Positions 1 to 54,759 of a DNA stretch of 54,759 nucleotides are shown here, in pieces (the stretch's first letter is position 1; every line of letters starts with the position of its first letter). The translations under genes and the position numbers were made by a program. Location: positions 89,245 through 144,003 of the forward strand of contig VCMS01000230.1 of NCBI GenBank assembly GCA_022539475.1. The letters are read 5' to 3'. The notes under the pieces are model-generated. The model did no database searches. It was not told the origin of the DNA and worked only from the letters and a program-made list of their open reading frames with translations. The DNA is from Gracilaria domingensis. Lineage: Eukaryota; Rhodophyta; Florideophyceae; Gracilariales; Gracilariaceae.

Positions 1-256
1 GGTCGGAAACACCCAGGTCGGCGTAAACTTTGTAGTTACGTTTCGCCATGACCAGGACTCTATCCGGGAACCGGCTGTTCTTAGACCGTATCCACGGGCG
101 ACGCAAGACACCAAGGTGCTCAGAGTCCACGTCTGTAGTGGCCAGTTTCCTCGAAAGGATTGTGACCGGGGAGCGAGGCTTCTCAGCCTCAGGCGCACTA
201 AACCCCGTCGCTGGGGGCGCCTCTCCATTGCTGGAGGCTCCCTTGCTCAGTTTTTC
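1..256 (-). CDS. LTR retrotransposon pol, 5' end only (window edge)
   Basis: Directly after the gag stop, the -1 frame on the minus strand is open to the window edge (about 85 codons). It begins just upstream of the gag TGA, around the run CAGAAAAACTGA, and has protein-like composition with no stop. This is the place and frame expected for a Gag-Pol -1 fusion, as in many gypsy- and copia-type elements. No protease, reverse transcriptase or integrase motif is reached before the sequence ends, so the family cannot be assigned. Identification rests on position and openness only. Confidence 0.5.
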
Positions 257-2256
257 TGAGCGTCGCCGCCAATCTGCGGGGGTTGCGATTCCGCAGGGGC
301 GGCTACAGTTCCACCATTCGATGGCACCGTTTCCTGGTTCCCAGGCTGAGTCTCCGCCTTCGCACGAAGGTACGATTTGTCGGGAACACGTTCCCGCTCG
401 GCGGGCGTCAACGACTCATACTGAGGCACTATCTTCGCCATATCCCGTATGGGCATTAAGCAATTCGGAGCGATGTGCCCTGGCCTGTAACAGGTATGAC
501 AAATAAGGTGACGAAGAAGATCTGCGTTGGGCGGCCGGCGCTCCTGTCGAGGAGGGTACGGGTCCCTCCATCCAGGGCGTTGGCTTCGATATCCGCCAGA
601 GTGCGGCACGGGCAATGCCGGGACTTGACGTCCGGCGTACAGAGCGGGGTCTCCGTCCACTGTAGACTGCTCCGTCGTCGACGGCAATTCCGAACTCGGC
701 ATTGAACCATCGTCCTGTAACAGGTGCAGGTTATCATAACCCCCTTGAACAGAACCTCGCGAATGAGGCAGTGAGGAGTCTCGGCCTTCTACATGAAGGA
801 GTCGGCGCGTGCGCGTCTTGATACCAGTGCGTGCTCGAGCTGCATCTCCCTCCGCTTGGGCAAATTGAACGAGTTCCAGATAGGTAATCCGGCGTTTGTT
901 CTCCCGATAATGGGCTACCAACGTCCGAATTGATCGGTCCAGTCCATCAACAAACATCGTACACCGCTCAGCTGCGGAGAACACGTTGCCACATCTGTGG
1001 AAAGCCTTATTGAGGCGGGTCGAATAAACGGTTTCCGACTCTTCGGCTCCTTGCTTCGTGTCTCGCAGCGCGAGTATAGCACCTTGTATCGCATTTCCTG
1101 TCGCGTAAGAACGCAGGAGATATTGTACCGCTTCCGGCCAGCACGTAATTCCTCCTTCGGAGGCGCGAGACGACCCACGAACCGAATTGAATTGATCTTC
1201 GGCTACACCCGCCAAAAAGTACGGCAGCGCGATGTAGGCCTGTGCCTCACTCATCCGAAGTACATCGGCTTCCGCTACGAAGCGGCTAAGAAAATCCAAG
1301 ACCAGAATTGGATCTTCCCCAGAGAACTTGTGGGGCTCCAGCGTGAGCTCCATTTGTCGGAGATCGTTTCGTACCTTGCCAGTCCCACGTGGGGTTCTCT
1401 GTGGCGTCGTGTAATCAAGCCGATAATATCGGTAAGATAGTAGCTTCCGATACAGTAAGTTTGTCGGCTTCAACTCTTTCAATCCGAGGTGTCTCCGTCC
1501 TTTCGTACGGCCTCGTGCAACACCAGAGGTGGCTTCAGTAGCCCGCGAACGGGATGCACGATGGCGAGAGCGCTCTTCCGCGCTGTCGGAAGAGTCGGTA
1601 GACGATCCTTTTTGAGGGCCCTCCTCATCAGAAGAGAATGAAGAAGACGAGTCAGACTCAACCTTGACCTTCTTCTTTGCCGGACGATCCCGGAAACGGC
1701 GCGAGTGCTGAGAACCCTCAGAAACCGGGGCTTTCGGCGCAACAGCATCAGATACAATGATTTGCTCGACCGTCTCCAGACGGGTAGCCAGGCGGTCCAG
1801 GCGTGCGGCAGCCTGCTCGTGCAGACCAGCCGACACCTGTCGGTGTTCCATAATCTGGTTGACATCAGACCGTAAAACACGGACGTCGCTCGAAACATCC
1901 CGGACACCGGCTTCATCGAGCCGTTGCCGGAGCTTCGTAATATCCCGGATGAGGCCCACTTGGGAGTTCTGCAGGATGCGAACCTGAGCCTCTAATTCAC
2001 GGAGGGTATACTCGTCGGACCGCGACGACATAACGTCAACCGCTGCGGCAGCATCAGCCGCAGGTGCGGTTTCAGTTGGCCCACGAGTGGGTGGGGTCCC
2101 GTTATCGGAACGGCGGCCCCGGGAAGCCGGTTTCGGGTCGCCATTGCCTGGGACCTCCAGTGCGTCCTTCGGCAACGGAGGCAAACTTGCCGGCAAGCCG
2201 GACGAACCTGGCACAGAAGCGGCACGTGGCGCGCTGCTCCTGCGACGGGACGACAT
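247..2256 (-). CDS. gag: Gag polyprotein of an LTR retrotransposon
   Basis: Intact 669-aa ORF. The C-terminal third carries a CCHC zinc knuckle of the form C-x2-C-x4-H-x4-C (CHTCYRPGHIAPNC), the nucleic-acid-binding hallmark of retroelement nucleocapsids. Before it lies a capsid-like helical region containing LEPHKFSGEDPILVLDF, which resembles the start of retrotransposon gag domains. The N-terminal part is low complexity: a Pro/Ser-rich start, a short coiled-coil-like stretch, then a Lys-rich and Ser/Asp/Glu-rich block (RPAKKKVKVESDSSSS). Gag would assemble the virus-like particle and package element RNA. The intact frame suggests a fairly young insertion. Pol follows in the -1 frame at the left edge, and a probable LTR lies upstream. 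Confidence 0.85.
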   Translation of the reverse strand: MSSRRRSSAPRAASVPGSSGLPASLPPLPKDALEVPGNGDPKPASRGRRSDNGTPPTRGPTETAPAADAAAAVDVMSSRSDEYTLRELEAQVRILQNSQVGLIRDITKLRQRLDEAGVRDVSSDVRVLRSDVNQIMEHRQVSAGLHEQAAARLDRLATRLETVEQIIVSDAVAPKAPVSEGSQHSRRFRDRPAKKKVKVESDSSSSFSSDEEGPQKGSSTDSSDSAEERSRHRASRSRATEATSGVARGRTKGRRHLGLKELKPTNLLYRKLLSYRYYRLDYTTPQRTPRGTGKVRNDLRQMELTLEPHKFSGEDPILVLDFLSRFVAEADVLRMSEAQAYIALPYFLAGVAEDQFNSVRGSSRASEGGITCWPEAVQYLLRSYATGNAIQGAILALRDTKQGAEESETVYSTRLNKAFHRCGNVFSAAERCTMFVDGLDRSIRTLVAHYRENKRRITYLELVQFAQAEGDAARARTGIKTRTRRLLHVEGRDSSLPHSRGSVQGGYDNLHLLQDDGSMPSSELPSTTEQSTVDGDPALYAGRQVPALPVPHSGGYRSQRPGWRDPYPPRQERRPPNADLLRHLICHTCYRPGHIAPNCLMPIRDMAKIVPQYESLTPAERERVPDKSYLRAKAETQPGNQETVPSNGGTVAAPAESQPPQIGGDAQKN

Positions 2257-2402
2257 CGTTCACCGACACAGTCGGCCAATTGGCAACCAAAACAACTTCC
2301 GGAAACGGACAATGAGAGAACCGTAAGAACGGATATTCCCAACTATCTGGGCTCCAAACAAACCAACCAGCTCCAACGATTGTTGGCCAATAAAGCCGAT
2401 TC

Positions 2403-2417
2403 TAGGTCAGGAGACCA
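2403..2417 (-). other. candidate primer binding site
   Basis: Read on the minus strand the segment is TGGTCTCCTGACCTA. It starts with the TGG that pairs with a tRNA 3' CCA and lies 3 nt from a CA that would end the 5' LTR. The tRNA was not identified, so this is inferred from position and the TGG start. Confidence 0.35.
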
Positions 2418-2977
2418 GTTTGTGGTGCAAAACCCTCGACGGGAAAACAACAAACCGCGTCGCGGACGAGCACCTCAGGGTGTTCAGGCCCTGCTCCCTG
2501 TGAAGGGCAGTCGCGCGGCAGAACCCTCCGATAGGGCCAACACGAGCCGGGTGTAAATCCGGGTGGCCCCGATCTGGGCGTGCAGTCGGAGGTAGAAGGG
2601 GTAGAATCGGCGTAGGTATCCGGATGGTTCCGGCGAGCCACAGCGAGTGGGGGTATCCAGCCCAACGGTATGGCACGACAAAAGATCAACAAACGAGCCG
2701 CACTGCGGAGCACTGACTCGCGATAAGCGGGAAAACTCCCGAGACAAATAGAACAAACCTACAATGTAGGGCAGAGTAGCGAAAGCCGTAAGACGGAAAT
2801 GAAAACAATAAAATAGATAAGAAAAGTGCCGTGACGACGGATTAGTACTCCTCAGGGACGGAGGTTGGTTGATCAGCCCGGAATTGCGGCGGTATTCCCC
2901 AGGATGGGGCTGGTGACCGTGCGCAAGCGGCAAGAAGATCAGAGCCAAAGGCCTCGTTGAGGTTTACTTCCCGTACA

Positions 2978-2997
2978 GTGGCGGCAAGTGCCGCCAC
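2978..2997. repeat. perfect hairpin in LTR leader
   Basis: GTGGCGGCAAGTGCCGCCAC is an inverted repeat with 8-bp arms directly downstream of the TATA box. A second GC-rich hairpin (3072-3098; GCCCCCGTGGCA...TGCCACGGGGC type) lies further into U3. Both could structure the transcript start or bind a dimeric factor. Confidence 0.5.
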
Positions 2998-3005
2998 TTA
3001 TATAC
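2997..3005 (-). promoter_or_regulatory. TATA box of the LTR promoter
   Basis: Minus-strand GTATATAAG lies about 740 bp upstream of the gag start, inside the putative LTR, and matches the TATA consensus. A perfect hairpin (2978-2997) begins immediately downstream. Confidence 0.45.
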
Positions 3006-3257
3006 GGCACTTGAAAATATCAATTAAAACATCTAACTATCCGGCGCTGCCGGCCAATACACTACAGGTGTGCCCCCGTGGCATGCTTGCCACGGGGCTC
3101 GCGCGATCGGGCCAACTTGGCACACGTGTGCAGAAATACTACCCTTCCTAGGCATACCCCACATAGGGGCACTACCCCAGTAGCCTCTCATAACCTGAGG
3201 TGTCGAAGCCGGTAACGGATCAACAAACTATGAAAAGCACCTCGGTGCATCCCCACA

Positions 3258-5214
3258 AAGGGCGTTTTGCTCTACAATTTCGCTGGCGTATATAAATTTC
3301 ACGTTACTTTATTGCTCATTGCTGCGCGCTGGCTTTATTGATGCGCTTTATATGTGGTTTGTTGCTTTCTACCTGTAAAAACACGCTATTTCACCCGCTT
3401 TTAGCTTAGAAAATCCGCCGATAGAGCGCTACACAAGCAAGCTGTGGGGGTGTCTTATGAGTACTTCGCGGACTGTATCCTCTCGCTTACGCTTTTCTCT
3501 CGGCAATAGCCTTTTCTGCTTGTAGGCGGCAGGGTTAACTCCAGTTATTCGAGAAACCGCGCGCACACCGCCACCGTCTTGCAAAAGCTGCAGAGCTGCA
3601 GAGCTGCAGTACGGTTGATGGCATCCTGAGACTGCTTGTTAAGACGACTATTGTAGTTGAAGGCTTGTCGCCGCATTAAAAGCGACATACTGAACACATG
3701 CTTAGTATGCCAATCGCAATACGGCGACAACTCTTGTGCAAAACAGTAGTTCAATGCGATCGTATGCACTGTGCAACGATGCGGGCAGTGAGGGTAAGAA
3801 CTACAAAATATCAGGAATGCCGAGAAAGTGCTCTATTACGATTTTATGGATCAGTTGCGCCAGGAGATGTGATGCAAGACTAGGTGCTTGAACTGAAGCG
3901 GTAATTGCTGGAGATTGTTCCAAATAAACCCATGTCCCATAATTGCCTATTCAAAAGGGTAGAGCTAGTTTACAAATTTTTCTTGTTTTGTGTTAACAAC
4001 AAATTGATTTCTGGAACATCAATCGTACATTTTGGCACCTTCTCGAACATATGAATAAGTTCTCAGCATTTGTGTAGCATTCCATTTCAATTATTCGAGA
4101 ACAAGCCTAAGAGTCTTAGGCTCGTTCTAGAAGTTTATAACGCTCGGAAAAGGACAAAAAAAAATATTTTTTGTTCCGTTGTTTCAACCGTAAAACGTGT
4201 TCCATGAGTGTCAGTAAACGACACAAAACGCCACCTCAAATTCCAAACAATGGTGCATTCACGTGTTGCCTTCGCGTCCACCTTTCTTCACAACGACCAA
4301 AGTTTTCACCATGAGCGAACAAAAAAGGTCTCTTTGTTGCACTTTGCTACAGTCATCGACTCTGTTAAACGCTCTTTAATCTTTATGGTTTTGTAACACG
4401 TATCTGCCAGCAAATATCCGGCTCCTCTATTTTATATTCTCGACTGCGAAGAGCTCGTCAATGCAACATCCAAGATAATAAATATTGCGTCCATCGTTCT
4501 CCCTTCAGCATCATTACGGGACGTTGTCAAATACGTACCTCCAAATAATGTACCAGTTTCTTAAAACACAGTTTGAGGCAGTGAGTATCTTCGAAAATAC
4601 AAATTCGCAAATCACATTTTTTGAGAAATAGTAAAAAAGTTCGTATCGACGTTCTGAAAACAACCGCAGCTCAACGCTCAAACCAAACGGTTATGAGCTT
4701 GCACTGCACAACCGAGAACATGCAACTTTCGCTTCGTTCTTGCGTTTGCAAGTTTGGCTTCGTGCAAAATAGATTCGGCTGGAGAGTTGTTGTGGCCAAA
4801 AGAGGTTGGGCTGCGTTTCATGCAGATGGGGGGGACATTCGACTCCAGAATAAAACTTGTGCAGAACATTATATCGCTGCGCATGTTGTTCAACGAGCGA
4901 AGCATGACTGCGAGCTTTGCCACAAAATATACTCTTATCGTGAAGTTATGCAAAATGGAAAATGGGATTTGCATTTTCAGAAGACGCCCAGTATGCAACC
5001 TAGTTCGCGTTAAACTACGGCGCAAGCAAAGAAACACCTGCTTCTTTGGACAAGCAGTACACGTTCAGGTAATGCTGTTCGTTACCCTCCAGCTGAAGCT
5101 AGCTACTTAGATGTTGGATGACCTTACGGCATTGTATTCTCTATTATCTATGCAGGTTTCAAAAAAACGTTTTTGGCCTTATTTAAAAGCCTACCATAGG
5201 TTGCTTTTCCGCAA
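3258..5214. other. AT-rich intergenic stretch, no gene recognised
   Basis: No coding pattern could be supported on either strand. Local structure includes a forward TATATAAA (about 3288-3295), a run of GAGCTGCA repeats near 3590-3609, and a near-palindrome at 4098-4128. The rest looks like decayed sequence. Confidence 0.5.
4098..4128. repeat. near-perfect palindrome
   Basis: Arms of 15 bp around a single central G (core AAGCCTAAGAGTCTTAGG, then CTCGTTC) with one mismatch. It stands alone in an AT-rich gap and may be the terminal part of a small foldback element. Confidence 0.55.
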
Positions 5215-5268
5215 ACTAAATCCGAATGCATCCAAAACGCGACTAAATCCGAATGCATCCAAAACGCG
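5215..5268. repeat. two perfect tandem copies of a 27-bp unit
   Basis: The 27-bp unit at 5215-5241 (starting ACTAAATCCGAATGCATCC) repeats exactly at 5242-5268, just upstream of the Harbinger-like transposase segment. Confidence 0.85.
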
Positions 5269-5310
5269 AATATGTTTTGCGCATTGTGAAAACCACCACT
5301 TCATATTTTT

Positions 5311-5940
5311 ATGGCTGCTCTCGATCACCTTGCTGTAGAAATTAGAAGGCAGATATGTAACAAGGTTCCTGATATGCAGAAGTACATTAATCGAAAAGAA
5401 GTTTTTGCGGTCTGTTTTCAAGCTGCAATCCAAGCTGAGTATCGATTCTGCTTCACATCTGCAAGGCATTCGAAAGGAACGCAGGATTCAACTGCGTTCG
5501 GCGCTACAAAGTTGTACGAGTTTTTGACTAGTTCAGTGCCACCAAAGAAAGCAGCCGTAGTGGCTGATGATGCCTATACGAAGGACAAAGTCATTTTCAC
5601 ACCGTATACTGGCGAATCTTTATCACAGCGAGAAGATGCTTTTAAGACATACCTGTCATTTTGTCGCACAGTGGTGGGGCAAGCGTTTGGAATGATCATC
5701 TGTCGCTTTATTATATTTTGGTCTGCGTTGCGCTATCCACTGCGGAAGGTAAGTTTAAGAGTCATGGTAGCTTGCAAATTGCATAACTACATAATCTGGA
5801 ACAGTGATTCTTCACTCTTCGAGATGATTCCCACGCATGGGGATACTCACATCACTAGGGCACCTTTTGTTGACTTTCAAGATGTTTTGCACATGGAACA
5901 AGAAAGTATGCGAAGGCTCAATCGGAGTCGTGAGTCTTGA
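5311..5940 (+). pseudogene. PIF/Harbinger-like transposase, C-terminal part
   Basis: A 209-aa ORF resembles the second half of DDE_Tnp_4/HARBI1-type transposases. It has a possible psGs-hD-like segment, VADDAY (for the family's GDxAY), a TPYTGESLSQREDAFKTYLS segment (family: TPY...FN..LS..R), VVGQAFGMIICRF (family: VVExAFGxLKxRF) and the closing VACKLHNYI (family: ACxxLHN). The N-terminal helix-turn-helix and first catalytic Asp are not clearly preserved, and the second D motif is degraded, so it is probably dead. A GTAAGT-like site lies at about 5751 but the frame reads through it. No terminal inverted repeats were located. Confidence 0.7.
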
Positions 5941-6149
5941 ACGCTTCGTGAGGGGGTCTCTGATCAGCTTTAAGCTCTTGGCTTGGTTCGCCGTAGATGT
6001 TTACATGGATGGAAAATTTATGGAGGTGTAACATAAACGATAACAGCCGTCCGTTTCGCCCTAGTGCTCAATCCGCATCTTGGTGATCTTCTGCAGAACG
6101 GCATTGAGGCGCTAATGTGATTCTCTTTCTTGCAGATTGTGAGCTGCAG

Positions 6150-6742
6150 CTACTTGATGAGCACCTTTCTCCATTTGTCATTGAAAAACTCGAGTTTTCG
6201 AACCCTATCTAAGTATGAGCTAAAGGTTTCAGGGGTCGAAAAGTCCTTAACGAGGCTTTGGTGAGAAGATGAATGTTGGGACTCAATTTTTTTTATCATG
6301 TTATACTCTTTCACACTTTCTCCAAGAGTCATTTGGCGAGAAGTGCACTGCTCCAAGGCAATTTTGGATGACGTTGTTAGGTTTTCAACTCGTGGTTCAA
6401 CTGAGGATGTTCTACGAAACACTGGTACATCCTCATCACCAAAGTCCTGGAAGAAGCGGTAACTTCATCCTTAACAGATCTTTCCAGGCAATGAGTGTGC
6501 GGCGTCGGCTCACATCGTTCAGAATTGAGCACAGGGCAATCTCCTTCTCCATATGAGAAGAGCGCTATATCTTCCTCGCAATCATTTCGATTCGTCGCCT
6601 TGCAAACTTCCTCTTCATCTTCTTGAGCATCCAGGTTCACTTGTCGTTCGGCACCGGTTTCACGTGGCGTGACTTCTTCGTTGCAATCCATTTCGTTCCT
6701 TTTTCTTGGATGCAAAACGGCCAAGTACCGTAACATGTTCAA
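6150..6742 (-). pseudogene. hypothetical acidic protein, split by one frameshift
   Basis: Two overlapping minus-strand frames (6742-6377 and 6422-6150) read as one protein if joined near 6400-6420. An acidic, Cys-containing first half (CNEEVTPRETGAERQVNLD) is followed by a helical basic tail ending KLEFFNDKWRKVLIK. It converges on the Harbinger-like remnant and could be that element's second protein, but no Myb or SANT signature was recognised. An intron instead of a frameshift is possible. Confidence 0.35.
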
Positions 6743-7199
6743 ATTGCTTCCAAACCGTCGATGAAATATTCAACACGTGAACATGATATAACGTGATTAG
6801 CCCAATGGAGGCACATATCCGCGGTTTTTGATTAATAGTGCAGTTTTCGGACTCCCCAGAAGATTGCTATGCCTGCGGAACGGCAAATAATTCAGATAAG
6901 GTGAGAAGGGAGAGGAAAGAAGAAATTCGGTTAAAGAATCCATTTTTGTTTCGAAGCCAGTGATGACTTCTCTCGTTCGAAAGGAAAGACGTTGCCCTAC
7001 ATTCTCGAATGATATAATTCGTCATCAGCATCGATACTGATGAGGCTGGTATCTTTTTCTCGTGTCCCATTCATTTGGGCTACACCGCACTGGATCCGCA
7101 ATCGCCGCGGTTTTCATGCTAATTGGCCCAGATTACTGTTTCCTCCGTGCTCAAGTCGGCATTATTGTTATAGAAGGGTTCAAAATGCAGCGAAAATGT
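6743..7199. other. no gene recognised
   Basis: Short AT-rich spacer. The small ORFs on both strands lack composition or motif support. Confidence 0.4.
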
Positions 7200-8046
7200 T
7201 CGATTTCCGCTGGTGGAAGGGACCACAATAGCTCCTCCCGAAAGACGCCGAGGAAAGATGTCAGCAGATCTCGAACCGCAGATCAAAGCAGACGCACCGC
7301 TCCAGCCTCACGCGCACCACCATCTCCATCAATGCCACAAACAACTGCTGCCCTTCCCGTGCTGATACCGCTCCGACAACGCATATCTCGCAAAACAATG
7401 CGGGACGCTCCATTTCACTGGAAGCGAATGGTGAAACTCTGCATGCACCTGGAGTTCGTGCAAGCTCCTCAGGCGGAAATGTCAGTAGTATCGTTGACGC
7501 AATAACATCAGCATCGGCAAAAAGTGAAAAAAGGGAGAAAATGATGATTGAATCGCTTTCATATTTACGTCAGTCTCTGAAAGATTCAAATGCTGAGAAC
7601 GCTAGGCAGTAAGAACAGCTTTGCATTGAGATGATTCAAATCAAAAATGAAATGAAAGAAATTGTTGAAAAATGCATACAGAATGTTTTCTCGGCAATTA
7701 AACAGTCCAGTAATACAGGCAGTCGGTCAGAAGCGGGGAGACACGGCGAAAGCATTCTTTATGCCGAATACATATATGTAAGTTATCAATTCATCAGTTG
7801 CGACTAGCCATCTCCACCACTAACTGTATGAGGTGTAGGATTACGTGCGCTTTCTGTGTTGCTACGAGTTTATTACTCCAAGCAAAAGAGAACGTCTTCT
7901 CAGTATGGCCTATGACGATGAGTCCGAGACCGATATGCTATACAGCACTGCTATTCGTCAGGCAGCTATTAAGCTTGTTGATAGCGAAAGTGAAAAACGT
8001 CTTTGGCATCAACCGTACCAATCACGAATCAAAAAGAGACCGTGAT
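7200..8046 (+). pseudogene. hypothetical coiled-coil gene with an intron
   Basis: The frame running through about 7340-7760 encodes a Ser/Ala-rich segment and then a coiled-coil-like stretch (KSEKREKMMIESLSYLRQSL...EMIQIKNEMKEIVEKC), interrupted by a single TAA after ENARQ at about 7610. After the intron the frame continues as DYVRFLCCYEFITPSKRERL up to about 8046. The TAA sits where CAA (Gln) would restore the frame, which suggests a C-to-T change. Function unknown. It could be an accessory gene of the neighbouring Harbinger-like element. The start codon is uncertain. Confidence 0.4.
7771..7840 (+). other. spliceosomal intron
   Basis: The donor GTAAGT follows the codons for AEYIY, a CTAAC branch-point-like sequence lies about 20 nt before the acceptor, and the acceptor is GGTGTAG. 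Removal joins two open, compositionally similar frames in phase 0. Exact ends are accurate to a few bases. Confidence 0.6.
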
Positions 8047-9284
8047 GGTCATTGTCGCAGCATAAGCGAGAAGAGGCCAGAGTCGCGCTCACGAAAGCAT
8101 GAGAAGGAATATGGTAAGAGAAATTAGCACCCTGAGCTTCAATATACACTAACCACTCAATCAAAGCTGACTCTTTATCATAGTTTACATCATTCTGCGC
8201 TGCAACTCCGAATTCATGCCCTCCAAATCCCCATTCCACCTTGAAGACAGAGCTACGACAACGCTTTGAAAAGGAAATGGTCCAACATAATACACACAAA
8301 AATGAACCATAGTTTCAAGATGCTTGGATTGCCTTTTGTTTCTCGGCATACGAAGAGGCCTAAGACACGACACATTGCGCGAAAAGAAATTTGTTCAACA
8401 CGCCTTTGTTTGAACTACTTCCAGAGATATCAGTGTGTGAAGTTGAAAGTATTGAAATGAGTGTTTTCTTGGTTTCATTCGTTTTCTTGGAGGTCTGTTG
8501 TTCTATTTGACTTCACTTTTCAAGTTGTTTCTGACTCTAAAATTGTCTTCCGATATTCAGATAACTAAATCGCTGCGAACCAAAGCCAAAATACCGTGTG
8601 GAGGTGGTATGAATAAATCGCACGCAGCAAAATGGGTCAAAGAGGTACTCAAACTCAACAAAAGGTTGAAAAAGATACATTGCAAGCCGAAGAAGGAGTA
8701 TTTACGATGGAAACCGAAGATGCCGTATCGTTTTACTCTGCATTAAGTGATTGCCAAAAAGAGCATATGAGAGCGTTGGCATTGAAGTAGGGCATTGTAT
8801 ATGTTCATTATTGAATCCTTACATTTGTTTCTGGTTTCCTTCACAAATTTTGTTTGTTCATTGGTAAAGAGATGTGTTTAGAACCGAGATGTTCCAGTGG
8901 TAAAATCGCGCAGATCTGCCATCAATAACAGATTGTATGTGGTGATGGCGTGCGAATGTTTATTATAAAGTAAATGATGATATGCCTCAAATATGGGGGT
9001 TGCTATGGAGCGTTATTTTGTGTCTTGAGGACATGTGAGCGCGCACATCGATGCGTGTCGTGTGCACTCCAATGGTATGATTCTCAGATTTGAACAATAT
9101 GGTGCGCTTCGTAGACAACATTTGCTGGTAGAATCGGATGACGTCCATGGAATCGTATCTAGGAGAACAGGACTGAATGTACCAGGGCTTCGTGCGCGAT
9201 GGCGACATCTGTTGACAACTGATACGTGTCTTTTTGGCACATTTGAGCCATTAAATGGCTTCTGGGAACAGCACTACAGTAGCT
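8047..9284. other. no gene recognised
   Basis: AT-rich sequence with only short uncorroborated ORFs (for example a Lys-rich one at 8585-8746). Nothing supports a gene, RNA or element end. Confidence 0.4.
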
Positions 9285-9440
9285 GATGATGACACTACTG
9301 TAATTATTTTTAGCCACCTAATTTGTTTGGCGCATTCGGTGATTTCGTCTCTTTCCCCAGAATTTTCGTCCCGCCGTCCCACTCGTCCGTGAACCTCATC
9401 GAGCCGCGGTGAGCTCACCGAGCCCATCATTACGGTCACC
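9285..9440 (+). repeat. left terminal inverted repeat of element 1
   Basis: Matches the reverse complement of 14578-14732 along its length. It contains GACACTACTG near the outer end and ends ATTACGGTCAC. Confidence 0.8.
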
Positions 9441-10474
9441 GAGCGCATCAAGACTTCGAATCCATCAGATCACCACTCCGCGGTCGTGTTCAAACCGAAA
9501 CCTCGTGTGCCTGCGATTATTTTTCTTGTTAACGCAGTCTCTGCGTCAGTGAGCTGAGAATTTGTGCCTTTCATATTGTTTGCTTTCCTTCGCTGGCGTG
9601 TAACGCAGTAACAAACGCCTATGTCACAACAACCGTATTCATGGAAAACCTTGAGGACAGAACAACTCTATGAAGGTCGAAATAGATTCATATTCACAGT
9701 GGGAACTGAAGCACTTGGTTCCTAACGTTTGAAGCAAGAAAAAGGCAAAAGCGAAAACGAATTTGTGAGACCACTACCGTCGGGTTTGGATACCATACAG
9801 TTAAGTGCATAATGCTCTTTTCATAGCGAAGAAGTGTAGATACGATTTCTTGTTTCTTCTACGTCATAAAGAGTATAGCTATTCTTGGTTGTGAACTTTC
9901 TTCACCTGCGACCTGCCTACTTTGAAGACGCATACAAAGAACTTTCACTTCAGCCTTCTTTAAACGCACACTGCTTTAATGCTTAGGCTTCGGTTCCACC
10001 AGTGCCACGCGCACAACGCCGGTGGGCGTGTGGCACACGGCATGGCAGAGATAGATCGCCTTTTAGACTCGCATCACGGCGTCGGTGCGCCAGCCATTTG
10101 CACACGTGCATGCTTCTCCGATCCATTCTGCGGATCCTTGTGCGTGTTTATCTGGTCCATCTGTCTGCGCGCTTAAATGCAGTTTCATCAATCGATTTTC
10201 CCTTCCATCTCTTTCTTTACTCTTCCTTTCGCCGCACTTCCGACACCCTGCTGTACTTTCTCATGGATGCATTTGCAGCACCGGCTTCCAAATGGAGCCA
10301 AAGAGCGCGTCAATCTTGGTCAAGGTGAAACTCTGCAGCATCTCGGCGCAGACATCGAGGCCCTGGACAGATAGAACCTCTAATTTGGCCTTATCGTAGC
10401 TGCTAGCTTTCTGTCCTCGTGACAAATGGTATACTATACTAAATACGCACTTTGATGTCTTTTTCATCGTTTCT

Positions 10475-13400
10475 TTACGTAATCTGTTGAAGTTGTTTTA
10501 ATTCAGAAGCAGGAATTTGTGCTCTAACCAATACGGATTCAGTGTGCATTCGATCCCAGCAACCTGTGCATATGGTCTGCTTGTAGACCGAGAACCACAG
10601 TTTTTGGCGACATCCTCCCTTCATTCGACGGTCCTTTCCATCCTTCCTTATGCTGTGGGAACAGGAACATAAAGAACAGTAAGTTCTTCTTCCTTTCACC
10701 TTTTTATGCGATAGTGATGATGACAACCGTCTCTGTCTGTCCTTTTCTCTGTTGTACTTCTGAATGATTTTTCGCTTGTACAAAGGTTTGGTATCAGTGA
10801 TTTGCAATGTACCACGTTCTGCATGGGGTTCAAAGTTCCAAGTTTCACACGTTCCGACTTTCGAATTATCTCTTTGCCTCACTTCGTTGTATTCTTTTGC
10901 CAATTGCATGGCAACCCTGGAAAAGAGGCCCCTCGAGAAACATCATGAGGCGGTTTTCGATATCCTTCCATACCCTTAACGGATTCCGAAGATTGTGGAA
11001 GAGCACCAATTCTTTTGCCTCTGGAAAGCCTATGAACCACAGCGGCATTGTTAAACTGTGCACAGAGAAGGCGTTCAATTATACCAACAATGCTGTTCTC
11101 CGATGAGTTTCTAAAGCTCAATGAAGTAAGCGCGCGACTAAATTCATCCACAACGCCTATCAAATGGTTCCAGTACACGAGATTTGTCGTCCGATTCATC
11201 CTGCGCGGTGGCAAAGTTTCCGTTGTAGTCACTAACCTTCTGTAGGCCTCGCTTAGACTGTAGTAGGCCGCATAGGAATGTAGGTCAGTCGCATATAAAG
11301 ATTTGAGCATATCATCATATTGCTTTGGAATATGAATCGCGCTCTTTCCAACCCAACAAAAAGCGCCAACTCTTATAGCTGCCAGCACGTAGCTGTACTG
11401 CTAAAGCAGCTATCCATCGAACTGGATCATAGCAGAGTAGATAGTTTCTCCAACGCCACAATTGATCGCCTTTGCCACAACAAAACAGATCTCAGTTGCT
11501 TTCAAGCACATTGCGAGATGTAAACATTGCAGACGATAGTCTGCAGAGAGTACCAGTTCTTGAAATACTTTGATTCTATCTTGGTTCTTCCCAATGCTTT
11601 GCACTACCGACAGTGATCCATACCTATTTCGCAGGTTGACAGCTGCTTCAATGGTATTAACTGCGGTCATTGTTTTGATCTCAACAGCGTAGAAATGACG
11701 GCTATCACCCTCTGCAGCGTAGGACATCACCGCATCCGGGCTGTCAGACAGCATTTGATCCGTTGTTCAAGATATCAAGCCAATAATACCAATGTACTCT
11801 ATAGTACAAAGAATTTCAGGACCTTTCACACAGGTTGAAAGCCACTGAGAAGCACTGTGCTTGTCACAGATGTGTGTCAGCGCTCTCAAAACCTCTGCCT
11901 CGTTGAAAGATCTTTCCTTCATTCCGGCTGTGCTTACCAAGGGCTTCACAACCCATCAACTCAATGAACTTATGTAAAGAACTTCCAAAAGCTTCCTTTT
12001 GTCCGTTTCTAGCAAATCTTCTGGCGTCACGGATGCAGATTCACTTTCTTCAAGAGTGACTGACCCATTTTGTACGCTTGTTTGCAGCTCTTTCACTTTC
12101 TCCACGATTTGAGGTTTCCTGCACCCATTTGGAACTGGGTGCCCAACTTTGCTCATTGCTTTCAATAACTCTACTCTCGTCTTTGATTTTATAACAGTCA
12201 TTGCAGAAGGCATAATAAGCGATTTGGCTACCGCAAAGCCACTTCGAGTGGGAGCAGATGATAGAAGCAGATTCAAAACATGGCACATGGCTTTCAATTA
12301 CAGGGTCAAGCAATTGGCAACACCCTCCGATTTATGCGAAAATTGTACTCTACTATAGCCACTGCTTTGTTATCGCACAAGGTCAGAAAATGCACGCGTA
12401 TTCGGCACAGAGTTGCCTGCACGAGCTCGAATGAATTCGTTCTTATTTTGGGAAGTAAACTGAATAGCGCGAGCTAGGAACCACCCAGGGTCCTGCCACT
12501 GTAGCAAGGTTCCCTCCTCGATGTCGGCAATGTATTGCGCCACCTTCAAGCGAGACAAATAACTTCCGGTTCTATCATTACATGAGTTATCGTGTCTCTC
12601 ATAAACCCTGTGAAACTCTTCTACCTCTTCAGGACCCTTTATATGCTTATATCATGTCTTCGGGACCAATGTGAGTTTTGAGGCTTTAAGCATAGCGTCA
12701 TTGATGTGAATTACAGCTGCGACACGCCCACTGTAGCTTTTGCGGTATACAACTGCCTCTACAGAGCGACCTGAAGACGTCTTCGGTTTTCGGCTAGCAG
12801 AATAAACCACACGGCATCCTTTCTCACTTATAGCAACAGCTTTGTGGCGCTTTCGCAATGGAACATCACCAACGATGAACCGAAAATCCAGTGCGCGCTT
12901 GTGAGTGCCAAGAATAGTTGCAGCAAGCCTATCACTCAAAAAGTCAGTAGCCTCCTTATGACTATATCCACGATCTGCCGCGAACATGAATTCTACCATG
13001 GATCAAATTGGCCCTGGTGTCGGAACGCCCTGAATTAATCTCACGAGTCTCTTCCATGCATCTATTGACTTCTCACCGACTGTTGTGTAGTGGCTGGCTA
13101 AATACACCGGATGGAGAGCAGAGCATACAATATTATTAACAAGACCTAAGGCCTTCTTCGGGTTATTAATATTAATACATTAATGTGACCCATTAAGGTG
13201 AGTTGTGCTACTTCACGAGAGCGAATCTGTTGATGATAATCATCCAATGAGAATATTGTGCGTCCTGGTACTAACATAAAGAGACGATTGATTGCTGCAA
13301 ACTCATCTTCAAGCTCTGTCACGCGCGCTTTAGCTCCACGGGGCAAATTGGGCCAGCCGTAGCCACAATCTTCTACTCGCTGTCGAAATTGCACAGAACA

Positions 13401-14000
13401 GCATAGCGCAGCCCAGATCTTGTTATAGCGCTGACCACTTATGCCTATTTGAAAGAAGAATTCGAAATTCTCCGGAGATATCATAGTATTAAGACACGTC
13501 GAATACGACGCTGCTAAAAAAATGTAATATAGTAACCGCGTGAGCTCTATCGCGTTCGTTTGATGCTGCCGTCGAGCTTTCAGCATTCTGTTTATATTGC
13601 TGGAAATCTTGGAACGAACATAGCTTGGCAGAAAGACATCGAAAGCATCAAGACGGGATATATGAGACTCACTCGAACCTGTATCTGCTATTGGAGATTC
13701 TCGAATTTCTCTCGTCACATTTCGAAGAACAGCACTCGCTTCTTCAAAAAACAGTTTTCCCAACTCTGTATTAATTTCATCGACATTAAGCCCCATTGAA
13801 TCAAGCGGAGAGCTATATTCCCAGGCACTTAGTCCCTCTCCTAAATTTCCTCGTTGATTATCTTCGTCCATCTCAATTTCTCTGTTTCCGATTAAATTGA
13901 TAGAATTTAATATATCCTCAAAAGTACAATCCATCTCGTTGCTGAAAATTGAAGACCAAACATCATCGACAGCTACAGTCTGAGCTTCAATTACGTTGGA
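10475..14000 (-). pseudogene. element 1 transposase with embedded nuclease-like motif (decayed)
   Basis: Several consecutive minus-strand frames form one broken gene. The N-terminal part (13934-13146, extending upstream to at least 13990) is collinear with the element 2 protein. Then come VEFMFAADRGYSHKEATDFL and ILGTHKRALDF (12999-12652), resembling the second-Asp/GTxR region of DDE transposases such as piggyBac-type. A helical SAP-like stretch follows (TRVELLKAMSK...GCRKPQIVEK, about 12170). At 11754-11410 is SPDAVMSY followed by YAVEIK, a PD-(D/E)XK/YqaJ-like signature. LVYWNHLIGVVDEFSRAL (about 11200) resembles piggyBac YYNxxKGGVD. A Cys-rich tail (CSLCSCSHS...) ends at 10475. Multiple frameshifts make it non-functional. 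The superfamily is uncertain. Confidence 0.6.
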
Positions 14001-14577
14001 TGTCGGTTTATCCTAACTATTCCTCGCAACAAATCCCTTCCTTTCGGCATGCGAGGAGCGAACTTCATTGTCGGAAACAAGGCACTCTTCAGAAGTATTT
14101 GACGAATCAGAACTGGTGCATGAGGTTGTATTCAACAAAGATTCTTCGTATGTCCGATCATTTTCGTTGCTGGTTGTTCAAGATATGTCGTGTTGCTGGA
14201 TGTACTGATTAAGATTTTGTTCTGTTGTGACAGCCCAGTCTGCGTTGTTTGTGCATAATTTGTGGTCAGTCTTGTGTTCAAAACGTAATGTTTTCAGGAG
14301 TATATCGGATGGAACGTTAGCTGATTGGGTTTCGCCATCGTCATAGACCATATTAAGCGTAGAATTCGGAGGTGTATTAATGTTATGTTGTGGATTGCTG
14401 GGTTTTTCTGGACTTGAAACAAATGCTTCAACTTGACAAGCGTTCGAGCACTGCGACTTGGCGGTAAAGTGCTTTCAAATAGCTCCTTTGTTGTTAGCAG
14501 AAGACAGCAGACTCATTCGACGAGTGTACTATCGGAATTCCTGTGAAGCTATACGTATTGCGAGGCAAATATGCTTT

Positions 14578-14732
14578 GTGACCGCACTGATGCATTCGGA
14601 GACCTCACCGCTGCTCGGTGAGGTTCACCGACAAATGGAACGGCGGGACGACAATTCAGTGAAAAGGGACGAAATCACCAAATGCGCCGAACGAATTAGG
14701 AGACGAAAAATCATCACCGTAGTGTCATGGGG
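14578..14732 (-). repeat. right terminal inverted repeat of element 1
   Basis: Partner of 9285-9440. The outer end is ...GTAGTGTCATGGGG, followed by TTAA. Confidence 0.8.
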
Positions 14733-15029
14733 TTAAAGACGCGCCTAGCCGCCGGACGTTCCCCGATTTACATACAGCTCTGTGCTGCCTGCACTCTTGC
14801 TCCGCGCCGGGCCGCTGCCGCTCCCCACAGCGCGTTTGAGAGCGCGCACGCGTCGAGGTCCGCGCTCTTTCCATGAGGCGCTGCGCAGCACCGCGCCGTT
14901 TTTGAGCATCGCGACACTACGCGACGCGCGCCGCGCGCCTCCGATTCCGTCCATATCGCCGCCGCCGTCCTCGCCGACGGCGCGCGCTAGGCGAGCGGCA
15001 GCGGTGCGTCGCGTGCTGGCTGCGCAGCG
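14733..15029. other. GC-rich stretch upstream of the CIAO1 remnant
   Basis: Markedly GC- and CpG-rich compared with its neighbours, beginning right after element 1. It is open in the frame that leads into the CIAO1-like segment but shows no recognisable WD40 blade, so it may be the decayed promoter and first exon of that gene. Confidence 0.35.
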
Positions 15030-15912
15030 GTACGCGGCGGGGGGTTCATGGGGTAGTGATAAGACAACTCGACTCTGGAAGATCAATGACCGTGGCCCGT
15101 CTTTTCAGCTTGTTGCCGTGTTTCAGAGCCAAACATTTTTGCGCACTATTCGTGATTAAAGCTTCTCTCCGGATGAACGTTCTATGGCTGTAACATGTTT
15201 CAATGCGGCTGACACTATTTTTCGGTGGCAAGCGCCCACCTTTCGATTCCATCGTTGTTCTAGAAAAGCATGACAGTGAAGTGAAAATCGTGGCATATAC
15301 TTCTTCACGCGGTTTACTGAAAACTCTTCTCGTGATCGCAGCATGTGATTATGTGATGTAAGATTGGACCTTGATTACTGATGGATCGCTGTGCTGCACG
15401 GATTTGCACGGACATACAGAAGATGTGAAGTGTGTTACATCGCACCCTGAGTGTGAACTACTTGTCTTATGTTCCCGTGATAAAGCTGTACCTGTCTAGG
15501 TAGAGGATGAGGATGACTCCCTTCGAAGGCGCAGATATGGCTTGTGCGTCTTCTGACAAAAGCCTCATCGTATGGCAGAGAGAATCTACTGGTTATTACC
15601 GTGCAGTATGCGTCGTTGTGCGAATAGAAGTCATCCATGAGAACGTTCTAAGTGTGGCTGGAGAGACAACCATTGCCACAGGGGGGCGACGACACCATAT
15701 GTATATTGCTGCGAAAAGATGATGAACTCACGGAAGGCAGTTGTCAGAGTCAAAGCACACGTTCAATTCTGAGACATAGCTGCGAAGTCGTGCCTCGCCA
15801 CCTTCTGCACATCGCGGGGACGTAAATCGTGTGGCGTAGAGCCCAGCGGAGGAGAACTTATTTGCGTCATGCGTTGATGATGGCTTCGTTTGCCATTTTA
15901 TGTAAGAAGTTA
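15030..15912 (+). pseudogene. CIAO1/CIA1-like WD40 protein pseudogene
   Basis: CIAO1 is the WD40 adaptor of cytosolic Fe-S cluster targeting. Successive blades are recognisable in shifting plus-strand frames: SDKTTRLWKIND (15055), HDSEVKIVAYTSSRGLL (about 15270), HGHTEDVKCVTSHPECELL (about 15410) followed by a degraded VEDEDD linker, SSDKSLIVWQRES (about 15550), TIATGG (about 15672) and a last blade with DVNRVA...SPAEENLFASCVDDGFV (about 15820-15900). Stops replace family tryptophans in at least two blades (TGG to TAG at about 15497 and 15847), and several frameshifts are present. The order and identity of the blades match CIAO1 better than generic WD40 proteins. It is clearly non-functional. 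Confidence 0.75.
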
Positions 15913-16562
15913 GCAAATGTCGCCTTGATAGAGGCTTAAAGCATTTGGTGTGATTCAGGCGGTGCAATGACTTCATTTTCGTTATACCTCAGGTGTAACA
16001 ATAGGAATATTTTGCTTCATCATTAAACCTAACAGGAAACAGGAACGTGTTTAATAGTTCCCGAACACAATCTAAGCACATAGAACTGTGATGTTCAGCC
16101 GCATTTCTAAACCTATTATGAACCATACGCACAACGACAATTTGATGACGTCAACTTAGACAATCCGACGAAATTGTGAGTAATTGTCAGTAAAGCACAT
16201 CAAAGCTCGCAAGACTCCAAAGTAGCGAAACGAACCTTTTTCTTTTGATTGCTACCCAAAGTGACAAGCTGATGTTTATGTTTTGTCCCAGAAACGTCAA
16301 CTTTATCGTAATTCAAACATGCAAGCGTCTGATTACGTTTCGACCCAGTACAATCATCCTTAACCTAGCCCAAAGCTGCGGCATCCTGCTCTCCACCACT
16401 CTCAGAAATCTTATATGTTTCATTAGTCTCAGAGACAATTCCGTTTTGCTGTTTCTGAGCCGATCGTGTCCCAAAGTCTGGATTCGTTGGATCCTCCTTT
16501 CCCTTTCGAAAATTCTCAGTTTCGGCTACAAATTTAACAAAGTACTGGTCTACTTCCTTCCT
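15913..16562. other. no gene recognised
   Basis: AT-rich. The ORF at 16245-16589 has no supporting features. On the minus strand the sequence may be decayed 3' sequence of the small gene at 16563-16802. Confidence 0.35.
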
Positions 16563-16802
16563 CTAATATTCCCAGTTTGCTTCTTTTGAAAAAAGTGTAT
16601 ACGGTTTTTGATCACTTATAAAGCGCTTTATTTCTTGATAACGACGTTGATCGATGTCCATCTCTACTTCGGCTAGTAGATGCGAAATTTTGAAAACTCC
16701 CCGAAAACGACTGATTGACATATATTCCTTGAAGTGTTCCAATTGACGCTTGTCAATGTGTTTTCTAATGTGCTCTGAATCGGTGCGATTCACTTGAGGC
16801 AT
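16563..16802 (-). pseudogene. fragment of a small helical protein family
   Basis: 79 aa. It aligns with the first half of the 161-aa ORF at 40894-40409: FKEYMSISRFRGVFKISHLL here against FKRELSTRRFAGVELISDLQ there, followed by RRYQEIKRFI against RRYKEITNFI. The C-terminal part is missing or frameshifted. Function unknown. Two copies in one TE-rich window suggest a TE-borne or multi-copy family. Confidence 0.45.
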
Positions 16803-16994
16803 GAGTAATGTGGCACAGGAACCTTACCGGTTTCGATCGTGGGATGTGAAATATTTGGTTGATGCTTGGCAACTTTTGTGTTACTGGACGTAAATACAAA
16901 TGTTTAAACTATGTGGACCTAGTTTTCTAACGTGAAGATAGTTATTGAAATATTAAACTTACGAGAAGAGCGTACATCTCAATCAACTTTATAT

Positions 16995-17075
16995 CCCTAT
17001 GACATGTCGGTGACGAAAATTCGTCACCAATTTTTCAGGGTGACGCCGGATGCACTGGGTTCATTTCACTAGGCT
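16995..17075 (+). repeat. left TIR of element 2
   Basis: Inverted partner of 22685-22761, with a subterminal palindrome GGTGACGAAAATTCGTCACC. Confidence 0.8.
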
Positions 17076-17710
17076 TCTACGCCGCGGTTCCAACATGGGT
17101 TGACGGTCACCCAAGCAGAGTGACCTCAACTTTCACCTTGCCTTGGTGAGAGGCTTTCACAGCCGTCTTCTGACATGGCGTCCCCATGCAAAGCATCTGC
17201 ATTGCGCGGTGGCCGCGCATTCATCGCAGACGACCAATGCATTGCATCTTTGCACCACCTTATGGTTGCCTCTGCCCTGTTCGCGCCTGCTAATCAAAGA
17301 ACCACATCCTACATGCTCAAGACCGCCCTGGTGCATCTATCGCTTTCAAATTTGCTGCTCGCGCTGGAGACTATATTTATGTGAATTTTTAACAAACTAC
17401 AAGCAAGGAGAGAGTCCACACCTCCCGCTCCGGCTTTTTTGGGCACACAGAAATGTGTGCGTCTTTTCCTTTTACCAGGTTTTACAGCTTGCACAGTTCA
17501 AAACGCGGAGGGTTCATATATGGGCCACATGTTTCTGTTAGAATGCGTACAAACTACCCACAAAACAAAAGCTTTGTCATGGAGCTGTTGAGCTCAATGC
17601 CTTCGCGCAAAGTCTACAGCACAGAACGCCATCAGCGATAGCTACCGCCATTTCTTTCGCAGGCATTTATTTTCGCTGTGAAAACAAAAGCGGTAAGTAG
17701 TAAGTATATG

Positions 17711-18726
17711 TTATTCAGAGCGATTCTTCAGCTCTTCTAGCTCTGCTTCTGAAATTTTGGCTCGAACTAACATTCTCTCTGTGCGCCATATACTCCCACA
17801 GCGAGAACGAATAGCTTGCCTGCAGGTGCTACAATATTGGCGTTGACGTGCTCCGCCTTTCTTGCGAAACTCTTTCCCGTTCTTCCTAGTGTGTGACTGT
17901 AAGAACATAGACCACAATATTCAGCTTTGCTCATAACCTTTCTGTGATTGGACATGTTGTTTAATCGTCTTGCTGCATCCTGCGGACGAGTGTACTTCTC
18001 TGCTAAAATGCGTTTGAATAATGGTTCCACAGTTTGAACTGCAACAGAGTCATCCTCATTTGGTCCTTCAACATTCCAACTTTGACGAATTCCTTCCTTC
18101 CAGCTTTCAAGCGTAAAAAGCTTCCGAATTTCCTTCGCCAGCTGACGAGGATCATCAGCACACGAAGCAGATCTAGATACAGCATGTCGTAACTCGCGAT
18201 AGCCATGACCGAATTTAACTTCCTCCCAATTGTCAGGCAAAGCTCCAAAATTCTTTGCCAATGACAATCTGTGAATCACGGCAGCATTTTTGACTTGCGC
18301 GCACAACAACCTTCGGATGATACTCACGATTGGGTTTTTGGACGTATTCTTATATCATAAGAACGTCAGGGCTCTACCAAACTCATCTACGCTCCCTTTA
18401 AGATGATTCCAATACACCAGAACTGATGTTCTAATCATTCTGGCGGGGGGCAGTGCTTCTTTGCTCGCAACAAGAGTCTTGTACGCAATGCTTAAACTGT
18501 AATAAGTTGCGTAAGAATGCAGGCTCGGTGCATGCGTAGTTCGCAGCATCTCATCGTATTCCTTTGGAATTTTCTCTGCGCTCTTCCTAATCCATGAAAA
18601 CGCTCCAACTCGAATCGCTCCAAGAATAAACCGGTACTGATTAAATAATTCATCAGTGACTTCTATCAAAGCTGTGCAGATAATTTCACCTACTCCCAAA
18701 TTACTTCCTTTCGCCACGAAAAAGCA
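17711..18726 (-). pseudogene. element 2 transposase, C-terminal half
   Basis: Frames at 18717-18355, 18327-17767 and 17917-17711 are collinear with the end of the element 1 protein. Shared blocks are GAIRVGAFSWIRKSA, the LVYWNHLKGSVDEFGRAL segment (third-Asp-like, compare piggyBac YYNxxKGGVD), a CAQVKNAAVIHRLS segment, and the Cys-rich tail CGLCSYSH...CSTCRQ. Frames shift at about 18340 and 17880. The 5' side is cut at about 18727, where the inserted Plavaka-like sequence begins. Confidence 0.65.
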
Positions 18727-19573
18727 AACGGAGAGAGCCGGACATGGGGTGAGATGTTTTCCTGAAGTGGTTCTGAGGTATAGGGTGGAAGAATATGTTT
18801 TCGTTGTTAGCCAACTGCAGCTGTTTCACAAGTTTCTGAACGGTGTCTCTCGTGTAGAGGGTGGTGCTGAGATTACATCCTTCTGGCGAGACAGTTCTTC
18901 GATTGAACCCGTCTTTTGAGACGTATTGTTCAAAAATGGCGTTCTTCAGTTTTGTACAGCGCTTGGAACTTGTTATGGTCTCGTTGAATCGCTTTTGCGA
19001 GAATCGCGGGTCCCGAAGTAGCCCAATTCGCTCGTTTGCTTCACGATGACAAAGTTCGGAAGCTACTGAATCCAGACAAACCGTGAAATAATCCATATGC
19101 AAATCACCGAGGGTCTCCTCAGAAGGCACTGGGCGGGAACTGCTCCCGTGTTCTCGCTCTAATGCCGCAGGACCCAGGGAAGGAGAAACACAATGCGAAG
19201 TGTCCGGAATGAGAGGGGCGCACGGAGTGGGGTCAACGATGTCCTTGCACACCGAAGGCTCGGGAAGGCGACAAGGGGCAGTGACCGTTTCGGAAGATGC
19301 GGGCGCGGGCGCGGAAAGTTTGACACGCTTGCTTCTTCGAATGGGCCCCCTATTTTCCTCTTCCAGCGCGGCTTTCAGACGAAACAGAAAATGCTTAACA
19401 TGCTGTTGAAGAGATAACACTCCTCGGCGAGTAACGAAAGGGGACGCACGTTTCTTATGTGTACAGTAGTAGACCATGGGAAGAAGAAATGAAAGAGAAA
19501 CGACGACAAAGACGTCAAAAGAAGGTCGTCCGGGGGGAGAAGGAGGTCGAGCGACAGTCAAGATCGACGTCAA
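18727..19573 (-). pseudogene. Plavaka-like transposase N-terminus, truncated
   Basis: The N-terminal region matches the intact ORF at 24642-27143 with few substitutions, including the zinc-finger-like HKKRASPFVTRRGVLSLQQH segment and the FNRRTVSPEGCNLSTTLYTR block. The reading frame leaves the family sequence after HPMSGSL, where it joins element 2 sequence. Confidence 0.85.
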
Positions 19574-20264
19574 GCTGAGAACAGAGAATATATTTTGAGT
19601 TTAAATAACGTGCTTTCGTTCAAAAAGGAACGTACGTACACGTCAAACTCAACACAAGAGTGTACTTCTCGTATTATTTACCACTGGTTATAATTCTGTG
19701 GTTTCGCAACGTTGTACGCTGTACACCTTTCCAATCTTGCACAGAAAAATAAATCTCTTCCCTCCGCCGCCGCCGCCGCGCCTCCGACGTCCGACCTTCC
19801 GTTACCGTCGTGATCAGTGCCATCCCCATCCTCGCGATATACTCCGTTCCGTTGTACTTTTTTCCGCCCTCGCACTCGCTACAAAGTAGAGGGCGGGGAA
19901 AGAGAATGAGGTAGGCTTCACCGCTCAATGGACGCCTCCATAAAGCCGACATCATCCGTATCTCACGGATGTATTCCATGCAGTCTTTTCGTAGGTTCTT
20001 CCATATTCTTCTACGTATCTTTGCTCGAAACTAACCTATCCTCAACACTTTTCTTCGCGCTCTGCGACATGTGAACGGCAGAAAATCAGATTTGAGGTAC
20101 CGGGTTCCCATGTTCACTCTTCAACTAGTTCTATTTCTTCAAGAAGGTAACCACTCTTTGACGTGCGTCCCTTCTATTTCTTCCGACGTTCACGACGACT
20201 GTAAGTACGCGACCAATTTCATTTCGTTTCTCAAAATCGATCTCTGACTGTTCGTGTAACCTAT

Positions 20265-20690
20265 CAGGCTGTATTGCCGTTCTTGGTTCACTTTGCTGCG
20301 CCATAGGCTCTAGCTGCTCGCGTTTTGTGTTACTTTTGGTTTGTTGGCGATCTTGATTGACTTGGTTGCGCCATAGACTCTTCTCTCTTCTCGCGTCTTG
20401 CGCTACTTTTGGTGTGTTGGCGATATTGGTTGACTGGCTTGCGCGGTAGTTTCATCATTGGCGATCTTGGTTGAGTAGTTTGCGCCATAGGATTCCCTCT
20501 CTTTTCTCGCGTCTTGCGTTACTTTTGGTGGATTGGCGATATTGGTGAACCTGGTCGCGTCATTGGCTCCCCTCTTTTCTCGCGCATTACGTTTCGATTC
20601 CTGTATTGGCGATCTTGGTTGACTGGCTAGACGGTTAGGCGAATCTGGTACTTGGTTGAGATATAGGCTGCTCTCTCGTTTATCGCATCT
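20265..20690. repeat. minisatellite, about 75-80-bp units
   Basis: About five imperfect tandem units, each containing TTGGCGAT(C/A)TTGGTTGA, TTGCGCCATAGG and TCTCGCGTCTTGCG blocks, lie in the leader of the inverted Plavaka-like copy. The mirror copy near 23790-23870 keeps only about one degenerate unit, so the array expanded or contracted after duplication. Confidence 0.7.
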
Positions 20691-21001
20691 TGCGGTATTT
20701 TTGCTGCACGGGCAGTCTTGGTGTCCTTGCTTGTGAGTTCTCGCTTCGACACCTTTCGAGCTTTAGAATGAATGGATTGTTGGTAATCTAACCGATCACT
20801 TTACTTCTTCTTCTTCCCTTTGCGAGTTACTAGGTCCCTCGACTTTTCTAGCACAACATTTCTGTTTTGCTTTATCAATGGTACGTTCCATCGCATTTCA
20901 AATGTATCCAACGGAGCATTGACTAACTTTTGGATACTTTCTGCTTGCGTATACAGGTAAATGACTTTTGATGCGGACGTAGCTCACGAGTTGCAGGTGC
21001 A

Positions 21002-21168
21002 GGTTCCTCAAGTACGGAACCATGCATCTGGGCATGGTTCCCCACTTGAGGAACCGAGAGGATGAAGCGCTTCGCGCCTCATCCTCTAGGAGTGCGTATG
21101 TGTTCTACTGATACCACACTTTGGTGCAGGTGCAGTCTGCGGCTGCTGCCGCAGATTGCAACTACACC
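21002..21168. repeat. cluster of three hairpins (left copy)
   Basis: Three inverted repeats in a row: 21002-21055 (GGTTCCTCAAGT...ACTTGAGGAACC with an internal GGAACCATGC/GCATGGTTCC), 21058-21086 (GAGGATGAAGCGC...GCCTCATCCTC) and about 21123-21168 (GTCTGCGGC...GCCGCAGATTGCA). The same three, in reverse order, are at 23329-23493. Confidence 0.8.
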
Positions 21169-21570
21169 CACTCCATCATGGGGAAATGGTACATGTGATT
21201 TAGCAAAGTAGTAGTAAGCAAAAGCGGTCGATAGAAGAATAGATACGAATAAAAGGGTATGATTTCATAATGGGCATCATCTATAGTAGCACCAGTATTC
21301 CATGCGTTGCAGGGTATCATTCCGCAGAAGGTATCGTGTAATGTACACCTTAATGGAAACTGAACCTAGACTTCGCGAAATACCTTTCAGGTAGCCCTCG
21401 ACTAAAGAACTAGCACGAGTGGAAAACTCGCAAGTATTTACTGCACAGCGATTCTGGACGACCCAAGCAATTATCTCCAAAATTTGAAATAATTGATCTC
21501 GATATTTTTTCAAAAATTTTACTGGACGACCCTTGCCACTTTCTGGACGACCCTCGCCAAAAAATAGCAT

Positions 21571-22278
21571 CTGCAAGAGACAGACGATAGGAAGCCGCCA
21601 AGACATGCTGCACAATTTCGCCCCTCAATTCAAAGCTGTCAGAAAGTTTCTGATTCCTTGCTTTTAGAACACGATTAACATTGCTAGCAACCTTCAAAAG
21701 CAAATATTGTGGAAGTAAAACATCGAATTTAGACAAACGAGATAAACTTGAAGCGCTAAGCGATTTATACTTCGTGCTTGTAGATTCTTGGATTTCTCTC
21801 TCCACATTGTTTAAAACAACATTAACCTCTCGTATAAAACGTTTCCCCAATTCCATATTTATCGTATCAAAATCTAATTCAAAGGATTCGAACGGCGAAG
21901 AGTAGACCCAGTCTTTCAAATCAAATCATTTCCTAGATTTCCTCTAGATTCTTCGTGTCGCGGTGAAGGATCTAATGATTGGTGTGTCTGAAAGGAATCC
22001 ATACTATTTTCCAGGGTACATTCCATCTCATTTCTAAATAAAGAAGGCCAGATATCTTCTACAGCAACAATTTTTGACTCATCTCCATTTGTTGTGATGC
22101 TTTCCGTGCTGTTTCGGGCTATACGAATATTTTTTTCAGCCTTCACACCTCGAATTTCGGATTCCGTTACTACTTTTGAAATGTGCCCTTCTTGTACTAA
22201 GTCGATGTTGGAAGAGAATGTGCTTGTACGTGTTGAAGAGGAATTATCAGACGGTTGGTAGAGTGAATCAGAGTCCAA
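21571..22278 (-). pseudogene. element 2 transposase, N-terminal half
   Basis: Frames 22278-21916 and 21919-21571 are collinear with the N-terminus of the element 1 protein: VEDIWPSLFRNEMECTLE against the VDDVWSSIFSNEMDCTFE region, ELGKRF against ELGKLF, and LAASYRLSLADAI against LAASYSTCLNTMI. One frameshift lies at about 21917. The gene is cut at about 21570 by the Plavaka-like insertion. Confidence 0.65.
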
Positions 22279-22684
22279 ATAATAATCATTCTCTGCTATT
22301 TGCTCAAGATTGTTGACGAATTGCGAAAGTGTTTGGTTTTCATCACTCGACGTATAGTTCTGAAATGTGGGGAAGTTTTGTTCGGAATTCTCATTGTCTT
22401 GAAGTTCTTTTTGGGATTCTTTTGATGTTGCAACAGGAAATACGTCTTCAGTTTGTACGGAAACGTGGTCATCAGCAGAGATATGTTCGCTGTCAATGTC
22501 TGCAGACTAGGGACAAACTGATCAACTCTTTTTGGAATATTACGCCCATCGGAAACTGGGCGTGGTCTTGGTGCGGCGGAACTGGCAAAACAGTAAGAAA
22601 ATGACGTGCTTCGGTGATGGCAGTAGGTGAAGTCACCTTGTCTGGCTGCGCATCACCCTAGGATGGGACTGCGGTGGCGATGCC

Positions 22685-22761
22685 GGGTAAAATGAGCCCA
22701 GTGCAATCGGCATCACCCTGAAAAATTGGTGACGAATTTTTGTCACCAATCTGTCATGGGG
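22685..22761 (-). repeat. right TIR of element 2
   Basis: Inverted partner of 16995-17075. It contains GGTGACGAATTTTTGTCACC and ends TGTCATGGGG. Confidence 0.8.
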
Positions 22762-22930
22762 ATATGGTATGTGTGAAGCGCATATGATTCCCGATACGGA
22801 ATACTTACAGAGACTTTCTAGAACCTTCTGTAAGGATCTAAAAATACCTGGAACTGTGTAGAATGTTCTATAAGGCACTACAAATCTCTCTTTATTTCTT
22901 GTCAGGGACGTCTGTCTCTTGCAGATGCTA
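22762..22930. other. junction between element 2 and the mirror Plavaka copy
   Basis: Short spacer with no coding pattern. Its last 22 bp (about 22909-22930, CGTCTGTCTCTTGCAGATGC) are identical to element 2 transposase coding sequence that abuts the other Plavaka copy (near 21565-21590, inverted). Confidence 0.6.
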
Positions 22931-23328
22931 GTTTTTGGCGAGGGTCGTCCAGAAAGTGGCAAGGGTCGTCCAGTAAATTTTTTGAAAAAATATCGAGATC
23001 AATTATTTCAAAATTTGGAGATAATTGCTTGGGTCGTCCAGAATCGCTGTGCAGTAAATACTGGTGGGTTTTCCACTGATGCTAGTTCTTTAGTCGAGGG
23101 CTACCTGAACGGTATTTCGCGAAGTCTAGGTTCAGTTTCCATTAAGGTGCACATTACACGATACCTTCTGCGGAATGATACCCTGCAACGCATGGAATAC
23201 TGGTGCTAGTACAGATGATGCCCATTATGAAATCATACCGTTTTATTCGTATCTATTCTTCTATCGACCGCTTTTGCTAACCACTACTTCGCTATATTAC
23301 ATGTACCATTTCCCCATGATGGAGCGGG

Positions 23329-23493
23329 TGTAGGCGCAATCTGCGGCAGATGCCGCAGACTGCATCTCCACCATAGTGCTGTATCGGTAGAACAAATACG
23401 CACTCCGAGAGGATGAGGCGCGAAGCGCCTCATCCTCTCCGTTCCTCATGTAGGGAACCATGCCCAGATGCATGGTTCCCTACTTGAGGAACC
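23329..23493. repeat. cluster of three hairpins (right copy)
   Basis: Mirror image of 21002-21168. The middle hairpin, 23409-23437, is a perfect inverted repeat (GAGGATGAGGCGC...GCGCCTCATCCTC). Both copies keep pairing despite sequence differences. Confidence 0.8.
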
Positions 23494-23529
23494 TGCACCT
23501 GCAACTCGTGAGCTACGTCCGCATCAAAA

Positions 23530-24068
23530 GTCATTTACCTGTATACGCAAGCAGAAAGTATCCATAAGTTAGTCAATTCTCCGTTGGATGCATTTGAAAT
23601 GCGATGGAACCTACCATTGATAAAACAAAACAGAAAGGTTGAGCTAGAAAAGTCGAGGGACCTAGTAACTCGCAAAGGGAAGAAGAAGAAGGAAAGGGAT
23701 CGGTTAGATTACCAGCCCACCATCATCGTAAAGCGCGAAAGGTGTCGAAGCGAGAACTCACAACCAAGGACACCAAGAATGCCCATGCAGCAAACATACC
23801 GCAAGATGCGATAAACGAAAGAGCAGCCTATGTCCCAACCAAGCACCAGAATCGCCTATCCCGAACAGCCAGAGATCGATCTTGAGAGACGAAATGAAAT
23901 TGGTCGTTTACCTGTATACGCAAGCAGAAAGTATCCATAAGTTAGTCAATGCTCCGTTGGATACATTTGAAATGCGATGGAACGTACCATTGATAAACCA
24001 AAACAGAAACGTTGCGCTAGAAAAGTCGAGGGACGTATTAACACGCAAAAGTAACCCAAAGCCTTTTT
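23530..24068. repeat. direct duplication of a ~160-bp segment
   Basis: Sequence from about 23534 (TTTACCTGTATACGCAAGC...) to 23690 recurs at about 23910-24068 with scattered substitutions, giving a ~376-bp period. The inverted copy on the left has one such segment (around 20840-20960). Confidence 0.75.
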
Positions 24069-24641
24069 CCTGCCGTTTACAAGTCGCAGAGCGCGAAGAG
24101 ACGTGGTGAGGATTGGTTAGTTTAGAACAAAGATACGTAGAAGGATATGGAAGCACGTACGAAAAGACTGCACGGAAAGACTGCACGGAATACATCCGTG
24201 AGATACGGATGCTGTCCGCGTTATGGAGGCGTCCAACGAGGGCGGAGAAAGATAATGAGGTACGCTTCATGTCCGCTTAATGGAATCCATTAAGCAGAGA
24301 TGAAGCATACTTCATTCTCTTTCTCCGCACGCTACTTCGTAGCGAGTGCGAGGGCGGAAAAAAGTACGACGGAGCGGAGTAGAACGCGAGGATGGCACGG
24401 ATCACGACGGTAACAGAAGGTCGGACGTCGGACGGGCGGTGGCGGCGGCGGAGGGAAGAGATTTATTTTTCTGTGCGAGATTGGACAAGTGTACAGCCTA
24501 CAACGTTGCGAAACCACAGGTTTATAACCGGTGGTAGATAATACGAGAAGTACACCCTTGTGTTGATGTCGACGTGTACCTACGTTCCTTTTTGAACGAA
24601 AGCACGTGATCTAAACTCAAAATATATTTTCCGTTCTCAGC

Positions 24642-27143
24642 ATGACGTCGATCTTGACTGTCGCTCGACCTCCTTCTCCCTTCTTACAACCTTCCCTTGC
24701 AGTCTTTGTCGTCGTTTCTCGTTCATTTCTTCTTCCCATGGTCTACTGCTGTACACATAAGAAGCGTGGGTGCCCCTTCGTTACTCGCCGAGGAGTCTTA
24801 TCTCTTCAACAGCATGTCAACCATTGCCCGTTTCGTCTAAAAGCAGCGCTGAAAGACGACAATAGCCGGCCCATTCGGAGAAGCAAGCGTCTCAAGCTTT
24901 CCGCGCCCGCGCCTGTATCTTCCGAAACGGTCACTGCCCCTTGTCGCCTTCCCGAGCCTCCGGTGTCCGAGGACATCGTCGACCCCACTCCGTGCGCCCC
25001 TCCCATTCCGGACACTTCGCATTGTGTTTCTCCTTCCCCGGGTCCCGCGTCATTAGAGCGAGAACACGGAAGCAGTTCCCGCCCAGTGCCTTCTGAGGAG
25101 ACCCTCGGTGATTTGCATATGGATTATTTCACGGTTTGTCTGGCTTCAGTAGCTTCCAACCTTGGTCATCGTGAGGCTGACGAGCTAATTGGGCTACTTC
25201 GGGACCCGCGACTCTCGCAAAAGCGATTCAACGAGACCATAACAAGTTCCAAGCGCTGTACAGAACTGAAGAACGCCATTTTCGAACGATACGCCTCAAA
25301 AGACGGTTTCAATCGAAGAACTGTCTCGCCAGAAGGATGTAAGTTCAGCGCCACCCTCTACACGAGAGACCCCGTTCAGACACTTGTGAAACAGCTCCAG
25401 TTGGCTAACAACGAAAACACATTCTTCCACCCTATACCTCAGACCCACCCCACGAAAATATCTCACCCCATGTCCGGCTCTCTCGCAAGAGACGCCACCT
25501 CAAAACTTAAGGAAATGGTCATGGGCTCTTTGGATAGTAGAATAGTGTGGTACTCCCAAGAAATAAGTTACAGTGAATCTTTCGTAGGTCTTCTGCAGGT
25601 ATACACCGATAAGTCTTCAACAACTCTAAAGCAAACATCGGTTACCGCCTATCCTCTTCACCTCATATTTCTCAACTTCTACGACCAGCTTCGCCGTAAG
25701 TGTATCCGTGATGACCTCACAGTAGTGGCATACTTCCCTACCACACTGATCGAGGTTTCCGCATCTGAAGCAGACGCAATGCCATTTGTTTCTAGCAAGT
25801 CTCTACGCGAGTCCAGGATGCAAATCCTTCAAGAATCTCTTCGTCAAGTCCTGGAGCCCATTCTAAATCTCACGCAGAAAGGTTTTCAGTTCATCGGCGA
25901 AGACAAACTAAGTCGAGTGTGCCATCCTCTGCTTGCAAGTTATTGGGCGGATATTCCTGAGGCTAAGGACATTCTGTCCATTCTTCATGGGACCAAAACG
26001 GAAAGCCCGTGTCATAGATGCAAAGCCCCTCGCTCATCTTTATGCAGTCCTATTCCCACCCCATTCAACGGACGTTCTCAAAAGCACACGAAAAGCATCC
26101 AAAAGACATACACAGCTATCTTACAACATGCACAAAAAGACGAGGCGGAAAGACGTCCACGTCGTGCGAGGGAGAGGAGATCTCAAGCGGATACTCTGAT
26201 GCGTTCAAATTCCATATCTATCATTCCTTCGTTCCTCGAAACTTCCGTAAGCCTTGGAATGATCCCGGGATTGTCTCCATACAGTCTGTTCTCATTTAAA
26301 CCATTACACAACTTGCATCTCGGCATCTCAAAGTTGATAAAAACGGCCACAATCGAGAGACTGCAGTCAGACACCCTGTGCACCACAATAGGAACATCTG
26401 CATCGCGTTCATTTCGAACGATACGCACCCAACTCCTCAACCATGCAAACGCAATTCTAGCTGCCATGGAACGCGATTCTCCTGCCAAAGGTTTACATAT
26501 CGATTTCTCCACGCAGGAGAAAGGCAAATTTTTGAATTGTATCTTCACGAAAGACGGTCTCCGTGGAATGCTGGAGGCCAAAAACGACAAAGCACTTGAC
26601 ATGGTCTTTCCCTTCATAGGAGCATTCTTTGACATATGCTGTGGAGAACAGGACGTTGCCCCAATCACAACCGTTTTCTCTCAGTACTCGGACTTACTTT
26701 CGACCTTATTCAGATACAATCGTGACCCGTATTGGACTGAAAGCTCTCTCCTGTGTCTTAGTTCGGAGATTGAAGCCTTCAAGCGTTCCGCAACAAAGAC
26801 TCTGGCGGATTTTCATCCCTCCAGACTGGGAACTCTGAAGTTTCATCTTCTCGATCATCTCGTGGACGATATTCGCCGTATGGGAAGTATCAAGTACTAC
26901 GACGCAGGCATATACGAACATGCACACCCGCTATTTAAAAGACACTACAAAAAGACGTCCAGAAGAACAGCAACGGCTGTGGAGGAGACTATTCGCTCCA
27001 TTGAGCACGGACATGTTAGAAAGCAATGGAATGGCAATACTCCTTACCCAAGTTGGTGGCAAAACGAAACTTTCCTAAAAGGGTTTCTTCCCACCGGAAA
27101 GAATCCCAGGGAATCTTTTCAAGTCCGGCTTTTGAAACTTTGA
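24642..27143 (+). CDS. Plavaka-family (CACTA-like) DDE transposase
   Basis: Intact 833-aa ORF. The N-terminus has a Cys/His finger-like segment (CCTHKKRGCPF...QQHVNHC, about residues 36-63). The core holds the family's first-Asp block LLQVYTDKSSTTLKQTSVTAYPLHLIFLN (shape: YxDKT...YPVYL, about residues 315-340), then DDLTVVAYFPTT, a GEDKLSRVCHPLLASYWADIPE block (about 430) and a PCHRC zinc-knuckle motif. These match fungal Plavaka and related CACTA transposases, which cut and paste at the element ends. It is the only long intact transposase ORF in the window besides gag, so it is the best candidate for recent activity. The start is the first in-frame ATG and is shared with the truncated copy. 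Confidence 0.8.
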   Translation: MTSILTVARPPSPFLQPSLAVFVVVSRSFLLPMVYCCTHKKRGCPFVTRRGVLSLQQHVNHCPFRLKAALKDDNSRPIRRSKRLKLSAPAPVSSETVTAPCRLPEPPVSEDIVDPTPCAPPIPDTSHCVSPSPGPASLEREHGSSSRPVPSEETLGDLHMDYFTVCLASVASNLGHREADELIGLLRDPRLSQKRFNETITSSKRCTELKNAIFERYASKDGFNRRTVSPEGCKFSATLYTRDPVQTLVKQLQLANNENTFFHPIPQTHPTKISHPMSGSLARDATSKLKEMVMGSLDSRIVWYSQEISYSESFVGLLQVYTDKSSTTLKQTSVTAYPLHLIFLNFYDQLRRKCIRDDLTVVAYFPTTLIEVSASEADAMPFVSSKSLRESRMQILQESLRQVLEPILNLTQKGFQFIGEDKLSRVCHPLLASYWADIPEAKDILSILHGTKTESPCHRCKAPRSSLCSPIPTPFNGRSQKHTKSIQKTYTAILQHAQKDEAERRPRRARERRSQADTLMRSNSISIIPSFLETSVSLGMIPGLSPYSLFSFKPLHNLHLGISKLIKTATIERLQSDTLCTTIGTSASRSFRTIRTQLLNHANAILAAMERDSPAKGLHIDFSTQEKGKFLNCIFTKDGLRGMLEAKNDKALDMVFPFIGAFFDICCGEQDVAPITTVFSQYSDLLSTLFRYNRDPYWTESSLLCLSSEIEAFKRSATKTLADFHPSRLGTLKFHLLDHLVDDIRRMGSIKYYDAGIYEHAHPLFKRHYKKTSRRTATAVEETIRSIEHGHVRKQWNGNTPYPSWWQNETFLKGFLPTGKNPRESFQVRLLKL

Positions 27144-27659
27144 AAACTTCCAACACGTGTAGAAAGAAAATGCGCTCTTTACATGGATGAGGCCGCAAGG
27201 AGTGGAAAGTACTTTCTTGCCTTCATGGCTCACTTTCATTGTCAGCCGAGCCATCATTATGAAAGCAGTGTAACTATCTGCGCCATTTGTTTCTGTTGTC
27301 ACTTCTATGCTGCACACTGTTTTCTCTTAAACTTTTCTAGAGAGCCGCTAGCTAGCACCGTGAATCTTGTTTCAAATTTATAAAACCATAACCCTAACAC
27401 AACGAACACATATACTCTCTTCGCACGCTCCCCTCTTTGGCTTGCGCACTGATATCGCGTTCCAAATTCAACGCTGCTTACTTCTCTACATTACTGTTTC
27501 TGCTCTTTACTTGCAGTACCCCATTGTCTTTCGGGTCCACCGCAACCAAACGCTGGTTTACTATACTCCATTCTCTTTTGGTACCCATCCATCCCTTGTG
27601 CCACGTTCCTACTGCATTGTATATTTTCTTGTTCAGGTTTCCTCGTTGAGGTTTGTTGG
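27144..27659. other. spacer between Plavaka-like and hAT genes
   Basis: AT- and pyrimidine-rich sequence with no convincing gene. The pyrimidine-rich 27360-27655 region may be the promoter and leader of the hAT transposase. Confidence 0.4.
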
Positions 27660-29866
27660 GTGAACATGTCGGAGAATATTTCTCCCGGTCAACCCTCGAC
27701 CAACCGTAGCAGTACTTTCTCTGGCTCCAGTGGCGCGCAGCGCACGAAGCCCAAAAAATGGTGGGTTGATGAGCTATTTGAGCTGCGCGCCTTTCCAGAG
27801 GACGAAAAACAGGGAGCAACGCCGAAGTTCTACACAACATGCCGATCGTGCTCTTGGCACAGCAAGGCCCAAATCATCAACGCCTCACGACTCGGAGAAC
27901 ATGCCGTTAAATGCAAACATACAACTTCACAGGAACTTTCGAGATTGCGGCAGGACAAACGACTAGACGCTTATTATCGCAACAATGTTCATAGTGGGGG
28001 TTCTGATTTATTTGGCCGTGCTGTTACTCCTGTTATATCTAAGAAACGGCGTTGCACATCGTTCTCGAAGAGAACTCAACTGCGAGATTCTCATGCAGAT
28101 GCTCCGTTTTCAGATAGGCCAAAGCCGGTGGCGTATTCGAGCACCAAAGCGGATCAATCAGGCAGTGAAGTAAGTCTCAGTTCTCGCGAGCGTAGATCAC
28201 GATTTAATGATCTTATTACGCGTTTCTTTGTGAAGCATATGCTGCCTTTTTCTTTACTTAGTCGCACAGAGGGGTCCGATGAGTTCTACCAGATTATTAG
28301 GCTCGCTAATCGTGAATTAAGCAAGCAACTACCCGATCCGCAGCGAATGAGTTCTAAGAATATCTCTATTTACTACGAGTCAATGCACGACCGCGTGAAA
28401 CAATCGATTGCTGCAGCTCTCAAAGAGTCTTACGGGACATTGATCTTTGACGGATGGACAGATGCAAATAATGAAGGTGTGGTTAATGTACTACTTTCTT
28501 TCTCTGGAATGGAAAAGGTTCGAAAGACGTTCTTTTTGAAGTCAATTTACACGGGATCTACTAGCTGCGACGCAGCTTTCTACGCTAAGGTTGTTGAAGA
28601 TGCTTGGTTAGAATTCGGTGGGGACATGCAACGTATATGTGCCGTTGTAAGTGACAACACTAGTTCGTGTGTCAAAGCGAAGCAAACCTTGTTGCAACGA
28701 CACAACTTCATGATTTCCTGCCAAGACCAGACGCACTTGGCGAATCTTTTAATGCAGGACATGGGTAAGTTGAAGTGGATTAATGAGATTATTACAATGG
28801 TTTCTACTGTTATTGGAGATCTCCGGAATCACCCCAAGTTGTACCACCGTTTTAAAGAGTTGAAGACGCGCTACAATCTTCGGACGCCACGATGCCGATC
28901 ATCAATCGAATCGGATCAATATGGCAGAGTCCGACTCCCTCCTACTGCAATACTTCCATGCAAGATGGCACAAACGCGGTTCGCGTCATCAGAGCGGATG
29001 CTTGCTTCTTTCTTAAGAAGCAAGGTAGTTTTACACGACCTAATTGAGTGCCCTGATTTCCACTCTAGTCTGTACGGCGCGCGAAACAGGGAGAAGCGAG
29101 ATCTGTTTAAGGCAACGATTCGAAATGAGGCTTTGTACGATAAGCTTTTGGATGTTTATCATATTTTTCGTCTTGTTCGACAGTATCTCAGAATATTTGA
29201 TGACGAGTCCTCTCTTCTTTCTGAGGTATATCCGGCCACTGTCCAACTATTAGAGAAGCTAAAGCGACTGCCCACGACTTCCTTTTACACTGCTGAAAGA
29301 AAATCAGAGATCATTAACGTTTTTGAAAGAAGAATGAGCGGGGAGGGACAAAAAGTTCCCTTGGTCACACCAATTCATCATGTTGCATACATGTTAGACA
29401 TCAGAAGCCTGTCAGAAAACTTGGGAGCGTTCCGTCCCCACCTTGTTCAGCAGGTTCTATCATTCGTGAAGTCCGATGCTTATCCCGCAAATGAAAAAGT
29501 GCCAAGCGAAGGGGGCGAACATGGAGCGGTTGAGAGAATATGTCAGGAATTTTTGTATCCGTTCGTATGAGCTGGCGTTCACAAGTGCAAGATCCTATTA
29601 CAAGACTTTCTCTAATGATGTACAGCCAAACACCGGTTTATTACTGGATCGAATACACTAAGACATCCCTCCTTCGTGAGTTTGCGCTCAGGGTTTTGTG
29701 CTCTAGTCCGTCATCTTCGAGCGTAGAGCGTAGTTTCAGCCTACAGAGCAGAGTCAGAACGCCTGCTCGAAACCGGCTGCAGCAGGGAAAGGTGTCCAAA
29801 CTTATATTTTGCGCATTCAATCAGTCTTTGTTTGATGTACGAAGACAGGTCGTGAAGAAACATTAA
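27660..29866 (+). pseudogene. hAT transposase (DUF659 type), one frameshift
   Basis: A 636-aa ORF (27660-29570) has a BED-like finger near residues 60-90 (CRSCSWHS...HAVKC), a DUF659-like segment with the catalytic-region motif TLIFDGWTDANNEGVVNVL and VVSDNTSSCVKA. The family's C-terminal dimerisation region (YWIEYTKTSLLREFALRVL, SSVERSFS, RNRLQQGKVSKLIF) follows in another frame, 29540-29866. A single frameshift at about 29545-29570 separates them, so the copy is inactive unless an intron lies there. hAT enzymes excise via hairpins on flanking DNA and make 8-bp target duplications. Terminal inverted repeats were not found. Confidence 0.8.
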
Positions 29867-30407
29867 GAGACTGATTATACTGCGTTACGATTCGGTGATG
29901 CAAATGAAGCGATGACAGCCAACTTTGCCGAAACATCCAGAAGTGGGACGATGTATTACCGATTTCTAGATGACGAGAGTATAACATGTGATAAGGTTGA
30001 TGATGGTGATTTTGAAATGGACTTGGAGGATCTGGAGAACTGGCCGAATGATTTGGTCTCCACTACTGAAGCTGTACAGATGCTTTGATCTGTGGCTCTT
30101 GAGAAGAACTTAGAATCAACGTTTCGTTCTTGGTAACACAACGCTTGCGTTTATGAGGGAAAATCTTTGAACACTGCGCTTCCGTCTCGCAGTAATCAAT
30201 GTTGCATGCATCGCCTAGCTCGTTTACTGTTCTTGCGAAGAATGAGAACTGATACTTGCTCCAGGAGCGAGTTCAGCTTTCCGCGATAGGCTGTTCTAAA
30301 CAATGAGTATGCGTTTCTATTGTATTGAGTATAATTCACCCTTCGAGAAATATCATATGATCCATGCGGTTCCTTCGTCCGACACTGAACTAACTACATT
30401 TTAGGGA
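29867..30407. other. no gene recognised
   Basis: A short acidic reading frame near 29960-30090 (after the hAT C-terminus) could be remnant element sequence. The rest shows nothing. Confidence 0.35.
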
Positions 30408-31020
30408 TTGTAAATGGCACGCCATGTGGATTACAAACGTCTCAGAACTCTGGGTGTCATCACCAAACTTGGACCTTTTGGACACCGACATTAACCCACT
30501 TCATATGCTTCCGAGACGTATAATCCTCCTTAACAGAGGTTATGTTGTAGTGATGAACAACAAGCAGACCTGGACAAGAAAGCGACAGTACTCCAATCCA
30601 GAGCTGCAGAGGACTTTCTTCAAGAGTCATCCCGTTTACGTGCCGTACGCTGCAAAGATGGATTCCCAGTATCTGGCGGAAATATTGAGGACCATGCTGA
30701 TGGAGCATATTCGACACGTTTTACCTTCTATTCGAGCCAAGATAAAGACGCAGCTTGCAGAAGTAAGAGAGCAGCTGGCCGCCCAGGTCCAGAACTACGT
30801 GGTAGCGGTTTTTCAAGTGAGGACATTGCTACATGTCCTTACGGGTTTTGCGTCTAGCTTCACAGATGCTTTTGATGGTCGCCCAAGAGCTCCAATTGCG
30901 ACTAGTGAGCTTGCCGGTGGGGCCCGTATCAGCCTCATAGTTCACGACCGCTTTGGCAGAGAACTGACCCATATGTACCCATTCCATTCAAGAACAATGT
31001 CGGAGGTCAGTAGAACCTGA
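30408..31020 (+). pseudogene. dynamin-related GTPase fragment (end of G domain plus middle domain)
   Basis: Dynamin-related proteins are membrane-fission GTPases. The fragment starts within the GTPase domain: one frame reads RTLGVITKL (G4-type TKxD region), then a one-base insertion near 30470-30478 moves the match to LDLLDTDINPLHML and RIILLNRGYVVVMN (family: IPLxxGYxGVxNRSQ). The middle domain follows: FFKSHPVY, LAEILRTMLMEHIRHVLPSI and ELAGGARISLIVHDRFGREL (family: LSGGARIxxIFHExF). It ends at 31020 just before the oppositely oriented CSE1 remnant. The N-terminal GTPase motifs G1-G3 and the GED are absent, so it is a dead fragment. Confidence 0.8.
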
Positions 31021-31059
31021 TTACAAAGAACGCTTCACCGGCACCCACACTTGAAAAGA

Positions 31060-33426
31060 AAGTAGCACTTTCGTGCATACCTCCGCGAAAAGCTGTGTAC
31101 ATGTGTACATTTATCAAGGTACTGGAATAGCTCCAGCTCGAGTTCGCAATGCGCAGCCAACTGCTTCTGAACGAAGTTAGAAGTTCATGAATAGAAACAT
31201 AGTGCTCAGAGCTACACATTTGAGGTGCCAGTAGTGGAGGAAGCAGGTTATCGTATGTATCCGGAAGCATTTTGTCTTAAGGTACCATGAGTTGACACAG
31301 GATTTGAAAGACGTATGGTCCAAACTCAGTCACATGAATTACTAGAATATTGCACATAGTTTCCATCAAAGCCTCTTTGAAGTTTGCAACCGATGTTTTG
31401 TTCGCATTAAACCGGATAATAGCCACCATGGATTCAAAGAGGTAATGGTTAAAGTGTGGATTCCTTGGGTTTGATGTGACTTCTTTCAGAATCTCCACCA
31501 GAACTGGCAGTAATTCTCCTATGAACGGAGCCATAAGATCTCTTGCCACAGAACAAAAGCGATGAACCAAACGCATAAGATATTCGTTCCCCTGTTCAGT
31601 ATTTTTCATTGCCAATGTCGCAGTTGGCAAGAAGGTCGGAAGCATCGCTTCAATCTGTTCCTTTCCAATTCGAGGCACTTTTTGTTTGTGCTGCCGGTCT
31701 GTTGAACCATTGGCTGTGCCTTGGTCGACTACTTTCATCATAGCTAGAATACGTTCAATACAGGACGCTGCGTAATTCCTAACTATCGGCTTTTCAGCAC
31801 GCAGAAGCTTTCCGCAAATACCTGCCACTTTAATGCACCCGTCAATTGATATCTGCTGCCAGAAAGACATCGCGTACTTGATTAGATCTGCTGCGAATAT
31901 GGGAGTTTCTAAAGCTTCTGGGTTCTTCACGCTTTCCAGAAGCTGTGGTAGCACAAAGTTCTCGAAGAATTCCATTACGTTTATCAGCGAGGACTTCTCT
32001 GTAGCCCCCTCAGTTGCAGTTCCACTCCTCCATCCCAATGCTGTGACGATGTACAGGGCAGCATCTTGCTTATACCAGTCATTCTCCTTTGATAGCATTT
32101 CTTTCACGTACCCGGACAGTATTGTCGTTATCGCAGTTTCGTAGTAAATGCATAGACCTTTCACCAGTTCCATGGCACCTCGTCTTCTGGTTAATGGCTT
32201 ATGCGAGCAATCCATCTTGCTCCCACATCTGATCCTTCCATGTCTCTTCGTAGATATTCAGTAGGTTTGCCTTCGATAAGATTAATATCATCTGCTCTCA
32301 ACAACATGTTGGGGATGGTAATGCTCTTGCAAACTTCAGAAAGGGGCTTCTCATTCTCGTAATGATGATGATCTGGGCCTCAGGCAACAATTGTCAAGAA
32401 CTTCATCCCATTAATCGCCACATTATCATACCTTACGCTGTTTCCACGACGAACAAGAAGGGACCATGCGTCCTCGAGACACGTCTTCAAGTACGGACGA
32501 AAGTCCTCGTCAAATTTAGCTGCGTATAAGTTGACGACTTCTAGGACTGCGGATTGCAGATGGCAGCTTGGACTGTAATCGTCATGCCCAATTGTGTCCA
32601 CAACCTCATTGTCAAATACCAGTAGCTGACGAAGATACGTCATCAAATCTTTCATATTGTCCTCAAAGTACTCCGGAAAGTCTTGCGAAGATAAGCAATA
32701 GAACGTTTTGCAAAGCAAAGACGCATTCTAGAGGACAATTTGGACCACACCTGGTTTTATCATCTCACTCTCATCATAGATTATAGTAACGAACATAGAA
32801 AACAGAGCTTTGACTTTGTCCTGTACATGAGTTGAGGAAAACTTAATCTCGGTATAGAGCTCATTGCTCGGTTCACGCTCGGTATACCGATCGAAAATGG
32901 CTACCAGCGTCTCCATCGCCCTTTGCAGTTTATGCCAGTCAATCAAAGGACTAATCTCTTTCCCTGATTTCTTTCCAGACGCCGGGCCGAGTATCTCGGA
33001 TATCACAGTCGCAAGTTGTGGGACAAGGTTTGGCCAGTGTTCTGGGTACTCGTTCTCAGCGACAACCGCAAGTGCTTCGCTTAGTTACCTCCGAACCATA
33101 GGTTGGGACGCGAGAAGAATTCCCAAAAGAGATCCCTTTACGCTGTCCCTCTCGGCTATCGAAACCTTGTCCCACTCTGCATTCGAGTAGATCTTGATTA
33201 CATGATTCTTGACGTAGACCGCACTTGCTTGCTGTACGTATACGGGAGTTGACTCATTTGATAAGAGCTGTAACAGACCGGTTAGCAATGCTGGATGTGA
33301 AGACTTCTCTTGTAGAAATGCTTCTGTGGCTCGCCGTTCCGATTGGTTTGGAGAGAAAGTCTTCGAGATGGCTTGCGCAAGCGTTTCCAGGTCTGTCATT
33401 CTCCCAAATAGCAGTCTGTGAACCAA
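31060..33426 (-). pseudogene. exportin-2 (CSE1/CAS) pseudogene
   Basis: CSE1 re-exports importin-alpha from the nucleus. The remnant is collinear with CSE1 from the N-terminus: importin-N-type repeat (ETLAQAISKTFSPNQSERRA), EHWPNLVPQLATVIS, FYCLSSQDFPEYFEDNM, AAKFDEDFRPYLKTCLEDAW, YLRRDMEGSDVG, then RRRGAMELVKGLC, YVKEMLS, PRNPHFNHYLFESMVAIIR and FGPYVFQIL. Same-frame stops occur at 33082 (TAA), 32728 (TAG) and 32380 (TGA); a frameshift at about 32220 moves the match one frame; another TAA is at 31277, after which CSE1-like sequence (LPDTYDNLLPPLLAP) fades by about 31060. The C-terminal third is missing. No intron is needed within the preserved part. Confidence 0.85.
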
Positions 33427-34015
33427 GGATTACGACGACGAAGCTGTTCTCCCGAGCGTCTTGTGCCGATTCTAAAGTGTGCAGAGGTTGTCACAAATAA
33501 TATTCCACGGCGTTTATACAACTCTGTGAAGCTGCGCACACAGGCCGCCCGCTGTTGAACTGATTCTAACAGAAGCCTGCAGGGGTAAAAGGCGAAAAGA
33601 AGACTTACGTTCCAGCGCGGATGGATTTACGTCAATGACTTCATACGCATCGTCCTTACTTTCGTACAGTGTACAATGTACACTGTACGAAAGTAAGGAG
33701 ACAAGGGTCCTCGCCGGAAACTCCTCGGTAAACATCTGTTCTTTCGTTCATAGAGTTTTCTGCTTGTCATGTTCTTTCTTTCTTTATGGGTTTAAGTTTC
33801 CTTTTCTGCTTGTACTCTCTTTGCAATGGTTTTGCCGTGCGATGGGGTTGTTGACGGTCAAAGATCCTCAACGTCAGTTGTTCCAGGCGTGTACCAACGG
33901 TTCCAGTTGAACGAAGAGAAAAGTCTACGGAGACCAGTGCGTTCGCTCTGTGAACGAAGCCTGAGCGAGAGATTTTGTGCTGACCCTGATGTAACCGCCC
34001 GCACTTACTTGAAAC
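33427..34015. other. spacer between CSE1 and MSH6 remnants
   Basis: No gene recognised. It contains a perfect 47-bp palindrome at 33653-33699. Confidence 0.5.
33653..33699. repeat. perfect 47-bp palindrome
   Basis: Two exact 23-bp arms (left arm ending TACAGTGTACA) flank a single A. The inner ACAGTGTACA(A)TGTACACTGT resembles the inner part of the 27-bp palindrome at 41414-41440. Confidence 0.9.
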
Positions 34016-37000
34016 CTACAGACCTTTTATAGCCTTCATCGCAACTTCTTCATCTTCGTCCAAAGAATAATTGATGTTCTTGAACTTTGATGCTGACAAC
34101 CTCTGCGCCAATGAATGATCGAATCCATGGGATGCTTCCTCAGCCACATTGGCAATTGAAGCAGGTATTCCAGCCACCCTCGCACGATGAACACCACGAG
34201 ATTTCCCACTGCTGCCAGCTTAAAGCTTATACAAGAACGTGATACTCTTCGTCTTCTCGTTAACTTTTGCAGCCATTTCAAAGATTCTTGCAGACGACCG
34301 CCACCCCTGGTCACCCAGTGCAACGATATCGTCTCCAAGCTGTGAGTAGTGCGTAGAGAATACTGTCAGGGATTTTTTAACCATTGCAATGTGGTCTAAA
34401 GCCGCATATGCAACAGCATAGCCATCATGCGTTGAAGTTCCGCGAACTACTTCGTCTGCGATTACCAGTGAGCGACTCCCGGCGTTGTTCAATATATTAC
34501 TGACTTCTTCCATTTCAACCATGAACGTTGACCTTCCACGAGCAAGGTCATCACTAGCTCCCATCCGGACGTAGATATCTTCAAACGGTCGCAATGTGCA
34601 TGCTCTCGCCGGGACAAAACATCCGACTTGAGCTAGTATGACTGCAATAGCGATCTGACGAGCAAGTGTAGACTTTCCTCCTGCGTTTGGGCCTGTTAAG
34701 ATCATGATATCCGAGCTGTCGCCGCCTGGGCCTAGTAGTACAACGCTGGCCAGAATAGGATGTCGTAGCTCTGAAAGATCAATAACAGGATGCGGGTGGC
34801 TATTTGATAAGATTGTAGGGCGAACCATAGGCCCACTTCCTTCGTCTCTGCTGGCGCATGCAAGCCCAATCAAGGCATCTACTTCTGCGCATATTTCACT
34901 GATAACCTTCCATGTGGTATATTCCTGATCAAATTGGCGCATAGTGTCTCGTGCAACGGAGCTTGACGCACTTTCATACGCCTCTGAGGCAACCTTAAGC
35001 TTACGGACAAGACCTTTGATCTTTCTTGTGTAGAACCTCTTGGCGGATTTGCTTTCTGATACTACTTCGAAATCGTTTGGCGTGTGGCCCTTAAGGGTGG
35101 CCAATTTAATCCCCAGCTGATATGGTTCTTTCCCACGATGATAAAACTTGATGGCCTTATCGCCCAGCTTCGTTTGCCATTTTCGAAGCTTCAGCGAAAC
35201 ATTGTGTTCAACTTCATCAAGAGCTTCACGGCATGCATCGTAAGAAGGAATCGCCCCTTCCTTGGGAACGATCTCACCGTCAGTCTCTGCCTTCTCGAGG
35301 TCAAACGCTTCTCCGAGGAAGTAAGTAAGCTTGTCCAAAGCGTCATCTGGAATCCCACCATCTGTGGCACAGAGCCATTTGAGTCGATCTGACTTGGGAT
35401 TAGACGAATCTAACACTCCACCCAAAGTTTCCAGCGCACATAAGGAGTCTTGCAGACTTCGTAATACAAGCACGACGTCTTTCACCATACACTTATTTGT
35501 ATCATCAAACATAACCGCGTTGTTCGCTGTTGTGGCTTGGCGATGCAACCTTGGAAGCGCTCGTTCAAGATCCTTTTGGGTTTTAAGCTGTTTGAGTACA
35601 AGGCTCAGACTACGACCTCCATCTTCGTCTTCAACCACGTGGATGTCTTCTATAGCCTGAAGCCGATCCTCAATTTCCTCTGAAGATACAAGGGGTTCCG
35701 ATATCCATCGCTTCAGCAGGCGACGCCCGGCAGGTGTTCGCGCCCTGTCGATAAACGAAAGGAGAGTTCCTCGTTCTGAACCGTCCATGGTAGATGTTAA
35801 GATTTCCAAATTCTGCAATGTAGACTCTACATTGTAGAGGCGTCCATAAGAAGGTAGCCTGATGAAGTGATAAGTTGCGCATCGTTATGACCGTCATCGC
35901 CTTTTCCTGGCGAAGGAAGTAAGTTGTAACTCCGTATGGAAAGCGTCTCTCGATCGATTATCAATGACTTCAGGTATGATGACATAGCTCCAAGAGCCTT
36001 TGAACCGAGTGAATTCTGCTTGATATATTGACACACCCTGTCGTACTCGTCCTTGTGCTGAGTGGTGGAGGACGAACCAAGAGGTATGTAGCCAGGAGAG
36101 ACTCTGTCATTGGCTGAAAACCATCCTTCTTAGCGAGATCAAGCAAATCGGCTTCATTTCGCCGGGTAGCACATTGCACAATGTTTAGCAGGCGCTCGTC
36201 GCATGTCGATGAATCAATGATAAACTCATGGGGCTTTAGGAAAGCGACAAGTCTCTCAGTCTTACACAGCCGGGCGTCGTTACGGAACTGTCTGATGTTA
36301 ATACTTCCTGACGCAACATCGACATAACAGATCCCAATTGTTGTTGACATCTGATCCCCTCCCTTCGCTGTTTTTTGGCGTTCTTGGCCGCTTCGAACAT
36401 GCTCTGAGGGCTCGGGCCCTGCCTCATTTATAGCGATGACAAAAAGAGAACGATGGTCTCTGAGCAGGCCATCATCACTCACAGTCGCCTTAGTCAAAAT
36501 ACGCACCAGTGAACGTTCGCACAACGATGACTTGTTCCCACTTGACGCATTCTTTCTCTTCTCAGCCGCCATGGCGGTTTCCGTCTGCTCAACTCGTTCT
36601 ACTTTGTATCCCAAATCCACAAGCCGCGCGGTATGTTTGTCGAAAACTTGTTCGGGAACGCCACAACATCGCATATCAACTCGACCACCTTTCGTGTAAT
36701 TGAGACCAAGTACCCTGTGACCAATGTCGGCGTCAACATCATACAATTCATACAACTTCCCTTTCTTGAAGAAGATCAGAACGTCGTAGTTGTCTTTCTT
36801 GATGGACCAAAACTGTCTTTGAAAGGGAGAAAGACCGCCATTCTTCGTTCCTCGATTATCCGTGAGCGCGGAGGGAGGGACGTATAATGTGAACGTGCTC
36901 TCTTCTTCGAGTCGCGAATGTTCACAGACCATGGGTGTCGTGCACACCAGCCACACTCGTCCTCCCCAACAGCGCGAACGTTCACAGCATGAGCAGCAAG

Positions 37001-37408
37001 TTTCTCTCTTGCTCTTCGGCGTTCCTCTGTCATTGGCTTTGGGGTGACGTCGAAAGTGAAGGAAGAAGACTTAGACCGATCAGGACGAGACATTGAGCTC
37101 AAATCTAGGAAACCGCCGTCATTGCTACGCTCCTCAGGTGTGACAGTGTCCACGTCCATTGCCATTGTTTGGACAGATTCCGTTTGTTGGAACTTTGTCA
37201 CTTTCTTTCCAAAAGCAGCTGTTCGGAGGTTGCTCTGGCGCTCTTCAGGTGTTGGGGAGGCGTTCTGGCCCGAATAGAAACGAGAAATGCTGTTCTTCGC
37301 GCTCCTTTCATTTTCTGAAGTCTGTGCCACTTCGAAACAAAATCCGTTCCGCAAGGAGTCTCCTCGGGAAGCTCGAGATAGAGGAGAAATGCTGTTGGCG
37401 GCAGACAT
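34016..37408 (-). pseudogene. MSH6 mismatch-repair ATPase pseudogene
   Basis: MSH6 pairs with MSH2 to recognise base mismatches. The remnant is nearly full length: a PIP-box-like KNSISRFY near the N-terminus, the mismatch-binding region with GKLYELYD (family GKFYELY, so the mismatch-sensing Phe is Leu here), lever/clamp helices, Walker A TGPNAGGKST (about 34690), DEVVRGTST (family DExGRGTST) and STHYSQL. It is spread over three frames: frameshifts at about 36890 and 36125 and a 14-bp palindromic insertion at 35818-35839, plus an in-frame TAA at 34220 followed by recognisable C-terminal sequence (SRGVHRARVAGIP) to a stop at 34016-34018. The start is taken as MSAANSISPLSR (37408) because the open frame upstream lacks family features. 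Confidence 0.88.
35818..35839. other. hAT-type excision footprint inside MSH6 remnant
   Basis: Forward sequence is ATGTAGA + CTCTACAT + TGTAGAG: an 8-bp site ATGTAGAG missing its last base, then its exact reverse complement, then the same site missing its first base. It adds 14 bp to the expected codons and shifts the frame. The 8-mer fits the hAT target consensus nTnnnnAn. Confidence 0.6.
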
Positions 37409-37775
37409 CCTCAAACGGAATCGAAAGCCCGCAGCTGGCGATGGAAACGTTCGGGAACATTGAAACGCAACCCAATCAACTTCAATAATGAACCGACAAG
37501 CCAACGGCAGCCATGTAATCCGGTATGCTCTGTTTCCCTTTCCGTTTTTCTGCTCGTTACTAAAGAAATTGCTGTTCCCCCTTTTGCCATCCTGGCCTGA
37601 TCCACTATACTCGGTCCTTCTTTCCCACCCAACTCTTGCATTTTCGCTGCGGCTCTTCCCTACATACACAAGCTTCCCCACGCAGTCTACGCTATGCCCT
37701 ACCCTATCGCGGTAGCAACAGGCGAAAGCTCCGCGAGCTTGGAATAGTAAGCGGAAGCGGAACGCGCGTCGAAAT
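37409..37775. other. divergent spacer between MSH6 remnant and the 37.8-kb ORF
   Basis: Could hold both upstream regions. A minus-strand frame stays open here but without MSH6-like features. No clear promoter element was found. Confidence 0.35.
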
Positions 37776-39071
37776 GTGAGGCGACGTGCGACAAAGCGAA
37801 GACGAGCCCTTGAAGCGGTTTTGGATCCCCATACATCAAGCAGAATGGATATCATTTCACGACTTGCCCAACTCATAGATGGAAACGAAGGCACCATCCT
37901 AGACGCAACGAGGCGTATTCAAAACGAGATACTCAACATCGAAGCACCCTTGTGCACGGAACAGCCCCGAGAGTCGTCATCACCCAATGATACTGACACA
38001 CATGTACCTCCGAATGACATCTTTTTGTCTCCAACCCCTCTTCGTAGTACTGTCGAACATTGTGGAGCACAACAGCGACCGTCTACCAGCTCGAATGCTA
38101 CAGATCGTGGTGCTGTAATTGAATCAGATGCAAATCTCTCCAGAGCACCCCGTACACATCATACAAAAGAGCACGATGCCTCGTCCATCGCTTGGGAAGT
38201 GAATCGGGTAATGTTCAGAGGCGACAAGTATTACGGCGCTAAAGGGTTCGGAGGGGGAGAAAGCCGGTTCCACGAGATCCAAATTGACACCCTCAACCTC
38301 TTTTTGCCTCGAGTTGGAACATTCCTGACCCGCATCGCTCCGATCAATCCTCAAGTAAGAAATGTTCGCAGGGACCAAAGTCCCGAGCCCTTCTGGTTCA
38401 CTGCTTCCAAAGATGGTTCCAATGAAGATGGTCAGAAAACGGCTCTCACCCGTTTGAAAGCATACTTACAACGATACCCTGGCTTTGTTGTAACTGTTTC
38501 AAAGCCCGCTGGAGCTCGACCAAGTGACGGTCGTCTCTCCCAGTACGTGACGCGAGGGTTCGGTCCAATCTTTCGACGTGCAGTTGACGGCGAATGCATG
38601 GAGGTTGCCATCATTAACGCAGTTCATGCGCTTTGTGGTTCCGATTTTGCCGCCGAATGTGAGCAGAAAATTGCCAGCCACTCGATTATTTTGCGCTCAT
38701 TGCTGTCTCTCAACCAGCTTGTCCAATCATTGTCCTCCGGCCTACAGCTCCAACGAGGCACGCCGGAAATGAAGAGCTTCGAGAATCTCGCGCAATTGCT
38801 CGAGGGCGTGCATGTCGTCCGCGTCGCAAAAGAAGGGAGGAGATTGACTGAGTCATTCCGTCATGCACTTGTGGTAGACTCTAATCGAGGCCTCATCCTC
38901 GACGGGGCGGAGCATTTTCCTCTTCGCCTGTGCAGGGAGTCTCTTCATCTGTGCGCTGGTGGTCATCCCAAGTTCTCGCGTATCCTAGAGGTCGTCCGCT
39001 TAAACTTCAAACGAGGTTACCGCGAAGCACAAGGCTCAGGTTCTCTTGCTGAACGCATGCACTCCACCTGA
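37776..39071 (+). CDS. hypothetical protein, possible cysteine-peptidase-like domain
   Basis: Intact 431-aa ORF. The Arg-rich start (MRRRATKRRRALEAVL) and Ser/Pro-rich N-terminal third look disordered. From about residue 140 a compact domain begins (AWEVNRVMFRGDKYYGAKGF). It contains DGECMEVAIINAVHALCG, then about 85 residues later FRHALVVDSNRGLILDGAEHFPL and LHLCAGGHP. A Cys followed by a His and an Asp (GEC...RHAL...VVD) resembles the catalytic order of papain-like peptidases, but no named family was matched. It might start at the later Met (about 37845). It stands next to TE remnants and could be TE-borne. Function not established. Confidence 0.5.
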   Translation: MRRRATKRRRALEAVLDPHTSSRMDIISRLAQLIDGNEGTILDATRRIQNEILNIEAPLCTEQPRESSSPNDTDTHVPPNDIFLSPTPLRSTVEHCGAQQRPSTSSNATDRGAVIESDANLSRAPRTHHTKEHDASSIAWEVNRVMFRGDKYYGAKGFGGGESRFHEIQIDTLNLFLPRVGTFLTRIAPINPQVRNVRRDQSPEPFWFTASKDGSNEDGQKTALTRLKAYLQRYPGFVVTVSKPAGARPSDGRLSQYVTRGFGPIFRRAVDGECMEVAIINAVHALCGSDFAAECEQKIASHSIILRSLLSLNQLVQSLSSGLQLQRGTPEMKSFENLAQLLEGVHVVRVAKEGRRLTESFRHALVVDSNRGLILDGAEHFPLRLCRESLHLCAGGHPKFSRILEVVRLNFKRGYREAQGSGSLAERMHST

Positions 39072-39304
39072 AAGAGCTGCATGGCATCTACATTTCGAGA
39101 CTAAAGCTAAACAAAAACGCTACAAAAAGACGTTTAATGTAGCAGGTGGTTGCAGAACAGATTGCAGCATAAACCGTAATGGTGCAATCTTCATGAAACT
39201 TCCGAATCTGTTGTGCATGTATGTGCATTTTTTGTGCGGAGATGCCATTGCGGAATTGAGCTCACTTGCCGCTATCGTAGAACTCTCTTGCAGAACACAG
39301 CGGC

Positions 39305-40340
39305 AACACTGAACAGCAATCTACGACTTTCGTTGAACATTCTACAGTTATAACGCGTCTTGATGGTCTGATAACTCCCAGTTCGCAAGAAGAGGTGGCA
39401 AGCTGGGACTATAACAGTCATCATATTCCAGCGAGCGGGTGCCTGGAAGCGATTTTCTCGTTCCACATCACACCCCTGATGATTACGCAGCGAATACCAC
39501 CATGCAGGAGACCCTAAAAGTCACGGTATGGAGCATGCACCGCCTTTGCCTGTTCCTCAATCTCAGCTCGTCCCAGTGGAAGTGCTTCAAGCGGGTTTGA
39601 CTGCCGGACCCATGGACAAAAAAACCACCTTGCGGTTCTCTAGGCGTTCTGATGGGGATCTAAGGGAAGCCAGCAGTTCTAGCGATGGAGGAAGAAGTCT
39701 TGGTCGCAGTTCTTCTGCAGAATCAGAGTTTTTGCCGATGACATCAATTGGCACGCGAACTTGCGAAGTTCGTGCTGTGTTGCCTGCGATGCACGCCGTA
39801 GATACTATGAATGTGTAGAGAGTTATCGTGCCGAGTACGAGTAAAAATACAAGAGGTTTCCGTCTTGCGTACGTGTCGATGCCTAATGGTTCTATTGCGG
39901 CACATGATCCGACTAGATTTGCTATTATGCAACATAGTAGAGGATGAGTTAGCCCTGTTGGTTTGTCATCGCGACAAATTGTAGGCGCAGAACGCTATGA
40001 TTTTCATGATTCAGGAGAGTGGCATATTTATGGACCCAATGGACATGCGTCGCAGAGACCTGTGAGAAGCAATCGCATTCCAAAGGCGCGTCTGGACTCT
40101 GCGGAGGCAGATATGGACAGAGATGAGTTTGAGGACCGTGATCAAGCTGAGAAAGTAACTAAAAATCAGTCGGATGATAGGTCTGATGAAGGCTTTAATG
40201 AGGGCGACGATCCAGACGATGATGAGCAAGGAAGACAAAGTGGAGGGAACATGTACTATTCGATCGGTAGTGCTTCCTGCCCGAAGAGGAAGCACGCAAT
40301 CAATGCTAATGGTTTTGTTTACCAGAGAACGAATCCATAG
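39305..40340 (+). pseudogene. hypothetical protein gene with in-frame stops
   Basis: One plus-strand frame from 39528 to 40340 is open apart from TAG at about 39816 and TGA at about 39948. Upstream, 39305-39520 is also coding-like in other frames. The downstream part has FHDSGEWHIYGPNGHASQRP and an acidic Asp/Glu-rich region (about 40110-40235). Both stops would be Gln or Arg codons before a C-to-T change. No family recognised. Confidence 0.4.
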
Positions 40341-40408
40341 AATTTAGAGGATGTTCAAGGTCAAAACTCACAGGCCAATAACATATTAGGTTGATAAAGC
40401 CTCTTACA

Positions 40409-40894
40409 TCAGACCAAACTCCTCTTTTGACGAAGGCGCGCAGAAGATTTATCAACCCTTTTCGATATGATTGAGCGGCTAAAAGCGCTGTTCTTGGCCC
40501 TTTCGTAAGCGTTTCGGGTTTTCTTCTCAAGAATTAAGGCCTGCACCGTTTTTGGTAAAGACTGTGGAAACGTTTCGGTAAAGTAGAAAGGAGTCTGGGC
40601 ATTAATCTTTAGCTTGTGCACAATGCAGACGTATTCCTTGTAAATCTCTTCTGTAGTTTCTCTCAAAGCGTCGACGAACTCGTCATCATAACATTCTTCC
40701 AAGCCTTTGCGTTCTTCAATAAAGTTCGTGATTTCTTTGTATCTCCTCTTCGCCATATCCGTCAATATATCGACTTGTAAATCCGAGATCAATTCCACAC
40801 CTGCAAAGCGACGTGTTGATAGTTCGCGTTTGAATCTTGCTAGCTCAAGATTATCAACTTCGTTTCGCACTGCCTTCGTATGAGCGATATCCAT
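40409..40894 (-). CDS. small helical protein, family shared with 16563-16802
   Basis: Intact 161-aa ORF, predicted mostly helical and highly charged (FKRELSTRRFAGVELISDLQ, RRYKEITNFIEERKG, ETTEEIYKEYVCIVHKLK), with a basic C-terminus. A diverged fragment of the same family lies at 16802-16563. No known domain was recognised. The repeated occurrence next to TEs suggests a TE passenger. Confidence 0.5.
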   Translation of the reverse strand: MDIAHTKAVRNEVDNLELARFKRELSTRRFAGVELISDLQVDILTDMAKRRYKEITNFIEERKGLEECYDDEFVDALRETTEEIYKEYVCIVHKLKINAQTPFYFTETFPQSLPKTVQALILEKKTRNAYERAKNSAFSRSIISKRVDKSSARLRQKRSLV

Positions 40895-41569
40895 CGTAAC
40901 AAGAATGTGTGCGATACTTTAGAAAGAAGATTGAACAATGAGGTTGTACTCTACACCAGTTTCGTTAACAGTTGTTTTCGGTTCAAATGCACATAAGCAG
41001 AGCTTCCAAAATGGAGGCAGATCGGGGTGGGTTCGATACGAAATTTTAAATTGTTTGTCTTCATTATAAGATTACACTACTTCTTCTACTGCAATCATCA
41101 TAGTCTACAAATAGTTTAGACAAGGAGCGTATAAACTAATCAAAATGCGAACAAGAAACGCCTTTTGTTCAGTACACGTAGACAAATACAAGGTTAAACT
41201 GACATCGGCAAGAAGGAAGTCTAAAATGTCAATGTGGCGCTGACGCGTTATAGGTGAGATTTTGTATACGATAGCTCTTGATGGAGTTTAATTCTCGATA
41301 TACGCATGTAACACTATAAGAGTAGAACACTTTTGACAGAAAACCGTGACCTTAGGCTTTTTTCCTAATAGACGTTTGTCACTACGTGCCAAGGAGAACA
41401 AATTTTGAAGCTGTGCACAGTGTGCACTGCACACTGTGCAACATCGGTAAAGCTACGTACAACTTACTTGGACCTGTAACCAAATTGCCGTGTAGCTTTC
41501 ACTCTGGATATGTATAGAACGTACACTGTTCACAGCTGTACTACTAATCAAAGATTTTTGGAATAGTGT
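40895..41569. other. no gene recognised
   Basis: AT-rich spacer containing the 27-bp palindrome at 41414-41440. Confidence 0.45.
41414..41440. repeat. perfect 27-bp palindrome
   Basis: 13-bp arms TGCACAGTGTGCA and TGCACACTGTGCA around a single C. It resembles the inner part of the 47-bp palindrome at 33653-33699. Confidence 0.85.
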
Positions 41570-42526
41570 GTGCCACGTTCACAGCTGTGGAAAGACAGAA
41601 CGAAGTTGCAAACAATGCGAGGAAAGTTTCGTTTTATCGCTTTCTTGGCTCCTTACCAGCGTAATCCAGGTTTACCAGGAACTTCCACACAGCTTCCTCG
41701 GTTTGCAATGAGAAGGCGTTCTTTCACTTTACGAGCTCTTCAACATTGTGTTTCAAGTATTTCCAGTTCAAAAACATGGACTGCTGTTAGAGAGATGTTC
41801 TCAAGTACGGACACAAGGTCGATTCTTGATCAAATTGGTGAACAGGCCCTTCCTCCTTTCCTCAGTCTCGTGAAAGAAACACTGGATGAGCACTCTATTA
41901 CATACTTCCCAGAAAAGACAAGGATAACTCTGGTGAATTCGGCCCTCGTGGAAGGCGGTTTCGTTCCAACTCTTGAACACTTCGATTCGTCTTCTAAGGC
42001 ATTTAATCTGGGACGACCCAAATACCCCATCATCCAACGTGTCTTCGCTTCTCCAGCATTTGGTCCCAGTAGAAAGCCTAAGTTCTCCACTGTATTGGTA
42101 AGCGGAGAAGATTCAGAGACTTGGGTTGCCCAGGTAGTCGCTCTGATTCGAATATCTCTCCTTGATTCTGCACTTACCGCACCAGAGGTGGCATTCGTCC
42201 GGTATCTCGAGGTTTTACCCCCCGCAACAAACATCGACCACATATTGAAATGCATATCTTTACGGTGGGCTACAAACGATGAAAAGAACCACACTCTTCC
42301 GTTCCCTCGTCATTCCAAAGCGGAGACTATCGTAGAGTTAACTCCTTGGTACGGGATGGTTCCGGCTTCTGCACTACAGGGAACTGTCCATGTTGTTCGA
42401 TCAAACTACCCTGCTCCACCTTTTTGTCCTCCACTTCAATGGTTTCAACACCGATTCTACATCAATCGATTCTATCATGATTCAGATGAAGGACCAACTG
42501 AGCACGTTGATCTTGTACAGCCTTAA
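41570..42526 (+). CDS. orphan Plavaka-type C-terminal domain
   Basis: A 318-aa ORF. The second half has the layout of the C-terminal region of Plavaka/KDZ-associated transposases: RVFASPAFG, a VWVAQ-like TWVAQVVALIRI, AFVRYLEVL, then WYGMVPASALQGTVHVVRSN (family: hVPhxxIxRxxHLVPxx) and RFYINRFYHD (family: FYVNxxxD). The N-terminal catalytic part is absent in the preceding sequence. Probably a remnant, or a separately encoded part of a Plavaka-type element. The intact ORF on the intact-Plavaka side (24642-27143) lacks this segment. Confidence 0.5.
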   Translation: MPRSQLWKDRTKLQTMRGKFRFIAFLAPYQRNPGLPGTSTQLPRFAMRRRSFTLRALQHCVSSISSSKTWTAVREMFSSTDTRSILDQIGEQALPPFLSLVKETLDEHSITYFPEKTRITLVNSALVEGGFVPTLEHFDSSSKAFNLGRPKYPIIQRVFASPAFGPSRKPKFSTVLVSGEDSETWVAQVVALIRISLLDSALTAPEVAFVRYLEVLPPATNIDHILKCISLRWATNDEKNHTLPFPRHSKAETIVELTPWYGMVPASALQGTVHVVRSNYPAPPFCPPLQWFQHRFYINRFYHDSDEGPTEHVDLVQP

Positions 42527-42602
42527 ACATTAAGGGCTCCATCCTCTACATGTTCACCTTGTGGTGCCTTTTCTTGTCATCCTGTGTTACTTCCGAAATC
42601 GT

Positions 42603-43460
42603 TCATGTCCATTTCCTTGAACTCCATATCCCCTTCCTCGCATTCACCAACGAAACATCGCTAATAGACCCCAATCTTCGGCTCACACTGTCAATAAAAA
42701 ATTGTTCTTTCACAGTGAGGTAAAGTCTTCCGTTCGACGGCATTCGATATCCAAATGTAGCCTCTCTCATGTCATTACCAAGAACCTTAGTCCAATCTTC
42801 CATTGTCGTTCCAAAATTATGAAACTCGCTGGAATTGGTCCTCAAGACACGTTGCCTAACATCCCCCAGAACATTCTTTAAACAGAGAGGTAGCAGTTCG
42901 GCAAACTTCTTTGTAAACAGTTTCTGTCTCTGGCCACCCCTTGACACATCCGTACTTAGAAGGCTCACAACCGTCAACACCCAAGCGTCAAAACGTGCGA
43001 GCAACAGTATTGTGCCATCTAAAAAGGTGCCCGTATCCTTGTCTTCCACATCATACCCAATAAACTCCTTCAGCACTTGTACCCCGACACGGTTTCGGAA
43101 GAACAAGTCTTGATCTTCCGTCGGCATATCCTCGACATTGTCCGCATTGGAGTACTTTAGACGAACAAATGGGGCTTTTCTCCACCATGAACTGTTCGGT
43201 ACACCATTTTCGTCAAGACGCAGTATGTTCTCCTGCGCTTCCTTCAACTGCATTGTGAGTTCGTCAGCATTCTCTTCTACCAGCTTTGTTCTTCTCCAAA
43301 TCAGATCGTACCCCAGGAGCAGAAATAGTTTATCCCTCGTGTTTCTCTTACGAACGCCCACGACGTCACTCATGGTCTGCCGCATTCTCTGCCTAAGGCA
43401 CATATCTGCACAAAGTTCCAGTATACACCTGTCGGTAAGAGATGCTTTTCTAATACCTTC
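42603..43460 (-). CDS. hypothetical protein, downstream part of the coiled-coil gene
   Basis: The frame continues directly, in phase, from the ORF ending at 43461 across one TGA: the 19 codons between TGA and the first Met (EGIRKASLTDRCILELCAD) are open and similar in style. It contains SSWWRKAPFVRLKYS and a helical LLARFDAWVLTVVSLLSTD region. Near the 3' end another frame offers an acidic ending (GDMEFKEMDMNDFG) and a stop at about 42553, which hints at a late frameshift. No domain recognised. Best read as the C-terminal half of one gene with 43461-44918. Confidence 0.45.
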   Translation of the reverse strand, partial: EGIRKASLTDRCILELCADMCLRQRMRQTMSDVVGVRKRNTRDKLFLLLGYDLIWRRTKLVEENADELTMQLKEAQENILRLDENGVPNSSWWRKAPFVRLKYSNADNVEDMPTEDQDLFFRNRVGVQVLKEFIGYDVEDKDTGTFLDGTILLLARFDAWVLTVVSLLSTDVSRGGQRQKLFTKKFAELLPLCLKNVLGDVRQRVLRTNSSEFHNFGTTMEDWTKVLGNDMREATFGYRMPSNGRLYLTVKEQFFIDSVSRRLGSISDVSLVNARKGIWSSRKWT

Positions 43461-44918
43461 TCAGCTCAACTCCTTCAACTCGCTTTCAACCATTTTCTTC
43501 AGCAAAGCATCTGGTCCCCCCTCTACCGACGGTGTGAACATGCCAAAACTGCCCAAGAGCTCCACGGGGTTTTTAGGAACCATGTATGAACCACCTTCCT
43601 CCGGCTCAATAAGCCCTTCCCCACTCTCAGTTGCGTCTTCCACCTTCTCGGCACGGTTACCCCAATTTCGGGTGAGCGACTCACCTTCAAGCCATAGCTC
43701 ACTTGTTTCTCTCCTTGCCCACGTCAGCATGTTGTGATACACTGCTCGAGCAACCCCTCGAAACTCGTCGCACACCTCAATTTTATGCTTCTTTCGACCT
43801 GTCTGCCCAGGTTCACCAGCACGTGTACTCCTATCTCCCTCCTGTTTCAGTGCCCCTCTTAGCCCTTCAATGACTAGATCCTTCCCTTCAAGCCTCTTTT
43901 TCAAAGCCGTACTCTGCTCTTGAGCGACCTTCACTAGAATTCCCCGAACCATCAAGTCCTCTTGTAGCGTCTTAACCTTTTCTTTCAAGCAATTCAGTTC
44001 ATATAAAAGATCACGTCTGTTCATAGAGGTTGATTTCACACCAGTGTGGATATCTTCCGGTATTTCCCTAGCCTCTTCGGCGACAGGCCCCGGTAATGCC
44101 GCAGGATTCGGTGTTATTTCGTTATCGGAACTATCCTCATGTGCCATACCCTTAGACACGAGAGGCTGCAGGCGTTCTGTGTCCACCCTTGGCACGGCTC
44201 CGAGCTCCAACTCCCGTGTCTGTCCTCCTCCATGGCATGCTATATCAGATGAATTGGGCCTCGTACGAGCTGCAACGGCCCCCGTTCTGGAAAGAAAGGA
44301 AGGTCGAGGAGTAACTCGTCTATCAGTTGTCTCTCGATTTCTTATTGTCTTTCTCCCTTGTCCGGACCCATTGCGAGGCATGATACGATTCATAGCGGCC
44401 CCAGTTCTAGAAGACAGGGATGGACGTGACGATCTTAATATACTAGGGCTCTCACGACTTCTCGTCGTTTTCCCTTGTTGTCCAGATCCACTGGGCGGCG
44501 TAACCCGCGCCCCAGTAGCTCCGGTCTTCGATATCGGCCGGGTACATGAAGGTTTTGGTGTCATACGAACCTCTTCGGTTCCAGTTGTCATGCCCTCCTG
44601 TCCTGACCCGCTGGGCCGAGTTACCTCATCTTCTTGAGGAGCAGAGACAGATGCACGATTTGCATTATCGGCAGTTGACGGCACGACATCGTTCGCTGAT
44701 CCACGAATTCTTGACGCAATCCCGGAAGACGCTCTGCTGCGAGATGGGCGAGAGAGTCCTGTAGAAGGACGCCCACTGACTCTCTCCTTCGTCGAGGACG
44801 ACTTCCGTTTAGGAAGTGCGGTGCTTGTAGCCTGATTCGTATCATCCGATGCTCTTCTCTTCATCTGTCCACTCTTGTTCCGCTGCGTACTATTTCGCTT
44901 TCTCGGCGTTATACCCAT
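43461..44918 (-). CDS. hypothetical nuclear coiled-coil protein (cassette gene C)
   Basis: About 485 aa from the preferred start MGITPRKRNSTQ (44918). An upstream Met at 44987 would translate a G/C homopolymer tract and is less likely. The first half is a long Ser/Arg/Pro-rich, basic and probably disordered region with repeats of a GSGQxxxTxRxRE type. A coiled coil follows (LLYELNCLKEKVKTLQEDL through about 70 residues) and then a folded segment with AVYHNMLTWARRETSELWL. It ends at TGA 43461-43463, beyond which the same frame continues (see 42603-43460). Third gene of the leftward arm, about 250 bp after the methyltransferase-SET gene. Possibly a structural or chromatin-binding partner. Function unknown. 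Confidence 0.55.
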   Translation of the reverse strand: MGITPRKRNSTQRNKSGQMKRRASDDTNQATSTALPKRKSSSTKERVSGRPSTGLSRPSRSRASSGIASRIRGSANDVVPSTADNANRASVSAPQEDEVTRPSGSGQEGMTTGTEEVRMTPKPSCTRPISKTGATGARVTPPSGSGQQGKTTRSRESPSILRSSRPSLSSRTGAAMNRIMPRNGSGQGRKTIRNRETTDRRVTPRPSFLSRTGAVAARTRPNSSDIACHGGGQTRELELGAVPRVDTERLQPLVSKGMAHEDSSDNEITPNPAALPGPVAEEAREIPEDIHTGVKSTSMNRRDLLYELNCLKEKVKTLQEDLMVRGILVKVAQEQSTALKKRLEGKDLVIEGLRGALKQEGDRSTRAGEPGQTGRKKHKIEVCDEFRGVARAVYHNMLTWARRETSELWLEGESLTRNWGNRAEKVEDATESGEGLIEPEEGGSYMVPKNPVELLGSFGMFTPSVEGGPDALLKKMVESELKELS

Positions 44919-44954
44919 GTTGTGGAGATAAACAGGGTAATGAAACGAAATTGT

Positions 44955-44986
44955 TGGGGAGGGGGGGAGGGGGTGGGGGGGGTGCA
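44955..44986. other. G-rich tract (G-quadruplex-prone)
   Basis: Five runs of 4-8 G separated by single bases (GGGGAGGGGGGGAGGGGG then TGGGGGGGGTG) lie just upstream of the preferred start of gene C. On the plus strand this could fold into a quadruplex near the promoter. Confidence 0.6.
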
Positions 44987-45165
44987 TGGTTCAGATATTC
45001 CGGGAGACTCCGCAGTTCCTGCTTTTTAGGAATTTGAGGTGCCCAATGGGTCGCAAATATCGCCGTTACAGATGAAGAGCTCTAGTGTACATGTACAACA
45101 ACGCGTATTGCAGGCAGCTGCAACACTCACAAGCATATTTACTTTCTATTCGGTACTGAACTCAT

Positions 45166-47547
45166 CTATTGCTCCAATGTCACAGCCCAGTCCCAGGCGT
45201 ACTGCTCTCCGTAGTTGAAATAAAACTTTTCGCCCCTCTCAATATCTCTTACTGCTCTACAACGAAGTAGAGCATAGTTAGAAAGGTCTGACTTAAACTG
45301 TATCACGGACTTCGCTTCCACCACCTGCACATTGGCACTTCAAGTCCTGTTTGACCGGGGCTCCGATAAATCGGGATCCCCGGCATGATATCCGGCGTCG
45401 TTAATGTAGCCCCCGATACAAAAAGGCGCCGGGACAATGTAAACTTCGCTCTCCTTTCTATCCTGAGCCTGTCCTGGTCTGTTCCTCAGGTGCAGAAACT
45501 CCGTACCAGTCACAGTGACCATCATAGAAAACAACTTGTACCGCACTGGAGTTGCTCCGAGACAGCCACTTCCATACGTTAAGTGTCCTTCCTTCCGGTT
45601 CGTCAGATCCGTGTATACCAAAGTTCCATAGAAATGACAGATAGTTTCCCCAGCCAATATCTTATGTTCCGTGAACACCCCCATACCAGCACGGGGATGT
45701 CGGATCTTAGAAGATGCTATATGTAAGCGATAGCGATTGGCTTCAACAGTCAACAGCATATGCATATCCATAAGATTCAGAGCTCCTCGGTACTTCCCCT
45801 CCCAAAGATCTACAGTACGCTGTCCACACTTCTCGACAAAGTCCCAGTCCTTCCAGTATCTTCCTAGGAACTGAGTAATATGTCCAGGCATCACTTGGTA
45901 CTGGGGGTAACCAAATGGAGCCTCCCATTCAAGCCGACCTCGGTCCCGATGTGGAACCCGTTCATAAGTCGTTGAAGCCGCATCCACCACCTCCTGTTCA
46001 ACCAGGATGTCATTCTTCCCCCCGCGAATAACTTCGGCCATAAGAGTCGTTAGATGGTGCTTCGCATGGCTGAAACATGGCCTATTCTTCTCGCACCCCA
46101 AGAACTTCCTATGCTTTGTCAGCGATAGGCACGCCATACCCGTAGAAAAAGTTCCCGCGAACATGTCCATGACAAGATCACCCGGTCTTGTGAAGCGACA
46201 TGTCAACTCCTTCATCAACTCCCTCGACTTCTGCTCCGGTCTTATGTACTGCCCACCTGGTACTGAACTACCTGGCTCATGTACCTTCCATGTCAACCAC
46301 TCCCCCGCTCTTGGTTTTGGCACCCGGTCAATTACATTCCTGTTAGCCGGGAAAGTAGAAGGAATGAAATTGTTCTCCTCAAATGGAGTAAGACTGGCTT
46401 CCTCCGATGGTCGCAATCCACGCTTCACCCCATGAACGGCGTACTCCGTTACGGGCTGTATCCCAAACTTCCGTGGATTCCCTCCAACATTACTGCGATC
46501 CCGGATGAACACCAGTGGATTCGCATCCACTTTAAACGAAGGCATGAGTTCTGGTTTACCTTCGCTTCCAGCTTCATCTTTCGTACTCGCCGTTTCCGAA
46601 AGTATCCTGTGCCAAACATGAAACTGTGCCATGGCACAGATTATAATGAAGTGCCCACCTGACCGAAGCGCGGAACTTATTAAGTCTGCCGTACTGATCA
46701 TGTCATCCTCACCGAAGACATCGTGAGTACTATTCCGTTTGCTCCTCTTCCTTCGCGTGTTAAAGGGAGGGTCTGTTAGGACAAGCTGTGCCTCACCCCA
46801 TAAAATCTCACTCTGATTCACAAACGTTTCGTGTGTGTGCCTCAGGTCCGTCATGTCACAGTTGTACGCTACAAAGTGTGACTTTCTCATCCCCTTCCAC
46901 ACCTTGTCCATATTCATTCGAAGGAGACTGGATATCCCCTTCATGGGCGGCTCAATACCAGTCTTTTGGATGTTGTAACCGGCAACCCGAGATTCATGCT
47001 CGGCAAGATTCACCGGCTTCTCGAACTCGTCGCTATCGGAGCTCACGAGGTTCATATACTCTCGACGAGGTGGGGGTGGGGCAGACTTGGTCGAAGAGGG
47101 TTCGGCATTACCGGAAGTTTTAGGGGTTTTCGTCAGTTCAATATCAGGTTTCGCGTGAATGCCGACATGGAACCCTGCCGCATGACGCATACCCTGTATC
47201 GGTTTCCATAGCAACTCCGAAAACTTCTGAAATCGAGCAGGCAACTCACCGGAGTCAGAACCAGATACGGTATCCATCCGTATCTCCGAAAACTCTATCC
47301 AGTTCCTCATCTGATCAGCCCGTAAGCTATAGAGGCTATCGTGGGTGCATACGGTTTCGAGGTCTGTCAAAAATTCCTTAGCCAGTATTCGGAGGTTTGT
47401 ATCGCATTCATCACTCAAGGTCTCCACCGATCCACTAGTACTGCTCTGTGGCACATCCTTTGTGTTGAATCGAGTACTCTGGATCGGCGGGGCATAACCA
47501 GACTCCCGTGTCTCTAGCGCCGTATACTTCAACGTCTGCATATTCAT
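45166..47547 (-). CDS. beta-class DNA amino-methyltransferase fused to a SET domain
   Basis: Predicted to methylate DNA bases (N6-adenine or N4-cytosine) and, through SET, protein lysine. The catalytic motif TDPPF (about residue 259) comes before the AdoMet motif DLVMDMFAGTFSTGMAC (about 455-470) and RPEQKSRELMKEL, matching the order of beta-class enzymes such as CcrM, where HPTQKP...DPFAGSGTT follows DPPY. From about 610 a SET domain begins (HPRAGMGVFTEHKILAGE), with YINDAGY in the usual NHS position. A TGA at 45340 interrupts it, but the same frame continues 57 codons with NYALLRCRAVRDIERGEKFYF and NYGEQYAW, the canonical SET C-terminus, to TAG at 45166. Upstream, a single TAG at 47551 separates it from the in-phase ORF 48261-47554. 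Confidence 0.8.
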
Positions 47548-47553
47548 GTAAAT

Positions 47554-48261
47554 CTATGGTTTCACCATATGCTGAACGTTCGTGTATCCGAGATGAGCCG
47601 CAAAACAACTCCATGCCCATACGACCTCATTGATAGCGAATTCCAGTCGATCACAGTTGTCTTTGTAGAACGACGTAAAAGTGGGTATGTACACAGATGG
47701 TGCATGGTTCACTTTTCGTTTCTTTTTCGGTTGTTTCTTCTTCATCATTCCGATGTTGTCGTTCTCTCCCATTGTGTGGCCGAGGTATGATAAGTATATA
47801 ACCACCTCAAATGGGTTCACAGCTGTTGGTGGGATGAACACTGTCGTCTTCAGAACCTGCTTTCTCCTGGTCATGAAATAACCAACCAGGCATCGCACCG
47901 GTAGGTATATACCCATATCCATAGAGAGAAGGAAAAAATCGCGCAGTCTCTGGTCCTCATCCCCGTCCTTCTTGTCAAGAAGCTTCGTTACAAGATATCG
48001 TTGTTCTACAGGTTTGTTATTCACAACACTCTTTCGCAGCTGTTGCAGTGTCAAGTTCTGCAGGTTCTTGGAGTTAGTGGCCTCCTCAAACATCTTCCTT
48101 GCCTCCGGAATATCCTTATAGTTCTCGGCGCAGAACTCTATTAACCCTCTAAACCCCACGTCCCGTGGCCGATCAGGGCCTCCATCGCTGTTTGCCAAAG
48201 CATCGCGAAAAACCAAGAAAAGTCTGACATATGCATGGAACGCCGGAGGCGGAGCACTCAT
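47554..48261 (-). CDS. NLS-bearing N-terminal protein/domain of the methyltransferase-SET unit
   Basis: 235 aa, first ORF of the leftward arm, starting about 60 bp downstream of the mirrored promoter segment. It has a helical N-terminal domain of unknown type, a perfect SV40-like nuclear localisation signal PKKKRKV (about residue 178), and a segment with TSFYKDNCDRLEFAINEVVWAWSCF. It ends at TAG (47554-47556), and the same frame continues 2 codons later at Met 47547 of the methyltransferase. The two ORFs are therefore either a two-gene unit 6 nt apart or one ~1030-codon gene carrying a nonsense change (CAG to TAG). I favour one gene. A nuclear role agrees with the DNA methyltransferase and SET domains. 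Confidence 0.6.
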   Translation of the reverse strand: MSAPPPAFHAYVRLFLVFRDALANSDGGPDRPRDVGFRGLIEFCAENYKDIPEARKMFEEATNSKNLQNLTLQQLRKSVVNNKPVEQRYLVTKLLDKKDGDEDQRLRDFFLLSMDMGIYLPVRCLVGYFMTRRKQVLKTTVFIPPTAVNPFEVVIYLSYLGHTMGENDNIGMMKKKQPKKKRKVNHAPSVYIPTFTSFYKDNCDRLEFAINEVVWAWSCFAAHLGYTNVQHMVKP

Positions 48262-48323
48262 GTCGATAGGATGTATCTCCTCTCCAACATCGGTGGAATC
48301 TATCGCTTCAGCGCAAACAACGG

Positions 48324-48421
48324 AGGCGAGCCTTTAAATGGCGACTTACGCTGGGCACCCCCGCTTTCGGCAGCTCCTCCCAGCGCACTGCCAGTCTCGT
48401 CCGTGTCCGTGTCCGCTCGGA
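48324..48421 (-). promoter_or_regulatory. mirrored promoter segment, left
   Basis: About 100 bp, almost identical in inverse orientation to 49803-49903. It ends about 60 bp before the leftward start codon and includes a TTTAAA-type AT patch (CCTTTAAATGG) in a GC-rich setting. Confidence 0.6.
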
Positions 48422-48630
48422 GCGATAGCGTCGCGTGTCGGCCACGTCGCGATTCGGAGCTATTGCAACGGTCCCGTATTGTGCTAAAAGTCGCGGATCA
48501 AGTGGGTGAGAAGCGCTAGTTTTCTCTAGTTTGATATATGTGCACGGCGTGTGCAGCGAAATCACTGCCGGAAGTGCCGGGAGGAGTGTTTTGGGAGGTC
48601 TCCGGAGGGTGTCAAAAAATCGTCCAAAAC

Positions 48631-48705
48631 GTGCCCGCGGGCGGGGGAGGTCGGTCGTGTTAGGGTAGCTACCGTAACACGACCGGACCCCCCCGCCCGC
48701 GGGCA
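48631..48705. repeat. hub palindrome unit 1
   Basis: GTGCCCGCGGGCGGGGG...GTGTTAGGGTAGCTACC(G)TAACAC...CCCGCCCGCGGGC, one mismatch near the centre. Confidence 0.85.
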
Positions 48706-48740
48706 TAAACTCGCACATTTTTCAAAACTTCGTCGAAAAC

Positions 48741-48812
48741 GTGCCCGCGGGCGCGGGGGTCGGTCTTGTTAGGGTAGCTACCCTAACACGACCGGGCCCC
48801 CCCGCCCGCGGG
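48741..48812. repeat. hub palindrome unit 2
   Basis: Same architecture with the perfect core GTTAGGGTAGCTACCCTAAC. Confidence 0.85.
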
Positions 48813-48849
48813 CATAAAATCGCACATTTTTCAAAAAATCGTCCAAAAC

Positions 48850-48925
48850 GTGCCCGCGTGCCGGGGGGTCCAGTCGTGTTAGGGTAGCTACCCTAACACG
48901 ACCGACCCCCCCCCGCCCGCGGGCA
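48850..48925. repeat. hub palindrome unit 3
   Basis: Same core. The left arm has small changes (GCGTGCC for GCGGGCG). Confidence 0.85.
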
Positions 48926-48982
48926 CGTTTTGGACGATTTTTTGACATCCTCCGGAGACCTCCCAAAACACTCCTCCCGGCA

Positions 48983-49152
48983 CTTCCTGTACCCACTGCG
49001 TCACCTCAGTGCACCATCCCGGAAATTAGGGAGTGTCTGGAGGGTGGAGAAGACGGGATGGTCACTTCCGTGCACCATCCCGGAAATTAGGGAGTGTCTG
49101 GAGGGTGAAGATGACGGGATGGTGCACTGAGGTGACGCAGTGGGTACAGGAA
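48983..49152. repeat. hub centre: inner inverted arms with tandem core
   Basis: Perfect 39-bp inverted arms (CTTCCTGTACCCACTGCGTC... and its complement) enclose two tandem copies of a ~64-bp segment containing GGAAATTAGGGAGTGTCTGG. Confidence 0.85.
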
Positions 49153-49207
49153 GTGCCGGGAGAAGTGTTTTGGGAGGTCTCCGGAGGGTGCCAGAATGTG
49201 GCCAGAA

Positions 49208-49303
49208 CGTGCCCGCGGGCGGGGGGGGGGGGGGTCGGTCGTGTTAGGGTAGCTACCCTAGGGTAGCTACCCTAACACGACCGACCCCCCCCGCGCCCGC
49301 GGG
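49208..49303. repeat. hub palindrome unit 4 (double centre)
   Basis: The core is duplicated (TAGGGTAGCTACCCTAGGGTAGCTACCCTA) and a long G run lies in the left arm. Confidence 0.85.
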
Positions 49304-49340
49304 CACGTTTTGGGCGATTTTTTGAAAAATGTGCGATTTT

Positions 49341-49423
49341 ATGCCCGCGGGCGGGGGGGTCCGGTCGTGTTAGGGTAGCTACCCTAACACGACCGACCCC
49401 CCCCCCCCCCCCGCCCGCGGGCA
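49341..49423. repeat. hub palindrome unit 5
   Basis: Same core, with a long C run in the right arm. Confidence 0.85.
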
Positions 49424-49460
49424 CGTTTTGGACGATTTTTTGAAAAATGTGCGATTTTAT

Positions 49461-49533
49461 GCCCGCGGGCGGGGGGGGTCCGGTCGTGTTAGGGTAGCTA
49501 CCCTAACACGACCGACCCCCCCCGCCCGCAGGC
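49461..49533. repeat. hub palindrome unit 6
   Basis: Same core. The right arm ends GCCCGCAGGCAC. Confidence 0.85.
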
Positions 49534-49802
49534 ACGTTCTGACCACATTCCGGTGCCTTCCCGGGACCTCGCAAAACACGCCGCCCCGCAGTGATTTCGC
49601 TACACCCGGCCGCCGGTACGTTGGCGCCGCTGTCCACGTGTATTGGCGGGAGTAGGCTGTACATGGAAGTGAATGAGTGTACTCTTGACTACTATGCAAA
49701 GCATTTGAAGAGCATGATTAGAGAACGCGACCATTGCTCGCGTGAGTCATCATTGCGCGAACTCCACGACTCTAAAGCGTACAATCAGCGTGCGAGCGGC
49801 CA

Positions 49803-49903
49803 CGGACAGGACACGGACGAGACTGGCAGTGCGCTGGGAGGAGCTGCCGAAAGCGGGGGTGCCCAGCGTAAGTCGCCTTTTAAAGGCTCGCCTCCGTTGT
49901 TGT
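49803..49903 (+). promoter_or_regulatory. mirrored promoter segment, right
   Basis: Partner of 48324-48421. It ends about 58 bp before the rightward start codon (49961), with CCTTTTAAAGG in the corresponding position. Confidence 0.6.
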
Positions 49904-49960
49904 ATCGTCCCGAGCGAGCGTATTGTTGATATACACCTTTCACTGCAATAGCTGTTCAAC

Positions 49961-52375
49961 ATGAAGCCAACTCGTGTTCGAAAGCGTACGCAAAGCGTGA
50001 CTCCTCGCACTCGGCGGAGCACTCGATTATTGCAAGGTGGAATGCGGGTTTCTCTGCAGATGGATATTGAGGATGAAGGAAAGGTGATAGTCGGGGAAGC
50101 GTTGTTGCATGGAATTGGAAGTGTTCTACGCCGCGAGTTGCACGGGAAGCAATTGGACCCAGGTCTTGTGGTGGTTCATAATATTCTCATCAGTCGAAGC
50201 GGTCAGACGTTCTACCCTTACCGGGCGGAGGGCCTGGATCTTCCACAATATATCCAGGATCTCCGGACGGCCGCTCCTTGGGATGAGAAAATGATGGAAC
50301 CGGTGGCAGCCAGCATTCCGGCGTCGAAGCGAGGAACGGTGAGCGCTATGAGTGAGGTGATGACGCCGACAAGCCGCACGGAGCCAATTCGAAGTTCATC
50401 AACACCGAGAGGTAGCGCATCAGTAGCACCTCCGCGGGCAGGTCCGTCGTCTATTACGAAGCGGTCTATGGAGACGAGAGCATCCCCAGCTACGAAGCGG
50501 ACAGGTCAAACAAAGTCTACCTCCGCTACGAAGCCCACTGCGTCAAAAAGGGCTTCTCCTGCGATGAATCAGACCGTCGACACAAGGGGATCTTCTGCGT
50601 CGAAACAGACGGTTCAGCAGGGGACGGCTGTGCAAGAGAAGGAAGATGAGATCATGAAAGGTCACCTTCCAGACGCGGATGCGCAATCCGCGCAAGGAGC
50701 TGGTCCATCTGTACCCCAAACTGCACCAGAAACTGCGGAGCAGCAGGACGATGACGTTGTGCTTCTGTCCGCAAGAATGGCACGTTCAAGTGTTTCTGGC
50801 GAGCGGTCTGGAACACAAGGGACACCTACTCGGAGCAAGACGTACAGACGAATTCGTCAGAAGGTACCAAAGGTGAACCTCAATCAGTACCGGATGGTTG
50901 TTGTTACTGTTGACATCACTCTGGTGGACACTCCGCCGAATTTACTCCGTGGAGTAAGTAAACGCCACGTTGAAGCCCTTGTGAAGAGTATGAAGGAGCG
51001 GGGGATATTGCAGTCGATGGGTTCTCCAGTGGTGGCCTTACAAGATGCTACTACGGGAGAGAGGGATACTGACAAGGGACGCCTAACGAAGAAGTGCTTC
51101 ATTGTAGATGGTTTGCATCGTCTGAAAGCTATACAATATTTGGCAGCGACTGGTGCACCGAAGTGGAAGCGATTAGCCAAGTTTTGGCGTTGCAATCTGC
51201 TGATACGAAGAGATGGGAGGCCCATTGGGATGAAGGAATTGTTATGTGTTGCTTCGTACCTCAATGAGTCGACGAGTACCATGCGAAGGATGATGTTTGC
51301 AGACAAGATACACTCTATAGTTAGTGTGGTCGCCATTCTAATTGAAGATGTTGAGGGGGTGACGCCGGCAGACGTGGATCCTGCAGAAGTGACAGAAGTG
51401 TTGAAGGAGAGCCAACTGATTGGGACTGTGCAAGAGCGTCAGTACCTGAGATATGCCAATGTCGCCCTGCAACTCATGTCTCGTGAGGGAATGCTGGCCC
51501 ATTTCGAGGATATATGTGAGACTGTGAGTGACATAGGTCTCACACATCTGTCCCATACTCCGCTATATGTTTTGGATGCCGAGGAGTTTTCCTTCATTCT
51601 TGATTGTCTTCAGATGTTTCTATTGAAGGGCAAGTCGACGAAGACAAAGAAATGGAAAAGCTTTGAGAAGGTTCGAGGTTTCTTTTATGATAGAGCAGTG
51701 TCTCTGTTCCGCGCGGCTAGAGCAGTGAGGAATGAACTGAACGAGGAAGAGTCCATGGAAGTGTTCCTGAAACGCGAAGTCAGTCTTTCTGCTCCATCGA
51801 ATGAAGATGACGTTGAAGACCCGGACAACAACGCAGCTGTGTATCAGTTCCTTTTGGGACAAGTTGTGAACTTCAACACATTGCCGCGTGTTCGGAGCAG
51901 GACGAACTCAATTAGAACTGCCACGACTTCCGTTCAGAATCGATTGCGGACGATGCTCAAGGTAATTCCGCCCCCCGCACCAGTGAAGCAGTCCGTGACG
52001 AAGAGGAGGACTCCCGCTGCTGCTGCTGCAACATCTGCCAGTGAAGAAGGGGAGCCGCGAAGAAGTGCACGAGAACGGGCGCAGGTGAGTTATAGGGAAA
52101 TTGAGCACGGCCGAAATCGAGGTGCCATAGAAGTTCTGGATAGCTCTGAAGAAGAACAGCGGGCTCCGCCGAGGAAGAAACGGAGAAAGACTTTCACACA
52201 ACAGATGAGATCTATTCTGAACAGCATGACACCGGATGACTTGATGTCTCAACTAAATGAACATGTGCTAAGAGGAAGGTCGATGAAGGTTCAGTTCGTG
52301 GCATTGGAGAGGGAGCGAATGCAGAGAACACAGGCAGTTCTGCATTTGTGGATGACGATGAGCTTCTTTCTGTGA
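49961..52375 (+). CDS. ParB-like domain protein (N-terminal part of a ParB-dioxygenase fusion)
   Basis: 804-aa ORF. Basic N-terminus (RVRKRTQSVTPRTRRSTRLL), a Ser/Thr/Lys-rich linker of short SATKRT-like repeats (about 130-220), then a ParB/Srx-like domain at about 310-450: VDITLVDTPPNLLRGVSKRHVEALVKSM with RGILQSMGSPVVAL and the signature FIVDGLHRLKAIQYL (family: hhDGxHRxxA). A helical region follows, then basic NLS-like RKKRRK near 735. ParB-fold domains bind DNA and CTP or act as nucleases. The ORF stops at 52373-52375, but an adjacent frame open from about 52261 continues with an acidic linker (DDDELLSVTVPRVVTVEKD), so the protein probably ran on into the dioxygenase; the break is a frameshift or a short intron. 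The start codon lies about 58 bp from the mirrored promoter segment. Confidence 0.7.
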   Translation: MKPTRVRKRTQSVTPRTRRSTRLLQGGMRVSLQMDIEDEGKVIVGEALLHGIGSVLRRELHGKQLDPGLVVVHNILISRSGQTFYPYRAEGLDLPQYIQDLRTAAPWDEKMMEPVAASIPASKRGTVSAMSEVMTPTSRTEPIRSSSTPRGSASVAPPRAGPSSITKRSMETRASPATKRTGQTKSTSATKPTASKRASPAMNQTVDTRGSSASKQTVQQGTAVQEKEDEIMKGHLPDADAQSAQGAGPSVPQTAPETAEQQDDDVVLLSARMARSSVSGERSGTQGTPTRSKTYRRIRQKVPKVNLNQYRMVVVTVDITLVDTPPNLLRGVSKRHVEALVKSMKERGILQSMGSPVVALQDATTGERDTDKGRLTKKCFIVDGLHRLKAIQYLAATGAPKWKRLAKFWRCNLLIRRDGRPIGMKELLCVASYLNESTSTMRRMMFADKIHSIVSVVAILIEDVEGVTPADVDPAEVTEVLKESQLIGTVQERQYLRYANVALQLMSREGMLAHFEDICETVSDIGLTHLSHTPLYVLDAEEFSFILDCLQMFLLKGKSTKTKKWKSFEKVRGFFYDRAVSLFRAARAVRNELNEEESMEVFLKREVSLSAPSNEDDVEDPDNNAAVYQFLLGQVVNFNTLPRVRSRTNSIRTATTSVQNRLRTMLKVIPPPAPVKQSVTKRRTPAAAAATSASEEGEPRRSARERAQVSYREIEHGRNRGAIEVLDSSEEEQRAPPRKKRRKTFTQQMRSILNSMTPDDLMSQLNEHVLRGRSMKVQFVALERERMQRTQAVLHLWMTMSFFL

Positions 52376-53873
52376 CAGTTCCACGGGTTGTCACGGTCGA
52401 GAAAGATGCTGCGCCAGACGATCAGCAAGAGACAGGTGGGGGGTCATTTGATGACGAGTTACCTACAGCTCTTCCGGAATCTGAGGAGCACGGACTTGTT
52501 CGAGGTGACCCATATGATGGCCCACAGAACCCATCATGGTGCGGGTATGCCAGGCTGAGACCACAGGAATGGCAAGGGAAGAACGTAATTGAGCACAAGG
52601 ACCCCTGGCTCAGAGTCATTCACTTGCCGAAGGACATAGGTCGGAGCTGCTAAGTGTCTCGAATCTCAGAGATGTACACCATCTTTTCTTTTGGCACGCT
52701 GCAAGGGCTGAACATCGCCTACGGGCGGAGACATTTGGTATGCAGTATCCTCGTACTCGACCGACAGGTATGGATGATGAAGAGGTGCTGTGGGTTGCTG
52801 CGAAGGAGCATGACGAATTTGGGCAAATGTTCTTCGCCCGAATGCAAGCTGAGCTAAGGCAGAATGGATATTGCGTTCTTGATGGCTTTGCGACGGATAA
52901 TGGTGTCCCTGAATGGGAGGAGTTGGAAGAAGTTCGGGAGTTCGGAGATGTGTCGGGGAAGTTGGTGGACTTCTTCGAGAATGAGTATGGAGCGATGCCG
53001 GATATACGGAAAGGGGAGGAACAGAAGTCGTTTTTCAAATCATCAACGATGATGAAGGACGGAAGGACGGGAGCGATGGACCATTTGAGGGGAGAGTGAT
53101 GTCGACACGTTGGGGTACGGTGGAGAAGCCGGAGGATAATGAGGAGCTCAGGTGGGTTGTAAGGTCGCGTGCTTTACTTGATGTTCGAATGGGTACAATT
53201 GCTGCGGCTTTGGAACTATGGGACAATGAAAGGGAAGCTGTGAAGATGTACACTCCGAAAACTGGTGGTCGATTTCTGGGGACGACGAGAAAGTGCAAGC
53301 GCCAGACGCTGCACACCGACTTCAGTGGTCTGGTTACGAAGGAAACAATGAATACTGGCAACCCCGGATACTTTGTAATGGCCTCTGGGAAAGAGGGCTT
53401 TCCTCTCTGGGTGAGCGCTGGAAGCCATCAACTGGTGGGGATGAACAACCAACAGTTGCGAGTGATGTCGGAGGTGTATCCAGCGAAGAAGATAATCACC
53501 CACCGTACTCTGTATTCGTCGGCCGTGGTGATGTGACACATGCTGGAGCAAGTGGGAAGGACAAGGTGGATAGGCCCGAGTCTATGGATTTGCTGGTTAG
53601 ATACCACATGTACATGGTACCAGAGGGCTACGCACTACCTGATGCTGTTCATCCGGTGCGGATTTCCGACCCACGTTTGTCAATGGTGACGAGGAGGAGG
53701 AGGCGGAAGATGAACTGTTGTCCGATAAGGAGAGTGGGGCGGTTGACATGGACGAAGACCAAGTGGTCGTGGAGATTGGTGTGGAAGCGGACGCCGGTAG
53801 AACCGAAGTGCTCGAGAGTAGTAGTGATGACGATTTGCCAATAATGAGGCTGCGAGCGCCTCGAAGTGGATGA
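52376..53873 (+). pseudogene. 2-oxoglutarate/Fe(II) dioxygenase, frameshifted continuation
   Basis: Consecutive frames read as one protein: linker to about 52640, then ELLSVSNLRDVHHLFFW and FFARMQAELRQNGYCVLDGF (52600-53030), QIINDEDGRKDG...MSTRWGTVEKPED (53033-53490), PPYSVFVGRGDVTHAGAS and LVRYHMYMVPEG (53500-53690), and an acidic tail ending SSSDDDLPIMRLRAPRSG at 53871-53873. The double-stranded beta-helix iron ligands are LHTD (His 53312, Asp 53318) and GDVTHAG (His 53539), with Arg 53599 placed to bind 2-oxoglutarate. Such enzymes hydroxylate protein or nucleic acid, and PhyH-like or nucleic-acid-modifying types have this layout. Breaks at about 53031 (T run), 53500 (C run) and 53682 (T run) look like single-base losses. 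Confidence 0.7.
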
Positions 53874-54187
53874 GAATGAGATGATTAGTAAATTATGTGT
53901 GTCTTGCGAGTATTAAGAGTAGTATACTATTACAAGGCTATACATATGAACATAGAAAAGGTGCGGCAGGCTGGTATTTGAACAAATGTCAAACTTCTTT
54001 GGTCCAGTTGCGTCTAATTGCAACATGCCAAATGCTCGGTATCGTTAACATCATTGGTGGCACCAGTCAATTCGCAATTGGACATGTAGCGTCCTAACAT
54101 TTCTGAAACTGCACTTAAGGTTGCTTTTAAGAGAAGTATGAAACTGAGAAGTTATACAGTTCCTGTCTATGCGGTACTTGTGGCAGT
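53874..54187. other. spacer, no gene recognised
   Basis: AT-rich. Possible right flank of the divergent cassette, but no inverted-repeat partner to the 42.5-kb side was seen. Confidence 0.4.
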
Positions 54188-54577
54188 ATGGTGACTGTAT
54201 CAGGAAAAATGGCAGAGGAACAGAGAGACTTGGCGGAAATTTCACCAAATACCTTGTCTAAGTTCATATATGCCAATGGTTACGGTATATTAAGTTCCGT
54301 TGATGGAACGTTGAGAAGAGAAGGAGAGTCAATTCCAGAAGAAGTTGTGAAGTGTATGAAGTTCATTGACGAACGTGTTGGTTTCGGACTTGTCACAGGG
54401 GGTGATGTGGGCGACGTGGAGGGGAAAATGGAAGGACTCGGAGACTATAAGTTTGGTGTCTCGGCGAATCATGGAGCTTTCCTGCGTTTCTCTGACGAGA
54501 GGGAAATTAAGGTGCATTCAATGATCACACCCTTGACCACACTGTTGACGGACTACTGTTCCTGGCAAGGGATTTGA
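54188..54577 (+). pseudogene. HAD-phosphatase-like fragment (phosphomannomutase-like)
   Basis: A 129-aa ORF. ILSSVDGTLRREGESIPEEV followed by VGFGLVTGGDVGDVEGKM, SANHGAFLRF and LLTDYCSW parallels eukaryotic phosphomannomutase (LFDVDGTL...IGVVGGSD...ENGLVAY...LINYC). The nucleophile Asp of DVDGT is replaced (SSVDGT), so catalysis is unlikely. A trehalose-phosphatase origin is a weaker alternative. Downstream frames to the window end are broken. Confidence 0.35.
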
Positions 54578-54759
54578 ATAGGAGGCATGGTATTGTGAAT
54601 GATGATGACAGGGGTTCGTGGAGACCAGAAGTTGTGTGGCCTTCCCAATTTCGTGTACAACAAACCTGTGGCAGGTGGAAAGAAGAAGTGATTCTGCTAG
54701 GGACCTGTTGCAGAAGATGATGGCGTTTGTTATCTATCCGGCCGCATAAAAGTTGCGAA

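Follow-up and report, generated by a model that had tools for sequence, protein, structure and literature searches.

A 54,759-nucleotide stretch of the red alga Gracilaria domingensis (the window; the genome holding it comprises 77.9 Mb in 680 contigs) carries a copy of a DNA transposon of about 21.5 kb. The transposon has terminal repeats and a 2-bp target site duplication (TSD), and it encodes a transposase. The genome holds hundreds of its ends, closely similar copies and an internally deleted derivative. It is probably a cut-and-paste element of the Plavaka group (CACTA/EnSpm-related) with a self-encoded module for marking DNA and chromatin, which would act against silencing.

Element borders and the copy in the window

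The element is best delimited in the copy C178:81197-102711, a 21.5-kb DNA transposon with the gene cassette in its middle. This copy is inserted between the LTRs of a retrotransposon, so both element borders are defined, and imperfect terminal repeats of about 15 bp (CGTCTGT..ACAGACG) are seen there. A genome-wide pattern count gave 541 left ends and 556 right ends, with 0 for the backwards-pattern control. Exact 2-bp target duplications flank 16 of 21 end pairs, compared with 28 of 420 mismatched pairs, and 3-bp duplications flank none of the 21. Twenty of the 21 pairs were found through the CGTCTGT..ACAGACG ends themselves, and thus these 20 add only that the TSD abuts the termini. The TSD is absent in five pairs, three of which are the 22.6-22.8-kb pairs. 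One derivative of 10.3 kb is internally deleted and retains the ends and the palindromic hub described below but not the full genes.

In the window, the element starts at 22909 with the left terminal inverted repeat CGTCTGTCTCTTGCAGATGCTA (22909-22930, + strand; left-end match at C230:112153) and is cut off by the end of the contig at 54759. Its left part (22909-27047, + strand) is 98.1-98.6% identical to C178:81197-84962 by blastn and has an extra local duplication at 23530-24054 relative to that copy. The preliminary description of this DNA had taken the cassette for the coding part of a mobile element of eukaryotes, and the ends, TSDs and transposase bear this out, while no sign of the extrachromosomal form that it also named came up incidentally; the ends and target duplications by which it proposed to check the idea are now defined. 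Its boundaries of 42540 and 53880 do not hold, as the element extends from 22909 to beyond the contig end.

The window copy is decayed, with stops and frameshifts in genes that other copies read open. It is also interrupted by a later 14.6-kb hAT-like insertion (27048-41648; DUF659) that is foreign to the original element and contains pieces of host-type genes. Inspection by eye revealed 8-bp direct repeats CTCCTTAC on both sides (27040-27047 and 41649-41656) and inverted ends CCAAG..AAAACGAAACTTTCC. The C178 copy is uninterrupted at this site.

Transposase and group membership

A Plavaka-type transposase ORF lies at 24642-27143 (+ strand) and is cut by the insertion at 27048; the 3' part of the transposase-containing frame resumes past the insertion at 41649-42526 (+ strand). 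The Pfam model PF18759 matches the ORF in the window (4.3e-18, 66.1 bits) and in C178 (2.5e-18, 66.8 bits), with a cut-off of 26.3 bits. By eye, the window ORF has CHRC at 457, HLLDH at 735 and YEHAH further on, and a C(2)C plus H(3-4)H arrangement is present before the last catalytic E; no residue is assigned as the second D of the DDE triad. The transposase has 123 scored matches in the genome and 0 in 14 control genomes. The preliminary description had recognized no known element type; the type is recognizable because of this transposase, which is located outside the interval described at that time.

The termini CGTCTGT..ACAGACG match neither PlavakaA (TGT..ACA) nor PlavakaB (CATCA..TGATG) as these are given in the consulted parts of PMC12730594, and the transposase is therefore of the Plavaka group but unplaced in A or B. 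The sequence TGT..ACA is present four bases inside the element termini. Among 10 pairs scanned for flank repeats of 4-12 bp, none longer than 4 bp was found, and hence no 8-bp TSD of the KDZ type. The Pfam-scanned ORFs, a set that some short ORFs fall outside, include no Polinton/adintovirus PolB or capsid gene and no Crypton tyrosine recombinase.

The NLS-methyltransferase-SET gene

The leftward gene of the cassette (45166-48261, - strand, extent from the L073 frame) encodes a nuclear localization signal (PKKKRKV), a beta-class DNA N-methyltransferase (MTase) and a SET domain. These three parts form a single uninterrupted frame of 1,031 amino acids in L073. A split into an NLS protein and an MTase as two genes is therefore rejected, as is an intron within SET; neither of the two main genes of the cassette requires one. 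Thus, the MTase-SET fusion and the NLS of the preliminary description stand, while its separate NLS protein does not. In the window copy, two in-frame stops (one TGA and one TAG) are located within C230:134431-136971.

The MTase domain matches PF01555 (6e-13), and the SET domain behind it matches PF00856 in L073 (1.4e-7; 32.3 bits vs the cut-off of 22.4). The motif order is of the beta class: motif IV, DPP[YF], is found in 24 of 24 relatives, and motif I, FxGT, in 23, in all of which it comes later. Motif I of L073 is FVGT, not FAGT, so its long open frame need not mean an active enzyme. The MTase and SET activities are predicted from motifs. The nearest solved structures to the MTase are 5hek and 6pbd, and the CcrM model matches it at 2.2e-6. 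Relatives elsewhere, of the MTase and of the ParB-2OG protein described below, share 22-47% identity; both PF01555 and PF00856 are flagged in 15 of the 24 MTase relatives, SET being unflagged in the other nine. In one relative, P0024, the MTase itself begins with a ParB-like part (hhalign E 0.00079, probability 25). At least 160 relatives were found in viral contigs, and the best 80 of those showed 22-48% identity to the MTase domain.

The ParB-like-oxygenase gene and flanking genes

The rightward gene (49961-53878, + strand, end set by the length of L074) encodes a ParB-like part followed by a 2OG-Fe(II) oxygenase-like part. The two form one uninterrupted frame of 1,305 amino acids in L074, and the window copy is broken by frameshifts. 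The ParB-like domain running into a 2OG dioxygenase, as first described, is thus a single protein, with the identity of both parts at the level of motifs. The VDGLHR motif of the ParB-like part and the HxD..H..R motif of the oxygenase are visible by eye in the window. Both parts align in seven of eight relatives outside this genome; VDGxHR is kept in all eight, HxDF and the distal H in seven each, and RYHxY in six. P0027 stops before the distal H, and P0032 is without HxDF and RYHxY. These motifs suggest the ParB and 2OG folds. The ParB-like part has weak matches (PHROG 0.0085, GmrSD_N 0.22) and no Pfam ParB match, and for the oxygenase domain neither Pfam nor PDB gave a match. We rejected a TET/JBP identity at the sequence level, since none of eight domains had any Pfam match up to E 10. 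A single pattern scan with P0028, which detects close relatives only, turned up no viral contig with a relative of ParB-2OG.

The first 783 codons of this gene, which leave the oxygenase outside, were compared in the 30 best-matching of 56 copies. Shared variants are 43% synonymous against an expected 27%, and singletons are 28% synonymous. Amino-acid changes are thus under-represented among shared variants and close to neutral among singletons, which is selection on the ParB-like part. A RIP-like C-to-T context was sought among singletons and not found (CA/CC/CG/CT 42/53/44/44 vs 336/272/292/318 sites).

Two further genes flank the pair. Behind the MTase-SET gene, the coiled-coil gene of the preliminary description is present (42603-44987, - strand; a heptad-like stretch by eye), split by a stop in the window copy. 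The C178 frame reads through this stop position, and the gene has no Pfam match. A HAD-IIB-like hydrolase gene (54188-54759, + strand) runs off the contig end; its C178 copy matches Hydrolase_3 at 5.3e-5, and Cof is matched at 3.6e-4.

The palindromic hub and its linkage to the genes

The two main genes diverge from a nested palindrome (48316-49901), as had been proposed. Its 93-bp outward-facing arms (48316-48408 and 49809-49901) are 99% complementary and enclose an array of the core CGTGTTAGGGTAGCTACCCTAACACG, with six units in the window, or seven matches if partly overlapping ones are counted. For 986 nt of the hub, the folding z-score is -47.8 against 20 shuffles. Absence of the hub from other copies would have spoken against the arrangement, but the core recurs at 1,372 places genome-wide (control 0). 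Of 30 copies, 27 have at least one core upstream of ParB (ungapped, up to 5 substitutions) and three have none; within the 1.5 kb examined, the number ranges from 0 to 6 per copy. The right promoter arm is found in 29 of 30 copies, and the exact core is missing from 2 of 14 paired elements. Gene conversion between the arms is unsupported, as they are not homogenized within copies (0.950 vs 0.948). TTAGGG, which might hint at a connection with telomeres, occurs in the core.

Linkage of the genes elsewhere had likewise been in question. A divergent NLS-gene match is located 0.4-2.3 kb upstream of at least 30 of 56 scored ParB matches. Transposase and MTase are convergent in 30 pairs, with 6 pairs in other arrangements. 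In one family, 14 of 18 pairs are spaced by 5,324-5,360 bases. A diverged second family has the same arrangement, and 7 of its 11 pairs are spaced by 5,519-5,535 bases. At the motif level, the set of two writers and an oxidase-like partner proposed earlier is present.

Comparison with known systems

Plavaka elements, including the TET+ PlavakaB of Agaricales, resemble the present element in a Plavaka-type transposase that carries the C(2)C and H(3)H motifs, a 2-bp TSD and oxygenase-like cargo, according to the parts of the source consulted (Kojima 2025, PMC12730594). However, PlavakaB is found in fungi, the oxygenase described here fits no Pfam model including TET/JBP, and MTase-SET, ParB-like and HAD genes are added; the whole word 'ParB' does not occur in the main text of that article. 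Transposon-encoded SET domains are described there for HarbingerS and for MuDR of Phytophthora, but these belong to other superfamilies, and the passage mentions no fused bacterial-type DNA methyltransferase. The giant repeats of Amoebidium are similar as large gene clusters of up to 50 kb, usually with a Plavaka transposase (PMC11244446). The cargo described in the relevant section consists of tyrosine recombinases, whose genes match lineages including red algae, and neither MTase-SET nor ParB-oxygenase is mentioned there. Our literature search, in which PMC12695648, PMC13297926 and PMC10388701 were consulted in part, found no transposon with either gene, and an earlier mention is possible. 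Bacterial and phage beta-class N-methyltransferases (CcrM, DpnA) share DPP[YF] before FxGT, whereas the present MTase is one domain of a eukaryotic fusion of about 1,030 amino acids with NLS and SET.

Proposed function and alternatives

The methyltransferase and oxygenase cargo may help the element escape silencing, judging from its sequence. In this proposal, the NLS-MTase-SET protein would methylate adenine (or cytosine N4) on the DNA of the element as well as lysine residues of histones nearby. The palindrome array would be the target or the site of action of the ParB-like-2OG protein, which would oxidize a methyl mark or base. Both proteins would jointly keep the divergent promoters and the ends accessible, as anti-silencing or self-marking. 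The hub would be a cis-acting double promoter that also holds candidate binding sites, which would explain its retention in the derivative without most coding sequence. A more specific version is tentative and rather doubtful: the ParB-like-2OG protein would recognize the private palindrome array of the element, as an independently reached eukaryotic analogue of ParB-parS, and together with MTase-SET write a combined DNA-adenine and histone mark, so that array-bearing non-autonomous copies would be marked in trans.

The modification genes could instead serve transposition: at the hub, methylation and binding by the ParB-like part would regulate transposase access or the timing of element replication. 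Dam sites regulate some bacterial transposons comparably. The deletion derivative, in which hub and ends persist without the complete genes, and the variable core number (0-6) are consistent with this idea, but it gives no obvious role to SET and the oxygenase, and the transposase gene is not among the two genes starting at the hub. We consider it unlikely. Still less expected is a pathway in which the MTase, the oxygenase, a putative ParB/sulfiredoxin-fold enzyme and the HAD phosphatase would together make a complex modified base on element DNA. Phages make such modified bases, all four gene types occur in one element at the motif or family level, and P0024 carries a ParB-like N-terminus on its MTase; against this, that hhalign match reaches only the values given above, and no glycosyltransferase or kinase was found among the Pfam-scanned ORFs. 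Captured host or bacterial genes carried without benefit, for which the host-type gene pieces in the hAT-like element offer a precedent, are a very improbable explanation given the purifying selection on shared variants, the arrangement repeated in two diverged families, and the motifs kept in relatives (DPP[YF] 24/24, VDGxHR 8/8, HxDF 7/8). An endogenous virus or virus-like element, suggested by the large size, many genes, long uninterrupted frames and distant MTase relatives in viral contigs, is hardly credible because of the ends and 2-bp TSDs, with the DDE-type transposase family, the scanned ORFs devoid of capsid and polymerase genes, and the close-relative P0028 scan without a viral ParB-2OG match also standing against it.

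The marking proposal bears on how transposons are seen, since they are usually viewed as targets of epigenetic silencing. The element extends Plavaka-group transposons to a red alga, and one of its proteins is a eukaryotic polypeptide in which SET is fused to a beta-class MTase of bacterial type. From its sequence, this one transposon appears to combine functions of DNA methylation, histone methylation, oxidation and palindrome binding with a defined cis array. With its marking genes and cis array, its more than 500 ends within a single genome and the selection seen on part of its cargo, the element makes it testable whether a transposon writes its own chromatin state.

Structure of the window copy

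The window (G000:C230:89245-144003), the right edge of which is the end of the contig, contains the palindromic hub (48316-49901), the two divergent units and the protein-domain motifs reported in the preliminary description. The MTase-SET fusion proposed there holds, but the separate NLS protein does not, as L073, a better-preserved copy, has a single 1,031-aa open frame running from the NLS region through the MTase to the SET end. Motif I is altered to FVGT in this open-frame copy. The ParB-like and oxygenase motifs were likewise found, and in L074, a better-preserved copy of that gene, one 1,305-aa frame spans the ParB-like region to the oxygenase. In the window copy, the NLS-MTase-SET gene is interrupted by two stops and the ParB-like-2OG gene is broken by frameshifts.

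Other mobile sequences are found in the window. A 14.6-kb hAT-like insertion (27048-41648) with inverted ends is flanked by an 8-bp target duplication (CTCCTTAC) and includes a DUF659 ORF. It also contains fragments of host-type genes (MSH6-like MutS, CSE1/exportin-2, and dynamin), suggesting that a hAT element captured genes on a large scale. A Harbinger-type DDE_Tnp_4 transposase fragment is located at 5311-5937. At 18731-21588, the left end of the element recurs as a second, partial copy in inverse orientation, facing the main left end head to head at a distance of 1.3 kb.

Element borders and target duplications

There is good support for the element being mobilised by a Plavaka-group transposase. 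The genome comprises 77,892,253 bases in 680 contigs. The reference copy on another contig, C178, is collinear over 81197-97257 with window positions 22909-27048 and 41649-54759 at 97.8-98.7% identity, the exceptions being a locally duplicated stretch close to the left end and a hub that is longer in the window. The C178 copy sits between two 766-base direct repeats (73049-73814 and 105688-106453, 98% alike) and splits an extended pol-like frame (the gag, protease, and pol assignments being by eye), so both of its borders are readable. The landing site (C178:73049-106453; L047, L048, L051, and L052) is an LTR retrotransposon that by eye resembles Ty3/gypsy and has frames resembling gag, protease, and pol, also by eye. 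The left border of the element reads CGTCTGTCTCTTGCAG.. and the right border ..TGCAGAACACAGACG, with AT/AT flanks, and 12 of the 15 outer bases of the terminal repeats match by eye.

Allowing one mismatch, 541 left and 556 right ends were found genome-wide, and none in the control. Of the 99 left ends listed, 52 have a right end of the same strand no more than 40 kb away and 19 have one of the opposite strand, some right ends being counted twice. The sizes of the paired elements cluster near 10.3, 12-14, and 20-23 kb. We read the flanks of 20 chosen end pairs and of C178. An exact 2-bp target duplication was present in 16 of 21, compared with 28 of 420 for ends taken from different copies; it occurred in 5/10 pairs of a mixed-size first set, 10/10 of a second set (8.9-10.7 kb), and C178. 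No 3-bp repeat was found at the flanks of the 21 end pairs. Only two of five pairs above 20 kb had the duplication, and the large pairs are therefore matched with less certainty.

Gene order

In C178, the rightward Plavaka-type transposase gene, here in two overlapping frames, is followed by the leftward coiled-coil-like and NLS-MTase-SET genes, the hub, and the rightward ParB-like-2OG and HAD-like genes. A second HAD-IIB gene (Hydrolase_3, 3e-13) and a further gene, both leftward, come next, and the last gene, near the right end, is rightward (a 309-aa frame in locus L156). At L048:7091-7970, a leftward gene near the right end has GRGRIGTML and IVGASRGFIPMD stretches and by eye the look of a Rossmann-fold reductase; a Pfam scan of it gave no match over the cut-off.

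With partial domain matches mostly excluded, transposase and MTase genes less than 14 kb apart are convergent in 30 pairs and otherwise arranged in 6. Fourteen of the 18 first-family convergent pairs are spaced 5,324-5,360 bases, and seven of the 11 from a second MTase family, which has its own MTase-SET frame of 1,118 aa, are spaced 5,519-5,535 bases. One pair is mixed.

Palindromic hub

The hub is far beyond chance, because 1,372 cores (at most two mismatches) occur genome-wide against 0 for the backwards pattern, and its folding z-score is -47.8 against 20 shuffles. Of 30 copies, 27 have at least one ungapped core in the 1.5 kb upstream of ParB, the number ranging from 0 to 6 per copy; L010, one of the other three, holds a core with one inserted base. 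In 29/30 copies, the right 93-bp arm occupies the stretch from about 150 to about 60 bases ahead of the ParB ATG; a search over 1.5 kb located its inverted partner in 19/30. By eye, each of the 19 core clusters listed for contigs C2-C16 falls within or close to an element end or an NLS-gene match. Among the matches listed, which are exact ones and run to a point within C16, a core is inside 12 of 14 paired elements there, leaving aside a 35-kb pair whose right end had already been used.

Most of the transposase-to-MTase and ParB-to-HAD stretches have been lost from the copy at C26:355014-365321, which keeps the ends and hub. The same deletion history may lie behind the frequent ~10-kb copies, which would therefore not be independent events. 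TTAGGG, a common telomere repeat, meets CCCTAA head to head in the hub core (48632-49528), which may be chance.

Relatives and predicted roles of the cargo proteins

MTase-SET has 24 relatives, with both PF01555 and PF00856 flagged in 15, and ParB-2OG has 10, two of them from Gracilaria domingensis; most are unnamed. Seven of the eight ParB-2OG relatives outside the alga align across both parts; P0031 aligns over the oxygenase only, yet carries the VDGRHR motif. P0025 and P0026, which NCBI names mediator subunit 15-like and LPXTG protein SasA, look like misannotated transposon ParB-2OG genes. In P0024, a metagenomic MTase relative, a ParB-like N-terminus (hhalign E 0.00079, probability only 25) precedes the same MTase domain with SET not flagged, a possible independent link between ParB-like and MTase activities.

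The usual product of beta-class enzymes with DPP[YF] is N6-methyladenine; SET domains act as lysine methyltransferases, and HxD..H..R oxygenases oxidize methyl groups or bases. MTase-SET and ParB-2OG would have roles like those of these established families, their catalysis, substrate, and hub binding being predicted. Plavaka transposons with TET/JBP oxygenases have been described in mushrooms (PMC12730594) and giant Plavaka repeats in Amoebidium (PMC11244446). The red-algal element has the transposase type and target duplication length of Plavaka transposons, but its termini do not fit either of the two Plavaka subgroups published. Its oxygenase-like domain has no match to any Pfam model.

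Selection on the ParB-like-2OG gene

Selection was assessed on the first 783 codons of ParB-2OG, a stretch without the oxygenase, in 28 distinct copies; the 30 fetched were the best 30 of 56 scored matches, which could favour conserved copies. Singleton variants (140 synonymous, 359 nonsynonymous, and 9 stop) fit the 27% synonymous share expected under neutrality (p 0.88). Pooled pairwise dN/dS is 0.61. Variants common to several copies (41 synonymous, 51 nonsynonymous, and 3 stop) are 43% synonymous, an excess with p 0.001 against neutrality and 0.003 against singletons. This enrichment among shared variants indicates that the first 783 codons of ParB-2OG matter to spreading copies.
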